The position numbers were made by a program, and so were the translations under genes. Below the pieces are notes generated by a model. That model did no database searches. It saw only the letters and a list, made by a program, of their open reading frames with translations, and was not told where the DNA came from. Below are positions 1-64,000 of a DNA stretch of 64,000 nt, in pieces (position 1 is the stretch's first letter; each line of letters starts with the position of its first letter). The stretch comes from Semisulcospira habei (lineage: Eukaryota; Mollusca; Gastropoda; Semisulcospiridae): the NCBI GenBank assembly GCA_036245525.1, contig BTPG01000004.1:235232318-235296317 (forward strand). Reading direction: 5' to 3'.

Positions 1-70
1 GAGACAGACGTACATAATGCCCACGCAGCCCTAGAGCGACACAGGCGCCGTCTGGCGGTCAGCGTGTAAC

Positions 71-430
71 CTACACGTGTATATTAGCATGACACTGCCA
101 GCACTGTGTGGACTGTCGGATGTTTCAGTTCTACCCGTGTATATTAGCATGGCACTGCCAGCACTGTGTGGACTGTCGGATGTTTCAGTTCTACACGTGT
201 ATATTAGCATGGCACTGCCAGCACTGTGTGGACTGTCGGATGTTTCAGTTCTACCCGTGTATATTAGCATGGCACTGCCAGCACTGTGTGGACTGTCGGA
301 TGTTTCAGTTCTACACGTGTATATTAGCATGGCACTGCCAGCACTGTGTGGACTGTCGGATGTTTCAGTTCTACCCGTGTATATTAGCATGGCACTGCCA
401 GCACTGTGTGGACTGTCGGATGTTTCAGTT
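71..430. repeat. 60-bp tandem array, six units with alternating variants
   Basis: Six near-identical 60-bp units run head to tail. A one-base variant alternates strictly: units open with ACACGTGT or ACCCGTGT in turn, so the true period is a 120-bp higher-order repeat. Half the units therefore carry a CACGTG palindrome. The unit length is a multiple of three, which explains the open frames seen on both strands. I see no sign of a gene. Confidence 0.95.
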
Positions 431-1375
431 CTACCAATAAACCTTGAATGGTTGTAAGCCTGCACAACATGACATGCTGATAGAGAAGAACAACACACAT
501 TTGATAATTATCTTCACTCTTTCCTAAAACTTAAAATCAAACTGCAATAAAAAAAAAATGATGCGTAATTTAACTAAATATTTTCCATGGGCAGATGACT
601 CCCTTCTCCAGGGGCAGTCTGCAACTTTTCTTTTGTGACCTTTAACCTCAGATGCGAAACCATGCCGCTGCGTTCCGCAATTCTACAAGCTGAGGAGCGG
701 GGCTGGCGAGGGGTGATGGCGGCCGCTGTGTGAGGACCTTCAGGTAAATGAGGAGCGGGGCTGGCGAGGGGTGATGGCGGCCGCTGTGTGAGGACCTTCA
801 GGTAACAAGTTTACGGCAGGATAAAAAAAAAAAGGGTGGGGGGGGGGGGAGGGGGCAAACTCCAAAAAAGGAACTTTGACAGACATGTAACAGTTTACAG
901 TGTGTATGGGCTTGAGGGGTGGGGAAAGGGGGGGGGGAAGGACAGAAAACCACCGCCACCACGAGATCCGCGCCTGGTTTGCAAGAAATACGGACTTGTT
1001 TATGTTGAGTTTTGTCGTTGGTTTGGATGGCCAGAATTCTCATCTTGATGACGTAGACAAACAATCAATCACTAAATCACTCAATAACTGAATCAATCAA
1101 TCAATCAATCAATGAACTTGGGCATGCAACAAAGGCGACTCATACTCTCATTAAAAGCAGACATGATGATGGGTTTAGGTCGAGATACTAGTGTTGGAAA
1201 TTAACATTAATGTCATTTACAAAGGCGACATCCTAGAAACATCGTCAGACAAGAGTTTGTGTAACTTGTATCCAGGTCACTCAGAATCGAACCCGCACCC
1301 TTCAAAAGGAAATTACAGTAAGCAGTATACACCACACAGTGTAGACATTACAGTGGCGTAGGAACCGATTGGGGG
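431..1375. other. No gene seen; one 58-bp duplication and an AATC run
   Basis: A 58-bp GC-rich unit is duplicated in tandem at 691-807; each copy ends CTTCAG followed by GTAA, which resembles a splice donor, but no coding sequence continues from it. An AATC microsatellite lies near 1095-1112. Nothing else is recognisable. Confidence 0.6.
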
Positions 1376-1875
1376 TGGGGGGTGGGAAGGTGGGGGTGGG
1401 GAGTAGAACGGGAAGCCCTTCCCCCTCTCCCCACCCTCTGCGCCCCCCCCCCCCCCCCCCACATGAAAGAATCAGATGGGAGGGGGGGGGGGGGTGTTCG
1501 GGAAAAAAAGTTATTTAGAGAGCAAAATATTCTTGTACAAGAAACATGTTTACTGCTATGTTACATTTTGACGAGGAACAAGGTTGGACTTTTGCTTGTC
1601 AACTTCCCCCCCCCCCCCCCCCCCCCGTCCTCTCCCCCGTTATTATCTAACACGCTACCCCATTCCCCCCACAACCCCCTATCCCCACGCCCCCCCCCCC
1701 CCCATTCCCTCCCCCGTTATTATCCAACACGCTACCCTATTCCCCCCCCCCCAACCCCCACGCTCCCCTCCCGTTCCCTCCCCTGTTATTATCCAACACG
1801 CGCCCCATTCCCCCCCCCCCCTCCAACCCCCTAAACCCCCCCCCCCCCGCCCTCCACCCCACCCCCTTCCCTCCC
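1372..1875. repeat. G/C homopolymer-rich low-complexity tract
   Basis: Long runs of G (1372-1400, 1482-1495) and C (1441-1460, 1606-1626 and many later) dominate. From 1620 to 1870 a short motif around GTTATTATCYAACACGC recurs four times between C runs. The proline-rich and glycine-rich open frames here come from homopolymers. Confidence 0.85.
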
Positions 1876-2093
1876 TAATGCAAATATCATCAGTCCTATG
1901 CCGGCTACTTTTCACTACAGTATACTCCAGTGAACGACGACAACAATGAGTTATCTGCCCCACACCAGGCCACAGTTCATGACATTGTTTTGTTTTGCTT
2001 GTCACACAGCCACACACACCGCTTGTCAAGCAACACGCTCTACCCGAAATGACACCCTTATTTTGAGTGACAGCTAAACGCAATCTTGGTCAG

Positions 2094-2173
2094 CAAGAGA
2101 CACAGATTCTCATGAGCATTGCCACTGCATCCTGCCACTGCAGGGGCTGATGAGAATCTATGCCTCTTGCAGA
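2094..2173. repeat. Hairpin repeat, family B
   Basis: Left arm GCAAGAGACACAGATTCTCA pairs with right arm TGAGAATCTATGCCTCTTGC around a GC-rich loop. It is one of about a dozen dispersed copies in the window (see 37443, 55717 and 56591). Confidence 0.85.
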
Positions 2174-2274
2174 TGGAAGGTGGTGGGAGAGGGACTGTAT
2201 CGGCAACACTAACACACTGACCAGGAAACCAAAAGTGCAGCCTAGCTTGACCCCGCCCACTATGACGTCACATT

Positions 2275-2774
2275 NNNNNNNNNNNNNNNNNNNNNNNNNN
2301 NNNNNNNNNNNNNNNNNNNNNNNNNNNNNNNNNNNNNNNNNNNNNNNNNNNNNNNNNNNNNNNNNNNNNNNNNNNNNNNNNNNNNNNNNNNNNNNNNNNN
2401 NNNNNNNNNNNNNNNNNNNNNNNNNNNNNNNNNNNNNNNNNNNNNNNNNNNNNNNNNNNNNNNNNNNNNNNNNNNNNNNNNNNNNNNNNNNNNNNNNNNN
2501 NNNNNNNNNNNNNNNNNNNNNNNNNNNNNNNNNNNNNNNNNNNNNNNNNNNNNNNNNNNNNNNNNNNNNNNNNNNNNNNNNNNNNNNNNNNNNNNNNNNN
2601 NNNNNNNNNNNNNNNNNNNNNNNNNNNNNNNNNNNNNNNNNNNNNNNNNNNNNNNNNNNNNNNNNNNNNNNNNNNNNNNNNNNNNNNNNNNNNNNNNNNN
2701 NNNNNNNNNNNNNNNNNNNNNNNNNNNNNNNNNNNNNNNNNNNNNNNNNNNNNNNNNNNNNNNNNNNNNNNNNN
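2275..2774. other. Assembly gap (500 Ns)
   Basis: Exactly 500 undetermined bases, a size often used as a placeholder. Real length and content are unknown. Open frames crossing it are meaningless. Confidence 0.99.
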
Positions 2775-3440
2775 CGTAGTCATAGGAGATAGGTCTGCTA
2801 GGTGTCGTAATCGAAGGTATAGGAGTTATGCCTATGTGTGTTTAAGGTTATTGGCACTTGCACTGGTTTGACTAATTTTGATTGTGTTGTTTCATTATGA
2901 ATGCTTTTCTGGTATAAATAAATCTTGGAACCTTACTTCTATCTTACGATGCTCGGCTAGAGTGAGAGCAAGACTGAGACTGTGCGTGTGTATATGCGAG
3001 AAGTTTGTGTGTGTGTACGTCCGTGCATGTATGACGGTGTGACTGATCGTGCGAGCGCACGCTAGCAGCTCAGTATGAACGATAACAGCAAACATCAAGT
3101 CCAGTCAAAATAGGGTTTTTCTGGATACTGTGGTCAGTCCATTGCGCATGCAACTTTGACTATTGAACACAACGCGAGGCAAATAAACACTGACGGATTT
3201 CAGTTGTGCACATGCGAGACTAGAGTAGATTTATCTACTCTCCACAGCAATCTTCAGTCCTTCCCTAGACCGCAAAAGGAATTCGGACTTAAACTCTGTA
3301 GGCACTCGAGTACTGTATTAGATGGGAAGTTTTTGTCTATCTGATAAACTATTTAAGTCGCCTACACCCAGTCACCGAGTCCGGTTACACAATTATTGAG
3401 ATCTACAGTGTATGTCACAGTTCTGAAGACAGATCTACTA
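2775..3440. other. No gene seen
   Basis: Unique-looking sequence with a GT/TG-rich stretch near 2980-3020. No coding or RNA signal recognised. Confidence 0.5.
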
Positions 3441-3523
3441 TCATAGTTCATGGGTGGTGTCGGAAAAGCTTGGTGCCCACAGGCGTGAAGCTATTCTGAC
3501 ACCGCTCTTGAACTATCATGATC
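3441..3523. repeat. Hairpin repeat, family A (degenerate)
   Basis: Diverged inverted repeat with arms around AAGCTTGG / GAAGCTATTC and outer ends ATAGTTCA / TGAACTAT. It is recognisable as a worn copy of the hairpin at 60018. Confidence 0.7.
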
Positions 3524-3872
3524 AATCTGCATTCCTCCATAGCGCGTCTTGGCTTTATGGGTTAGCAGGTAACTTGCTGGGAGAAAAAACTTACCAATAT
3601 AAAGGGCCCAGTGAGAGTAAACTCCCCTAGGACATTGGATCATGTCCCCTTCCTCAAGTTCAGCCAAGACTGTTTCATTATGTTTTTTAATTGCTAGTGC
3701 TGTGGCCGCCATCTTTAGGCCTTACGCTGAGGGTGGCCAGCTGTCTCCCTGTCAACAAGAATGAGAACACAGTGAGTTAACCCGAATCGTACTGAGGCTG
3801 AAAGCTTCAAACGTGTACACTGCCATTTGCAAGCTACTGAGTACTTACAGATCAGAATATATACCAGTGGCT

Positions 3873-3949
3873 TTAATTCAAGGGTAGTGCCAGAATAGCT
3901 TGGCGCCTAGAGGCGCCAAGCTATTCTGGCACTACCCTTGAACTATTTT
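3873..3949. repeat. Hairpin repeat, family A
   Basis: Near-perfect palindrome with stem TTCAAGGGTAGTGCCAGAAT mirrored by its complement, and GGCGCC at the turn. The arms read AATAGC and GCTATT, the AT-type variant of this family. Confidence 0.9.
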
Positions 3950-4519
3950 AGTCAAACTTCAGTATTTCACACCCGAATGATAGGAGCTAATTTTTTGCAC
4001 TTCGCTGTCACACCTTGGTTTCCCTTTCAGAGGTCTGTGAAGATCTCAAAACCTTTCAAGGCACACTAAATATTTTCACTTTACGATTGCTGTGAGATTT
4101 TTTTAATTCCAAGGATTTCTTGTGTATATCAGTATATCTTTTTTAATTGCATGTGTAATGTCGCCCTTCCGACACCAAATTATGTAATGTCGCCCTTCTG
4201 ACATCAAAATTATGTAGCGTCGCCTCCCGTGTGCAATGTTTGTGTGACCGGTGAATGTGTATGTAAATGTTTGCTCGTGTCAGGATGCCAAGTTCACACA
4301 CACAAGCACAGTCACTCGCACTCGATACTAACTATAATAAAACATGTGAAACGAAGATCGCATTTCGTATATATATTGCAGTACAGGCTAATAAGGCTAA
4401 AGCGACAACAAATGCCCCGGCATGAGGCCGTTTGAGAAAAATATATTCTCTGCTGGTCACAATGTCATCAGATGTTAATACAGTAGCGCAGCAAGGTACT
4501 ATTATCTAAGTTGTGTCTC
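3950..4519. other. No gene seen
   Basis: AT-rich unique sequence with a short duplicated motif (TGTAATGTCGCCCTTC) at 4152-4200. No gene recognised. Confidence 0.5.
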
Positions 4520-5110
4520 TAAAAAAAATGACAAAGTCCAAAGTGCCCTTATAAAAGAAAGTCTATAAAAATAACTAAGTCAGAGAGGCCTTTGTTAAAG
4601 GAAGACCTGTACAAAAATGACTAAGTCCAAAACGCCCTTTGTAAAGGGAAGCCTCAGAAAAACGACGGAGTCCGAGACGTCCTTCAAAAGAAGAACTAAC
4701 TAAGAAAAATGACAGAGTCCGAAGACTCCAAAAAAATGGCTAAGTCCGACGCACCCCTGGTAAAGGAAAACTAACTATCTAGAAAAATGGCAGAGTCCAA
4801 AAGGTCCTTTGATAAAGGGAAGCCTCAGAAAAACGACAAAGTCCGAGACGCCCGTTATCAAGGAAGACTACAGAAAAATGGCAGAGTCCGAAGACTCCAA
4901 AAAAATGACTAAGTCTAAAGCGCCCTTTGTAAAGGGAAACCTCGGAAAAATGGCAAAGTCCGAAGCGCCCGTTACAAAGCAGAGCCGCCAGAAAAATGGC
5001 AAAGGCTCCCAAGACTCCAAAAAAACGACAGAGTCTGGGATTCCCGTTCAAAGGAGGGCTCAGAAAAATGACAGAGTCCAAAATGCTGGCTTGTAAAGAA
5101 CTCTGGAGAA
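4520..5110. repeat. Degenerate minisatellite
   Basis: An imperfect unit containing AAAAATGRCAGAGTCCRAA and CCCTTTGTAAAGGGAA recurs about twelve times at variable spacing of roughly 45-65 bp. Lysine/serine-rich frames on the plus strand and phenylalanine/leucine-rich frames on the minus strand come from the repeat. The irregular spacing argues against selection on a protein. Confidence 0.75.
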
Positions 5111-5244
5111 ACGGCAAAGTCGAAACAGCAACTGTAGAAGCGATCGTGGATAACAACCGCTCAAATCCACCTATCTCCGCAGATCAGGTACCACACCGCC
5201 ATCTAAGCCAAAGGCCGACCGCAGCGGCCACACAGGGCAATTAG

Positions 5245-6650
5245 GTTACGCCCCCTTTTCACACACTGTTATCTGTTAGCCTCTTGCAGCATAAAACTAT
5301 GAACGAAGAACTTTTCTGCCAAAACAAAAAATCCACGCGGAGCACATCACAGGAGAAACATTTTCAGCGATTCTTAAAAAAATTAAGAGTTAGCGTTTTT
5401 CACAACACTCAAATGCACTAAGTACTCCATGACAAAACTGTCGTCTGCAAGCCTGCATACAACCGTGCACATGCCCCAATTAGGCTCCCATGAACACACT
5501 AGGTCGACTAAAATTACCCAGATTTTGCTCTTTTTCACACCACCTGTCATGCCTTTTGTTGCTCAAAACGCCAAAAATGGCACACAATTGAAGTTTTACA
5601 CCCTAAAAAAATGGCAAAAAGAGAGGAAATTAAAGAGAGGAAATTTATTTCTGGCGGAAAAGTTACTACATGCACCGGAAGCAATTGCCCTGTGTGGCCA
5701 GCGGGAGCTTTTCGGCTATAGCGGAAAGTCGCTCGCCCGACCAAAATCATTACGTGTTACAAAATGGTGAGGCACTTTTCCACGGGATAGATCATTACTT
5801 TCCTAGCTGACTACGCTTTTGTAAATTCTGAAACTATTACCAACACTTAGAGCACTTCAAACACTATATTGTTGTAAAATCCCCTTGCAGATGAAAAATC
5901 GTACTTTTACAAGACTACGTAATTAACAACCCAAATCAAATCTCCTGTCAGGGGAAAATACTCCGCAGTAACCAGCTGTCTGGCACCGTAGCAGAGCTCT
6001 GGAAAGAAGGGAGAAACCGACACTAGGCGACTTGCGGTCACTGAGTACAACATCTGGCCTTTGTCTAAACGTTCTCCCGTGTTACACAGCCTCGCCTCTT
6101 ACTACTGGCGGTAAATACACACTAAATTCCGGCCAGGCTTGCAGGAGACAAAAATAGCTGAACTATGCAGTAAGCCTCAGGGAGCACACGGACTACACAG
6201 AAAGAAAAGAAAAACCAATACGATAAAAAACGTGTACAAGGCATTTTTACCACACATGTTTACAAGAACAGTACAAAAACACATTTATTTCAAACAGGCG
6301 CAATTAGAGACACAAGAAAGTTAGTTTCCTGTTGAGTTTTGTCGTATTTGGGAAAGTGGGAGTGTACTAAACTATGACATTATCATGACTGTCACTCACG
6401 ACACAATCCCTGTGCCTATAATTATAACCTACGCAATGTTCAGTATGCTGTTTCTTACGTGGCCGACATGAAACTGAAGCCACTGATACAGGGTCTGTGC
6501 AGCAAAAAACAAAACCGCAAACAAAAAGATTAGCGTTTTTTGACATCATTGAAACGCCAAGTGGCATGAAGTGTTTTGGGCCTCTACAGGCGGTTAGTCT
6601 TTCCCCCACTCAGCCTGGAAATTAAAATTGTGTGAACTGAATAAGCAAAA
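5245..6650. other. No gene seen
   Basis: Mixed unique sequence without splice-flanked conserved exons, RNA genes or clear repeats. The short open frames here show no recognisable family. Confidence 0.5.
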
Positions 6651-6654
6651 CTTA

Positions 6655-6855
6655 GGCACAGATTCTCATGGGTCACAGTCCTATAACTTGCGTGGTGGTC
6701 TTGAGGATCTATGCCTTTTCTCATCTTTAGAAAGGACCACTAACACACTGTCCGAGATACACTCAATGATAAACACCTCCTGTCTGGAATAAACATAGAT
6801 CCTCATGGCGCCCGCAGATGTGAAAGCAAATGAGAATCCTGCCTCTTGCCTGCCT
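6655..6855. repeat. Two worn family B hairpin copies
   Basis: Pieces resembling family B arms occur at 6655-6722 (CACAGATTCTCATG with GAGGATCTATGCC) and 6796-6855 (ATAGATCCTCATG with TGAGAATCCTGCCTCTTGC). Both are much diverged. Confidence 0.6.
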
Positions 6856-7398
6856 CTATCATTATGCTGGTCCTTATATACAAGAAGCTGCGCGAGTTGA
6901 TTTAGTGACTGCCTTCCATAGTGTATTAGACGCGATGACAGCAATTATAAACAAACTGCTCTGCTGGAAAAAAAGGGCCCGAAACCGAGAAGAGCGCGAG
7001 CTCACATTCCATCGAATCAAAATGCTTTTCGGAGTCTGAGTTAAAACTGTCAATGACCAGAGATGTGTAGGGACTCCCCTACATATCTCTGCCCTATATA
7101 TCTCTGCAATGACTTACCTGTGCTTGTATTGGTTCGGCGCCGAGAAATGTTGTCTGTGTTGCGTGTCAAAACATGCCGCTCGTGCTCATGAAACTCTGGC
7201 ACCTGGCCGTGGCAGCAACTTCGATCTGAGGGGCCAAGACGTAGCTGGTAATAGTCCTTGCGGGGTCTGCGGTAGAAGACGGGAGGATGGAATAGCTGAC
7301 GTGTCATTACTGACCGACCCACACACAAACACTGAATTAACGTGGTCGACTCGACTGATTGATGACTCACTGCCGGTGTAAAATGGGTCGATATCTAT

Positions 7399-7472
7399 AG
7401 CAGCAAGAGGCATCGATTCTCATCAGCTCATGCAGATGCAGGGGCTCACGAGAATATATGCCTCTTGGCCAC
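7399..7472. repeat. Hairpin repeat, family B
   Basis: AGCAAGAGGCATCGATTCTC pairs with GAGAATATATGCCTCTTGG around a GC-rich centre. It lies about 220 bp outside the left end of the P element. Confidence 0.8.
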
Positions 7473-7685
7473 CCGTCTTGTCGATGGATTAGCTGATAAG
7501 CTACTGTTGACATTGGCCGCTGGGATTTTCAACAACACGGACCAGCCAGCATCTGAAATTCACGATGTCTAAGCTCGTAGATGGTTATAGATCGTTCTAC
7601 TTACTAGTCGTCACAATGCGGATGTGTCAGGAGACTGTAACGTTAAACATGACCGTGGGTGACTGTGCCGTTGTTAAACAATTAG

Positions 7686-7693
7686 CGCTGAGC
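7686..7693. repeat. P-element target-site duplication, left copy
   Basis: CGCTGAGC directly precedes the left terminal repeat and is repeated exactly at 16988-16995 after the right terminal repeat. An 8-bp duplication is the hallmark of the P superfamily. Confidence 0.95.
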
Positions 7694-7724
7694 CACGGAC
7701 CTTTACTTTACTGGATGGCTGTCT
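7694..7724 (+). repeat. P-element left terminal inverted repeat
   Basis: 31 bp opening CACGGACCTTTA and closing GGATGGCTGTCT. It matches the reverse complement of 16959-16987 except for two extra bases. A second, looser inverted match follows inside the element: 7754-7791 against 16879-16918, sharing GGTCAAACTT and ACTTCCG. Confidence 0.95.
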
Positions 7725-7753
7725 TGGGGTCAAGGTCGAAATAGTATGGGTCT

Positions 7754-7791
7754 AAGGTCAAACTTGCAGACAAGGGATCAGTTACTTCCGG
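7754..7791 (+). promoter_or_regulatory. Left subterminal inverted repeat, likely transposase promoter region
   Basis: GGTCAAACTTGCAGACAAGG and, shortly after, ACTTCCGG lie 60-100 bp upstream of the transposase start. The mirrored right-end block (16879-16918) lies just upstream of the second gene's start. The shared ACTTCCG resembles the core of ETS-family sites common in TATA-less animal promoters. Whether it is a transposase-binding site or a promoter is inference. Confidence 0.45.
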
Positions 7792-7851
7792 TGGCATCTT
7801 TGCAAGTTTGGCGAAAGTTTCCAGTTATTATTTTGTGGCGTAATTTCGTGC

Positions 7852-10800
7852 ATGAAAATGGCGATGCGATCTAACCGGAATTGCTGCGTTGTGGGCTGTC
7901 ATACAACAGCCGGAAAATGCAGGGGGTTGTCGTTTTTGTCCATCCCGAAGGCTGGGAAAAATTCAGACATTAACAAATGGCGAAGTGATTTGATACAAGC
8001 CATCAACCGTTGCGATACAAGTTTCAATGCAGATAAGGCATTGATCTGCTCTCGTCACTTTGATGAGAACTGTTTGAAACGAGGTAAGTTTGATGAAATG
8101 CTTGCACATGTTTTCGTGTTATTATTCATGTAATATTAGCTTTTAATACGGAGCTTTAATCTCTTTATGCGGTGTGCCGGAGTGAGTGGTCTGACCGGTC
8201 TGTTACTTTCCAGTGTTGTTTGTTACCGTAATGTCGTTAGTGTACGGGACCAGCAATGCGCAAATTTCAATAATTAAATTATATCTATTTTATATATTAG
8301 ATCGTATACTTTAACAGATTTTGTATTCATCTGTTTTAAAATTTTATTGTGCACCTTTAACTCTGTAGGCCTAACTAAAATTTCTTGTAGTTTTAGACAA
8401 TAACGATACTGTGTGGTAACTTACAAGTTTCTGTCTCATCATGATAAATGCAGATATTTATGTTCAGTGTACAAATTTTGCAGGGCCAACAGGCAGGTGC
8501 ACAGGACTTGTTCCCGGTAGTATGCCGCTTCACTGGATGCCAAGAAAATCCATCGAAACAAGCAAAACTATGAGGCCAGAGCCAGTAAGTAGTAGACATT
8601 AATTTTATTGTGGGCCGCAAGTTTGTATTTCTCAATTTTCTGCTAACTTTATTTTGATCATGCGTTTTTCATAACTTTCATCAACATTTTAGTAAAAGCA
8701 TCCAAAACAAACTGCTTTAGTTCAAAAGTGTGAATGAAAATTAAAACTTCATACAAGAAGTACACAGCACTTGGTACGAAATTGTATCTAGTAAAAAACA
8801 AAATCAAACTGACAATACAGTTTGCCTGGGTGAATGTGTAGTTGAGCAGAAATGCATATATATAGATGTGTGTGTGTGTGTGTGTGTATATATAATATGT
8901 GTATGTGTATGTGTGATATACTTTTGTTTTTTACAGACTGCACGAGAGCCACCTCCTGTGCCAGTAAGAATTTGCTACCGAACCTTTGAAGATGTACAAA
9001 GAGATGCAAGAAAGACTTTGCCACCAGGGTGGGTGATGATGGAAAGCACACCGTCATCACTGCAGATTGGACTGCCATCAGAGAAAAACCAGTGGAGGAT
9101 AGTTGTCAGCATGGGAACCCCACACCTTCTTGCAAATGTGAAGGTATGTTACAATCATTGTTCTTGAATGCTATTTCTGTCTTTTTTTTTTTTTTTTACA
9201 GAATCAAGTAGTCATTGATTTTGTGCTTGAAAATGACGAGCGTGCGCCTCTTTGTTCCCTTCTTTTTCTGTTTGTGCTTGTAGATTATTTTTATATTTTT
9301 TAATTTTTTATTTTTATTTTTATGCAGCTTTTTTTTGTGACATGAACCGAAATAAATTTCTGTTACAGTATCAAAATTAAAATGTTGCAATGTTGTTTTT
9401 TATTATTTATTTTAAGCCAAAGTGTTATATCGTGATATAATTTCTACATATTGTCTTAAATTGCGTGAGTGTGTATAAGTGCTTTGAGCACTATTGTATT
9501 GAAATGGTGCTAAACAAATTAAATGTATAATTGAAATTATAGTGATCTTGGAAAATTTGATTGAAGATTAAAAGATCTGGAAATCATGTCTGGATTCCTT
9601 TTTTCCAAACTTGAAATCTGTCTTCTTTGGATTTGTTAAAATAAATAGTGCCATTATTAAGCATAAAATGCATGGAAGAACCAAAATAAGGGCTAACGGA
9701 ACGCGGTTCACTAAAAATTAAAAGGTACTTAGAGTGATTTGGATAAGCCGTGGTGGCTATGGTAAAAATTAATATGCTGTGTTGCTGCAAATTTAACTAA
9801 TTATGTTTATTTTTGTTCTGCAGGTTATTGGTATTCCTGCAGCCCACTTGGGAGCTGACCTTGAAGGCAAGAAACTTAGTGCTTTTCTGAGAGAGCTGCA
9901 GGCCATGGATGTGTGCACAGGCATCACATCAGCACCGCTGCAACAGTTTGCGGGGCCACCTGATAGCAAGACATCATATTACCAGCACATTCAGTACTTG
10001 GTGGTCAACGGGGCGATGCAACATACTTCATGTGTAAGATCCATCCACTGCCAGCTTCTGTATCAGCCAGACAACAAAGGAGAGTGGTGCAGACCATGCC
10101 ATCAAGCTGAAGCTCTATTGATGGAAAAAAAGAAGAGGCATGACAGCAGGATGATGCAGCCACTGAAACCAAATGACTCTCTCCGATCGCTTCACAACAA
10201 TAAGCTGAAAGAAGCACTAAAACATGCGAGAAGACAGAACAATACTCTACAAAAGGAACTTGAGAAATTTAAGTCTAAACTTGCTAATGACTCTGTTGTA
10301 TTGTCAGAGGATTTGCATCGTGACCTGCAACAGGGGGTGATGGGGAACTTAAACAATCCCCTTCAAAAGTTGTTTTGGGAGGAGCAACAAAAGGCCTTCC
10401 TTACCAAAGAACATGGAATGAGATGGCATCCCATGATGATCCGACTTGCCATCCTCATCCACTCCAAGAGTGAGACGGCTTATGAAACTCTCAGAAAGAC
10501 TGGCATCTTGAAGCTACCAGGTAAGAGCACCTTGCGAGAGTACACATCAGCTGTACATCCACAGCAAGGATTTCAGCCAGAAGTCTGGGAAGAATTAAAG
10601 CGTATTGCAGAGCGCCTGCCAGCAAATCAACGGTTTGTCGTTCTTTTACACGACGAGATGTCAATTAAATCCGATCTTGTCTTCGACAATCGCATGGGGG
10701 AATTGGTGGGCTTCATAAACAGCAAGGACGAATGGGATTTTGAATGCAGACCAAAGAAACTTGCTTCTCATGCCCTTGTCTTTTATGTTGTGGGGGTAAA

Positions 10801-11884
10801 CTCTACATTAAAGATGAGTTTGGGATTATTCCCTACCAGAACAGCAACATCTGACCAGTTGTATCCCTTGTTTTGGAATGCAGTTGGCTGTCTTGAAGAT
10901 GCTGGCCTCCAAGTCATCGTCAGCACCAGTGACAAGGCACCAGCCAATCAGCGTCTGTATCAAATGCACGGCAGGCAGGAGGAAATATGTTTTAAAACAC
11001 TCAATTTCTTTGCCCCAGATAGGTGGATTTATTTCATCAGTGACCCTCCCCACCTCATCAAGACAGTTCGCAACAATCTGGTCAGCAGCGCAGAGGGATC
11101 CACTACAAGACTGCTTTGGAAGGATGGGGAGTACATGCTGTGGCGGCACATTGCTGACTTGTACCACGCCGATATGCAGAGGGGCCTGGCACGCACTCGC
11201 CTCACGCTGCAGCATGTACACCTGAGTCCACACTCAGTCATGAATGTCCGTCTGGCTGCACAGGCACTGAGTGAGCGAGTTGGGCGCATCATGCAACAAT
11301 TTGGGGGGCCTGACAGACAGGAGATGGCAAAGTTCATCCTCCACATGGATCGATTCTTTGACTGTTTGAACTCGAGACACCTTTTGGAAGCAGAGAGAAA
11401 GAGAAAACCTGACCTGAGTGCTTATACCCAGGTAGATGATCCTCGATTTAATTATTTACAAACAGAATTCCTGCAGTTCCTCGAGGAGTGGCGATCTTCT
11501 GTGGAGAACAGGCCCGGGCCCTTCACCCGTGCTGAGAGGGCCAAGATGTTTTTGTCATTTCAGACGTACAGGGGCCTAGTAATGACAGTTCATGGGTTTG
11601 TTGAGGCGACCAAGTTCATGCTGGCCAATGGGGTTGAATTTGTTCTGTCAAACAAGTTTTGCCAGGACCCCATAGAGGAACATTTTGGTCGCCACAGAGC
11701 CATAGGTAGAACAGCTGAAAATCCCAACTTGCTTCAGTTCGCCTACCAGGAGAATTCGATAAGGCTTCAGCGCCAGCTGGCACTGACCATCACGCCACAG
11801 GGCAACGTCAAAGGAAACAACCACCAGCGACCTCCCGTGACTATCTCGAGCAGCCCTCTGAAGAAGAAACCCAGAAATAACTGA
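7852..11884 (+). CDS. THAP-domain P-element transposase (THAP9-like), 4 exons, 866 aa
   Basis: Exons 7852-8083, 8484-8584, 8937-9143 and 9824-11884 join with canonical GT-AG sites (donors GTAAGT, GTAAGT, GTATGT; acceptors TTGCAG, TTACAG, CTGCAG) and matching phases. They sum to 2,601 nt, 866 residues plus stop. Exon 1 encodes a C2CH THAP zinc finger: CVVGC near the start, a WRSDL motif, and ICSRHF about 65 residues in. Exon 2 adds a proline-containing THAP tail. Exon 4 holds the RNase H-like catalytic core: D457 in LLHDEM, D550 in TSDKAPANQ, and E798/E799 in DPIEEHFGRHR. The family motif SDPPHLIKTVRNN follows D550. The basic tail (SSPLKKKPRNN) resembles a nuclear localisation signal. Length is close to human THAP9 and longer than Drosophila P transposase. 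The second ATG (7858) has better context than the first. No stop or frameshift breaks it. Expected activity: binding the element's ends and cutting and pasting it in the nucleus. Confidence 0.95.
8083..9823 (+). other. Transposase introns 1-3
   Basis: Three AT-rich introns of 400, 352 and 680 bp. Intron 2 contains a TG/TA microsatellite near 8866-8912; intron 3 is T-rich. No nested gene was recognised. Confidence 0.85.
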
Positions 11885-13220
11885 GTGTCATGTGGGACTG
11901 ACCCCTACATTTTTTGCTGTTTCATTAAACTATGCTTTCGAGACGTGCCTCATTGTGTTCGATATCAGTCTCAAAGTATAGTTCTCTTATTTACATACAG
12001 AGAGAAAGGCGTCGGTGTCGATAGTGTAGAATTTATTTTATTGACATGCTGACTACTAAGAGAGAATTTATGAAATGCTCATATTTTCATTATCTTGTGC
12101 CATTGTTAAAAATGCAGGATATTTTTGTACCCAGTGGGCAGTGTGTTCTTCATGGTTCTATTAATTATGAATATATCCGTGAAAGGTTTGTTCCTTGTGG
12201 ACTATTGCTGCTACTCTGTTGTCATGTTTTTATTTTTGTATTCCCAGATTATATTTGGAAAAACGTTGAAATAGTCGAGGAATAACTCTTTTTCTTCATT
12301 ATCTTCAGTTAAAAGGATCATGGTTCGTTCCCTCGCTAATAAAGATTGTCATTTATTATTTTTATTATTAGCAATATTATTTGTGGTTTTTGTTTTGTTT
12401 TTATATTTATTCATTAACATTTTTTTAATGGTGAGTAGAGAGACGTGTTGGTTTGTGTGTACAACTGAAACGGGCCACAGCTAAATAGGATTGTAAATGT
12501 GTGTGGTTATCTAGAAATATTTTTAAATGGTTTGAGTGTTTAATTATTCTTTGACTAATTGAATAAAAATGTGACACTTCGTGATGACATTTTAAAAAAT
12601 TTATGTAACGTACATCTATGTTGATTGAAAAACAGCAAGCATATTGTACGAGATGTTTGTGAAAACAAAAGTAGACTTTAAGCAGATTTTGGTTGTATCG
12701 GTGTCAGGATCATTAACATTATGCAACGTTGCAACTTCATTTTGACGTGTGAAGATATTGTCACTACCAAAAAGTATTACACCTGCACTGATCGAATTTC
12801 AAACTCGCAAGCAGTTCTTTTGTGTATGCAATTTTTTTTTTTTAAATCTTCATAGACAAATGTTCAACTATGGATTAAAATGCGACACTTCATGATAACA
12901 TTTACTTTAAAAAAAAAAATTAATGGTGAATGTGAATATGCATTTTATTGTATTACCTAGTTGAAGATTTTTTTTAAAAATTAGCGAACATGTACATTTA
13001 TGGTGATCAAGGAAGATATATTCTATGAGACGTTTGTGAAAAACAATGCCCTGTCTGTAAGCAGATGTTGGTCTTTTGTGTATGTGTGTGTGTCATTTCT
13101 CATCATGCAATATAAACATCAAAATACATTGGTTGACATTACCACTGTTTATTTTCCAACAAAATTGTTCAAGAAAAAAAATCACATAATTTGTGGATAT
13201 TGTCTGTCATGTATACATGA
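11885..13220. other. Transposase 3' region; diverged internal duplication
   Basis: Polyadenylation-like signals lie downstream of the transposase stop: ATTAAA near 11925 and AATAAA near 12339. A diverged duplication is visible: a block from about 12555 (AAAATGTGACACTTCGTGAT, then GATGTTTGTGAAAA) recurs from about 12876 (AAAATGCGACACTTCATGAT, then GACGTTTGTGAAAA). Short open frames here show no family resemblance. Confidence 0.55.
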
Positions 13221-13221
13221 A

Positions 13222-13800
13222 AACTAGACCCAAGACTAGACCGAGTTTGTAATACGGAAAGAACAATACTGTCGCAGTCATATGTACATCAAGACTAGGG
13301 CTGAGTTTGTAATACCAAAGAACATAAGGCCCTACCAAAAAAAATGTCTGTTTATTGTATCCCAACCAACCCAATTTTTTGGGCCCAATCCTAAACTTTT
13401 GGCATCGTCTGGTTAAAAAATTGGAAAAAAGCCAACAAAAATCTCACCAAAGGTGAAAAACGTTTTTTTCTTCCCTATGTTACTGTAAACAGACATATTA
13501 TTTTGGGGGGCCTAATACTGTCGCAGTCATATAATACATCAAGACTAGGCCTGATTTTGAAATACCAAAGAACATAAAACTGTCGCAGTCATATATACAT
13601 CAAGACTAGGACTGAGTTTGAAATACCAAAGAACATAAAACTGTCGCAGTCATATATACATCAAGACTAGGACTGAGTTTGAAATGCCAAAGAACATAAA
13701 ACTGTCGCAGTCATATATACATCAAGACTACACACAAGACTCCAATGTCTGAGTTTGTAATACCAAAGAACACGAGTCAGGTATACATGAAGTGTAGATC
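13222..13800. repeat. About 61-bp minisatellite inside the P element, split by a MITE
   Basis: Units carrying AAGACTAGGACTGAGTTTG, AATACCAAAGAACATAA and ACTGTCGCAGTCATAT recur about eight times with few differences. A 185-bp MITE (13328-13512) is inserted within one unit. Confidence 0.85.
13328..13512. mobile_element. Harbinger-like MITE nested in the P element, 185 bp
   Basis: Terminal inverted repeats of about 27 bp: the left end starts GGCCCTACC and the right end, reverse-complemented, starts GGCCCCCC; both contain ATGTCTGTTTA. The element is flanked by TAA on both sides (13325-13327 and 13513-13515). A 3-bp TAA duplication and GGC termini suit the PIF/Harbinger superfamily. It carries no coding sequence and interrupts one unit of the 61-bp minisatellite. 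Confidence 0.75.
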
Positions 13801-13884
13801 CAAGTCTAGGCCTGAGTGGATTACCAAGGAACTCAAATTTCAAGTTTGATTTATGGACTCCTAAGGAGCCAAATCAAAACCAAG

Positions 13885-14605
13885 ATCAGTGGATGTTACT
13901 ATTATATTAATGCATCACAGTATAAAACAAACCAAGATCAGTTGATGTTACTATTATATTAATGCATCAAAGTTTAAAACAAACCAAGATCAGTTGATGT
14001 TACTATTATATTAATGCATCAAAGTTTAAAACAAACCAAGATCAGTTGATGTTACTATTAATGCATCAAAGTATAAAACAAACCAAGATCAGTTGATGTT
14101 ACTATTAATGCATCAAAGTATAAAACAAACCAAGATCAGTTGATGTTACTATTATATTAATGCATCAAAGTATAAAACAAACCAAGATCAGTTGATGTTA
14201 CTATTCTATTAATGCATCAAAGTATAAAACAAACCAAGATCATTTGATGTTACTATTATATTAATGCATCAAAGTATAAAACAAACCAAGATCAGTTGAT
14301 GTTACTATTATACTAATGCATCAAAGTATAAAACAAACCAAGATCAGTTGATGTTTCTATTATATGAATGCATCAAGGTATAAAACAAACCAAGATCAGT
14401 TGATGTTTCTATTATATGAATGCATCAAGGTATAAAACAAACCAAGATCAGTTGATGTTACTATTATATGAATGCATCAAGGTATAAAACAAACCAAGAT
14501 CAGTTGATGTTACTATTATATTAATGCATCAAAGTATAAAACAAACCAAGATCAGTTGATGTTACTATTATATTAATGCATCAAAGTATAAAACAAACCA
14601 AGAGG
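13885..14605. repeat. 53-bp minisatellite inside the P element, about 13 units
   Basis: Thirteen or so units built on AACCAAGATCAGTTGATGTT, an AT-rich spacer and AATGCATCAAAGTATAAAA. Two units share a 6-bp deletion (ACTATTAATGC) and three share a TGAATGCATCAAGG variant, showing local duplication of sub-blocks. It lies between the 3' ends of the two convergent genes. Confidence 0.95.
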
Positions 14606-14829
14606 GATAATTTAACATTAAATATTGGCACAGTCGCGAGAAAGTGTGTAATACTAGTATTACTACTGTATTATAAAAGAACATAATATTGGCACAGTCA
14701 GGTATGCCATCAAGGCTAAATTCAAGGCTAGAGCTCATTATTTCACCAGATGGAATTCCAATACATGATAAAACAGTAGTAGTAGTAAATTACCAGTGAA
14801 TACATACATGGTTTCACAAAAGATTCAGC

Positions 14830-16864
14830 CTATTTCTTCGAAGGTTCTAGTTTAAGACCTTTCCTCAGGCCTTTGGCGGACACAGCGGTTGTCGACTTCA
14901 CTTTCTCCATGTACTTCTTGCATTCATGATGTATTCGAATTTTGAAGAAAAGCTGCATAATAGATAAACATACAGCCTCCTTGCTTTCATCACCAACGTC
15001 GCAATCAGAGGTCATCTCTGTGTATGCTGCCAAAATGTTTTGATCTTGGCAGCACATAGTGCTGAAATTCTGACTGGAGCTGCTCTCATTCTTGCTGAAC
15101 AGGAGGCACACTTTCTTCTCCAAAAGGACAAAGAATTCTTTTGGTGTTTGTCTAAGGAAAATCAATCCTCCTCGGTTAAGGGCTGATGTCAGTACGCTTG
15201 CCTGGTCTTCCTCTTGGCTGAACTTCCTCAGGCACTGCAGCCTCTCCTCTTTCTGCGCACTGTCTTTCAAACGCAGATACCTCTGTTTCAATTTCTGCAC
15301 AATGCTTCACAATATCTTTCATATCATCTGAGAGCGGGACATCTAAATCGTGGAGTGCAGCATCTTCTGACTGCACAGATGAGATTGGGTAGTTGTCATC
15401 TAGCAACTGTTGAAACAGTTGGAGGCACAGCCACATCGACGCTTGAACAGATCCGGTCAAAGATGTGACAGATAACATGTGCTCTTGGTAAGCCGCATTG
15501 AATTTTGTCCATGCCTTCTCCCTTGCTGTGGTTGGAAACTTGCTCCTTGCAACCAGACATGTGTTCAAAAATGCGGTCTTTTCCAAAACGCTTGATCCTA
15601 AAATAAATTACAAGTTAAAGTAAGATGTGTCAGTGTAGCACATATTTAATGCACTTAAACATTTATACCTATTATACAAATATTTATACATATTTATTGC
15701 ACTTAAACATTTGACTCAAGCACACACATCACATTACAATAACAAAAAAAAAAAACATTCCCACCACCACACAGATGTTCATCTCCAAATCAAATAGTAA
15801 TCCTGAATTTATCAACACATCACTTAACTCGAACACATAAAACAAACAAACCAGCCATAATAACCAGGAAACATCACTATCATGTGCATTACTAATGGTA
15901 ATGTATCACATTTTATTTCCAAGCATACGCTTCTTTTCAAATATCAAGATAGGGAAGGAAATGGGTAGCTGGCACATTAAAACTCTTCTATGAATTAACA
16001 ATTACATTGGCTCGTCCATTTGGGTGTAAAAATGCATACATTCCACTGTACTTACTAGATGCAGTTTTGAAAAATTCCTTTGCATTGATCGATATACAGT
16101 TGTTAGCCAGGAACCAACATGCGCGGTCTATGTCTTGCATGTTGAGCTGAAACATAAGTGGTCACAATTTAGTATTACAAATGCACCTACACACAGCGGT
16201 TGGATTGGTCCTGATTTAATACAATTTGGTGATCCATTATTTTAACCTGTTAAAAACATGTGTATGGAGGGGGGGGGGGGGGGGGGAGGGTCTCTTTTTT
16301 AGAGAAAGCACATTTTTTCCTTCTTTTGTTTAATTATTATTGTTTTTACACACACCTGGAATCTACAAATAGTTAAATTATTACAGTCACTCTTTTTTTT
16401 CTCTCAATTATCACCTGGCTCTTTCTCACTCGTATGGCAAGATATCGATACCAAAGCTCACCTCTGTCAGTGGACTCTTCTGATTTGCCTCATCTGAAAC
16501 CGGTTCACCACACATGACTTCACTCTGGACAAAAGTAACACATGAACAATAAGTCTCTACTTTTATTTCATTGGGCTATCTGCATATTTCACATCTCTAA
16601 TTACATTTCTCAGTCATTTTGAAAGTCCGTCAATCGATAAGCATTGCATTCCCGACCGCTCTGCAACAAACTTACCACTCGTCAGTTTGGGTCGTTAAAA
16701 TATAAATAAATAAATAAAAAACTTCCTCAAGAAAAACAGGAAATGTCTTAGTTACAATTAAAGTTAATGATTCTACAGATCTTTCGTTCGTAAAATAAGT
16801 AGTTGTATTATAAAACGCTGGGATTTACCTCAAGGATCTCGTCAACATTGAACTGCGTAGCCAT
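14830..16864 (-). CDS. Second P-element gene, unknown function, 4 exons, frameshifted in exon 4
   Basis: Read on the minus strand, exons 16864-16829, 16524-16462, 16146-16056 and 15597-14830 have good splice sites (donors GTAAAT, GTGAGC, GTAAGT; acceptors GTCCAG, TTTCAG, TTTTAG) and agreeing phases. The start ATG lies 124 bp inside the right terminal repeat. The frame of exon 4 runs into a stop at 15176. A second frame, open over about 155 codons down to a TAG at 14830, takes over near 15295-15312. Spliced length is 958 nt, one base off a multiple of three, which suggests a single-base frameshift (real or assembly error). The predicted product is about 318 aa: an acidic start, a middle containing RACWFLANNC, and a basic C-terminus (KKYMEK, RKGLKLEPSKK). 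I recognise no domain. It converges on the transposase and stays wholly inside the transposon ends. Confidence 0.75.
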
Positions 16865-16878
16865 GTTTAAACTGAAAA

Positions 16879-16918
16879 CGGAAGTTCGGAGTCCCTTGGC
16901 CTTGAAGTTTGACCTTTT
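16879..16918 (-). promoter_or_regulatory. Right subterminal inverted repeat, likely promoter of the second gene
   Basis: Reverse complement of the left block at 7754-7791 with several mismatches, sharing GGTCAAACTT and ACTTCCG. It ends about 15 bp upstream of the second gene's ATG. The two ends thus place similar sequence ahead of both genes. Confidence 0.45.
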
Positions 16919-16958
16919 TCCTCACTCGCGGTAAGGAGGTATGAGAGAGAGCGGGAGC

Positions 16959-16987
16959 AGACAGCCATCCAGTAATAAAGGTCCGTG
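16959..16987 (-). repeat. P-element right terminal inverted repeat
   Basis: 29 bp; reverse-complemented it opens CACGGACCTTTA and closes GGATGGCTGTCT like the left end, lacking two bases in the middle. The right copy of the 8-bp duplication follows at 16988-16995. Confidence 0.95.
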
Positions 16988-16995
16988 CGCTGAGC

Positions 16996-19140
16996 CGAAC
17001 TAGCCCAACAACCGTTTTGTTTTCCGTGGACAGGAAACGCTACCGTCGTGCTAAAATTAGATTCTATTCGTAGCGCATGATTAGTCATGTGATCATTTCT
17101 CGGGGAAAACACCGACAGGTCACGGTATACATTTAAATTGAGAAGTTCAGGCAGTACAAGGCCCCGTGTTTTTAAAAATAATTTTTGCCTTGTTTGAAAA
17201 TTTGCAGTTGGGCTGAATGTTGGAATTTGCTGGAAATTTGTAGTTAGCTGAGAGGAGACATGTTTGGTGCTTTGATTCATATCATCCTGAGCTTATCCAG
17301 TGGACATTTGTGGGCCTATGTTGAGTTGCCTTTTGACGTAGTGATTTGAGGGGCACGCTGATTTCAGCTGTGCTTGGGTCTGGGGTTGGTAAGGAACCAG
17401 TTTCATAGCCAAGAAATCAGACGGGTCATGTACTGACTTTTTTGGTATTTTGTGCATGGCAAATGTGCAGCTGGTGCGGTAGTGTTTTTAGGGTAACTGA
17501 AAAATTAGGGGATGACTGAGACTGACTAAGGCTAAGAGACTGGACAGTACGGAAACAGCACTGTGGTCCGTGGCCTGTCAGGTGCACCACATGCCATATG
17601 TGACATAGACCGGAAACTGGTTTGGTGGAACCAGATCAGTCATTGAGTTTGGATGGTTGCAGTTGGGAAAGTAAGAAAATCATGAAAAAATTGAAATTTT
17701 GCCAAAAGATCGCTGTGCATGCAGTTTTATAGGCGTTTTGGCATGTTTTGCGTGGCCACACCCTGTTTACCTGCACTGTGAGCTAGGTTTAGTGTGTTTG
17801 CTCATTTATTTTTTGTCTTACAGGTAGTCATGAGTCTTTCCTTCGACCATGAGCTGTGACCATTGACCTTGACCTTGAAAGGGGTGGGGTTTGGGGTGTT
17901 CAGTTAGATAAATGCGTTAAAAAAAAAAATTCACTCTTTCAGTTATTGAAGTTGTGTGGGGTGGGTGTAGGGTGGGGTGGATAGGGGTTTGGGTTGGAGG
18001 GGGGGGGGGAGAGGGGGGGGGGTTGGGATCTTAAGGTCAAAGGTTAAGATAAAAACTACAATGAAACGGTGTTAGCATGTGCATTTCATCAGACAGCTGA
18101 CCTCAGAGTGAAATAAGCGGCCAAAATAATGTGACATGCAGAAGTGTTATTTTGCATGGTACTGCTACACTGGTTGCATCTGAGGTGTCATTCTGCTGTA
18201 ATTGGTCATGAGGGATGTCTCTGGTGTCTATTCTAAGCCAAACACAAGCACTTGTACACTGAGTAAAGCTCATTTGAGTGCATTGTTATGGGACCAGCAG
18301 TTGCAGGCACCAGTACAGGCTTTTACAGGAGTGTTCACAAGTTTGGCACACACATGCCTACTGCATCTGCAAGATGAGCTGAGGTGTTTTGAGACTCTGA
18401 CAAGTGTGTTTTATATAAAAATGAACTGTACATAACCATTTTTCTATGCTACCTCCTAAATTAGCACTCCAGACACTTGTTAGCGTATGCGGCGTGTCCC
18501 GCCTAGCATAGTTTTGGTTGTTTTGTGTAGTCTTTTTTCCTGTGGGATAACTTAATAGACTTAATGTTTAAATTGCAGAGCTGTTTCATGACCCCTTTTG
18601 CCTAAGGAAAGATTGCCAGCAGCATATAGGGCATGGCAGCTGGTTACAGGCCTCTTCCAGCTTGTTGTCACCAGACAACAGGGTCAATGAGGATGCCTGG
18701 GTGTTGTCTTTTGGGCTGCCCTAATATACACAAGGAAATGGCCTTGGGTTTGAAAGCTCATTTTTCATCAGTGTCAGTGTCATGGTAACTTTTTAAAGTT
18801 GTCCAGCCCACCAGAAGTCAGTTTGACTGTATTGCATGCGTGTGTAAACTTGGAAAAACAGAAAAAGTAGGGGGGTAGGCAATGGAAAAATATGGGAAAA
18901 AAAACCACTTTCATGTGCCTGTGTCTCAAATGCAACATTTCTGAAGATCAGATATATTACTTGATGTACATGCCAATTATGGAGGCATTCTGACCATATC
19001 TAGGCTGTTTTTCATGGCATCAGATATGCATGATCCAACACATCAACAGCATTGTGAACGCCACATTAAGGCACTTCACATAATGGGCCATAACATAAAG
19101 ATGCAGCAACTTTCAAGGATGTCACTTTGGGTTTGACTTA
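16996..19140. other. No gene seen
   Basis: Host flank of the P element. It includes a long G run near 17998-18022 and otherwise unique sequence. No conserved exon, RNA gene or clear repeat found. Confidence 0.5.
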
Positions 19141-19145
19141 GCTAT

Positions 19146-19475
19146 TGTCTAAGGGTTGCACTGAAGAGATAATATAATATACAAGCCAAAAACAACAATA
19201 ACGTTATTGCCTCATTGTTTACAAAATCACGGCATTTTTTTATATTAAACCCCCATTGTCCCGACCAGCGCCCTGTCATCCCCAATTGTCCCGACCAGCG
19301 CCCCGTCATCCCCCATTGTCCCGACCAGCGCCCCGTCATCCTCCATTGTCCCGACCAGCGCCCCGTCATCCCCCATTGTCTTGTTGATTTTAAATAAAAC
19401 GTAAGTTTGTCAATGAGGCAATAACGTTATTGTTAACTCTGGCTTGTATATTATATTATCTCTCCAATGTACAAG
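19146..19475. mobile_element. Foldback element with a 30-bp tandem array at its centre
   Basis: Arms of about 60 bp face each other: the left arm from 19166 contains ATAATATAATATACAAGCC and AACAATAACGTTATTGCCTC; the right arm (to 19464) is its reverse complement with small differences. Between them (19252-19381) lie about four and a half copies of a 30-bp unit containing TTGTCCCGACCAGCGCCC. No target duplication could be fixed with confidence. Confidence 0.8.
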
Positions 19476-19480
19476 GCAAA

Positions 19481-20280
19481 GACACTGGATCCTCAGGAGC
19501 CGAACAGATACCCTATAACTATTTAATTTTGAACACAAAATCTCTCACTGCTCTCAACCCTACATAAATCCCATCTAACCAACACAGACCCCACATAACT
19601 CGCTGGGTATTGATTTTTACCCTGGCACCCGGCCTGCCTGCACTGAACAAATATGCACCGTGAAAGAAAATGATATTGGCGAAAACAGCATGATGAAAGA
19701 GTTACCTGTCAAAATCAATCAGGGCGCAGTGACGTAGTGCTCAAACAGGCACCCGATAACACAGCTGGATAAGATACTAACTTTCTAGTAAACACTCTAG
19801 TTGAAAAAAAATCAGATGCCTGTAGCCACCCGACTGCAGTCAGAAAAAAACAACAACAATACAATCCCTGTGATTAATGATTATTGCTGGGGCTTTAAAA
19901 TGTGTCTGACGTAATAGCCTATCAATAACTCGTTATGGGCAAAGGGTTGCATATCAGTCTCTTAATGGAGGTGACAATCAAAAATTCACAAAGCACCGAA
20001 ATGACAAATTCCAGTCTACTTAAACAAGAAGAGCCAAGTGGAATGAACACACATACATACACACATACATACAAACACACATACATACAAACACACATAA
20101 ACACACACACACATACACACACAACTAACTGGTATGGCAGAGCTGCATAATACACACACGCTTTAAGAAATTCTAAGTGCAGAAAGGTTCAATATGAGCA
20201 CTACTTTTCCTCGGGAAATCACGACGAGGCAGGTGCAGATGACTCACTGCTGGTAACTTTTCATGGTCACCGTACACAGA
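19481..20280. other. No gene seen; AC/AT microsatellite
   Basis: Unique sequence with a CACATACA-type microsatellite at about 20048-20130. No gene recognised. Confidence 0.5.
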
Positions 20281-20284
20281 TTTA

Positions 20285-23031
20285 AACAAGACATGTAATC
20301 TCTTTTGGCTTGACTTCGCGAACGAAGATTTTATAGGAGTTGCACACGACGTCTGCAGGCTTGTTCATGGCTGCGGAGGCCAATCCGAGACAGGCAGGTT
20401 CGACCGCAGTGGCTGCAGGGGAAGGTATGGCCAGGGTTCTGAGCTGCGGCATCTCTGTTTTTTCTCCTGAGCCGCTTGTCCTTAAGGCTAGCTCTGTGAG
20501 AGTCCTCAAAGGAGACAGCTGCCTTGTAAATGGTGGAGCGCCAGGTGTCACGGTCCGCAGCAAGTGAAGACCACTGGTGGTGGTCGATTTGGCAGGCACT
20601 AAGTGACTTCTTGAGACAGTCTTTGTATCTCTTCTTTGGTGCCCCTCTGTCACGGTGTCCAGTAGCAAGCTCGCCGAACAGGGTGATCTTTGGTAGGCGA
20701 TGATCCTCCATCCTGGAGACATGCCCCGCCCAGCGGAGCTGTGTCTGCAGCAGCAAAGCCTCGATGCTCACAGTTTCAGCCTGTTCAAGGACCTCGACGT
20801 TGGTGACATAGTCACTCCAGTGAATGCCCAGGATGGTACGCAGGCAGCGCTGGTGAAAGCGTTCGTGGAGTCGTAGTTGGCTGCGGTAGAGGGCCCAGGA
20901 CTCGGAACCATACAGCAGGGTGGTGAGGACCACAGCTCTGTACACGCTGATCTTGGTGCCTGTTTTCAGCTGTTGATTGTGCCACACCCGCTTGAAAAGT
21001 CGCCCAAAAGCGCTGTTCGCTTTTGCCAGCCTGCTGTCAAGCTCCTTGTCCAGCTTGGCGTCCGACGTGATAATGCAGCCAAGGTAAGTAAACTGGTGCA
21101 CTGACTTTAGTTCAGACTCGCCAATGGTGATGTGAGGAGGGCGATACACTGTCTTGGGTGCCGGCTGATGGAGGACCTCTGTCTTTTTCAGACTGACCTC
21201 GAGTCCAAAGAGCTGGGCAGCATCTGCGAAGCAAGACGTGATGCGCTGCAGGGCTCTTTCTGTGTGTGCAACGAGGGCAGCATCATCAGCAAAAAGCAGC
21301 TCACGAATCAGTTGGTCTAGGGTTTTCATGTGGGCCTGCAGTCGTCTGAGGTTGAACAGGCTGCCATCGAGACGATACCTGATGTACACTGCATCGTCAT
21401 CATCGAGGTCCACTGTGGCCTGCTTCAACATCATGCTAAAAAAGATGGTGAAGAGGGTCAGTGCCAGCACGCAGCCCTGCTTTACGCCGTTGAGAATAGG
21501 GAATGGTTCTGAGAGGTCATTGTTGAGTCTGACCTGGCCTTGCTGGTCCTCGTGTAGCTGGACAATCATGTTGAGGAACTTTGGGGGACAGCCAAGTCGC
21601 TCCAGGATCTGCCACATGCCTTGCCTGCTCACAGTGTCGAATGCTTTTGTTAGGTCGACAAATGTTACGTACAGCCCTTTGTTCTGCTCGCAGCACTTCT
21701 CCTGTAGCTGTCTCAGCACAAAGACCATATCGGTGGTGCTCCTGTTTGCTCTGAAGCCACACTGGCCCTCTGGGAGTTGGTCTTCAGTGATGGCAGGTAC
21801 CAGCCGATTCAGGAGCAGTCTTGCAAGGATTTTCCCAGCAATGGACAGCAGGGTAATTCCCCGATAGTTGGAACAGTCAGACTTCTCGCCTTTGTTCTTG
21901 TACAGGGTGATAACGACTGCATCACGGAGATCTTTTGGTAGTGTTCCTACCTCCCAGCAGCAGAGAAAGAGGTCATGGAGCTTGTTGTGCAGTGCTGTGC
22001 CTCCATGTTTCCAGATCTCTGGTGGTATTCCATCAATGCCTGCTGCTTTGCCACTCTTGATCTGGTGGATGGCTGTGAGGGTCTCTTCAGCGGTGGGCGG
22101 TTCGTCCAATTCAACCTTTACTGGGAGGTGTGGGATTTGTAGGACGACTGCTTCTTGAACTGTGCGCTCAGCGCTGAAGAGGCTCTGAAAGTATTCCGAC
22201 CAGCGGTTCAAGATGGAGGTATTATCTGTGAGGAGTGCCTGGCCATTCGCGCTTCGCAGGGGACTTTGTACCAGGTGCCTGGGGCCATACACTGCTTTCA
22301 GTGCTTCGTAGAAGCCCCTGTAGTCACCATTGTCAGCGCAAAGCTGGGTCCTCTGTGCAAGTCGGGTCCACCACTCATTCTGGAGATCTCTGAGCTTGCG
22401 CTGGAGACTGCTGCAGACGAGGCGGAAGGCAGACTTCTTCACAGGGCATGAAGGCTGGGCTAGGTGGGCCTGATGGGCGGCTCTTTTTTTTTGCTAGGTG
22501 TTCCTGGATCTCTACATCGTTTTCGTCAAACCAGTCTTTGTTCTTCTTTCTGGCAAAACCCAAGACTTCTGCAGAGGATTTTGCAATAGCAGTTTTCAGT
22601 TGTTCTCAAAGTGTTTCAGGGGAGGAGTCTACTGGGTCCGCTGTGTCTTTGAGCCTGCGCTGTAAATCTGTCTGAAAGGCAGCTTTCACATCGTCACGCT
22701 GAAGGCTGGCAACGTCAAGCTTTTTCTTGGGGGGCCCCCATTTCTTGGGTTTTGGCTTGAAGTGGAGCCTGAGTTTGCAGCGGACAAGGCGGTGGTCAGT
22801 GTGGCACTCTGCGCTGGGCATCACTCTGGTGAGGAGGACGTCACTGCGGTCCCTCTGACGCACTAGGACATAGTCGATAAGGTGCCAGTGTTTGGAGCGA
22901 GGATGCATCCAGGTGGTCTTTCGACTGTCCTTTTGCTGAAAAGTAGTGTTGGTGATGACCAGTTGCTGCTCCGCACAGAACTCCAACAGTAGGCGGCCAC
23001 TGTCATTGCAGTTCCCCACGCCATGCTTGCT
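20285..23031 (-). mobile_element. LINE, 5'-truncated 3' part (endonuclease tail, reverse transcriptase, zinc finger)
   Basis: The copy starts inside the endonuclease domain at about 23031 and runs to the 3' UTR near 20285, where TCTTCGTTCGCGAAG forms a small hairpin. The endonuclease tail (about 23031-22606) keeps the DHRLV motif and then meets a stop. A further frame break lies near 22440-22490. The reverse transcriptase frame below 22442 is intact. It belongs to the same family as the fragment at 31826-32887, which holds the missing 5' part. Confidence 0.9.
20331..22442 (-). CDS. LINE reverse transcriptase with C-terminal zinc finger (703 codons open)
   Basis: Seen in order: GKAAGIDGIPPEIW (RT motif 1), GFRANRSTTD, motif A FVDLTKAFDTVSRQG, motif B GVKQGCVLA, motif C LLFADDAAL with both aspartates, then the post-RT block WAGHVSRMEDHRLPK, and a C-terminal CSHCGRTC...HEQAC zinc finger. 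This layout fits APE-type non-LTR elements; the post-RT block is reminiscent of RTE-like and related clades, but I cannot fix the clade by eye. The domain would copy the LINE RNA at a nicked target. Its N-terminal partner region is frameshifted, so this copy is very probably dead despite the long open frame. Confidence 0.9.
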   Translation of the reverse strand: MKKSAFRLVCSSLQRKLRDLQNEWWTRLAQRTQLCADNGDYRGFYEALKAVYGPRHLVQSPLRSANGQALLTDNTSILNRWSEYFQSLFSAERTVQEAVVLQIPHLPVKVELDEPPTAEETLTAIHQIKSGKAAGIDGIPPEIWKHGGTALHNKLHDLFLCCWEVGTLPKDLRDAVVITLYKNKGEKSDCSNYRGITLLSIAGKILARLLLNRLVPAITEDQLPEGQCGFRANRSTTDMVFVLRQLQEKCCEQNKGLYVTFVDLTKAFDTVSRQGMWQILERLGCPPKFLNMIVQLHEDQQGQVRLNNDLSEPFPILNGVKQGCVLALTLFTIFFSMMLKQATVDLDDDDAVYIRYRLDGSLFNLRRLQAHMKTLDQLIRELLFADDAALVAHTERALQRITSCFADAAQLFGLEVSLKKTEVLHQPAPKTVYRPPHITIGESELKSVHQFTYLGCIITSDAKLDKELDSRLAKANSAFGRLFKRVWHNQQLKTGTKISVYRAVVLTTLLYGSESWALYRSQLRLHERFHQRCLRTILGIHWSDYVTNVEVLEQAETVSIEALLLQTQLRWAGHVSRMEDHRLPKITLFGELATGHRDRGAPKKRYKDCLKKSLSACQIDHHQWSSLAADRDTWRSTIYKAAVSFEDSHRASLKDKRLRRKNRDAAAQNPGHTFPCSHCGRTCLSRIGLRSHEQACRRRVQLL

Positions 23032-23540
23032 GGACATGTAATAGCACACACATATATACTGACTTTTAAATCAGGCCTTTCTCTCTGTGAGGTGGCTATG
23101 AGACATGTATGCATCATTCATGTTACATTCGGAACAGCAGCGACGACAATCAATAGTCGTTACTTGACATCATTCACGTCAATTTTATGCATAGAATTCG
23201 GAGCCCTCATGAGTTCGGCTCTGTATTGGCCTCCTAGACTATGCCGTGGCTTGCAGCAGATGTTCACAGCCAAGAACCACAACTTACTCGCAAAGAGACT
23301 TAAAGAGAACAGTATACCTGTGCTGTAAAGGCGATACCTGCCCTGTTCTATCTCCAGTCAACATCACCAATGAAAGAGTTGTGACTGGTTTCTAAGGAAT
23401 TATGTTCACAGCAACCGGGCCTAAACAAGTGTGCCTTGCATTGCGTCAGCTTCTCCAGACATTGCATCAGACTAATTTTATTGGCTCAAAGAATTTGACC
23501 AATCGGTGCTGAAAACTTTCCTGAATATAACCCAGCGCAC
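23032..23540. other. Junction between LINE and Polinton remnant; no gene seen
   Basis: No recognisable Polinton terminal repeat and no LINE sequence. A CCAAT-like motif lies near 23490-23505, just ahead of the first Polinton-side ORF. Confidence 0.4.
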
Positions 23541-23544
23541 AGCA

Positions 23545-24038
23545 ATGCGTTACCAAACAATGACACAACCATTTGGAGTAAATGCGATTTCGCGAACCAG
23601 GGCTCTTAGTAAGCAGCTTAATGATTGTAATAAAAAAGGCAGGCATCTCTATAATGAATTGAAACTCCTAGAATATAAAGAACAGGAGTTTAAAAGAGAT
23701 TTAACTGATATTGAAAATGAGATGGCAGCATCTACAGTTTTTTTGATAAAGTACAGAGATGAAAATAATGAGGAAGCATTTGCAAAGAGCTTGTATTTCA
23801 TAGCAAACTTGAAAACAAAATAGAGAAAATTAAAGTTCATATCAGTAGATTGGATCAAAAGATACGTCATCAAAAGAGTTCTATAGAGCTGATTAGAAAA
23901 AAAGCAAAAGCTCTTGATGAAGAAATAACACAAATTAATGGGAGCCTCGCTTCAAAATGGGGTTGCATATATGAATATAATGAGAACAAAGCTGCAACAG
24001 CAAGATCAACCAATGGATACAAAGTAGTTGTACAATAA
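23545..24038 (+). pseudogene. Polinton-side coiled-coil protein, frameshifted
   Basis: From the ATG at 23545 the frame runs to a stop at 23821-23823. The neighbouring frame continues the same lysine/glutamate-rich, heptad-like helix to 24036-24038, so one frameshift near 23795 is likely. Total about 165 residues. No family is recognised; position and strand match the small-ORF block of the Polinton. Confidence 0.6.
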
Positions 24039-24461
24039 TAAGTTGCTTACGAAAAATCAAAATATAAGCGGCTTACATTGCTCTTGGCTTTTGAGCATAC
24101 CATCAAATTTTACACATCACATCATATCATATTTAGCGTGATGTGTCGAGGAATCACATGCACGTGGTATGAGTTTTGAACTCAGTCCGGGAGTGTCCCG
24201 TGCATCTGTTTTTCCTTGAATAGAATGTACCAACAGCTCAGCACACAGACACACACAAACGACATCCGAGAGCACACATTTGGATTTTGAACATGTGGTC
24301 TTTGATACAAAGTAGGTGACCATGGAAAATTTTTCATTCACAATGGGCTGTCAAAGGTTGATGACCTTTCTGATGAGACTAATTAAGTCGAAACAGCCCT
24401 GCCTTGGATCAAAGGTAAGTGATTTTTTATTGAACTTATTATTATTATTTTTTATTATAAA

Positions 24462-24677
24462 ATGAATTCAGATGAATTGTTATTACTGAAAGATATTGGC
24501 GCTTTAGAAAACAAAGACTTAGATTCTAAGAAACAGCGACTTCTCTCTGTGATTGTATCAGGGAAGTCCAAAGCTTATCTAGGCAAACAGTACATGACAC
24601 AAGATATAGAATCATTCTCAGCTGATGAATTAATTAAATTACATTTATTTTATGAAAATCACATCGCTTCACTATGA
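24462..24677 (+). CDS. Small Polinton ORF, 71 aa
   Basis: Compact helical protein with no membrane segment seen. Its stop overlaps the next start (ATGA at 24674-24677), typical of packed virus-like gene blocks. An intact frame, but its function is unknown. Confidence 0.65.
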   Translation: MNSDELLLLKDIGALENKDLDSKKQRLLSVIVSGKSKAYLGKQYMTQDIESFSADELIKLHLFYENHIASL

Positions 24678-24985
24678 CGCGTGATCTGAGTCGGTCTTTA
24701 GTATCATTATATACAAAAGCTGTTTGTCACTTCCTGCCTGTTGCTGATACTGACAGCCTAAGTTGCGACTTGGGATCAAATCCAATAGTAACAAGCGCAA
24801 TAGGTAAATTAGCATGTGTCATATATTACAGGTTTGGTAATTTGCTTGCGCCCCTGGTTACTTTGGTTGTCACTGGGAGTCATATTGATTTTTTGAAATT
24901 AAATTTGTTTGGAAAAGAAAATGGACGACCAACAGACAACACCACAACAGAACCCTGTTTTGACACAGCTTCAAACGATCACTAA
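24674..24985 (+). CDS. Small Polinton ORF, 103 aa
   Basis: Starts inside the stop of the upstream ORF. It carries a hydrophobic stretch in the middle (LACVIYYRFGNLLAPLVTLV). The last 20 or so codons overlap the next ORF, which starts at 24921 in another frame. Function unknown; assigned to the Polinton by context. Confidence 0.6.
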   Translation: MTRDLSRSLVSLYTKAVCHFLPVADTDSLSCDLGSNPIVTSAIGKLACVIYYRFGNLLAPLVTLVVTGSHIDFLKLNLFGKENGRPTDNTTTEPCFDTASNDH

Positions 24986-25252
24986 ACAGAAAAGTCCGGG
25001 CAGGGTAGAGGCAGGGAAAAGAGTAGCTGAATATAACAGACAAAAACAAAATTGCAGCTTAAGGCTCAAACAGTAACTGACCCGCTGTCAGAACCGTTAG
25101 GACCGCTAGGACACTCTTCTTCACCACACCCACAACAAAGTGAGAGACTATCAACTAACCCCAAACCCGAATCAACAAAATATATAGTTGGTGGATTTGT
25201 TGTAGGATTTGTTTTTGCAGGTTACCAATTATACAAAAAATACAAACCATAG
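24921..25252 (+). pseudogene. Small Polinton membrane protein, frameshifted
   Basis: From the ATG at 24921 a basic N-terminal part (containing RVEAGKRVAEYNR) runs to a stop near 25075. A second frame, open from 25052 to 25252, supplies the expected C-terminal transmembrane helix (IVGGFVVGFVFAGYQL) followed by lysines. One frameshift near 25050 separates the halves. Confidence 0.6.
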
Positions 25253-25370
25253 ACTCGTACAATGTCCAAAAAATTAAACACTCCATCATCAAAACCAGAA
25301 TACCAAAAGTTGTCAACCCATTTCATATGCAGTGAATAAAATATTATTTTAATTTTTATTGCCTAAGAAA

Positions 25371-25605
25371 ATGAGCGACACAAAGAACTTAATGAACCTT
25401 GTCTATCATTCTGCCATGATAAGCGGACTAGCAGTAGCGTATTCTATGTTGGGAAAAAGTCTACTCAAAATGAAATCAGCAGACCTCAGTAGATTAGATT
25501 TTGAAGACAGTGCAAAGCTAAATTGCTGTTGTCACAGCGTCAATTGCGACAAAAGATTTTCTCGTCAAACAAGGAATTATTCCCGAAAATATATTATGTA
25601 AATAA
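25371..25605 (+). pseudogene. Small Polinton protein, frameshifted
   Basis: Opens at the ATG at 25371 with a hydrophobic N-terminal helix (AMISGLAVAYSML). After about 50 codons the frame turns cysteine-rich and unconvincing. A neighbouring frame from 25522 gives a plausible helical tail to the TAA at 25603-25605. One-base frameshift near 25520. Confidence 0.55.
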
Positions 25606-25611
25606 AATAAT

Positions 25612-26043
25612 ATGGCGACACTAGCTGTTATTGTGGGAGGTGCCATTGTCAATGCATTGGCTTTCAGTGGATCAAACTATCTGTTTTCAAAAATGGGTAG
25701 AGAGGAATCTGCAGAAGAAATGAAGCGTCACAATGAGGCATCAGAAAAATTAGCACAAGCGCAACAAGAATATGAAAAGCAAAGAATTGAGAAACTTGAT
25801 TTCATCAATGAAAAACTTTGACTAGAGGGTCACGCACAGCATACATTTTCTAATGTCAATGACGCAATCAGGGAATATTTTCTTGTCACGGGTGAAGACA
25901 TGTCTATCCCAAAACCAAAACTAAGTGACTACTATCAACCCAGTCCACAACAAAGAAATGGAGAAATAATATTTGTTCTAGTGGGAATGACATTTGTTTA
26001 TTTCACAGGAGTTTTCTTTGCTAGAAAAAATGACAGACGAAAG
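25612..26043 (+). pseudogene. Polinton protein with two membrane segments, premature stop
   Basis: An N-terminal hydrophobic helix (AVIVGGAIVNALAF) is followed by a charged coiled region. An in-frame TGA at 25819-25821 interrupts it. The same frame then stays open to the TAA at 26041-26043 and includes a second hydrophobic helix near the end (FVLVGMTFVYFTGVFF). Its end overlaps the integrase start by 14 bases. Confidence 0.65.
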
Positions 26044-26991
26044 TAAACTATCAAAAATATATTACTCTCCAATTGGTTACTGGAAATGAAAGACTGCATT
26101 AGAAAAATTACATGCCGCTGTGGGTAATGATGTATCACTCGAACAAATAAGACAGTGGCTGCAAAGACAAGCAATATGGCAAATATATTTACTTGCACCA
26201 AGAAAAATATCTAGACCTCATTTTGAAAACACTACACCAAATGACACCCATCAAATGGATTTATTGTTTCTGCCACATGACATAATAAGAAAGAAACGAT
26301 ACAAATACGCACTGGCTGTTGTAGACATTGCTTCAAGATATAAGGACGCTGATCCCATAACTGACAAGAATGCTGTAACAGTAGCCACTGCATTAACAAA
26401 AATATATAGTCGAGGCCCTTTAAATTTCCCCAGACTTGTGCAGGTCGAAGATGGATCTGAATTTAAAGGAGCAGTTAATCAATTATTTGCAAAGGACGGC
26501 GTGCTTGTGTGGCGAGGCATTCCAGGCATGCACAGATCACAGGCAATTGTTGAGAACTTTAACAAACAGTTATCAGAGAGACTTTTCAGTTACCAGTATT
26601 CTAAGGAACTCATGCATGACACACGTAACACTGAGTGGGTAATAAGATTACCATCTGTGCTAAAAGCCATGATTAATGAAGGACATGTAAAACCCACAGA
26701 TGCTATTAAATTGAAAACAGTGCCGTCAGGGTCAGAAATAAAAACAAAAGTGCCAGACACAAGTTTATTTACAAAACAAGTAAGATATTTATATCAACCT
26801 GGAGAGGCTGAAAATGACGTCAGACGCAGAGCAACAGACCCCATCTGGTCTACATCTGTACACAATATAAAAAAATAGTCTCCAGCAGTCCACCGATTTA
26901 TTACCTGTATGAGCCAGCCCCACAGAGGGCATTTGTCAGAGAAGAATTACAGATTATTCCCCCAGACACTGTTACTCATTTCAGTAACTAA
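26030..26991 (+). pseudogene. Polinton integrase (retroviral-type DDE), broken
   Basis: RNase H-fold integrase with the catalytic triad in place: first aspartate in HQMDLLF, second in VEDGSEFKG, glutamate in HRSQAIVENFNK. It is interrupted by an in-frame TGA at 26087-26089, about 20 codons after the ATG at 26030. It shifts frame in an A run near 26868-26876; the tail then stays open in another frame to a TAA at 26989-26991. It would have inserted the element into the genome. Its 3' end overlaps that of the converging polymerase by 45 bp. Confidence 0.9.
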
Positions 26992-29900
26992 CTCGTCAAT
27001 CAGTTCATCACAAATGTCTTCAGATAACTTAAGTCTGTAGTGTCCAGGTGCATAAGCCTTTTCCTTACTGTGAAACACTCGTTTCGTGTCCCCAACTGCA
27101 AGTGACTTTTTATGTGTTTGGATCATTTCAATATTGTGTTTGTTTGATCTCAGTGTCTTGTTTGGATAATCAGGCATTAATGTACCATCTAATACTTGCT
27201 TGTAATGATCATGACGTATGTCTTTATTTTTTATTGCTGTTTTTTTTTTTTTTTTTTTTTATTCCTTTGGCTTTTGACTGACTTCCCTTTTGGTGCAGTA
27301 TAGAATACATTTTTGACCTCAGTCCAACGTACTCAACTATCGGCACACCATTCAGTTCATCCTTAAACTTACCAGGCACTTTCTTGTTCTGTGTGCTGTA
27401 CAGTGGGTGATCTTTAGGATAGTCAGATGTGTCATACATGTGTAACTCTGTTTTCATGTCTTCATAAAAGTCTTTAGTAGGCACATAAATGATCATAGAG
27501 TCAGTGTATAGCAGACGACACTCAGGATACTTTGGTTTGAAGTAATCATAATAAAATTCAAGCATCAACAGTTTTGATACTCAAGAATTGCCATACCAAT
27601 GAATACTGGCTTGTCCAGTTTAACAATTTTTTTTTTTTTTTTTTTTTTGAGTGGCACTGCATACAATGATGAATGAAACTCTTTATACCCTGTATACTGT
27701 GGCTTACCTGTAAGTTTAATTGCACCCAATTCTGTTGTGACAAGTCTCACATCTTTGCGGTGATGTGGAGTTTCCATCGTCTTACCAAAACAGGCATTGT
27801 TCATAAGCTTAAAGAAGTCTTTGTCAAATGCAGTGTTGCCGTCCCTGGCACGCAATGTTGTGTTCTTCATTATGTAATCTTTCATAAAAGCACTCTGATC
27901 AAATTGAATACCTCTGTGAACTTTCTTTAGTACTAACCCATGTCTGATGTAAAACTGCAGCAAGCGATAGTGACATACGTAATTAAATTTGTCATTCAGA
28001 TTTGGCACAAGTTTAGTGTCTTCTTTTTTTCCTGTCATACTCATTTTCTCAACAGCCAATGGATAATCATTGTGGTAATCATGTAGATGGTGTGGGTACT
28101 CTAGGTCTACTTCAAAGATCCAACCCTTCGCATCATTCCGGTCATGATTAATAATATTGTTTGTTATCTCTGTTATGTCATACTGTGACAAATCATACAG
28201 ACAAAAGTTTTTCAAGGGCAATAATTCACACATTGCGAACCCGTAAAGGTTATTAGCATCTACGTACATAATGAATGACCTTGACCCCTCAGGGTCAAAG
28301 TCCGGGCCGTCAATATATTTATTATTTGCTCTGGCGTAATTGTTTGCTGCAATACTAATCCCACCCCTCAATCCGCGTTCCACCATTTCACCCATCATAT
28401 GATCAGACAACAGGTCAATAAATATTTTACTGGATTTCAAAAATGCATCCCATGTCATGCCAGGACTAGTTATGTAGCAAGCCGGGTCAAGACTGTAGTG
28501 TAATAGACCCTTTTCGTGGTAACTTTCAAATACATCTGCTAGCAAACAAACGCCAGCCTATAAGTACTGGTCATGGTAGTCACCAATCGTCTGAAACCCT
28601 AATTTATCCCACGCATCGAGTGCATGTTGGTAATCAGAGTCAGAAATACTTTTTCCATTTAGTGTGGAATAAAATTTCTCTTTTGGTGGCAGTCTCCTTT
28701 CCTCAAACACAACCCAGTCACTGATGTACTCATAAGGATACACTCCTTTCTTAATCAAGTCTGGCTCAAAATATTTACTTGTTATTGGAAACGATGTCAG
28801 TCCGTCTGCCAGACTGGCAAGACCTAAAGACAAATGTTGCATTGAGTCATAAAATGTTAATTTGTTGTCCAGCCTAAAAGTCAAGTATTTTTTAGTTGTC
28901 TGTGCTATACAACTAATTTTTTTTGTAAGACTCATCCACAGCCTGCATGATAATATGTGAATCATACCCTTTGAGATTGTGGAAAAAGATAGGTAACTTA
29001 CATGTCTTAGGATCTGTTTTTAATAATAAGTTACACTTGTTATGTGCAGCACCTCTGTAACGTCCAGTTATGTGATCATGATCATGAACTTTGTCACCCC
29101 TCCCCCCCCCCCCCCCAGAGGTTGTTCACAAATCCAACACATCACAGCTGTATCAAAATTTAGTTTATTTTCTTCTGTCATCATCACAGGCATCTGATTG
29201 TTTTCTAGATAATGTACTACCTGACTATACAGTTGTCTCATTTCTGTTAAAAACAGACATGCTGCATTTTTACCCCTGTAGATAACAGGGTCGGTATGCT
29301 GTCCGTCTGACTTAACAAGAATATATCCAAAAGAACACACCACTTGATCACTCAATTTTACAGTCTTTGGCAATGATTCTGGAACAGGACCTTCATACGG
29401 AACAACCAATGATTCAAACTCAGCATACACTACAAATGGTAGCTTTTGCTGATTCCCATAGTTCTTGAAATATACTTGACTACCAGGATCTGGATACTTA
29501 AGTACTGTTTGTATATCATCAGCTGACCTACAGTGCAAGACATGTTTATGTGCTGCTTCAATAGAGGAAAACCTTTGTAAACATCTCTTACACACGTCCT
29601 GTTTTCTACCATATTTTGACACATGATTATGAATTAGTCGTGTCATACTCCTAATAATTGTGTAGTGGTCTCCTATTAATAACATGTCAACATGTTTATT
29701 TTCTGGCTGCCCATAGGTTGGAGCAAGTGGTGATACTCTAATTGGTTGTAACTTGTCAACAGACTCATTATCCCACACAAACACATTCACAGATATACCA
29801 GGATTTGATTGTTCAAACAAGTCTATGTCCTCTATTTTAACAGGGAAATCAATACCACTGAAATTAAGTTCATTTACAAATTTGGTGTAGTTAGATACAC

Positions 29901-30374
29901 TTTCAGGTTTTGATTTTATATAATGCAGTTTAGCAAGCACACACCACATGAAACAATAGTGGTCATTGTTTTGTATATTAACAACAGCCTTTTTGTTTGC
30001 AACCTCTGTTGGCAGTGGTATCCATGATTTGCCTAATATAGGATGATACCTTGACTGTTTTAATTGTAGTTCATGCACATGACCTTCGTGCCAACCAGAC
30101 CCCTTCATTTTTGCTTTGTCAATTGCTTCTAGAAAGTCTGGCAATAGTTTTTGTCTAAACACTTTTTCCAATTCTCTTCTTGTGTTGTGTGTTGTCTTGT
30201 CGATATATATGATACAATCACTTCACCATCTACTCTGGTAAATTCTATTTTAGCAACAATCTGAATCTTTACACTGCCTGAAAGAATATTATCTTGTATG
30301 ACAGAAAAAGAGTTTTCTATTGATTCATAAACATTGTAATTATTAGATATAGGCAAGTCTGTTGTGTGAAACAT
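26947..30374 (-). pseudogene. Polinton protein-primed DNA polymerase B, heavily decayed
   Basis: About 3.4 kb of family B polymerase sequence. Visible in order: N-terminal region, a C-x2-C...H zinc-like motif (CKRCL...HKHVLHC), exonuclease I region reading YAEFES (family aspartate replaced by glutamate), exonuclease II HNLKGYDSH, polymerase motif A VDANNLYG, motif B KLMNNACFG, and motif C reading YTDSM, where the family has two aspartates; a two-codon loss is likely. Frame breaks occur near 30165, at the C run 29102-29117, near 28920, at an in-frame TAG (28558-28560), near 27570 and near 27237. T runs of 22 and 21 bases (27627-27648, 27240-27260) insert lysine codons. It would have replicated the element using a protein primer. 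Confidence 0.92.
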
Positions 30375-30438
30375 GTTTCTTAAACCTTGAGCATTGTCCT
30401 TTATTTTTATTTGTCCGACAAAATAATAATAGAAAAAA

Positions 30439-31157
30439 TTACACTTTATGTAATACCACTTTATTAACTGTAACACTGTTAATATAAACATTTAGTTTAC
30501 GTAGTTGTTGAAATATTTGTTCACAAAGTATCTCAAACCATTTGTTATTATTAACTCTTAAGGTGGGTGTCCTTAAATCAACTGTTAAACACTCCACATC
30601 TGGATGCTCATCAAAATAATTGATTGATTGTACACTGCTTAACGTCCCGACAGCAACAAGGCTTTCTCAGGACATGCCTGCACTGCTTGTGAAAAAAAAA
30701 ATAAACAGAACATTGAATGTATGTCGCCAGCCGGTCAAATACGTTAAATAAACCTAACACATGGGGCTAAATAAAGATAAGACCATTTAGCAACAAACAT
30801 CCAATATCAAGAGCTACAGGCAGTGCAGACAGTAGGGAGAGTTTTAAAAAGGCAAATACAGGTGAATGGACAAAGGGTAGACAGAAACACATGCCCCAGA
30901 ATGGAGAGGAAAACCCACCCTGTGGGGCTGACCAGGGTGACCCTGGGAACTAAAAAATACCTAACCCCACCCAAGTCCCCCAGGGCAGACCCGGGTGGGG
31001 TCTCATCAAAATAATCCAAAGACACATTATATGACAAATATATTGCTGATGACTTTAAGAGGTTTATGTCAGGCTGTTTGGGAGGTGTTCTTATCTGAGT
31101 AAAGTGCACAACATCTTTGAAGCAGTGTGTGATGTCAATAGTTTGTCCGTCCGTCAT
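30439..31157 (-). pseudogene. Polinton ORF of unknown function, split by a retroposon
   Basis: Begins at an ATG (31157-31155), reads to 31002, is interrupted by the 381-bp retroposon, and continues in the same frame below 30620 to a TAA at 30439-30441. The uninterrupted product would be about 107 aa. It lies just upstream of the polymerase on the same strand. No domain recognised. Confidence 0.6.
30607..31015 (-). mobile_element. Short retroposon, copy 1 (element 30621-31001)
   Basis: A 381-bp element flanked by a perfect 14-bp duplication CTCATCAAAATAAT (30607-30620 and 31002-31015). On the minus strand it begins near CCACCCGGGTCTGCCC and ends GGGACGTTAAGCA, then a few AATC repeats. No Pol III A/B boxes are obvious in the head. 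The long duplication and simple-repeat tail indicate target-primed reverse transcription by a LINE partner. It interrupts the Polinton ORF. Confidence 0.92.
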
Positions 31158-31159
31158 TT

Positions 31160-31379
31160 TTATTGGTCAAACAAAAGTATAAATTAATTCCCTAACCCAT
31201 ACCCTGTGGGCTGATCTGTCTTTAAGATAAGCTTTAGTGCTTATTTGATTTCAGGTTTTTTTTTTTTTTTTACATCATCCTGTTCTTGTTTATTTGGTAT
31301 TACATCATTCTCTCTGAGACAGTCTTCAAAGCTGTCACGGTCCTTACAGTAAAACAAACAGATAAACTTTTAACTGTTC
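31160..31379. other. Polinton spacer with T run; no gene seen
   Basis: A T run of about 16 lies at 31257-31273. No open frame of note. Confidence 0.5.
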
Positions 31380-31676
31380 TCAAAATTCTTTCACTACAGC
31401 ATTATATTTGTGAGTGAGAATCCATACACTGATGTTTGCGTGTCTGCCACTAAAGGCCAGTTCTGCCAGTGTGTTTCTCTTTTTGACAATGTCTTTCTCT
31501 GCTGAGCAATCATCAACAATAAACAAAGTTGGCTGTCCTTCAAATTGCTTGTAAAAATATTGTAGGTAGTCATTCAGTTTTTTCTCAGGGTCAACTAAGT
31601 AAATGTTGCTGTCAGTCCAAATAAATAAACGGTTGTGATATGCTTTGTTGTGTTTTATTGTAGGACAAAATATCAC
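31380..31676 (-). pseudogene. Polinton packaging ATPase (FtsK/HerA-type), N-terminus missing
   Basis: C-terminal part of the ATPase that packs genomes in Polintons and related viruses. The Walker B-like LFIVDDCS is clear, followed by [20 protein letters not shown], typical of the family's sensor region. The Walker A part should lie upstream, but the coding sequence meets a TA microsatellite at 31693, so the nucleotide-binding loop is absent. Confidence 0.85.
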
Positions 31677-31690
31677 AATGTTTTCAAAAT

Positions 31691-31819
<129 letters not shown>

Positions 31820-31827
31820 TGTAGACG

Positions 31828-31897
31828 GGGAAGTGGCGCAGTGGTTAAGGCGTCTGCCTCCAATGCCAAAGGTGCGAGGTTCGATACCAGGTTCCGG
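31828..31897 (+). promoter_or_regulatory. tRNA-like Pol III promoter (A and B boxes)
   Basis: A-box-like TGGCGCAGTGG and B-box-like GGTTCGATACC at tRNA spacing. The acceptor stem pairs poorly, so this is a tRNA-derived retroposon head and not a working tRNA. The head could drive transcription of the downstream LINE leader or mark a SINE fused to a LINE. Confidence 0.8.
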
Positions 31898-32578
31898 CGT
31901 TGGATTTTTCTCCTCTGGTAAGTGTCACCGTCTGGGCAGTGGGCAGATGTTCACATCTGCACGGGACATAGACGACCCCAGCCCCCACGAGTCCCCTGCT
32001 GCCTTGCAGGCCTGCCGCTTGGCTGACATCAAAGCCCCCGTGTCTCTGGGGAAGGCTTTTGAGCCAGAGACTAAGACAAGGACAGTGTGATATAAAACCT
32101 ATGACCCGAGGACCTCGCTGCCACCATCCCAGCTTGCTAGGCCATGGCAAACGAACCAAGGGTTTAAAGGGTGGGGCCAGTACTGCGCACACTGCACTCC
32201 ACCAAAAAGCTCCACCGCGCAGGCTTTAGGACACGCCCACGGACTATGACACTGAACTTTCCAAGTCCTGTAGCGATGGGCAAGGGGCAAAACGGCAGGT
32301 GAAAGATGTCACTGGAAGCCGCAGTCTCAAACCTGCATGCAGGCGGTTCAGGATATTGGTCGCCTGATGTTGACCTGGGGATGACAACGTCACTCGGCAC
32401 ACCCTGAACAACCAAGCAGCCTTCTCTAGGGACAGCACTGCTTGCTCCACACGGAGAGGGGCCTAGAAAAGGTGGCCTAACCAAAGCTCATCCCCTCGTA
32501 ACCCCAGTTGGCTAGCCGCGGTCAACGGGCATCTTCTCATGCGGTCAGAAAACAAGAAAAAACAATGGATCCACTCTC

Positions 32579-32887
32579 ATGACGACCACGACCGGACTCA
32601 ACGTAGCATGCTGGAACATCCGAACCATGCTCGACACAGCAGACAGCAGACGCCCTGAACGTCGCTCCGCCCTCATTGCCCATGAATTGCGGAGGTTAAA
32701 CATCGACATCGCCGCGCTCAGCGAAGTACGCCTCCCGGAGGAAGGCAGCCTCCAAGAACTTGGCGCTGGCTACACCCTCTACTGGTCAGGCAGGCCTGCA
32801 TCAGAAAGACGGCTCTCAGGCGTGGGCTTCATGGTGAAGACCCCCATTGCGACTAAGTTGGAAAACCTACCAACGGGTCACTCTTAA
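32579..32887 (+). pseudogene. LINE endonuclease N-terminus (truncated)
   Basis: A 102-codon frame beginning MTTTTGLNVACWNIRTM, with the APE-type signatures NVACWNIRT and DIAALSEVRLP (metal-binding glutamate in SEVR). It ends at a stop where it meets an inverted-repeat element. The rest of the endonuclease and the reverse transcriptase are missing here. Confidence 0.9.
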
Positions 32888-32914
32888 TAATTAATCTGTT
32901 CTTCTTCTTATTAT

Positions 32915-33531
32915 TAATCTGTCTGTAATGTTGTTTCTTTAAAATAGAGTTAACATTTTAGTATCAATACATAAGCGTCTGGTCGTAGCGGGCATGAGAA
33001 AAGTAGTCCGACGGTTTCGGAAAGTCGGAAACTATTTGATTGATTGATTGATTGTACATTGCTTAACGTCCCGACAGCAACAAGGCTTTCTCAGGACGTG
33101 CCTGCACTGCTTGTGAAAAAAAACAACCAACTAAACAGAACATTGAATGTATGTCGCCAGCCGGTCAAACACATTAAATAAACCTAACACATGGGGCCTA
33201 AATAAAGCTAAGACCATTTAGCAACACACATCCAATATCAAGAGCAATAGGCAGTGCAGACAGTAGGGAGAGTTTAAAAAAGGCAAATACAGGTGAATGG
33301 ACCTCGGGTAGACAGAAACACATGCCCCAGAATAGAGACAAAACCCCACCCTGTGGGGCTGACCAGGGTGACCCTGGGAACTAAAAAATACCTAACCCCA
33401 CCCAAGTCCCCCAGGGCAGACCCGGGTGGGGTGGAAACTATTTGAGGGACGATGGCAACCAGACGCTTATGTATTGATACTAAAATGTTAACTCTATTTT
33501 AAAGAAACAACATTCACATCCAAAGACAGAT
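32915..33531. mobile_element. Foldback/MITE-like element with a retroposon inserted in its loop
   Basis: Perfect inverted repeats of about 56 bp: the left arm to about 32981 contains GAGTTAACATTTTAGTATCA; the right arm (33457-33511) is its reverse complement. Looser pairing (AATCTGTCT) extends outward on both sides. The original loop was about 80 bp; the second retroposon copy (33040-33432) now sits in it. Confidence 0.85.
33027..33445 (-). mobile_element. Short retroposon, copy 2 (element 33040-33432)
   Basis: About 390 bp, flanked by a perfect 13-bp duplication GGAAACTATTTGA (33027-33039 and 33433-33445). Same orientation and ends as copy 1. Nested inside the foldback element. Confidence 0.92.
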
Positions 33532-33835
33532 TTATCTATGATATCCTGGCTTGGAATCAAGAATGGACGGGAAATGTCACAATTGTTTAAATCCTTCATG
33601 TGGTCATGGGGAAACCAATCAATTAGTAAACAAACTCGCCTTTCTGTGGTTAGAAGATTACAACATGTCAGAGTTGAAGATCGTTTGTTGTAGATGAGAC
33701 TTGCGAAACAAAATTTAAAAAGGGATATAATCCATGACTGAAGAAATGTTCATCACAAAAACTTTGCATCTCCTGAATCAACTTTGACAGCAGACGTTTG
33801 TGTTGCACGGGATTTTTGAAGCACATTGGTTCTTA
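33532..33835. other. No gene seen
   Basis: AT-rich, stop-filled sequence without a recognised family. Confidence 0.4.
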
Positions 33836-35445
33836 ATAATAATAATAATAATGGCTACTTATAAAGCGCTTATACTAAAATAAGCTCTTAGTGCTTTACA
33901 AATAAAGAGTGGGAGTGGAGGGGGTCATAATGCCAAAGGAACAAAGGATTCTGCAATCACACGCACACACACAGACAAACACACAGGTACATAACGGCCA
34001 CTGACGAAGAACTGCGCGCGAGCTACATTGGGGTATCGAACAGATGGGTCTTTAGGGCAGATTTAAAGGCAGTGAATGAGGGAGAATGTCTAATATCTAT
34101 GGGTAGAGAGTCAGACAACACTGAGGTCCAACGTGCGCAAAACAACGGTCACCTCTGTTTGCAGAGAGGGACTCTGAGAAGGCGCGCCCTGTCACTACTT
34201 GAACGGAGGGAGCGGGAGGGAGTGTACAGTTGAAGAAGATCAGCGAGATAGGCAGGGGTAGTAATAGAGTAGTTAATAGTTTTGTAGCACAGACAGGCAA
34301 TTTTGTACGAGACTCGTTGTTTGACTGGTAGCCAATGAAATTTGTCTCAGGATAGGAGTGATGGGCTGATGCTGTCAGGCGTGGACGATAAGATGTGCAG
34401 CACAATTCTGAACTCACTGCAATTTCTGAATGAGAGACCGAGGGAGGCCAGCTAAGTAATCAATTGCAGTAATCAATGCGGGACAAGACTAAAATGATGA
34501 CCAGTTTGGTGGCAGATTCAGTGGTGAGGTAATGACGGATAGAACTGATACGTCTTAATTCCAGAAAAGCAATTTTGCAGACATGATTTACATGGTCCTT
34601 CATTTGAAGATCTTTATCAAGAAAAACGCCAAGATTGCGAACTGAATCAGAAAATGGAATAGGTGCGTCACAAATGTGCATTGAGTCAGGAGAATTGGGC
34701 AGCAGTCGAGAGGCACCGACAAGAAGAGCTTCTGTCTTGCCCTCGTTTAACTGAAGTTTATTTTCACACATCCAGGACTTAACATCTGAGATACAGTTCT
34801 GAACATCTGAAATAGCCTGACTGGAGCTGTTTGGAGGTGCAGATTTCGGAAGTTGTGTATCATCCGCACACATGTGATGATCGGTTGAATGTGATGCGAT
34901 AACCTGAGACAGAGGCTGAGTGTACGGCGTAAATAGAATGGGGCCCAGGAAGGAGCCCTGGGGGACCCCAAACTCTAGCGCAGCAGCTTCAGAAAGAGCG
35001 TTCTTGACAGAGACGTTAATCTGACAGGAAGACAGATAAGAGTAGAACTTACCAGAAATACCAAAGTAGTTTTCTAGACGCTGGAGCAAGATGGAGTGGT
35101 CAATGGTGTCAAACGCAGCTGATAGGTCTAACAGGGCACGAACTCAGCTCAGGTTTTCATCATAGGCACTTACTAGGCCATTAACGACACAGAGGAGAGC
35201 AGTTTCAGTACTGTGCCCAGCACGTTAAGCAGACTGAAGTGGATGGATGAGATTGTTTGACTGTAGATATTTAGTGAGCTATGTCAGAACGACTCTCTCA
35301 AGAACTTTGGACAGAAAGGGTAGGTTTGAAACAAGGCGTTAGTTCTTTAGCTGGTTGGGGTCAAGATTCGACTTTTTCAGGAGAGGTTTGACAACGGCTG
35401 ATTTGAATTCTGACAGAAAGACGCCGCAATCGAGGGACTGATTTT
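33836..35445 (-). pseudogene. L2/CR1-type LINE reverse transcriptase fossil
   Basis: Minus strand. Motif A LLDLSAAFDTIDHSILL lies at about 35150-35085, GVPQGSFLGPILF at about 34970, and motif C reads MCADDTQL, with cysteine in place of the usual aromatic residue. Several in-frame stops break the part above 35100. The 3' end is an ATT microsatellite (33836-33850) preceded by GCGCTTTATAAGTAGCCATT, as in many L2/CR1-type elements. Inactive. Confidence 0.88.
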
Positions 35446-36499
35446 TGGACATGTTTAAGCCTTTATTGGCTAAGGGCTGCCTTCATCAGCGTGCTGACCC
35501 TTTCGTTTTTGTTGACTGAGTAAACCTTTGTGGTAGTTTGTTTTGTGGTTTATTTTGTATTCTTCAAGAGGATGTACTCTCGCTCACACTATAACTTGGA
35601 AAGGCTAGTGGAGAGTGGTGGTGTGTTCTTTTCATGTCGTGTCCTTAGTTTTGATTGTTGGTGGGACAATTCCGTGCTTGTCTGTGGTGTTTCGGGGTTC
35701 CGTCTAAGTATTCGAGCGCCCGTTGATCAATGATGTCGTAGGCGTACAAAGCTTTGCGTATCTGCCCTCTTTAAAGTATACGAAGAGATATTCCAGTTGT
35801 TTCCTTGCTCCCTTGTCTCTGCAAAGGCCCATGAAGTAGACCCATTCAAAGAACGTAGGTTTCAGTCCATTGGAGAAGATGAATGCGGCTAGTAGGATTG
35901 TTTGAAAGTGTGGGAGGTTTTTCGTCCTCATGTATTTTCTTTTTCCCCCACCCATGTGCCCGTGCTGGTCCTATGATGATTTCATAGTTCAAAAGTCTGG
36001 CGGTTTTTCTGTTTCTGGTTGATTCCGTTTTCTTTTCCCCGTTGTTTGGGGGTGGGGTGGGGTGGGGTGGGGGGGGGACCTTGTATTGGTTGCGGTGTGG
36101 CGCGTAGAAATAAATAAGATATTTCCAATGCCGGTTGGTTCAAGTTCTTATTGGGAGGTCGTTCTGCTTCGTTTAATGTGTCATGACTTGAGGCTGTTAC
36201 CGTTTGGAGTCGGCGTGCGGCTTTTGCTAGTGGTGCCTCATGTTCTTATTTCTGTTTTTTTTTTTTTTTTTTTTTTAACCACTGCTAAATTGGTGGAGCT
36301 AGTGGTACAGAAATCAGTGTTGTGTTGATGCACTTTGGCCAGTAGCTTTCGTTCTTGGCCGGCCGGCGATTTTGACACTTTTCTGTTTACCAGCCACTGC
36401 TAAGTGGTGCACCGAGCTATTGGCGCAAACATGCCATTTTTGGTAAACATGAATACACTTGCAAAGTTTTGACACCACGACAGGTTTGCTCTCTCTCTC

Positions 36500-36530
<31 letters not shown>

Positions 36531-36720
36531 GTCCAAAAAGTACTCCGGCGGTCGCCGGAGCGGCCCGCTACGTCCCTGCACTGTGTGTTCAAGTGTTCAC
36601 TTTGAGAATGGCACCAAGTGCAGCTCTATACACTGTATCCTGTCAAGTTGTATGTGTGACAAGCACAACAAAAACAAACCCCATTTGACGCAGGGAACAC
36701 ACGCACACACACACACACAT
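35446..36720. other. No gene seen; T and G homopolymer runs
   Basis: G run at 36056-36078 and T runs at 36257-36276 and 36503-36530. A duplicated motif around CCACTGCTAA lies at 36280 and 36394. No coding signal recognised. Confidence 0.5.
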
Positions 36721-36723
36721 ACC

Positions 36724-37134
36724 TATATCTACAAAGATTGATTGATTGTACATTGCTTAACGTCCCGACAGCAACAAGGCTTTCTCAGGACGTGCCTGCA
36801 CTGCTTGTGAAAAAAAAACACGTACAGAAAATTGAATGTATGTCGCCAGCCGGTCAAATACGTTAAATAAACCTACAACATGGGGCCTAAATAAAGCTAA
36901 GACCATTTAGCAACACACATCCAATATCAAGAGCTACAGGCAGTGCAGACAGTTGGGAGAGTTTTAAATAGACAAATACAGGTGAATGGACCAAAGGTAG
37001 ACAGAAACACATGCCCCAGAATAGAAAGGAAACCCACCCGGTGGGGCTGACCAGGGTGACCCTGGGAACTAAAAAGTACATAACCCCACCCAAGTCCCCC
37101 AGGGCAGACCCGGGTGGGGGTATATCTTCAAAGA
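36724..37134 (-). mobile_element. Short retroposon, copy 3 (element 36738-37120)
   Basis: 383 bp with a 14-bp target duplication TATATCTACAAAGA / TATATCTTCAAAGA (one mismatch). Same orientation and ends as the other copies. Confidence 0.9.
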
Positions 37135-37442
37135 GACATACACGCGCACACACACCTGTCAACAACAACAAACACGTATCTTTGCGAGCGCATGTTTATT
37201 CATGAAGATTGAGAGGCAGGGATGAAGGGACATAACCCTTGACGTGCAGTAAAGGGCCGCTACTCCACGGCGAGACGCAGCACTAGATACAGTGTTGAGT
37301 GTAACAGCATGGGGCGTACACACATACAGATGATCAGAATAACGACATGCACACAGAAGGAGAAACTGGGCAGACTTATGCTACAAGAGCGGACTTCTCT
37401 ATTGTACATCCACCAAAAACACTTTCACAAAACGACTTTCAT
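37135..37442. other. No gene seen
   Basis: On the minus strand an AATAAA lies near 37196. Whether it serves any transcript is unknown. Confidence 0.35.
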
Positions 37443-37513
37443 CAGCAAGAGGAATAGATCCTCATGAGCCCCCGCAATTGCGGGGGCTCATGAGGATCTA
37501 TTCCTCTTGCCAG
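37443..37513. repeat. Hairpin repeat, family B (best-preserved copy)
   Basis: Perfect palindrome: GCAAGAGGAATAGATCCTCA and its exact complement, with CCCCCGCAATTGCGGGGG at the centre. It contains CTCATGAGCCCCCGCAA, from which the 17-bp unit of the array at 56591-59996 differs at two positions. Confidence 0.97.
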
Positions 37514-38827
37514 CCTTGTTTACATCTGTGCCCCCAGTTGAGGAAGTCCTGAAGCGTTCATGCAGTCTACAGTACATTTCCCTTTCAACAACAAGGAAAT
37601 AACAACATATACAACAGAATAACATGTTCCAACACAATAGTTGCAGGCAGTCGACCCCATGACGGGGACAGACTATACATGTACTTGTCAAATCGGTGGT
37701 AATATTACGAGTAACACCTGAACACTGACACTGTCACAAAAGGATGCCACATTTACTTCAACAAAACGTACAAGTGGCTCAAACCAAACTGAAACTACAT
37801 TCTGAGTATAACTGTGTGGCCATCTGTGGTTTTGGACTTAGGCAGCTTCCATCCATAGAGTCCACAGTCGCAGACGCTCACAGAAAGTGCCTACATGAGA
37901 CTGAGTACATCCACACTTTTCAACAGTTTTAAAGCAGTTGCACGGTGCCATGGCCCAAGTCCTTTTCAATGAATATTGACTTTCCAAGCAAACATGAGCA
38001 CATTTCAAACTACACAAGTATCACATCAGTGTGACACGATTACAAATTGGCCGTCTCTCAAGCAAAGACAATTTAACGTCTCGTAAACAACAACAACAAA
38101 AAAGTTCTGTAACAGAGGCACCAAGCTAATTCAATTTAGCACTACCCTGAGCTTTCATGATCTATCTACTATGTACCTGCACCTTGCGATGTCCTAAAAC
38201 AGTAGAGAACGCAATATTACTTCTACACTGACGTCGACTTTAAAATGACTTCTACACTGACGTCAACTTTAAGGGCAACAATGCTGTTTAAACAAAATGG
38301 TACAGGTGAAACATGTCATTAGCACACGATGAGAAGGAGACACAAATTATGTGTGCTGGTCTGTGATTCTGGGTCTTACAGGTGTAAGCCGTTAGGTGCA
38401 AAATCACAGACCAGCACACTGGAGGATGTATTTGGCATCGACACTGGACAAACATGAACTTTGACATTTCCTGTCAGTGATGTAATCAATGCCATAGGAC
38501 CTGCCGGCAAGTATTTCAGAATAAATAGACAACCAGATATTGCATACAACTTGTTGCCGTGAAAACAGTGTGTTGGCGTTCCACTCCAACCAGCATTGTG
38601 TACAAACAAAGACGAGGTCTGATGCACGCGAGTACACACTGGACACATTGTAACGCCAGTCGGCACGAAGGCAAAAAATGATTAAAATGGCAAGTCCTAC
38701 AAACCAAACGTTGGCTGCGTTGTGCAGCTGACCACAAAATGAATTTATTCGTCAGAACTTCATACCTTCTTTCAACAATGTATACAAACTGTGTGACAGT
38801 GTTACCCTTGTAGCCCTGGATCTCTAC
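37514..38827. other. No gene seen
   Basis: Unique-looking sequence. Overlapping short minus-strand frames at 38376-38848 show no recognisable family or splice structure. A small duplication (TTCTACACTGACGTC) lies at 38220-38265. Confidence 0.45.
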
Positions 38828-38933
38828 AGCAGGAGATGGATCGACCATGATAATTCAAGGGTAGTGCCAGATTAGCTTGGCGCCTGAAGGCGCCAAGCTA
38901 ATCTGGCACTACCCTTGAATTATCATGGTCAAG
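38828..38933. repeat. Hairpin repeat, family A
   Basis: Arms ATTAGCTTGGCGCC / GGCGCCAAGCTAAT within a perfect stem of about 43 bp bounded by GACCATGATAATTCAAGG and its complement. TA-type variant of the family. Confidence 0.95.
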
Positions 38934-39294
38934 CTAGGACATGCTGAACTTCCTTAACCCAGTGTGGGATTTTCAGTGGGGCGACCATCCCCAACCTAGC
39001 GCGTCCCCGGGTGGCGGATAGGGGAACGGCCTTCAGATATGGAGGTTAGCTGCGCAAGCAGTCGCGGACCAAATGGCGATGAGCTTACCAGGACGGGGCG
39101 GGGTAGCAGGTGGCACTGTACCTCCACTGAAATTCCCCATGTGTCCAATGACGGGTTTATCATGCGATCAAGAGCCGCATAAAGCTCTAGCCAACCTGTG
39201 TTCCCAGGGAAGGTCGTATACCAGGAGCTAAGGGTGAGGTAACCCCGACAGAAACCTCGAATGCTGAAGACGGAGGACTCAGGCCGCACGGCGC

Positions 39295-39405
39295 ATTCTG
39301 ATAAACCAGGGATCCACGCAAACCCGCAATCATGACTATACGGCCAACTAGCAGGGATCCACGCAAACCCGCAATCATGACTATACGGCCAACTAGCATT
39401 GACGA
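39295..39405. repeat. 45-bp tandem duplication
   Basis: Two adjacent copies of a unit containing GGGATCCACGCAAACCCGCA and GACTATACGGCCAACTAGCA. Confidence 0.9.
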
Positions 39406-39583
39406 TAATGGCGCTTTCGCCGGTGCTGGACTGACCTATAGCCCACTGCGAACGACACACACACACACAAATCATGGTCAGGCCATCCCCTGCAACTGGT
39501 ACATAGTCGTAAGGCAACACCTCCACAAATTTGAGAAACGGGACCTTGGGGCTACAAGGATCAAGGTTGTGGTCCGGCCATGT

Positions 39584-39655
39584 GATAGCTTAAGGGTATT
39601 GGCAGATTAGCTTGGCGCCTTCCATCCGCCACGACCCTTGAACTATCACTGGTGA
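39584..39655. repeat. Hairpin repeat, family A (degenerate)
   Basis: GATTAGCTTGGCGCC and a CCCTTGAACTATCA end survive; the arms no longer pair well. Confidence 0.7.
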
Positions 39656-40124
39656 TCAAAGGGCTAAAACTGACTGCAACTTTAGCGGCAACCCCACCGG
39701 GCAGATGTCGATGTTTTTAAAGGAGTGACCATCCCCAGCCAGACGGCCCAGGGAGCACCAGTAACCAGCACACAACACATTTGTGCTTTCAAATGAAAAC
39801 TTGACCAGGTATGGGTAGGGATGTTTATATCCTCTTACCATTAAAACCAAAATAGTACGGGGGGGGGGAGGGGGGGGGGAAATTACAGAAACACCTTCCA
39901 CCAAGTAAAAAAAAAAAAAAAAAAAAGAACGTAGAAGAATGAGAAATGCAATGGAGCGTGTCATGCACGTGGCCGTTGATGTACATTGTAAAAACAACAG
40001 CTGTGTGATCTTTTTCTTTGAAACACAAAACCAGAGAAGCAAAGCCCGTGGCACATCGTGTTGGTCACGCGGTAAATCCTTCTGCGAGGAAAAAACAAAA
40101 CCAGACGACTATTCAACCCAACCA

Positions 40125-40670
40125 CGCATGCAGCCCCCCCGGGGTTGTTGACTGTACCGATGGGGCATGCAGCCCCCGGGGTTGTCGACTGTACCGATGG
40201 GGCATGCAGCCCCCCCCCGGGGTTGTCGACTGTACCGATGGGGCATGCAGCCCCCCGGGGTTGTCGACTGTACCGATGGGGCATGCAGCCCCCCCGGGGT
40301 TGTCGACTGTACCGATGGGGCATGCAGCCCCCCCGGGGTTGTCGACTGTACCGATGGGACATGCAGCCCCCCGGGGTTGTCGACTGTACCGATGGGGCAT
40401 GCAGCCCCCCGGGGTTGTTGACTGTACCGATGGGGCATGCAGCCCCCGGGGTTGTCGACTGTACCGATGGGGCATGCAGCCCCCGGGGTTGTTGACTGTA
40501 CCGATGGGGCATGCAGCCCCCGGGGTTGTCGACTGTACCGATGGGGCATGCAGCCCCCGGGGGTTGTCGACTGTACCGATGGGGCATGCAGCCCCCCGGG
40601 GTTGTTGACTGTACCGATGGTGCATGCAGCCCCCGGGGTTGTTGACTGTACCGATGGGGCATGCACAAGG
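40125..40670. repeat. 36-39 bp minisatellite, 15 units with variable C runs
   Basis: Unit GGGGTTGTCGACTGTACCGATG plus GGGCATGCAGCC and a C run of 5 to 9. The run length varies from unit to unit and shifts the reading frame, giving the overlapping proline/glycine-rich frames on both strands. The array includes GTCGAC and GCATGC palindromes in most units. Confidence 0.95.
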
Positions 40671-40699
40671 ACGTTTCCCCATTCACCCCTGACGCCCTG

Positions 40700-40816
40700 C
40701 AGCAGGAGATGGTTGACCATGATCATTCAAGGGTAGTGCCAGATCAGCTTGATGCCTGACGGCGCCAAGCTGATCTGGCACTACCCTTGAATGATCATGG
40801 TCGATCCGTCTCCTGC
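40700..40816. repeat. Hairpin repeat, family A
   Basis: Arms ATCAGCTTG / CAAGCTGAT, and ends ATGATCATTCAAGG / CCTTGAATGATCAT. Both differ from other copies and match each other. Outer arms CAGGAGATGG / CGTCTCCTG. Confidence 0.95.
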
Positions 40817-41590
40817 AACGTGTACAGTCATTAGGCCACACCTCTCAAATTTGGGAAATGTGACCTTGAGGTTGAAGGGGTTAACAGGTGTGCAGATGAG
40901 CGACGTAGAAATAGCCAAGGTCAACCTACCTATGTACATATATATATACACACGGCCGTTCACGCGTACAGGGGCCAATCATCACAGCAACTTGTTACAA
41001 GTATTAACCCTCCACTAGTCACCCCGGCACACTCACCAGCACACCTTACCCCCCCCCCCCCCACCCCCACCCAACCCCATTGCGCGTGAAGCCACTGGCA
41101 CTGTTCACAAATCATAGTCCGCAGAGGCTGCTTCCCATCAAAGCCAGCGAAACACAAACACCAGCCTCAACTGGGTCACAGATGTCGACAAAGGGCTCAT
41201 GAGGTTCTTTGCCTCTTGATGATATCATGTATATCTGTGCTCCTTAGGTGGAACACATGCAGGTGGTCCATAACGGTTTGTACGAGTATTTTGTGTCGAG
41301 TTTTTGCGGTGTTCATAGCTAGCTCTTTGGCTGCAGCAACATTACTTCCCCTACAACACTGTCGACTGCAAAATCCCCCCCCCCCCCCCCCCCCCAGGGT
41401 TCACTTGTAGTGCGTTTGCTTGGCTATTTTTAGCAAAAGCCGTCACCTGGCACAAGCAGAAATGAACTGTTAACAAGATTACTCAGTGGCCGAGTACATA
41501 ATGCAGGAAAGTTACTCGGCAGGCAGAGAGTTAAAGCCACAGTTTGTGTTTGCCGACATAATGGGCTTAACCCTTTGAGCCCGAGTCACT
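40817..41590. other. No gene seen; C runs and half hairpin B
   Basis: C runs at 41049-41062 and 41376-41396. A half copy of hairpin B (GGGCTCATGAGG...CTTTGCCTCTTG) lies at 41191-41219. Confidence 0.5.
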
Positions 41591-41680
41591 GCAGCAGGTT
41601 TTGGATCGACCATGAAGGCGCCAAGCTAATCTGGCACCACCCTTGAATTATCATGGTCAACCCATCCCTTGCAACTAGTA
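41591..41680. repeat. Hairpin repeat, family A, one arm lost
   Basis: GATCGACCATGA is joined directly to AGGCGCCAAGCTAATCTGG, so most of the left arm is deleted. The right arm, the downstream ACTAGTACACAG block and GGGACCTTTGGGG are intact. Confidence 0.8.
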
Positions 41681-41905
41681 CACAGGCAACACCCTCCCAA
41701 ATTTGAGAAATGGGACCTTTGGGGTGGGGGGTAAACAGAACATTGCTAATTACGATACACATCAAGCCTGTACCCGAGTGCAGTTTGTGCGGTACGTTGT
41801 AACAACAGACTGTGACAGAGCCACCCACGGGGCGGACCTCAATCTGGGATGGTGTTTGTGCCCCAGTTTCGCACGAAAGCGGTGTAAATGTTCATTCTCT
41901 CTCCC

Positions 41906-41975
41906 CAAGAGGCATTGATTATCATGAGCCCCTGCAACTGCAGGGGCTGATCAGAATCCATGTCCCTTGCTGATT
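41906..41975. repeat. Hairpin repeat, family B
   Basis: Core ATGAGCCCCTGCAACTGCAG, with outer arms CAAGAGGCATTGATTATCAT and CAGAATCCATGTCCCTTG. Confidence 0.9.
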
Positions 41976-42239
41976 ACCTTTCAAGGTGTTGTGCTCGAGA
42001 AAAGGGGAGACAGGCAGTCGTGAAAATGGACGCACACGTTGAAAAACATCAAGTCACACAGCTTTTGCTGGGAAAGTTCACATGTCACAGTTGATGTGGT
42101 TTGGTGATTTGTTCCTTCAAACTGACTCACCAGCAATGCCTGGTACACGTATTGGCGCAAAGACATGACAACGGTACACATCAAATCAGATTTGCATATG
42201 ATAATTATGCTGTTGAAAGTATTGCTAATGGATCAACTC

Positions 42240-42490
42240 GCGCAAAACAAACGCTGGACTGCGGACAGCCATACCCGCCCCCTCTTGCTGGACTGCGGAC
42301 AGCCATACCCGCCCCCTCTTGCTGGACTGCGGACAGCCACGTGCGCCACGCCTCTTGCTGGACTGCGGACAGCCATACCCGTCCCCTCTTGCTGGACTGC
42401 GGGACAGCCACGTGCGCCACGCCTCTTGCTGGACTGCGGACAGCCATACCCGCCCCCTCTTGCTGGACTGCAGACAGCCACGTGCCGTCT
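42240..42490. repeat. About 35-bp minisatellite, seven units of two types
   Basis: Units begin CTTGCTGGACTGCGGACAGCC and continue either ATACCCGCCCCCT or ACGTGCGCCACGCCT. The two types largely alternate after the first two units, so a higher-order repeat is forming. Confidence 0.93.
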
Positions 42491-42554
42491 TCAAACCCGC
42501 CCCCTCTTCATTCGGACAGCAGGTTATCTCATTCAGTACAGCCCCGACACACCA

Positions 42555-42670
42555 CAGCAAGAAATGGATCGAGCCTGATAGTTCAAGGGTGGTGCCAGAA
42601 TAGCTTGGCGCCCTTACGGCACCAAGCTATTCTGGCACCACCCTTGAACTATCAGGCTCAATCTGTCTCT
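42555..42670. repeat. Hairpin repeat, family A
   Basis: Arms GGTGGTGCCAGAATAGCTTGG / CCAAGCTATTCTGGCACCACC, with outer ends GCCTGATAGTTC / GAACTATCAGGC. Both end positions differ from other copies in a paired way. Confidence 0.95.
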
Positions 42671-43320
42671 AGACTGAATTGTAATACAGCGCTTCAACTT
42701 CAAAATTTGGGGATTTCGGTCCTGGGGTAGAACGTGTTAAAATGTGTAGTGTAAGCTCAAAGTTAGTGCCTGATCAGCCTTATAAATGAGCTATCATGGA
42801 TCCCTCTCTTGCTTTTGCCGTCAGAATTGTGTACCCCGTCTGCAATCTTTTGTGCCAAAGAGAAAACCGATCATATTTCACAACTGAAAACATCAAACGC
42901 TAACACACTGAAAGTTTGAAACACAAAAGATTACAAGTGCTAGACTTACAAAAGATAGAAAAAGATCATAACAAAGAAAGAAAGTTTGTAGCACTCACAT
43001 GGAAAATAGATTTTAAATTAATTGAAAATTCTAGAAAATTGACCAAAAATCCTAAATTGTACAAAAACGCAGCAGCCACACCACTTACATTTAAATTCGT
43101 GCAGTTTTCAGCTCCTTTTTTTTCTCTCTCCCTTTTTTCCTCTCTCTCAGTTCAATAAATATGACACGAGGTTCCATCACCAATATGCACACACCACAGC
43201 AGCCAGCGTATAAACAGGCTCGAGTCCATTTAGACACGAACAGAAAATGTACGTCACTCAAACAAATATATTCCACATACAGCGTGCTCATTTTATGACT
43301 TTCAGTCTTAAACTACAAAA
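42671..43320. other. No gene seen
   Basis: AT-rich sequence, a pyrimidine tract at 43112-43150 and an AATAAA at 43154. No coding signal. Confidence 0.45.
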
Positions 43321-43322
43321 CA

Positions 43323-43428
43323 TGATCGACCATGAAATTTCAAGGCTGGTACCAGAATAGCTTGGCACTTGTAGGCGCCAAGCTATTCTGGCACCACCCT
43401 TGAACTATCATGGTCGATCCACATCCTG
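43323..43428. repeat. Hairpin repeat, family A
   Basis: Arms CCAGAATAGCTTGG / CCAAGCTATTCTGG, with a few unpaired differences near the outer end (AAATTTCAAGGCTGGTACC against GGCACCACCCTTGAACTAT). Confidence 0.9.
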
Positions 43429-44112
43429 TAGTAATGCAGTCTTAAAAGGATGGGTCCCAGATTTGGGAATTTGACCTCAAAGTTGGATAAGTTGTGCCAA
43501 TAATGCTGACCCTGATTAATATCATTAACTCATTGCCAACTTGCCGCATCCGGACACCCTGCATAAAGACGCATGTCTGAATGTGGCGTGTCTCTAGTGT
43601 GTTAAACAATCATCACTGAGCAATTGTAAATAAAGGCTGTTCAAAAGTTATACATATTTCAAATAATTCAAAATGCTTTAAATTCAGGTAGCGTTACTGC
43701 TTTGCCCTGAAATCTGTTTTTGTATTTTTAGCTCCAACAGTGTACATTGACAGTTTGTAATGTTTTATACGCACATTTTCCTGTCGGTGCCAGCAGAATA
43801 TAGTTATTTTCTTTCAATTTCCATCCCCCCCACTCCCCCCCCACCCCCCTACCCCCCCCCCCCCCCATTTTATAGCACACACACACACTTTGTACATTTC
43901 ACAAATCCTAAATCTCTCAAAGAATTTTGTTCAAGTCTAGCCATACCTGAACTGAAAAACAGCTAGGATGTCCACATGAACACAAGACAATGCAGGTGGC
44001 TGAAAGGCTTCCAGCGCTGTCTTACAAACTGGTAATGGTGGCAATTATAAATTATGCCAACGACAACAAATTTTAGTTCAACCTCAAGCTATTTCGCCCC
44101 AGCGCAGTACAT
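43429..44112. other. No gene seen; C-rich tract
   Basis: C-rich tract at 43823-43866 followed by an AC repeat. No gene recognised. Confidence 0.45.
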
Positions 44113-44220
44113 CAGGAGATGAACAAACCATGATAATTCAAGGGTAGTGCCAGATTAGCTTGGAGCCTGACGGCACCAAGCTAATCTGGCACTAGCCTTG
44201 AATTATCATGGTCGACCCAC
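44113..44220. repeat. Hairpin repeat, family A
   Basis: Arms ATTAGCTTGG / CCAAGCTAAT; outer stem CATGATAATTCAAGGG with its near-complement ending ATTATCATGGTC. TA-type variant. Confidence 0.93.
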
Positions 44221-44829
44221 CAGTCGTTAGGTGATGTTTCCAAAATCTGGGAAATGTGGCATAATGTGGGTAAACTTGACACAGTCGCACACCTGACCCA
44301 AAACGACCGCGGCAATCTGAGGGTGTATCCCAAACTGCAAGTCTCATAAGCTCCAGCAACTGTAGGTGTCGTGAGAATCCACGCTGCGTGTCAATGAAAT
44401 AGGCTGGCTGTTTGTCATATTGTATTGTTCACTTAGAGCGTTGCGCACATCCAAAAATTCAATCGCAAACAGTCGAATCAAATCAGTCTGATTATTATGA
44501 GAATGAAAATGGTCACCGATAATGCATCCAGTCCGAAGACACACTTGAAGTTTTGAAATGATAAATAAATACAAATCAGAGAGGAATATCCTCCAATATC
44601 ACGTGCACGTTCACGCCCGTCTTCCGAGTCACAGACGTCTGCCAACAGACTCACCAAAATGTTGAAGAAAGCATGCTCAAAGTTGAATGAATTGACACAA
44701 TCACATAAGTCTATTGCCTTGCAGAAAAAGAAAAAAAAACCTCCACCATAAATTGTCCACGTCATGGGTTTGTTGGGTTTTGAGTACTAACACAACATTC
44801 TGGCCGTCACATTTTTCATACGCCACGCA
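44221..44829. other. No gene seen
   Basis: No recognised gene or repeat in this stretch. Confidence 0.4.
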
Positions 44830-44898
44830 GCCAAGAGGCACAGAGTCTCATATGCCCCTGCTAGCAGGGGCTTGTGTGAATGTTTGCCTCTTGCTAGC
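44830..44898. repeat. Hairpin repeat, family B
   Basis: Centre CCCCTGCTAGCAGGGG is a perfect palindrome; outer arms CCAAGAGGCACAGAGTCTCA / TGTGAATGTTTGCCTCTTG are partly worn. Confidence 0.85.
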
Positions 44899-45224
44899 AC
44901 AATTTAGATCTATCTTATTTCTGGGCAGTGTTTACATGTTTGTGAAGTGTTACAGGACTACCACGACAGCCGGGTGTCATGTACAACGTACGTGACAAGT
45001 GCTGGCTTTTCCTTCTCCAACGCACTATGCAGCGATGTCTTGTGTGCACCAGCACAGGCAAGCGTCGTCCACACGGATGCTTCATGAATTCATACAGTCC
45101 CCCAAACAAAAATTGTGTTGCAGCACTGATGGGTGTCTTGAAAAATGATGCTTTGTACGCTCAGGCCATTGGTGTGTGTCTCAACACAGATGAACCTGTG
45201 TATATTGCAGAATCTGTTCGGAGA
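44899..45224. other. No gene seen
   Basis: An open frame runs through here into the CTGTGG array at 45270-45340 but has no recognisable domain. No splice context supports it. Confidence 0.4.
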
Positions 45225-45244
45225 GACTACCCTGAACAGAGATC

Positions 45245-45360
45245 ACCCGTCATTAAAGACCAGCATTCAGGTGGCTGTGGCCGCGACTGTAGCTGTGGCT
45301 GTCGCTGTGACTGTAGCTGTCGCTGTGGCTGTGGTCTTTAATGACAGGTGACACTTCCAC
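45245..45360. mobile_element. Foldback element, family C, with CTGTGG/CTGTAG array at its centre
   Basis: Inverted arms CACCCGTCATTAAAGACCA and TGGTCTTTAATGACAGGTG enclose a 6-bp repeat array (GTGGCTGTCGCTGTGACTGT and variants). A second, longer copy is at 51475-51702 with the same arms and the same kind of centre. Confidence 0.88.
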
Positions 45361-45434
45361 TCCTTAACTCATTCTACCCCATCACCGAAATCCCAAAATT
45401 TTGCCGCTGTCCTCTGAAGACTGCATTGCAGTGC

Positions 45435-45645
45435 AGGACACAGATTGACCATGATAGTTCAAGGGTGATGCCAGAATAGCTTGGCGCCCATGGGCGCCAA
45501 GCTATTCTGGCATCACCCTTGAACTATCATGGTCGATCCTTATCTTGCTGTGGTGTGTCTGGGGGAGAATGAGTCAGCCCATGGGCGCCAAGCTATTCTG
45601 GCATCACCCTTGAACTATCATGGTCGATCCTTATCTTGCTGTGGT
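45435..45645. repeat. Hairpin repeat, family A, with a duplicated right arm
   Basis: Arms GGTGATGCCAGAATAGC / GCTATTCTGGCATCACC: both carry the same A/T change relative to other copies. The right arm plus downstream sequence (GGTCGATCCTTATCTTGCTGTGGTG) is repeated in direct orientation at 45578-45645. The region is bounded by TTAACTCATTC (45364) and GAGTTAAG (45653). Confidence 0.93.
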
Positions 45646-45659
45646 GTGAAGGAGTTAAG

Positions 45660-46790
45660 ACTTCTCTTGTGAGACCACCTGTGTGTTAAGACCACTTTTA
45701 TCTTGCCAAAAGACGGCTGCTCAAAGCAGGTTGCACTGTACACTGGCGTGCCCAACATGTAGACAGACATGCGCCAACATCAAAGAGACAATGTCCAGAA
45801 ATTAGAAGGTCAAAATGGCAAACACTGTGGATCAAAAGCCTGGGGAAACGTAGGGTACTGCATGCGCGTCCACATTTCTCATCCACTGTTTTCATTGAAA
45901 CGTGCAACTGCGACCTCCTTCTGAATGTTTATTACACTTTGTGGAAGCTTTCAAGATGACACATGATTAAATGATGTCTTCGGATGGTGGGAAGCTGTCC
46001 ACGAGCCAGCGTACACTGGAACATTGCTGATGAATCACAAAATGCTTGGAGTCGCCCCCCTTGGGCATATCTGCATCTTCAACACCACGCAGAGAAGTAC
46101 GCCGTTCTTTTGTGGATTATTGTCGGATCTCACAGCTGGATCTGTGTCAAGTTCCCAAGCACGTACTCAACTTGCCCGCTTACTGTGCCATGGGTGGGAC
46201 TGGGAAAAAAGTTGAATCCTGAAGCGAGGGTCTTGGGGCACTTTTTAAGTGAAATTTTTTTTTTGTTTTGTTTTGAATCCGGAAAAATCCCACCCATGCA
46301 CTTACTGTACTCGGCCGCTTGCACTGCATACACGTCATGGGAGATGTAACAACCATGACAAAAAATCTAACCCGACTATTGACAGAGCGCTGCCAGCAAT
46401 GATTGGATGTTTGGACTTGCCAAGCCCTGTTCTTGTATTGGCTGGAGATCAATGCTGACATCTTTGTCGCTGGCTTGCAGTGTCTGCCGAGCCGCCTCAC
46501 CATTAGCAGTGAAGGGGTGACACAACAACGGGTTCCTTCCACTGCCGATTCACCCCCTCAAGGCCGGGTCACTGAGAACTCTCACAGTGGGCTGCATGCA
46601 CATTAACTCTCGCAAGACCGAGGCCCTATTTGCGAAAGTGGGAGATGTCCTCTGACCAACACACACACCCGTCACGGATGAAGCTTGACAGCTGAACGGA
46701 AGCACCAAGTGGTTAGCTTGGCACCTCAGCCCAAGACCCGGTTCCAAAATATGGGAGACATATCCTCTGATGAATGCACACCAGCTGTGA
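45660..46790. other. No gene seen
   Basis: Several overlapping short frames on both strands, none recognisable. No splice-flanked conserved block seen. Confidence 0.45.
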
Positions 46791-46926
46791 GAGATGGATC
46801 GAACATGATAGTTCAAGGGTGGTGCCAGTATAGCTTGGCGCCTGTAGGCGGTCAGTCAGTCAGTCAGCCTGTAGGTGCCAAGCTATTCTGGCACCGCCCT
46901 TGAACTATCATGGTCATCTATCTCCC
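46791..46926. repeat. Hairpin repeat, family A, with a GTCA insertion in the loop
   Basis: Arms GGTGGTGCCAGTATAGCTTGG / CCAAGCTATTCTGGCACCGCC. The loop holds GGCG followed by four or five GTCA repeats and a duplicated GCCTGTAGG: a short tandem array at the turn of the hairpin. Confidence 0.93.
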
Positions 46927-46979
46927 GCTATGGTTTGTCTGGTGTCATTGCAAACTTTCATCAGACAGTCCCGCCCCAT

Positions 46980-47445
46980 CTTCTGTGGGCCGGTGACAGA
47001 TCGGACATCATCAAGTGATTGACTCGTGCTTTTTGTGAGTTGGTTGTGAACATGGTGATCACACATCGACGTCTCATTTGCCAGTCTGATGGTTGTGGCG
47101 CTGACGATCAGATGACTGACAGACTTCTGCTTCTTGTGAGCTGGTTGAAAACGAAGTTTGAACACACATTGTCGTCTCACTGTTTTATCAGTTGATTACA
47201 AAGCAGTAACACAATACATACATATAATGGACCACTGTGTAAGTTGGTTCAAACAAACTTTTATCACACAATGCTGTCCCATGAGTTGCTAGCCAGTCGT
47301 GTGTGAGATGTAATCACGTAATGGAAACCTGGTGTTTTTGTGAGTTGGTTAAAAACAGTGTATCACGCATTGCTGTCCTGAATTACTTTTGCGGGGGAGC
47401 CATGTGTGAGAAGTAATCACGTAATAGAGTCCTGTTTTTTGTGTG
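46980..47445 (-). repeat. Diverged repeat block over the RAPGEF1 stop and 3' flank
   Basis: Blocks with TTTTTGTGAGTTGGTT and TATCACACATTGCTGTC recur three or four times at about 100-120 bp spacing. The segment containing the RAPGEF1 stop (GTGTGAGAAGTAATCACGTA, 47405-47424) has a relative at about 47300 (GTGTGAGATGTAATCACGTA). So the terminal codons and 3' UTR appear to have been duplicated in tandem. Confidence 0.55.
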
Positions 47446-50400
47446 CGGGCCGCGGCTTGATTTTCTGCGACATCTGCCAGAGAATCTCCTCCCCGAGATA
47501 GTCGTCAAAATTGTTCATGAGAGCCTGGATTTTGTCGTTGCGCTTGAACGCGTAGTGGCTGCAACAGACAGAAAACACAGCTCCTGACTATAGATATCGC
47601 AGCGCAGACAGACGGACAGAGGACAGCTGGCGACAGGGGATCACAAATCAACAGAAAAACACAGTTCCTGACTACAGATGTCGCAGCGCAGACAGACGGG
47701 CAGAGGACAGCTGGTGACAGGGGATCACAAATCAACAGGATTGATTGATTGATTGTACAGTGCTTAACGTCCCGACAGCAACAAGGCTTTCTCAGGACGT
47801 GCCTGCACTGCTTGTGAAAAAAAAAAAACTAAACAGAACATTGAATGTATGTCGCCAGCCGGTCAAATACATTAAATAAACCTAACACATGGGGCCTAAA
47901 TAAAGCTAAGACCATTTAGCAACACACATCCAATATCAAGAGCTACAGGCAGTGCAGACAGTAGGGAGAGTTTGAAAAAGGCAAATACAGGAGAATGGAC
48001 CTCGGGTAGACAGAAACACATGCCCCAGAATAGAGAGAAAAACTCACCCTGTGGGGCTGACCAGGGTGACCCTGGGAACTAAAAAGTACCTAACCCCACC
48101 CAAGTCCCCCAGGGCAGACCCGGGTGGGGGACAAATCAACAGGAAAACACAGTTCCTGACTACAGATGTCGCAGCGCAGACAGACGGACAGAGGACAGCT
48201 GGCGACAGGGGATCACAAATCAACAGGAAAACACAGTTCCTGACTACAGATGTCGCAGCACAGACAGACGGACAGAGGACAGCTGGTGACAGGGGATCAC
48301 AAATCAACAGGAAAACAAACTCAGGTCAAAACCTGTAGACTACAGTGAGGAAAGACAATATACTGCACCCCTTTATAGTAAGGATAAAAGGGTCTTTCTC
48401 TGGTGGACTGGTGTGCCCTGATGACTGTACGTGGCGCGTGAACTCACAACAGTTGTACTGTTAACACTGGATACCTACCTGAAACTGCGGACGTCAATCA
48501 GGCAACTCATCGCGAAGCCGAGGTGCATATTCTCATGTTTGACCTACATGTACCTCTGATTTAGAAATAAATCCTACCGCTCTCTGATTATCATGATCAA
48601 TCCATCTCCTGCAACTGGTACAGTCGTTACACAACACGTCCACAATTCAAGAAATGGGACCTTGAGGCGAAAACATCACGTCCACAATTCAAGAAATGGG
48701 ACCTTGAGGCGAAAACATCATCTGAGTCCAACTGCAAGAGAGCGTCGGCTGCTGTGCCTTGAGGCGAAAACATCATCTGAGTCCAACTGCAAGAGAGCGT
48801 CGGCTGCTGTGCCTTGAGGTGAAAACATCATCTCAGTCCAACTGCAAGAGACGTAGAGAGCGTCGGCTGCTGTGCCTTGAGGCGAAAACATCATCTCAGT
48901 CCAACTGCAAGAGAGCGTCGGCTGCTGTGCCTTGAGGTGAAAACATCATCTCAGTCCAACTGCAAGAGAGCGTCGGCTGCTGTGCCTTGAGGCGAAAACA
49001 TCATCTGAGTCCAACTGCAAGAGAGCGTCGGCTGCTGTGCCTTGAGGCGAAAACATCATCTCAGTCCAACTGCAAGAGACGTAGAGAGCGTCGGCTGCTG
49101 TGCCTTGAGGCGAAAACATCATCTCAGTCCAACTGCAAGAGAGCGTCGGCTGCTGTGCCTTGAGGCGAAAACATCATCTCAGTCCAACTGCAAGAGAGCG
49201 TCGGCTGCTGTGCCTTGAGGCGAAAACATCATCTCAGTCCAACTGCAAGAGACGTAGAGAGCGTCGGCTGCTGTGCCAAAACTGAACCCCTTCACTGTCA
49301 CAGACAGCGGCCTGCATTTGTGTGAAACCTTGGCGTGCTCAAAGCCCAAAGCCAGCCAACTACAACGCACTTCAAATGATGTCAACAGGAGACATACATC
49401 CTCATCAGCCCCCGTTGGACTGAGATGATGTTTTCGCTTCAAGGTCCCATTGCTTGAATTGTGGAGGTGTTGCGTAACGACCATGTACCAGTTGGACTGA
49501 CATGATGTTTTCGCTTCAAGGTCCCATTTCTTGAATTGTGGAGGTGTTGCGTAACGACCATGTACCAGTTGGACTGACATGATGTTTTCGCTTCAAGGTC
49601 CCATTGCTTGAATTGTGGAGGTGTTGCGTAACGACCATGTACCAGTTGGACTGACATGATGTTTTCGCTTCAAGGTCCCATTTCTTGAATTGTGGAGGTG
49701 TTGCGTAACGACCATGTACCAGTTGGACTGACATGATGTTTTCGCTTCAAGGTCCCATTGCTTGAATTGTGGAGGTGTTGCGTAACGACCATGTACCAGT
49801 TGGACTGACATGATGTTTTCGCTTCAAGGTCCCATTGCTTGAATTGTGGAGGTGTTGCGTAACGACCATGTACCAGTTGGACTGACATGATGTTTTCGCT
49901 TCAAGGTCCCATTTCTTGAATTGTGGAGGTGTTGCGTAACGACCATGTACCAGTTGGACTGACATGATGTTTTCGCTTCAAGGTCCCATTTCTTGAATTG
50001 TGGAGGTGTTGCGTAACGACCATGTACCAGTTGGACTGACATGATGTTTTCGCTTCAAGGTCCCATTTCTTGAATTGTGGAGGTGTTGCGTAACGACCAT
50101 GTACCAGTTGGACTGACATGATGTTTTCGCTTCAAGGTCCCATTTCTTGAATTGTGGAGGTGTTGCGTAACGACCATGTACCAGTTGGACTGACATGATG
50201 TTTTCGCTTCAAGGTCCCATTTCTTGAATTGTGGAGGTGTTGCGTAACGACCATGTACCAGTTGGACTGACATGATGTTTTCGCTTCAAGGTCCCATTTC
50301 TTGAATTGTGGAGGTGTTGCGTAACGACCATGTACCAGTTGGACTGACATGATGTTTTCGCTTCAAGGTCCCATTTCTTGAATTGTGGAGGTGTTGCGTA

Positions 50401-53400
50401 ACGACCATGTACCAGTTGGACTGACATGATGTTTTCGCTTCAAGGTCCCATTTCTTGAATTGTGGAGGTGTTGCGTAACGACCATGTACCAGTTGGACTG
50501 ACATGATGTTTTCGCTTCAAGGTCCCATTTCTTGAATTGTGGAGGTGTTGCGTAACGACCATGTACCAGTTGCAGGAGATGGCTTGACCATGATAATTCA
50601 AGGGTAGTGCCAGATGAGCTCATGAGGACCTATTTCTCTTGCAGGGGTTAAACCCATTCAGCCTGCCACACATTAACCTTTTGGCCGTCAGTAGTGAATC
50701 TTGTCGCGATGATTCTGTCAGTGTTGTTATTCCTGATGGAATCACGGGGACAAGAACTGCTACTGACAGCCAAGGGGTTAACAGACCATGGCTGATGAGG
50801 ATCGTGCTGACACGCACAGCTGAGACTCTGCCATGGCTGAGGGAGGTCATTTCTACGTAACTGCTGGCTCTGAGCGGCGAAGTGAGCACACACCTGGTCT
50901 TGAAGCGTCGCATGCTGTCCAGAATGTTGAACTGCTGCCAGCGTTTAGCGAAGTTGATGCTTCCGTCCGGCAACATGTCTTGGTTCCCGATGTTGATGAA
51001 CGTCAAGTCCTGCAGAATCAGCCCCCTGGAATAATGACAGACGTTGTTGTTATCGTCATTATCATCATCATCATCGCCATCATCTACATTGCCAACACCA
51101 TCGTCATTAACATTTCACTGCCGTCATCAACGTAACGATCATCATTGTCATCAAATCAAACAGAGGAAGTGATAAAACCAACTGTAACTCACAGGTAGGG
51201 TATACAAGGTGGCTCGGTCTCTGCTAGGGCATGTCGATACGCTCGGAATGAGGAGGAGCTGTCAATCAGCTGACAAAACTCCTGCAGCGCCTGCACAAAG
51301 CAACAACGTCAAGCTGTGTTGTCTCCCTTCACACAGTATGGAGGCCACCACCACCACACCACACCACACCCCTCCCCACCCCACCCAAACCCCCAAATAT
51401 GTGATTTGACTCCTGACACTGTGAAATAAGTGACACAGAGCAGAACCTGTTTCAACAGAGCACCTTTATGAGAGAGCACCTGTCATTAAAGACCATCATT
51501 TAGGCGACTGTGGCTGTGGCTGTAGCTGTAGCTGTAGCTGTGGCTGTAGCTGTGGCTGTGACTGTAGCTGTGACTGCAGCTGTGACGGTGGCTGCGACTG
51601 TGGCTGTAGTTTGGCGGTGACTGTGATGTGACTGTGGTTGTAGCTGTGGCTGTAGCTGTGGTTGTAGCTGTGGTTGTAGCCACCTACATGATGGTCTTTA
51701 ACCCTTATGTTTCGCAATACACTGGTGTGTGAAATAAGTTTGACTAAAATAGTTCAAGGGTAGTGCCAGAATAGCTTGGCGCCTCAAGGCGCCAAGCTAT
51801 TCTGGCACCACCCTTGAACGAAAGCCATTGGTCTATATCCTTATCTGTAAGCACTATAATGTAGCCTGCGTATTGCAGTGTACACATTTGAAGCTTTTAG
51901 CCCCAGTATGATATAAGGACAGGTGCCACTGTCGGCCCTCAAGACCCCTCCAGAGAGACCGCTTGTCTTTCGACCCCCTCTTTCTGGCCAACAGGTGGTC
52001 GCTCCAAACAGGTTCTACACATACGCATCTTTCTGCAAGAGACACAGATCCTCCAGAGCTCCCACAGGCCGTGAGGGCTCATCAGGGTCTATGGCTCTGG
52101 CTAGCTCCTGTAGTTGTTCCCTCAGGGAGTAGTTTTTTTCATTGCTGTGCGCCACTGCAAGCCGACACAACAACTTCCACTGCATCAACAGAAGAAATCC
52201 GGTGCAGCGTCTGTCCAGTGTCTGTCCAGTGTTTGTGCAGTGTCTGTCCAGCGTCTGTCCAGTGTTTGTGCAGTGTCTGTCCAGCGTCTGTCCAGTGTTT
52301 GTGCAGCGTCTGTCCAGCGTCTGTCCAGTGTTTGTGCAGTGTCTGTCCAGTGTTTGTGCAGCGTCTGTCCAGCGTCTGTCCAGTGTTTGTCCAGTGTCTG
52401 TCCAGCATCTGTCCAGTGTTTGTCCAGTGTCTGTCCAGCGTCTGTCCAGTGTTTGTGCAGTGTCTGTCCAGCGTCTGTCCAGTGTTTGTGCAGCATCTGT
52501 CCAGCGTCTGTCCAGTGTTTGTGCAGTGTCTGTCCAGCGTCTGTCCAGTGTTTGTGCAGTGTCTGTCCAGCGTCTGTCCAGTGTTTGTGCAGTGTCTGTC
52601 CAGCGTCTGTCCAGTGTTTGTGCAGTGTCTGTCCAGCGTCTGTCCAGCGTCTGTCCAGTGTCTGTGAGCCGACCTTTGACATTAACCCATACAGTGCCAG
52701 CGGCGGCAGCTGCAATCTTCCCAGGAACATGGATTCAAGAGGCACAGATCCTCATGAGCCCCTGCAATGTCTAACCAGTGCAATGCAGGGATTCATGAGG
52801 ACTTTGTCTCTTGCAGTTGGGTGGTGGTGACACGTTCTCGGCAGTGAAAGGGTTAGTTTGGAAAAGCAATACTTCAAATCCTTGAAATCTGTCACGGAAA
52901 AGAACGACAGGACTTGAGACCGACCTCTATGTTTTGTTTCTGCCACTCGAGGCGCCGGACCGGGGCCGAGTCCAGAGCAGACAGTATGGCCAGGTACGAG
53001 TTGAAGTTTTTCAGCTTCCGCAACCACTGAAACAATATCGTCATTAAATTAACCCCTTGGCTTCTCGGTAGCGCTTTCTGTCGCGATGATTCCTGCCGGA
53101 GACCAACCGCTAACCCCTTCCCGTCAGAATCATTGCAACAAAAACCCGCTACAGGCTGCTAAAGGGTTGATTTCCCTGAACTCGGTTTTCGGTACGTGAT
53201 GATTTTACACACATTCACTGAAACAATTTGGATGAAACGAGCAAGCAAGAAAGAGAGAAACACAACTTGAATGGACGAGTGTAGAACAGTTTTTTCAACA
53301 AAGAAAGAAACATGCTTTGAAAGGAAGAGCATAAAATAGTTTACATAGTGAACTGTTTTATGCTTGTCTTGTCAAAGCATGTTAATTTCCTTGATGGTTA

Positions 53401-56400
53401 TTTCTGCGCACTCTACACATTTGGCGGTCATCTTTTGGGTCTGGTCTTTCAACACCTTCAACTACAGTCCAATCTGGATCTAACACCTGGGGACCCCAAT
53501 GATCTCAATGTCACATTCAAAGTTTGTCATAAGGGAAGTAACTTGCTGGTGACATCGACTTGTGCTTTATCTAACCTTGTTCTAGGAGAAATCGACTGAG
53601 TTTGTAACGAGTTGAATGTCTTTTTACACAACTGTGATACTGGAGAAATCGACTGAATTTGTAACGAGTTGAATGTCTTTTTACACAACTGTGATACTGG
53701 AGAAATCGACTGAATTTGTAACGAGTTGAATGTCTTTTTACACAACTGTGATACTGGAGAAATCGACTGAATTTGTAATGAGTTGAATGTCTTTTTACAC
53801 AACTGTGATACTGGAGAAATCGACTGAATTTGTAACGAGTTGAATGTCTTTTTACACAACTGTGATACTGGAGAAATCGACTGAATTTGTAACGAGTTGA
53901 ATGTCTTTTTACACAACTGTGATACTGGAGAAATTGACTGAATTTGTAACGAGTTGAATGTCTTTTTACAAAACTGTGATACTGGAGAAATCGACTGAAT
54001 TTGTAACGAGTTGAATGTCTTTTTACACAACTGTGATACTGGAGAAGTCGACTGAATTTGTAACGAGTTGAATGTCTTTTTACACAACTGTGATACTGGA
54101 GAAATCGACTGAATTTGTAACGAGTTGAATGTCTTTTTACACAACTGTGATACTGGAGAAATCGACTGAATTTGTAACGAGCTGAATGTCTTTTTACACA
54201 ACTGTGATACTGGAGAAGTCGACTGAATTTGTAACGAGCTGAATGTCTTTTTACACAACTGTGATACTGGAGAAGTCGACTGAATTTGTAACGAGTTGAA
54301 TGTCTTTTTACACAACTGTGATACTGGAGAAATCGACTGAATTTGTAACGAGTTGAATGTCTTTTTACACAACTGTGATACTGGAGAAATCGACTGAATT
54401 TGTAACGAGTTGAATGTCTTTTTACACAACTGTGATACTGGAGAAGTCGACTGAATTTGTAACGAGTTGAATGTCTTTTTACACAACTGTGATACTGGAG
54501 AAATCGACTGAATTTGTAACGAGTTGAATGTCTTTTTACACAACTGTGATACTGGAGAAGTCGACTGAATTTGTAACGAGCTGAATGTCTTTTTACCCAA
54601 CTGTGATACTGGAGAAGTCGACTGAATTTTTAACGAGCTGAATGTCTTTTTACACAACTGTGATACTGGAGAAGTCGACTGAATTTGTAACGAGTTGAAT
54701 GTCTTTTTACACAACTGTGATACTGGAGAAATCGACTGAATTTGTAACGAGTTGAATGTCTTTTTACACAACTGTGATACTGGAGAAATCGACTGAATTT
54801 GTAACGAGTTGAATGTCTTTTTACACACCTGTGATACTGGAGAAGTCGACTGAATTTGTAACGAGTTGAATGTCTTTTTACACAACTGTGATACTGGAGA
54901 AGTCGACTGAATTCGTAACGAGTTGAATGTCTTTTTACACAACTGTGATACTGGAAAGTGATACTGACCCGCATGATCTTGATGAACTTCATGAGGTAGC
55001 GCTCTCTCTCCTTGGGGTCCTCCTGGGTCAGAATACGCGTGCGACACCTGCACACACAGCAAAGACACGCAGACAGTCAGTCAGTGCACGCAGCAAAGAC
55101 ACACCCAACAGTCAGTCATTGCAGCCCGTGATCAATTACGCACGCAGCGAAATAAAGTACAGAATACATCAAACTAATCAAACCCTTACGTCCTGAGACT
55201 GAATTGTTAAACTAATTGCTTATTGTCTCATGAAGGCAGCATTACAGAGTTGGAGACAGATCAACCATGATAGCTCAGGGGTGGCTGACGCCACCCTTGA
55301 ACTATCCGTCAATTTTATTTTGGTTAAATGTTTTTAAAAACAAACACCAGCAAGCTAATCTTGGACACAGGCAGTCAGTAGTATGTTTACAGTGGAAAAG
55401 CCATTGCGAACGTACCAGTAGGACATCTTGTTGAAGTGCTCGGTGAAGGTGGTCAGATTCGGACTCTGCTCCTCCGACTGCTCTCGGGCCCACAGCAACA
55501 CCTCAGGGATCTGCATGCAAAAACACACACCAGTCACGTACGCACAGACTGACGATATCATCAAGGACGGCGCCACGTTGGCCGTCTCCGACGATTTGCA
55601 GGAATCATCGCACACAAAAATGGCCGAGTTGAGTGCCACCTGACACCGTGTTTCTGCAGTCTTTGTGAATTCAACACAAACTGTCCCCGCTGCCCCAGGA
55701 ACACAGATTTAAAGTGGTCTCAGCAAGAGGTATAGATTCTAATGCAGGGGCTCATGAGGATCTATACCTCTTGCAGATGAGTGGTGTTCAGATTTTGTTG
55801 ACACTGAATGGGTTAAAGTGACTTGTATGGTCCAGGAGTTTCACACTCTGCTTGGGGGTTTCAACGTCCACCACACGAGAGTGACAGCCATCGGCCCCAG
55901 TGGGTGGTTCTGGGGGCCATGGACAGCTAATGCCTAGGGAGCACAACCTAAACACTGATCTGGCACTACCCTTGAATGATCATGGTCGATCCGTGTCCTG
56001 CAACTTGTACACAGTCGTTAGGTCACACCTCTCAAATTGGGGAAATGTGACGCTGCAACCGTGTCTCTTTGGTTTACAATTGGTGGACGACCGTTTCAAA
56101 TGAAGATTCTTTAGTTTTTAGATACCAATGAAAACAAAGACGTAACTGAACCGTGTTTCTCGGCGACTCACCTCAATTTTCTGGAAAAGCTGAGCATCCA
56201 GCAGTGTCATCTGCTCAGCAATGTCGCACGATTTGAAACTCAGCAAGTCTGGTGCACTGCTGACATAGAAGATTGTTTGCACAAAGAGTGTTAACATGAT
56301 ACAAATGTGATCCGTAAAAAGCAAAATTAAGAATCAACATGTAAAATCATCTTCACAAATGTTTTTTAGTCTTTGTGCGATGCACGTCACAGTGTTTTGT

Positions 56401-59400
56401 GGCACCAATTTTGACAAATAGAAGAAAGCCAAGCGAGAACTTTGATAACGCAGCCAACACATGATGCATTCACTCCACTGCTGCCAGTGCTCACACACTG
56501 TGCGTAGGAAACGACTGCGCACTGACCGACATTCGCGTCAAGAACATAGATGGAAATGGGGCAAAAATAGGCGACAACACCACAAGACTAGCAAGACATA
56601 AATCCTCACGAGCCGCCGCCACTCACGAGCCCCCGCCACTCACGTGCCCTCGCCACTCACGAGCCCCCGCCACTCACGTGCCCCCGCCACTCACGAGCCC
56701 CCGCCACTCACGAGCCCCCGCCACTCACGAGCCCCCGCCACTCACGAGCCCCCGCCACTCACGAGCCCCCGCCACTCACGAGCCCCCGCCACTCACGAGC
56801 CCCCGCCACTCACGTGCCCCCGCCACTCACGTGCCCCCGCCACTCACGAGCCCCCGCCACTCACGAGCCCCCGCCACTCACGTGCCCCCGCCACTCACGT
56901 GCCCCCGCCACTCACGTGCCCCCGCCACTCACGTGCCCCCGCCACTCACGAGCCCCCGCCACTCACGTGCCCCCGCCACTCACGAGCCCCCGCCACTCAC
57001 GAGCCCCCGCCACTCACGAGCCCCCGCCACTCACGAGCCCCCGCCACTCACGTGCCCCCGCCACTCACGTGCCCCCGCCACTCACGTGCCCCCGCCACTC
57101 ACGTGCCCCCGCCACTCACGAGCCCCCGCCACTCACGAGCCCCCGCCACTCACGAGCCCCCGCCACTCACGAGCCCCCGCCACTCACGAGCCCCCGCCAC
57201 TCACGAGCCCCCGCCACTCACGAGCCCCCGCCACTCACGTGCCCCCGCCACTCACGTGCCCCCGCCACTCACGTGCCCCCGCCACTCACGTGCCCCCGCC
57301 ACTCACGTGCCCCCGCCACTCACGAGCCCCCGCCACTCACGAGCCCCCGCCACTCACGTGCCCCCGCCACTCACGTGCCCCCGCCACTCACGAGCCCCCG
57401 CCACTCACGAGCCCCCGCCACTCACGAGCCCCCGCCACTCACGAGCCCCCGCCACTCACGAGCCCCCGCCACTCACGAGCCCCCGCCACTCACGAGCCCC
57501 CGCCACTCACGAGCCCCCGCCACTCACGTGCCCCCGCCACTCACGTGCCCCCGCCACTCACGTGCCCCCGCCACTCACGTGCCCCCGCCACTCACGTGCC
57601 CCCGCCACTCACGTGCCCCCGCCACTCACGTGCCCCCGCCACTCACGTGCCCCCGCCACTCACGAGCCCCCGCCACTCACGAGCCCCCGCCACTCACGTG
57701 CCCCCGCCACTCACGAGCCCCCGCCACTCACGAGCCCCCGCCACTCACGAGCCCTCGCCACTCACGAGCCCCCGCCACTCACGAGCCCCCGCCACTCACG
57801 TGCCCCCGCCACTCACGAGCCCCCGCCACTCACGTGCCCCCGCCACTCACGTGCCCCCGCCACTCACGAGCCCCCGCCACTCACGAGCCCCCGCCACTCA
57901 CGAGCCCCCGCCACTCACGTGCCCCCGCCACTCACGTGCCCCCGCCACTCACGTGCCCCCGCCACTCACGTGCCCCCGCCACTCACGAGCCCCCGCCACT
58001 CACGAGCCCCCGCCACTCACGAGCCCCCGCCACTCACGAGCCCCCGCCACTCACGTGCCCCCGCCACTCACGTGCCCCCGCCACTCACGAGCCCCCGCCA
58101 CTCACGTGCCCCCGCCACTCACGTGCCCCCGCCACTCACGAGCCCCCGCCACTCACGAGCCCCCGCCACTCACGTGCCCCCGCCACTCACGTGCCCCCGC
58201 CAATCACGTGCCCCCGCCAATCACGTGCCCCCGCCAATCACGTGCCCCCGCCAATCACGTGCCCCCGCCAATCACGTGCCCCCGCCACTCACGAGCCCCC
58301 GCCACTCACGAGCCCCCGCCACTCACGAGCCCCCGCCACTCACGAGCCCCCGCCACTCACGAGCCCCCGCCACTCACGAGCCCCCGCCACTCACGTGCCC
58401 CCGCCACTCACGTGCCCCCGCCACTCACGAGCCCCCGCCACTCACGAGCCCCCGCCACTCACGAGCCCCCGCCACTCACGAGCCCCCGCCACTCACGAGC
58501 CCCCGCCACTCACGTGCCCTCGCCACTCACGTGCCCCTGCCACTCACGAGCCCCCGCCACTCACGAGCCCCCGCCACTCACGAGCCCCCGCCACTCACGA
58601 GCCCCCGCCACTCACGTGCCCCCGCCACTCACGTGCCCCCGCCACTCACGAGCCCCCGCCACTCACGAGCCCCCGCCACTCACGAGCCCCCGCCACTCAC
58701 GTGCCCCCGCCACTCACGAGCCCCCGCCACTCACGAGCCCCCGCCACTCACGAGCCCCCGCCACTCACGTGCCCCCGCCACTCACGAGCCCCCGCCACTC
58801 ACGAGCCCCCGCCACTCACGTGCCCCTGCCACTCACGAGCCCCTGCCACTCACGTGCCCTCGCCACTCACGAGCCCCCACCACTCACGTGCCCCCGCCAC
58901 TCACGTGCCCCCGCCACTCACGTGCCCCTGCCACTCACGTGCCCCCGCCACTCACGTGCCCCTGCCACTCACGAGCCCCCGCCACTCACGAGCCCCCGCC
59001 ACTCACGAGCCCCCGCCACTCACGTGCCCCCGCCACTCACGTGCCCCCGCCACTCACGTGCCCCCGCCACTCACGTGCCCCCGCCAATCACGTGCCCCCG
59101 CCACTCACGAGCCCCTGCCACTCACGAGCCCCCGCCACTCACGAGCCCCCGCCACTCACGAGCCCCCGCCACTCACGAGCCCCCGCCACTCACGAGCCCC
59201 CGCCACTCACGAGCCCCCGCCACTCACGAGCCCTCGCCACTCACGTGCCCCCGCCACTCACGAGCCCCCGCCACTCACGAGCCCCCGCCACTCACGAGCC
59301 CCTGCCACTCACGTGCCCCCGCCACTCACGAGCCCCCGCCACTCACGAGCCCCCGCCACTCACGAGCCCCCGCCACTCACGTGCCCTCGCCACTCACGTG

Positions 59401-61528
59401 CCCCCGCCACTCACGAGCCCCCGCCACTCACGAGCCCCCGCCACTCACGTGCCCCCGCCACTCACGAGCCCCTGCCACTCACGAGCCCCCGCCACTCACG
59501 TGCCCCTGCCACTCACGAGCCCCCGCCACTCACGAGCCCCCGCCACTCACGAGCCCCCGCCACTCACGTGCCCCTGCCACTCACGAGCCCCTGCCACTCA
59601 CGAGCCCCCGCCACTCACGAGCCCCCGCCACTCACATGCCCCTGCCACTCACGAGCCGCCGCCACTCACGAGCCCTCGCCACTCACGAGCCCTCGCCACT
59701 CACGTGCCCCTGCCACTCACGAGCCCCCGCCACTCACGAGCCCCTGCCACTCACGAGCCCCCGCCACTCACGAGCCCCCGCCACTCACGTGCCCCTGCCA
59801 CTCACGAGCCCCCGCCACTCACGAGCCCCTGCCACTCACGAGCCCCCGCCACTCACGTGCCCCTGCCACTCACGAGCCCCCGCCACTCACGAGCCCCTGC
59901 CACTCACGAGCCCCCGCCACTCACGTGCCCCTGCCACTCACGAGCCCCCGCCACTCACGTGCCCCTGCCACTCACGAGGATTTATGTCTCTTGCAGCTGA
60001 TTTAACGACTGAACCGGCAGCAGGAGACGGATCGACCATGATAATTCAAGGGCAGTGCCAGATTAGCTTGGTGCCTTCAGGCGCCAAGCTAATCTGGCAC
60101 TACCCTTGAATTATCATGGTCGACCCATCTCCTGCGGTAGGGACTCAGGGCTGAACGGGTGAACCTGTATCTAGCTGCTGCGTACCAGCGTTACAAAGGT
60201 TAAAGTACAAACCTGCAGGACAGTTCGATGGACTGGATGGGGTTAACAGGGGGAGGCAAGTCCTGCGCGGCCTGCTTCTGCTCGCACTTTTCCAGCACTT
60301 TTCGCCGCAGCAGTCGTGCCAGGCCCAGCTCACACTGGCACAGCAGCTCGTACACCAGGGACACCTGTCTCTCCACGATCTCCTCCTCCAGCTCCGTGTG
60401 GCTAGGGGAGACAAATCAGGAAAAATCAGGTTCTGGAAGGCAATTTGTCATCATCATTGTGGTTTTCCACCCTCAGTCGCTCAAATTCTACGGGCACGCA
60501 TAACTAAGTTGGTCACAATTAGCCTTCACTGTCAAGAGGTGAACTCTTTGCCTTCTGGGTAATTTTTCTGTCTTATGCCACTCGGTGATTTTGCCAAGAG
60601 TTCATTTCTGGATCCCCTGCACATTCTGAGTATCAGGTTGTAATGAAACATTCAGCGCTAAAAATAGCACAGCTAGTGAACCTTGGCTGGGGCGGATCTT
60701 GCCACTGATGGTGTTCTAAGAGAAATTATCTCGCCGAGCCTGAATTCAACATCTGTAGGGCACATGCAGTCAAGAAAACGTGACCTCTAAGAAGCGCACA
60801 CCAGCATAGCCCCTCAGTGCACACCAATCTCTGGAGCAGGCGTGACCTAAAATACTCAAAATTCCATTTCCCAAGACTGCTTTCTGGACCCTTCCAGCTA
60901 TAATGTACTTCTTCTACTAAAGTTGAACTGGTTCCATTCACCCTTGAATGAAAATACATGAAAGGCACAGAGTTACATAGGGGACGTTTAGCATACTAAA
61001 TACAACAAACATTTAGTTCTCCATTCCCCAAGTATCACTTATCACCACCCACACCAGCAGCGATCGTGTCCATCTAAACCAATGACCCCCAATTGATCAC
61101 ACCTGACAAGGCTTATAAACATCTACACACTCCAACACTGGTACCGTGAGAAAGCTAAGAAATAGTGCGAGAAGGGGACTGCGTGGTACTGGGCAAGTTT
61201 TCCTGCCTGCGTGCACACATTAGAAGTCATGAAAACTTGACTGTGTGCACTTGGGAGGTTGGCTGCTGTGCGCGGAAGAGTTAAAAATACAATCACATAC
61301 TGCAAGCACCCGGGGCTGAACCACCGAACTGACTGAAATAAAGGCCTGTAACTCACCCCAGTTCGTCGACAACGCGGATGAGAAGCGAGAAAGAGTTGCG
61401 TGAGAGTTTCTTCCGTCCGTCGGCCGCGTGGTGAAACTTGTGGAATCGGTACAGCAGCTTCTCAATGAGGTCGCGAGGGGTGATAAACGTGCGATACGTC
61501 GTCAGGAAGGCCTCCTGGTACATGAACT
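47417..61528 (-). CDS. RAPGEF1: RAPGEF1 (C3G) orthologue, 3' half: REM and CDC25-type GEF domains, nine exons
   Basis: Minus-strand exons: 61528-61357, 60401-60213, 56256-56172, 55510-55416, 55047-54969, 53026-52925, 51290-51193, 51025-50894, 47558-47417 (stop TGA). All have GT-AG borders; phases agree throughout and the sum gives 363 residues plus stop. The first exon holds the REM start ([19 protein letters not shown]). The CDC25 domain follows: [116 protein letters not shown], and the tail [18 protein letters not shown]3G activates Rap1 and R-Ras by GDP/GTP exchange downstream of Crk adaptors. The proline-rich, Crk-binding N-terminal half must lie beyond 64000. Introns carry unusually large tandem arrays and hairpin repeats, but no exon is damaged. 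Confidence 0.95.
47560..48320. repeat. About 78-bp tandem repeat, split by a retroposon
   Basis: Four copies of a unit containing AACACAGTTCCTGACTACAG, ATGTCGCAGCGCAGACAGAC and GACAGGGGATCACAAATCAA lie at 47570-47740 and 48131-48310. Retroposon copy 4 inserted between them. The array lies just upstream of the last RAPGEF1 exon, within the intron. Confidence 0.92.
47727..48144 (-). mobile_element. Short retroposon, copy 4 (element 47741-48130)
   Basis: About 390 bp with a perfect 14-bp duplication ACAAATCAACAGGA (47727-47740 and 48131-48144). Same orientation as the other three copies; it lies in the last intron of RAPGEF1. Confidence 0.93.
48321..48584. other. RAPGEF1 intron, no further feature seen
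   Basis: Unique intronic sequence. Confidence 0.5.
48585..50618. repeat. Two-kilobase foldback with a different tandem array on each arm
   Basis: The left side (TTATCATGATCAATCCATCT, CTGCAACTGGTACAGTCGTT, CCACAATTCAAGAAATGGGA) is the reverse complement of the right end (AACGACCATGTACCAGTTGC, AGATGGCTTGACCATGATAA). On the left arm a 54-bp unit (GGCGAAAACATCATCTCAGT, GCAAGAGAGCGTCGGCTGC) is repeated about ten times (48725-49275). On the right arm a 77-bp unit is repeated 15 times (49420-50570). The two arrays are inverted and share the AAAACATCATSTSAGTCCAAC segment. Sequence between them (49276-49415) includes half of hairpin B. The locus is a family A derivative in an intron of RAPGEF1. Confidence 0.88.
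49420..50570. repeat. 77-bp tandem array, 15 units
   Basis: Almost identical 77-bp units around TTGGACTGACATGATGTTTT and GAATTGTGGAGGTGTTGCGT. The only common difference is CATTGCTTG against CATTTCTTG: the first six units mix both forms, the last nine carry only the second. This suggests homogenisation from one side. Confidence 0.97.
50570..50650. repeat. Chimeric half hairpin A joined to half hairpin B
   Basis: TTGACCATGATAATTCAAGGGTAGTGCCAGAT, the left arm of family A up to AGCT, passes directly into GAGCTCATGAGGACC...CTCTTGCAGG, the right arm of family B. The shared AGCT at the join suggests template switching or recombination between the two. Confidence 0.85.
50670..50790. repeat. Hairpin repeat, family D, TTAA-flanked
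   Basis: TTAACCTTTTGGCCGTCAGTAG faces CTACTGACAGCCAAGGGGTTAA, with TGTCGCGATGATTC near the centre. TTAA at both ends followed by CC(C/T) fits a piggyBac-type MITE. Confidence 0.8.
51475..51702. mobile_element. Foldback element, family C, with a longer CTGTAG/CTGTGG array
   Basis: Arms CACCTGTCATTAAAGACCAT and ATGGTCTTTAACCC enclose about 30 six-base repeats (GTGGCTGTAGCTGTAGCTG and relatives), 51500-51685. Same arms as 45245-45360, a much larger centre. Lies 3' of the exon at 51290-51193 in transcript terms, in the neighbouring intron. Confidence 0.88.
51749..51820. repeat. Hairpin repeat, family A
   Basis: Perfect arms AGAATAGCTTGGCGCC / GGCGCCAAGCTATTCT, one G/T mispair further out (GGTAGTGCC against GGCACCACC). 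Confidence 0.93.
52032..52108. repeat. Hairpin repeat, family B (degenerate)
   Basis: GCAAGAGACACAGATCCTCCAGAGCTCCC faces GGGCTCATCAGGGTCTATGGCTCT; recognisable but worn. Confidence 0.65.
52200..52670. repeat. 10-bp minisatellite (about 46 units) with a 30-bp higher-order pattern
   Basis: The core GTCTGTCCAG/GTTTGTGCAG repeats without interruption. Variants follow one another in a loose 30-bp order (CTGTCCAGCG, TCTGTCCAGT, GTTTGTGCAG). Because 10 is not a multiple of three and the unit lacks stops, several frames are open across the array. Intronic in RAPGEF1. Confidence 0.95.
52683..52857. mobile_element. Hairpin repeat family B inside TTAACCC-ended element
   Basis: TTAACCCATACAGTGCC at the left and GGCAGTGAAAGGGTTA at the right enclose a family B hairpin (AGAGGCACAGATCCTCATGA facing TCATGAGGACTTTGTCTCTTG) whose loop has gained CAATGTCTAACCAGTGCAAT. 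The TTAA-CCC ends suggest a piggyBac-type non-autonomous element. Confidence 0.8.
53048..53168. repeat. Hairpin repeat, family D (degenerate)
   Basis: TTAACCCCTTGGC...GTAGCG faces CGCTACAGGCTGCTAAAGGGTTGA, with TGTCGCGATGATTCCTGCCGG inside. Close relative of the element at 62768-63127. Confidence 0.75.
53169..53590. other. RAPGEF1 intron with a short inverted repeat
   Basis: Two facing segments (AACATGCTTTGA at 53309 and TCAAAGCATGTT at 53372, extended by AGCATAAAATAGTTTACATAGT / AACTGTTTTATGCT) form a hairpin at about 53300-53385. No gene seen. Confidence 0.6.
53592..54958. repeat. 57-bp tandem array, about 24 units, next to a RAPGEF1 splice donor
   Basis: Near-identical 57-bp units, each with TGAATTTGTAACGAGTTGAA and CTTTTTACACAACTGTGATA on the plus strand. 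57 bp is 19 codons, so minus-strand frames stay open for hundreds of codons. The array begins about 12 bp after the donor of the exon at 55047-54969. On the transcript strand each unit contains TTTCTCCAG, resembling a splice acceptor, and TGTGTAAAAAG, resembling a donor. Confidence 0.97.
55253..55310. repeat. Hairpin repeat, family A, core deleted
   Basis: Outer ends CAACCATGATAGCTCAGGGGTGG and CCACCCTTGAACTATC remain; the AGCTTGG core is missing. Confidence 0.75.
55700..55818. mobile_element. Hairpin repeat, family B, TTAA-ended
   Basis: GCAAGAGGTATAGATTCTAATG faces CATGAGGATCTATACCTCTTGC. Both arms share the TATA form, unlike the ATTC form at 37443. TTAA lies outside on both sides (55709 and 55813, the latter in ACTGAATGGGTTAA). 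Confidence 0.85.
55957..56050. repeat. Hairpin repeat, family A, right half only
   Basis: CTGATCTGGCACTACCCTTGAATGATCATGGTCGATCC followed by the usual CTGCAACTTGTACACAGTCGTTAGG block. The left arm is missing. Confidence 0.85.
56591..59996. repeat. 17-bp minisatellite (about 200 units) grown inside a family B hairpin
   Basis: The array is bounded by GCAAGACATAAATCCTCACG on the left and AGGATTTATGTCTCTTGC on the right, the two arms of a family B hairpin. The unit CTCACGAGCCCCCGCCA matches CTCATGAGCCCCCGCAA of the intact hairpin at 37443 with two changes. A large minority of units read CACGTG instead of CACGAG. Five consecutive units carry CAATCACGTG (58199-58285). Units with CCCCTGCC become common only after about 58530. 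Three plus-strand frames are open for over 1,000 codons because 17 is not a multiple of three and the unit has no stop. It lies in an intron of RAPGEF1. Confidence 0.96.
60018..60137. repeat. Hairpin repeat, family A (longest intact copy)
   Basis: Stem of about 58 bp: CAGGAGACGGATCGACCATG and its complement at the outer end, ATTAGCTTGG / CCAAGCTAAT near the turn. It directly follows the 17-bp array. Confidence 0.96.
60420..61355. other. RAPGEF1 intron, no further feature seen
   Basis: Unique sequence between the two most upstream exons in the window. No repeat family recognised. Confidence 0.5.
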
Positions 61529-61617
61529 CTGCAACGCAAAGGGAGAGAAGACACGAGTCAGGTGGCTGCAAACACAAGAGGTCAAATAGCAAAACTGGTC
61601 ACAACGATGGATTCAAC

Positions 61618-61752
61618 CTTTTAACTCATTCAAGGCTCCACATCAATAGCTGCCAAAGTGTCGTATAGCATTGCCAGCGGCAATGCTATACGACACTTTC
61701 GCAACTATTGATGCGGAGCACCTTGATGCGGAGTGCCTTGATTGGGTTAAGA
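61618..61752. repeat. Hairpin repeat, family E, TTAA-flanked
   Basis: TTAACTCATTCAAGG at one end and CCTTGATTGGGTTAA at the other. The centre AAAGTGTCGTATAGCATTGCC faces its perfect complement with only AGC between. A 16-bp segment (CACCTTGATGCGGAGTG) is partly duplicated on the right. Confidence 0.9.
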
Positions 61753-62185
61753 TTTATTGATCGAGTTACGACACTTCTGTGGGAACGTAGCACCCACGTA
61801 ACACGTCATTGTACACAACTACCTTACAGTATTTTACAAGTGGTAAAAAATCTGCATTGTAAACACTTACCTACACATAATTAAAATAAAAGTACACACT
61901 GTCACAGTTCAAGTTTCGAAAGCAAAAAATGACATCTTCAAAAATGAAAGGAAAAAAAAAAATCAGACTTATGTTGTTTTACTGGCACATTGTAGGCACT
62001 TATTTTTGTTACACAGAGGCTGTCAAAATATTCTCCACCTGAAAGGACGTACACTCTCAACGTTCCCCGTAGGTACCCTTTCACAGTATCAACCAACCAT
62101 TAAGCACCCCTCCACCCACAAATACGAGTAACAGTTGCTGTATGCGTGTCTGGTAAATATCTGTGGTGCATTCTCAATATCTTGT
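61753..62185. other. No gene seen
   Basis: AT-rich intronic or upstream sequence with no recognised feature. Confidence 0.45.
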
Positions 62186-62189
62186 GCAA

Positions 62190-62400
62190 TTTACATCTGT
62201 TGCCATCATGGCTATCTGGTGCCATTTACATGTTGCCATCATGGCTATCTGGTGTCATTTACATCTGTTGCCATCATGGCTATCTGATGTCATTTACATC
62301 TGTTGCCATCACGGCTATCTGGTGCAATTTACATCTGTTGCCGTCACGGCTCTCTGGTGCCATTTACATCTGGTGCCATTTACATCATACGCAATTTTGT
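62190..62400. repeat. About 33-bp minisatellite, six units
   Basis: Units contain TTTACATCTGTTGCCATCATG and GCTATCTGGTG. They diverge toward the right end (CATCACGG, CGTCACGG). Confidence 0.92.
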
Positions 62401-62704
62401 GCACTTGAATACACATGATGAAGAATGATAAAGATACGATGTCCCACTTATGTACATGAATGAAAATGACTATGATATTTACAAATGTAAGGAAGTAACG
62501 AAAACACTAAGACAAGCAGGGTACTGAGGAAAAAACCACGACACAGCGTGGGAGAGAGCACAAAACCTGAAAGGGGTAAACGCAAGATGCACAAGTCTGT
62601 GACAGAAAAACGCAAGATGGTATTGGACATGCTTTAATCTCAGACTACCTTTGTTGCAAGTGTCTAAAAAGAAAAAGAAAAGCAATTTATATAAAAACAA
62701 CAAC

Positions 62705-62747
<43 letters not shown>
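62705..62747. repeat. (AC)n microsatellite
   Basis: About 20 AC dinucleotides. Confidence 0.98.
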
Positions 62748-62749
<2 letters not shown>

Positions 62750-62767
62750 AAATAGCAAATAATCTGT

Positions 62768-63127
62768 TTAACCCTTTGGGTGTCGATAGCGGTGTTTGTC
62801 CCGATGATTCCTGCAGGAATCATAATATCCTGACGTCCTGCAGGAATCATAATATCCTGACGTCCTGCAGGAATCATAATATCCTGACGTCCTGCAGGAA
62901 TCATAATGTCCTGACGTCCTGCAGGAATCATAATATCCTGACGTCCTGCAGGAATCATAATATCCTGACGTCCTGCAGGAATCATAATATCCTGACGTCC
63001 TGCAGGAATCATAATATCCTGACGTCCTGCAGGAATCATAATATCCTGACGTCCTGCAGGAATCATAATATCCTGACGTCCTGCAGGAATCATGGCGACA
63101 GAGAGCTACTGACAGCCAAAGGGTTTA
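62768..63127. mobile_element. Hairpin element, family D, with a 27-bp array at its centre
   Basis: Outer arms TTAACCCTTTGGGTGTCGATAG and CTACTGACAGCCAAAGGGTTTA, inner arms GATGATTCCTGCAGGAATCAT. Between them an exact 27-bp unit (TCCTGCAGGAATCATAATATCC plus TGACG) repeats about ten times (62810-63092). The unit contains the palindrome at the hairpin's own turn. Relatives without an array are at 50670 and 53048. Confidence 0.92.
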
Positions 63128-64000
63128 GATGAGGAGTGTGTCTGCTTTCTGCATGAAAATGTTCTGTCAGCAAGTGTCTCCAGACTTTTCCACGACACAT
63201 TTATCGATGGAAGTCAGTGCAGTCTGGCACTATTCACGTTTATTTTCGTGTCCACATATTCGTGTTAAAGAAACAACAAATTTTCACAGAAAAATAATTG
63301 TAAGCTGGAGTTATGATATAATAACTATCTGAAAATAATCCCATGCCATGTATAATAATAAAAATATCATGCTCCATGTGTGTTGTGTTAATTCTAATAA
63401 TCAAAATGACAACGGTAAAAAGAACATCAGCTAGGAAAAACTGAAACTTTACGAGTAAGCAAAGAAAAAACGTACACTAAGTAAGGTAAGTTACTCAGCA
63501 TTGGACAAACAAGGAGGTGAGGGGTCTAACTACTGGTCTGTCCATAACTGAGACATTTCCCTTAGTCTGTGCGCTGAATCTATCAATGCTGGCCTGACCT
63601 TGGCATTGTGACTGGATCAACAGCTGCAGAAGTGTGATATAGTGTAACCACCAGCTATGCTATACACAGTTCTACAGCTGTTGCTGCTGGGCACCTGCAA
63701 TGAGTTAATGAGTTTGTATTCTGATCTCGGTACACACCAGTAAACAAATGTGCACAGGACAAGTTGCACCCAAGTCCTAGTCCCGCTATAGCGGAGCACC
63801 TTGCTTAGTGGCTGGCCTAGGACGAAGCTCACTCACGCACCTGCCCCCAGCCCTCAAACGTGTCCAAAGTCCACGACTCGCTCCACTACTGCTGTCTACT
63901 GCTGTCTACTGCTGTCTACTCAAAACTCCACTGCAACACTGTGCGCTTAGCCCAAAGCAACTATTGCAAAAGATTAACCCTCTGAAAGTCAGTAGTTCGT
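63128..64000. other. No gene confirmed; short CTGCTGTCTA repeat
   Basis: A 10-bp repeat (CTGCTGTCTA, three units) lies near 63890-63920. The next upstream RAPGEF1 exon was not identified here. Confidence 0.4.

Follow-up and report, generated by a model that had tools for sequence, protein, structure and literature searches.

A P-superfamily transposon of Semisulcospira habei with a C-terminal-domain-like protein in a second gene convergent with its transposase

In the genome of Semisulcospira habei, a P transposase appears to be divided, at about the boundary between its RNase H domain and its C-terminal domain (CTD), between two convergent genes, which occur as a pair and have open frames in many copies. 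We take this to be a split transposase, with a probability of roughly 0.78, in which the gene-2 protein would dock on the gene-1 protein and place the CTD as in the fly enzyme, with both proteins needed for strand transfer.

The element occupies positions 7694-16987 of the window, by which we mean the whole stretch of 64,000 nucleotides that was analysed, and is flanked on both sides by the 8-bp duplication CGCTGAGC (Table 1). Its terminal repeats are of the length of about 31 bp that is typical of the P superfamily, and the 12-bp subterminal repeat AAGGTCAAACTT covers bases 61-72 counted from the left end and bases 72-83 counted from the right. L033, a copy from another gene-2 family in the same genome, has perfect 31-bp terminal repeats and a 23-bp subterminal pair that is 91% identical; it is flanked by 7 identical bases, GTGGCGA, and not 8. 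The 8-bp duplication of the superfamily is found again, as ACCAGAGG, at L039, a copy of the element in which the last exons of both genes are open between the ends. Beyond the 12-bp repeat the two ends of the window's element agree at 24 of 42 positions, which was equalled by 15 of 1000 shuffled pairs, and this likeness is only suggestive, the 23-bp pair of L033 being clearer. The ends, the duplication and the predicted product of gene 1 place the element in the P superfamily, within which a CTD in a second gene is a variant organisation.

Table 1. Coordinates of the element and its two genes in the window.
Feature	Position	Strand	Remark
Left target duplication CGCTGAGC	7686-7693		directly left of left terminal repeat
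Left terminal inverted repeat, 31 bp	7694..7724	+	alignment; 2-bp gap against the 29-bp right copy
Left subterminal inverted repeat AAGGTCAAACTT	7754..7765	+	exact 12-bp match to right end
Gene 1, catalytic transposase (predicted), span	7852..11884	+	exons 7852-8083, 8484-8584, 8937-9143, 9824-11884
Minisatellites, 61-bp and 52-bp units	13513..14603	none	between convergent genes 1 and 2
Gene 2 exon 4	14830..15597	-	CTD-like region; window copy broken at about 15309
Gene 2 exon 3	16056..16146	-	aligned to P0001; AG/GT borders at 30/30 same-family loci
Gene 2 exon 2	16462..16524	-	aligned to P0001; AG/GT borders at 28/30 distinct same-family loci
Gene 2 exon 1	16829..16864	-	aligned to P0001
Right subterminal inverted repeat AAGGTCAAACTT	16905..16916	-	exact 12-bp match to left end
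Right terminal inverted repeat, 29 bp	16959..16987	-	alignment
Right target duplication CGCTGAGC, 8 bp	16988-16995		directly after right terminal repeat

The spacing between the two genes differs from copy to copy, and in the window the minisatellites lie in this gap. Elsewhere in the window, inspection by eye revealed Polinton/Maverick-like pieces at 26090-31844, with an integrase-like frame on the plus strand and DNA polymerase B-like frames and an ATPase-like piece on the minus strand, and LINE-type reverse-transcriptase-like frames on the minus strand at 20331-23070 and 34460-35143. Long minisatellites that are open in several frames, for example in 16-residue units, lie at 53527-55080 and 56465-60109.

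Gene 2 had been proposed in an initial annotation as a real four-exon gene on the minus strand, with consistent splice sites and phases, starting 124 bp inside the right end and lying wholly within the transposon. This is borne out by GT/AG borders at all three introns, phases of 0/0/1, a start codon measured at 123 bp from the right end and a position entirely between the two ends. P0001, an annotated Littorina saxatilis protein of 320 aa, is 50% identical over 97% of the query (E 1e-91), with 9/12, 4/21, 13/30 and 138/247 identities among the aligned residues of exons 1 to 4, respectively. Because it aligns along the whole length, the predicted exon model is not a product of chance; exon 2 is weakly conserved. 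The product of about 318 aa that had been announced did not survive the comparison with other copies, a frameshift having been overlooked: exon 4 of the window is not a single frame, and the conceptual product has 203 codons. Against the intact copy L039, 14 bp are missing at the break, with two other differing positions, and the loss is also visible against relatives, which retain a Y-I-G-G-like stretch. Splicing was considered as the cause of the frame change, as 800 GT/GC-AG combinations mechanically keep the frame, and was dropped; since the relatives and the compared intact copy of the same family carry the stretch that is missing in the window, a deletion is the simple answer. Copies with an open exon 4 would encode about 323 codons (63 + 260), and the window's element, with its gene 2 damaged, would rely on such copies for the gene-2 protein. 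Among 30 distinct same-family loci that were read (L002-L031), exon 4 is open for 260 codons in 23, and six have an early break at 66 codons, three of these in one tandem array; the window is the only one with a 140-codon frame, resulting from the 14-bp loss.

A profile of gene 2 was compared with the solved CTD sequence, chain B of 6p5a, and gave a significant match over the whole sequence (E 0.00058). The matched stretches are 2-23, 41-73 and 49-123 of 135 residues, of which the last two overlap and none is significant alone. The Pfam family PF12596 remained under its curated cut-off, at best 19.7 bits against 22.6, and was found at E <= 0.5 in 3 of 15 gene-2 members, with the matches on the second half of the 107-position model; no Myb/SANT domain was among the Pfam matches of these 15 members at the same threshold. 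Homology between gene 2 and the P transposase CTD is well supported by the match to the solved CTD. The N-terminal half of the protein is helical, has no recognised relative and is absent from the fly CTD chain. The initial annotation had suggested an accessory protein without a recognisable domain, which was right in kind as to the accessory gene, but the protein is CTD-like by profile; it seems to be a portion of the transposase that has become separate, and not an unrelated partner such as the Myb-like protein of Harbinger.

The four exons of gene 1 form an open frame of 866 aa in which Pfam places THAP, TNP-like RNaseH_N and GBD domains above cut-off and RNaseH_C below it, and the acidic residues at the presumed catalytic places are unchanged in an alignment with 14 gene-1 relatives, so that the combination characteristic of the superfamily, THAP with an RNase H that bears a GTP-binding insertion and acidic catalytic residues, is predicted for this protein. 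A profile of 14 gene-1 relatives matched 6p5a chain A with an E of 2e-38, reaching residue 564 of 569, and chain B was absent from its matches at E <= 1. The CTD that described members of the P superfamily carry on the transposase chain is not seen on that of gene 1: with the gene-2 profile none was found at E < 0.1 in gene 1 or in 80 relatives, many of them incomplete, the best values among these 81 gene-1 proteins being 0.12 and 0.16. In one gene-2 profile search the best gene-1 relative was P0083, a single-chain protein from a tick, with a match that is not significant at its C-terminal DRGGL stretch, which is the site expected if this transposase still bears its CTD.

Both genes were also searched for outside animals. 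No relative of either was confirmed in the viral sequence collection, and among bacterial and archaeal genomes the search with gene 1 gave one relative (L001), on contig JACERO010000093.1, which is assigned to a Nitrosopumilus MAG; no gene 2 was seen elsewhere on this short contig. As its P-type transposase runs across three frames, by introns or damage, and adjoins retrotransposon integrase-like pieces, it is probably eukaryotic contamination.

A search of the genome with the last 158 residues of gene 2 returned at least 151 matches, 150 of which were used, and among these there are at least five sequence families: one near-identical to the window, one 58-59% identical, one 40% identical with a frame of 278 codons in most, one 39% identical with 299 codons in most, and one 38-40% identical with frames mostly of 276-293 codons, which accounts for about 60 of the matches used. 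In L033, whose exon 4 shares 84% identity with the Littorina protein, both genes lie inside the terminal repeats in an element of 7,155 bp, and in the family of L034 a 28-bp inverted repeat, as candidate ends, encloses both. L032, of the window's family, has an open gene-2 exon 4 and a transposase cut to its last 63 codons within the 10 kb taken, and is probably an internally deleted derivative that retains gene 2. In L035 the end of gene 2 is matched once more by a short piece (4289-4558) that lies between gene 2 and the transposase, and no right-hand terminal repeat was found within 16 kb. The copies L036-L038 (family E, the one with about 60 of the matches) contain a LINE-type endonuclease-like piece, by eye, and a further long frame, of 360 codons in L036 (6157-7236, minus strand) and 269 in L038. 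In the 10-kb stretches of L036-L038 the transposase is seen as an N-terminal piece in two of the three and not at all in the third; the genome search showed transposase frames farther out near several other family-E copies and near that of L038, all convergent.

The initial annotation had proposed looking for both genes in other copies. With the last exon of the transposase we obtained at least 67 rows, from 65 of 891 first-look candidates scored, two transposase copies being each divided over two rows. Of the 67, 61 have a gene-2 row no more than 15 kb away, and all 61 pairs are convergent, where random placement would give about 0.15 pairings. Pairing is seen in 45 of 48 rows at >=94% identity and in 16 of 19 at 55-69%. 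The weight of this linkage rests on the number of families and not on that of rows, because copies of one element do not count as independent cases, and in two arrays the copies follow one another at about 12.97 kb. These arrays of near-identical copies, with three gene-2 matches in each array, lie in G000 at C1:280363736-280390140 and on C192, and their regular spacing means that some of the copies come from tandem duplication, whether genuine or introduced by the assembly. Four of the six unpaired rows were read: one has a convergent gene 2 beyond the matches listed, one retains exons 2-3 with exon 4 lost, and two have no element sequence in the stretch taken. Starting from gene 2, the transposase was found in the predicted place and orientation at 17 of 20 chosen places in four families, two of the 17 showing only its N-terminal part, and these 20 places overlap with the 61; at the other three no transposase was found, with a match just outside the stretch for two. 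In 35 near-identical transposase rows the last exon is complete and free of stops; a 263-codon exon-4 frame of gene 2 lies near 20 of them, a count that covers the last exons of both genes.

Because of these copies in the same genome, it is strongly supported that gene 2 is a genuine second gene belonging to the element. The alternative raised by the initial annotation, a captured host gene carried as a passenger, has in its favour the introns of gene 2 and the lack of a named relative with a known function among its matches. Against it, gene 2 runs towards the transposase in five families or more and resembles the CTD of a P transposase, and both genes begin just inside the ends behind matching subterminal sequence; we consider it very improbable.

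Sequence divergence between two of the families gave a dN of 0.30 and a dS of 1.39 for gene 2 (LWL85; NG86 returned no dS) and a dN of 0.24 and a dS of 1.71 for the transposase, which, with dS near saturation, points to purifying selection on both genes. Frames that stay open and constrained over diverged families also bear on the proposal that gene 2 is what remains of a second P element, nested or recombined, of which only the C-terminal part is left. Such a remnant would resemble the end of a P transposase, as gene 2 does; it would hardly be expected to have its own start codon, four exons and an N-terminal half that is missing from the fly CTD chain, and as an account of the present state it is again very doubtful, although a nested or recombined second element may have been the origin of the split.

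The ends of the gene-1 proteins were analysed with respect to a readable QD..E motif, present in 61 of 81 (80 relatives and that of the window); the 20 proteins without it, several of which look incomplete, were left out. Of the 61, 57, including the window's, end 59-79 residues past the motif, the others having tails of 36, 45, 52 and 433 residues, and gene 1 stops near the point at which the fly enzyme's flexible linker begins. Gene-1-type proteins of several animal groups end alike, mostly in a basic tail, and could be complete, which would suit a gene 2 that is a CTD-derived regulator, holding the CTD site or the transposon ends and restraining or targeting a gene-1 enzyme that is active alone. 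Fly P elements do make truncated repressors according to the available text of PMC7776569, but the 66-kDa repressor described there has kept its THAP domain and is without the C-terminal third, which is the opposite of what gene 2 shows, and the pairing in several families and the low dN/dS fit an essential part at least as well. We regard a regulator as unlikely, if less so than the two alternatives above.

For the split transposase, the fly complex provides a model. As described in the available text of PMC7776569, the CTD is tethered by a disordered linker, sits between RNase H and another subunit's GTP-binding domain, and contacts transposon as well as target DNA, and because of this a CTD supplied in trans is mechanically reasonable. 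Gene 1 would contribute THAP, RNase H and GTP-binding domains, and gene 2 a protein of about 320 residues with a helical N-terminal half followed by the CTD. The two proteins would assemble on the element ends, the gene-2 protein docking perhaps by its N-terminal half, which is the likeliest docking part, and the CTD would be positioned as in the fly complex, with one subunit's RNase H on one side and its partner's GTP-binding domain on the other; strand transfer would then require both proteins.

P elements are the textbook example of a transposon with a single gene and an important tool in genetics, and a transposase known as one protein seems two-part here. If this is true, the CTD is separable, and its role in end recognition and target choice would be testable by adding or withholding one protein; the split could explain the short-looking gene-1-type proteins in several animal groups and adds to the eukaryotic cut-and-paste transposons one whose two convergent genes are maintained together. 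No description of a second gene or of a split transposase in P elements was found in the literature searched, with most subscription journals and Repbase reports outside its reach. The Drosophila P element and its 87-kDa transposase (PDB 6P5A/6PE2) share with the window's element terminal repeats of about 31 bp, subterminal repeats of 11 or 12 bp, the 8-bp duplication, THAP, an RNase H that bears a GTP-binding insertion and, if the CTD-like part of gene 2 is counted, a helical CTD. The fly element, as far as PMC7776569 describes it, has 31-bp terminal and 11-bp subterminal repeats and 8-bp duplications, and is a 2.9-kb element with one transposase gene and the CTD on the same chain, whereas here elements of 7-9 kb have two convergent genes, and the CTD-like part belongs to a second polypeptide that has an additional N-terminal half. 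Vertebrate THAP9 and zebrafish Pdre2 have a P-type transposase, with 8-bp duplications and subterminal repeats in zebrafish (PMC7776569, PMC10983969), but zebrafish THAP9 has its CTD on the same chain (PMC10983969), and in the available text of both sources no second gene is described for these elements. Harbinger/PIF elements likewise hold two genes, two ORFs being mentioned in the account available. The partner gene of Harbinger/PIF codes for a Myb-like, unrelated DNA-binding protein; unlike it, gene 2 resembles part of the transposase and shows no Myb/SANT match. Heteromeric transposases coded by neighbouring genes are known from ProtoRAG (RAG1-like/RAG2-like) and from Tn7 (TnsA/TnsB), the ProtoRAG genes being likewise convergent, and the likeness of both to the present element is one of organisation, with no sequence relation claimed. 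We see an even chance that a branch of the P superfamily, in this genome and in Littorina, has an obligate two-subunit transposase with its CTD supplied in trans from a convergent gene, independent of the RAG1/RAG2-type transposon but resembling it, and the CTD-less gene-1 relatives named Hydra, Priapulus, thrips and echinoderm hint that such a branch would be more widely spread.
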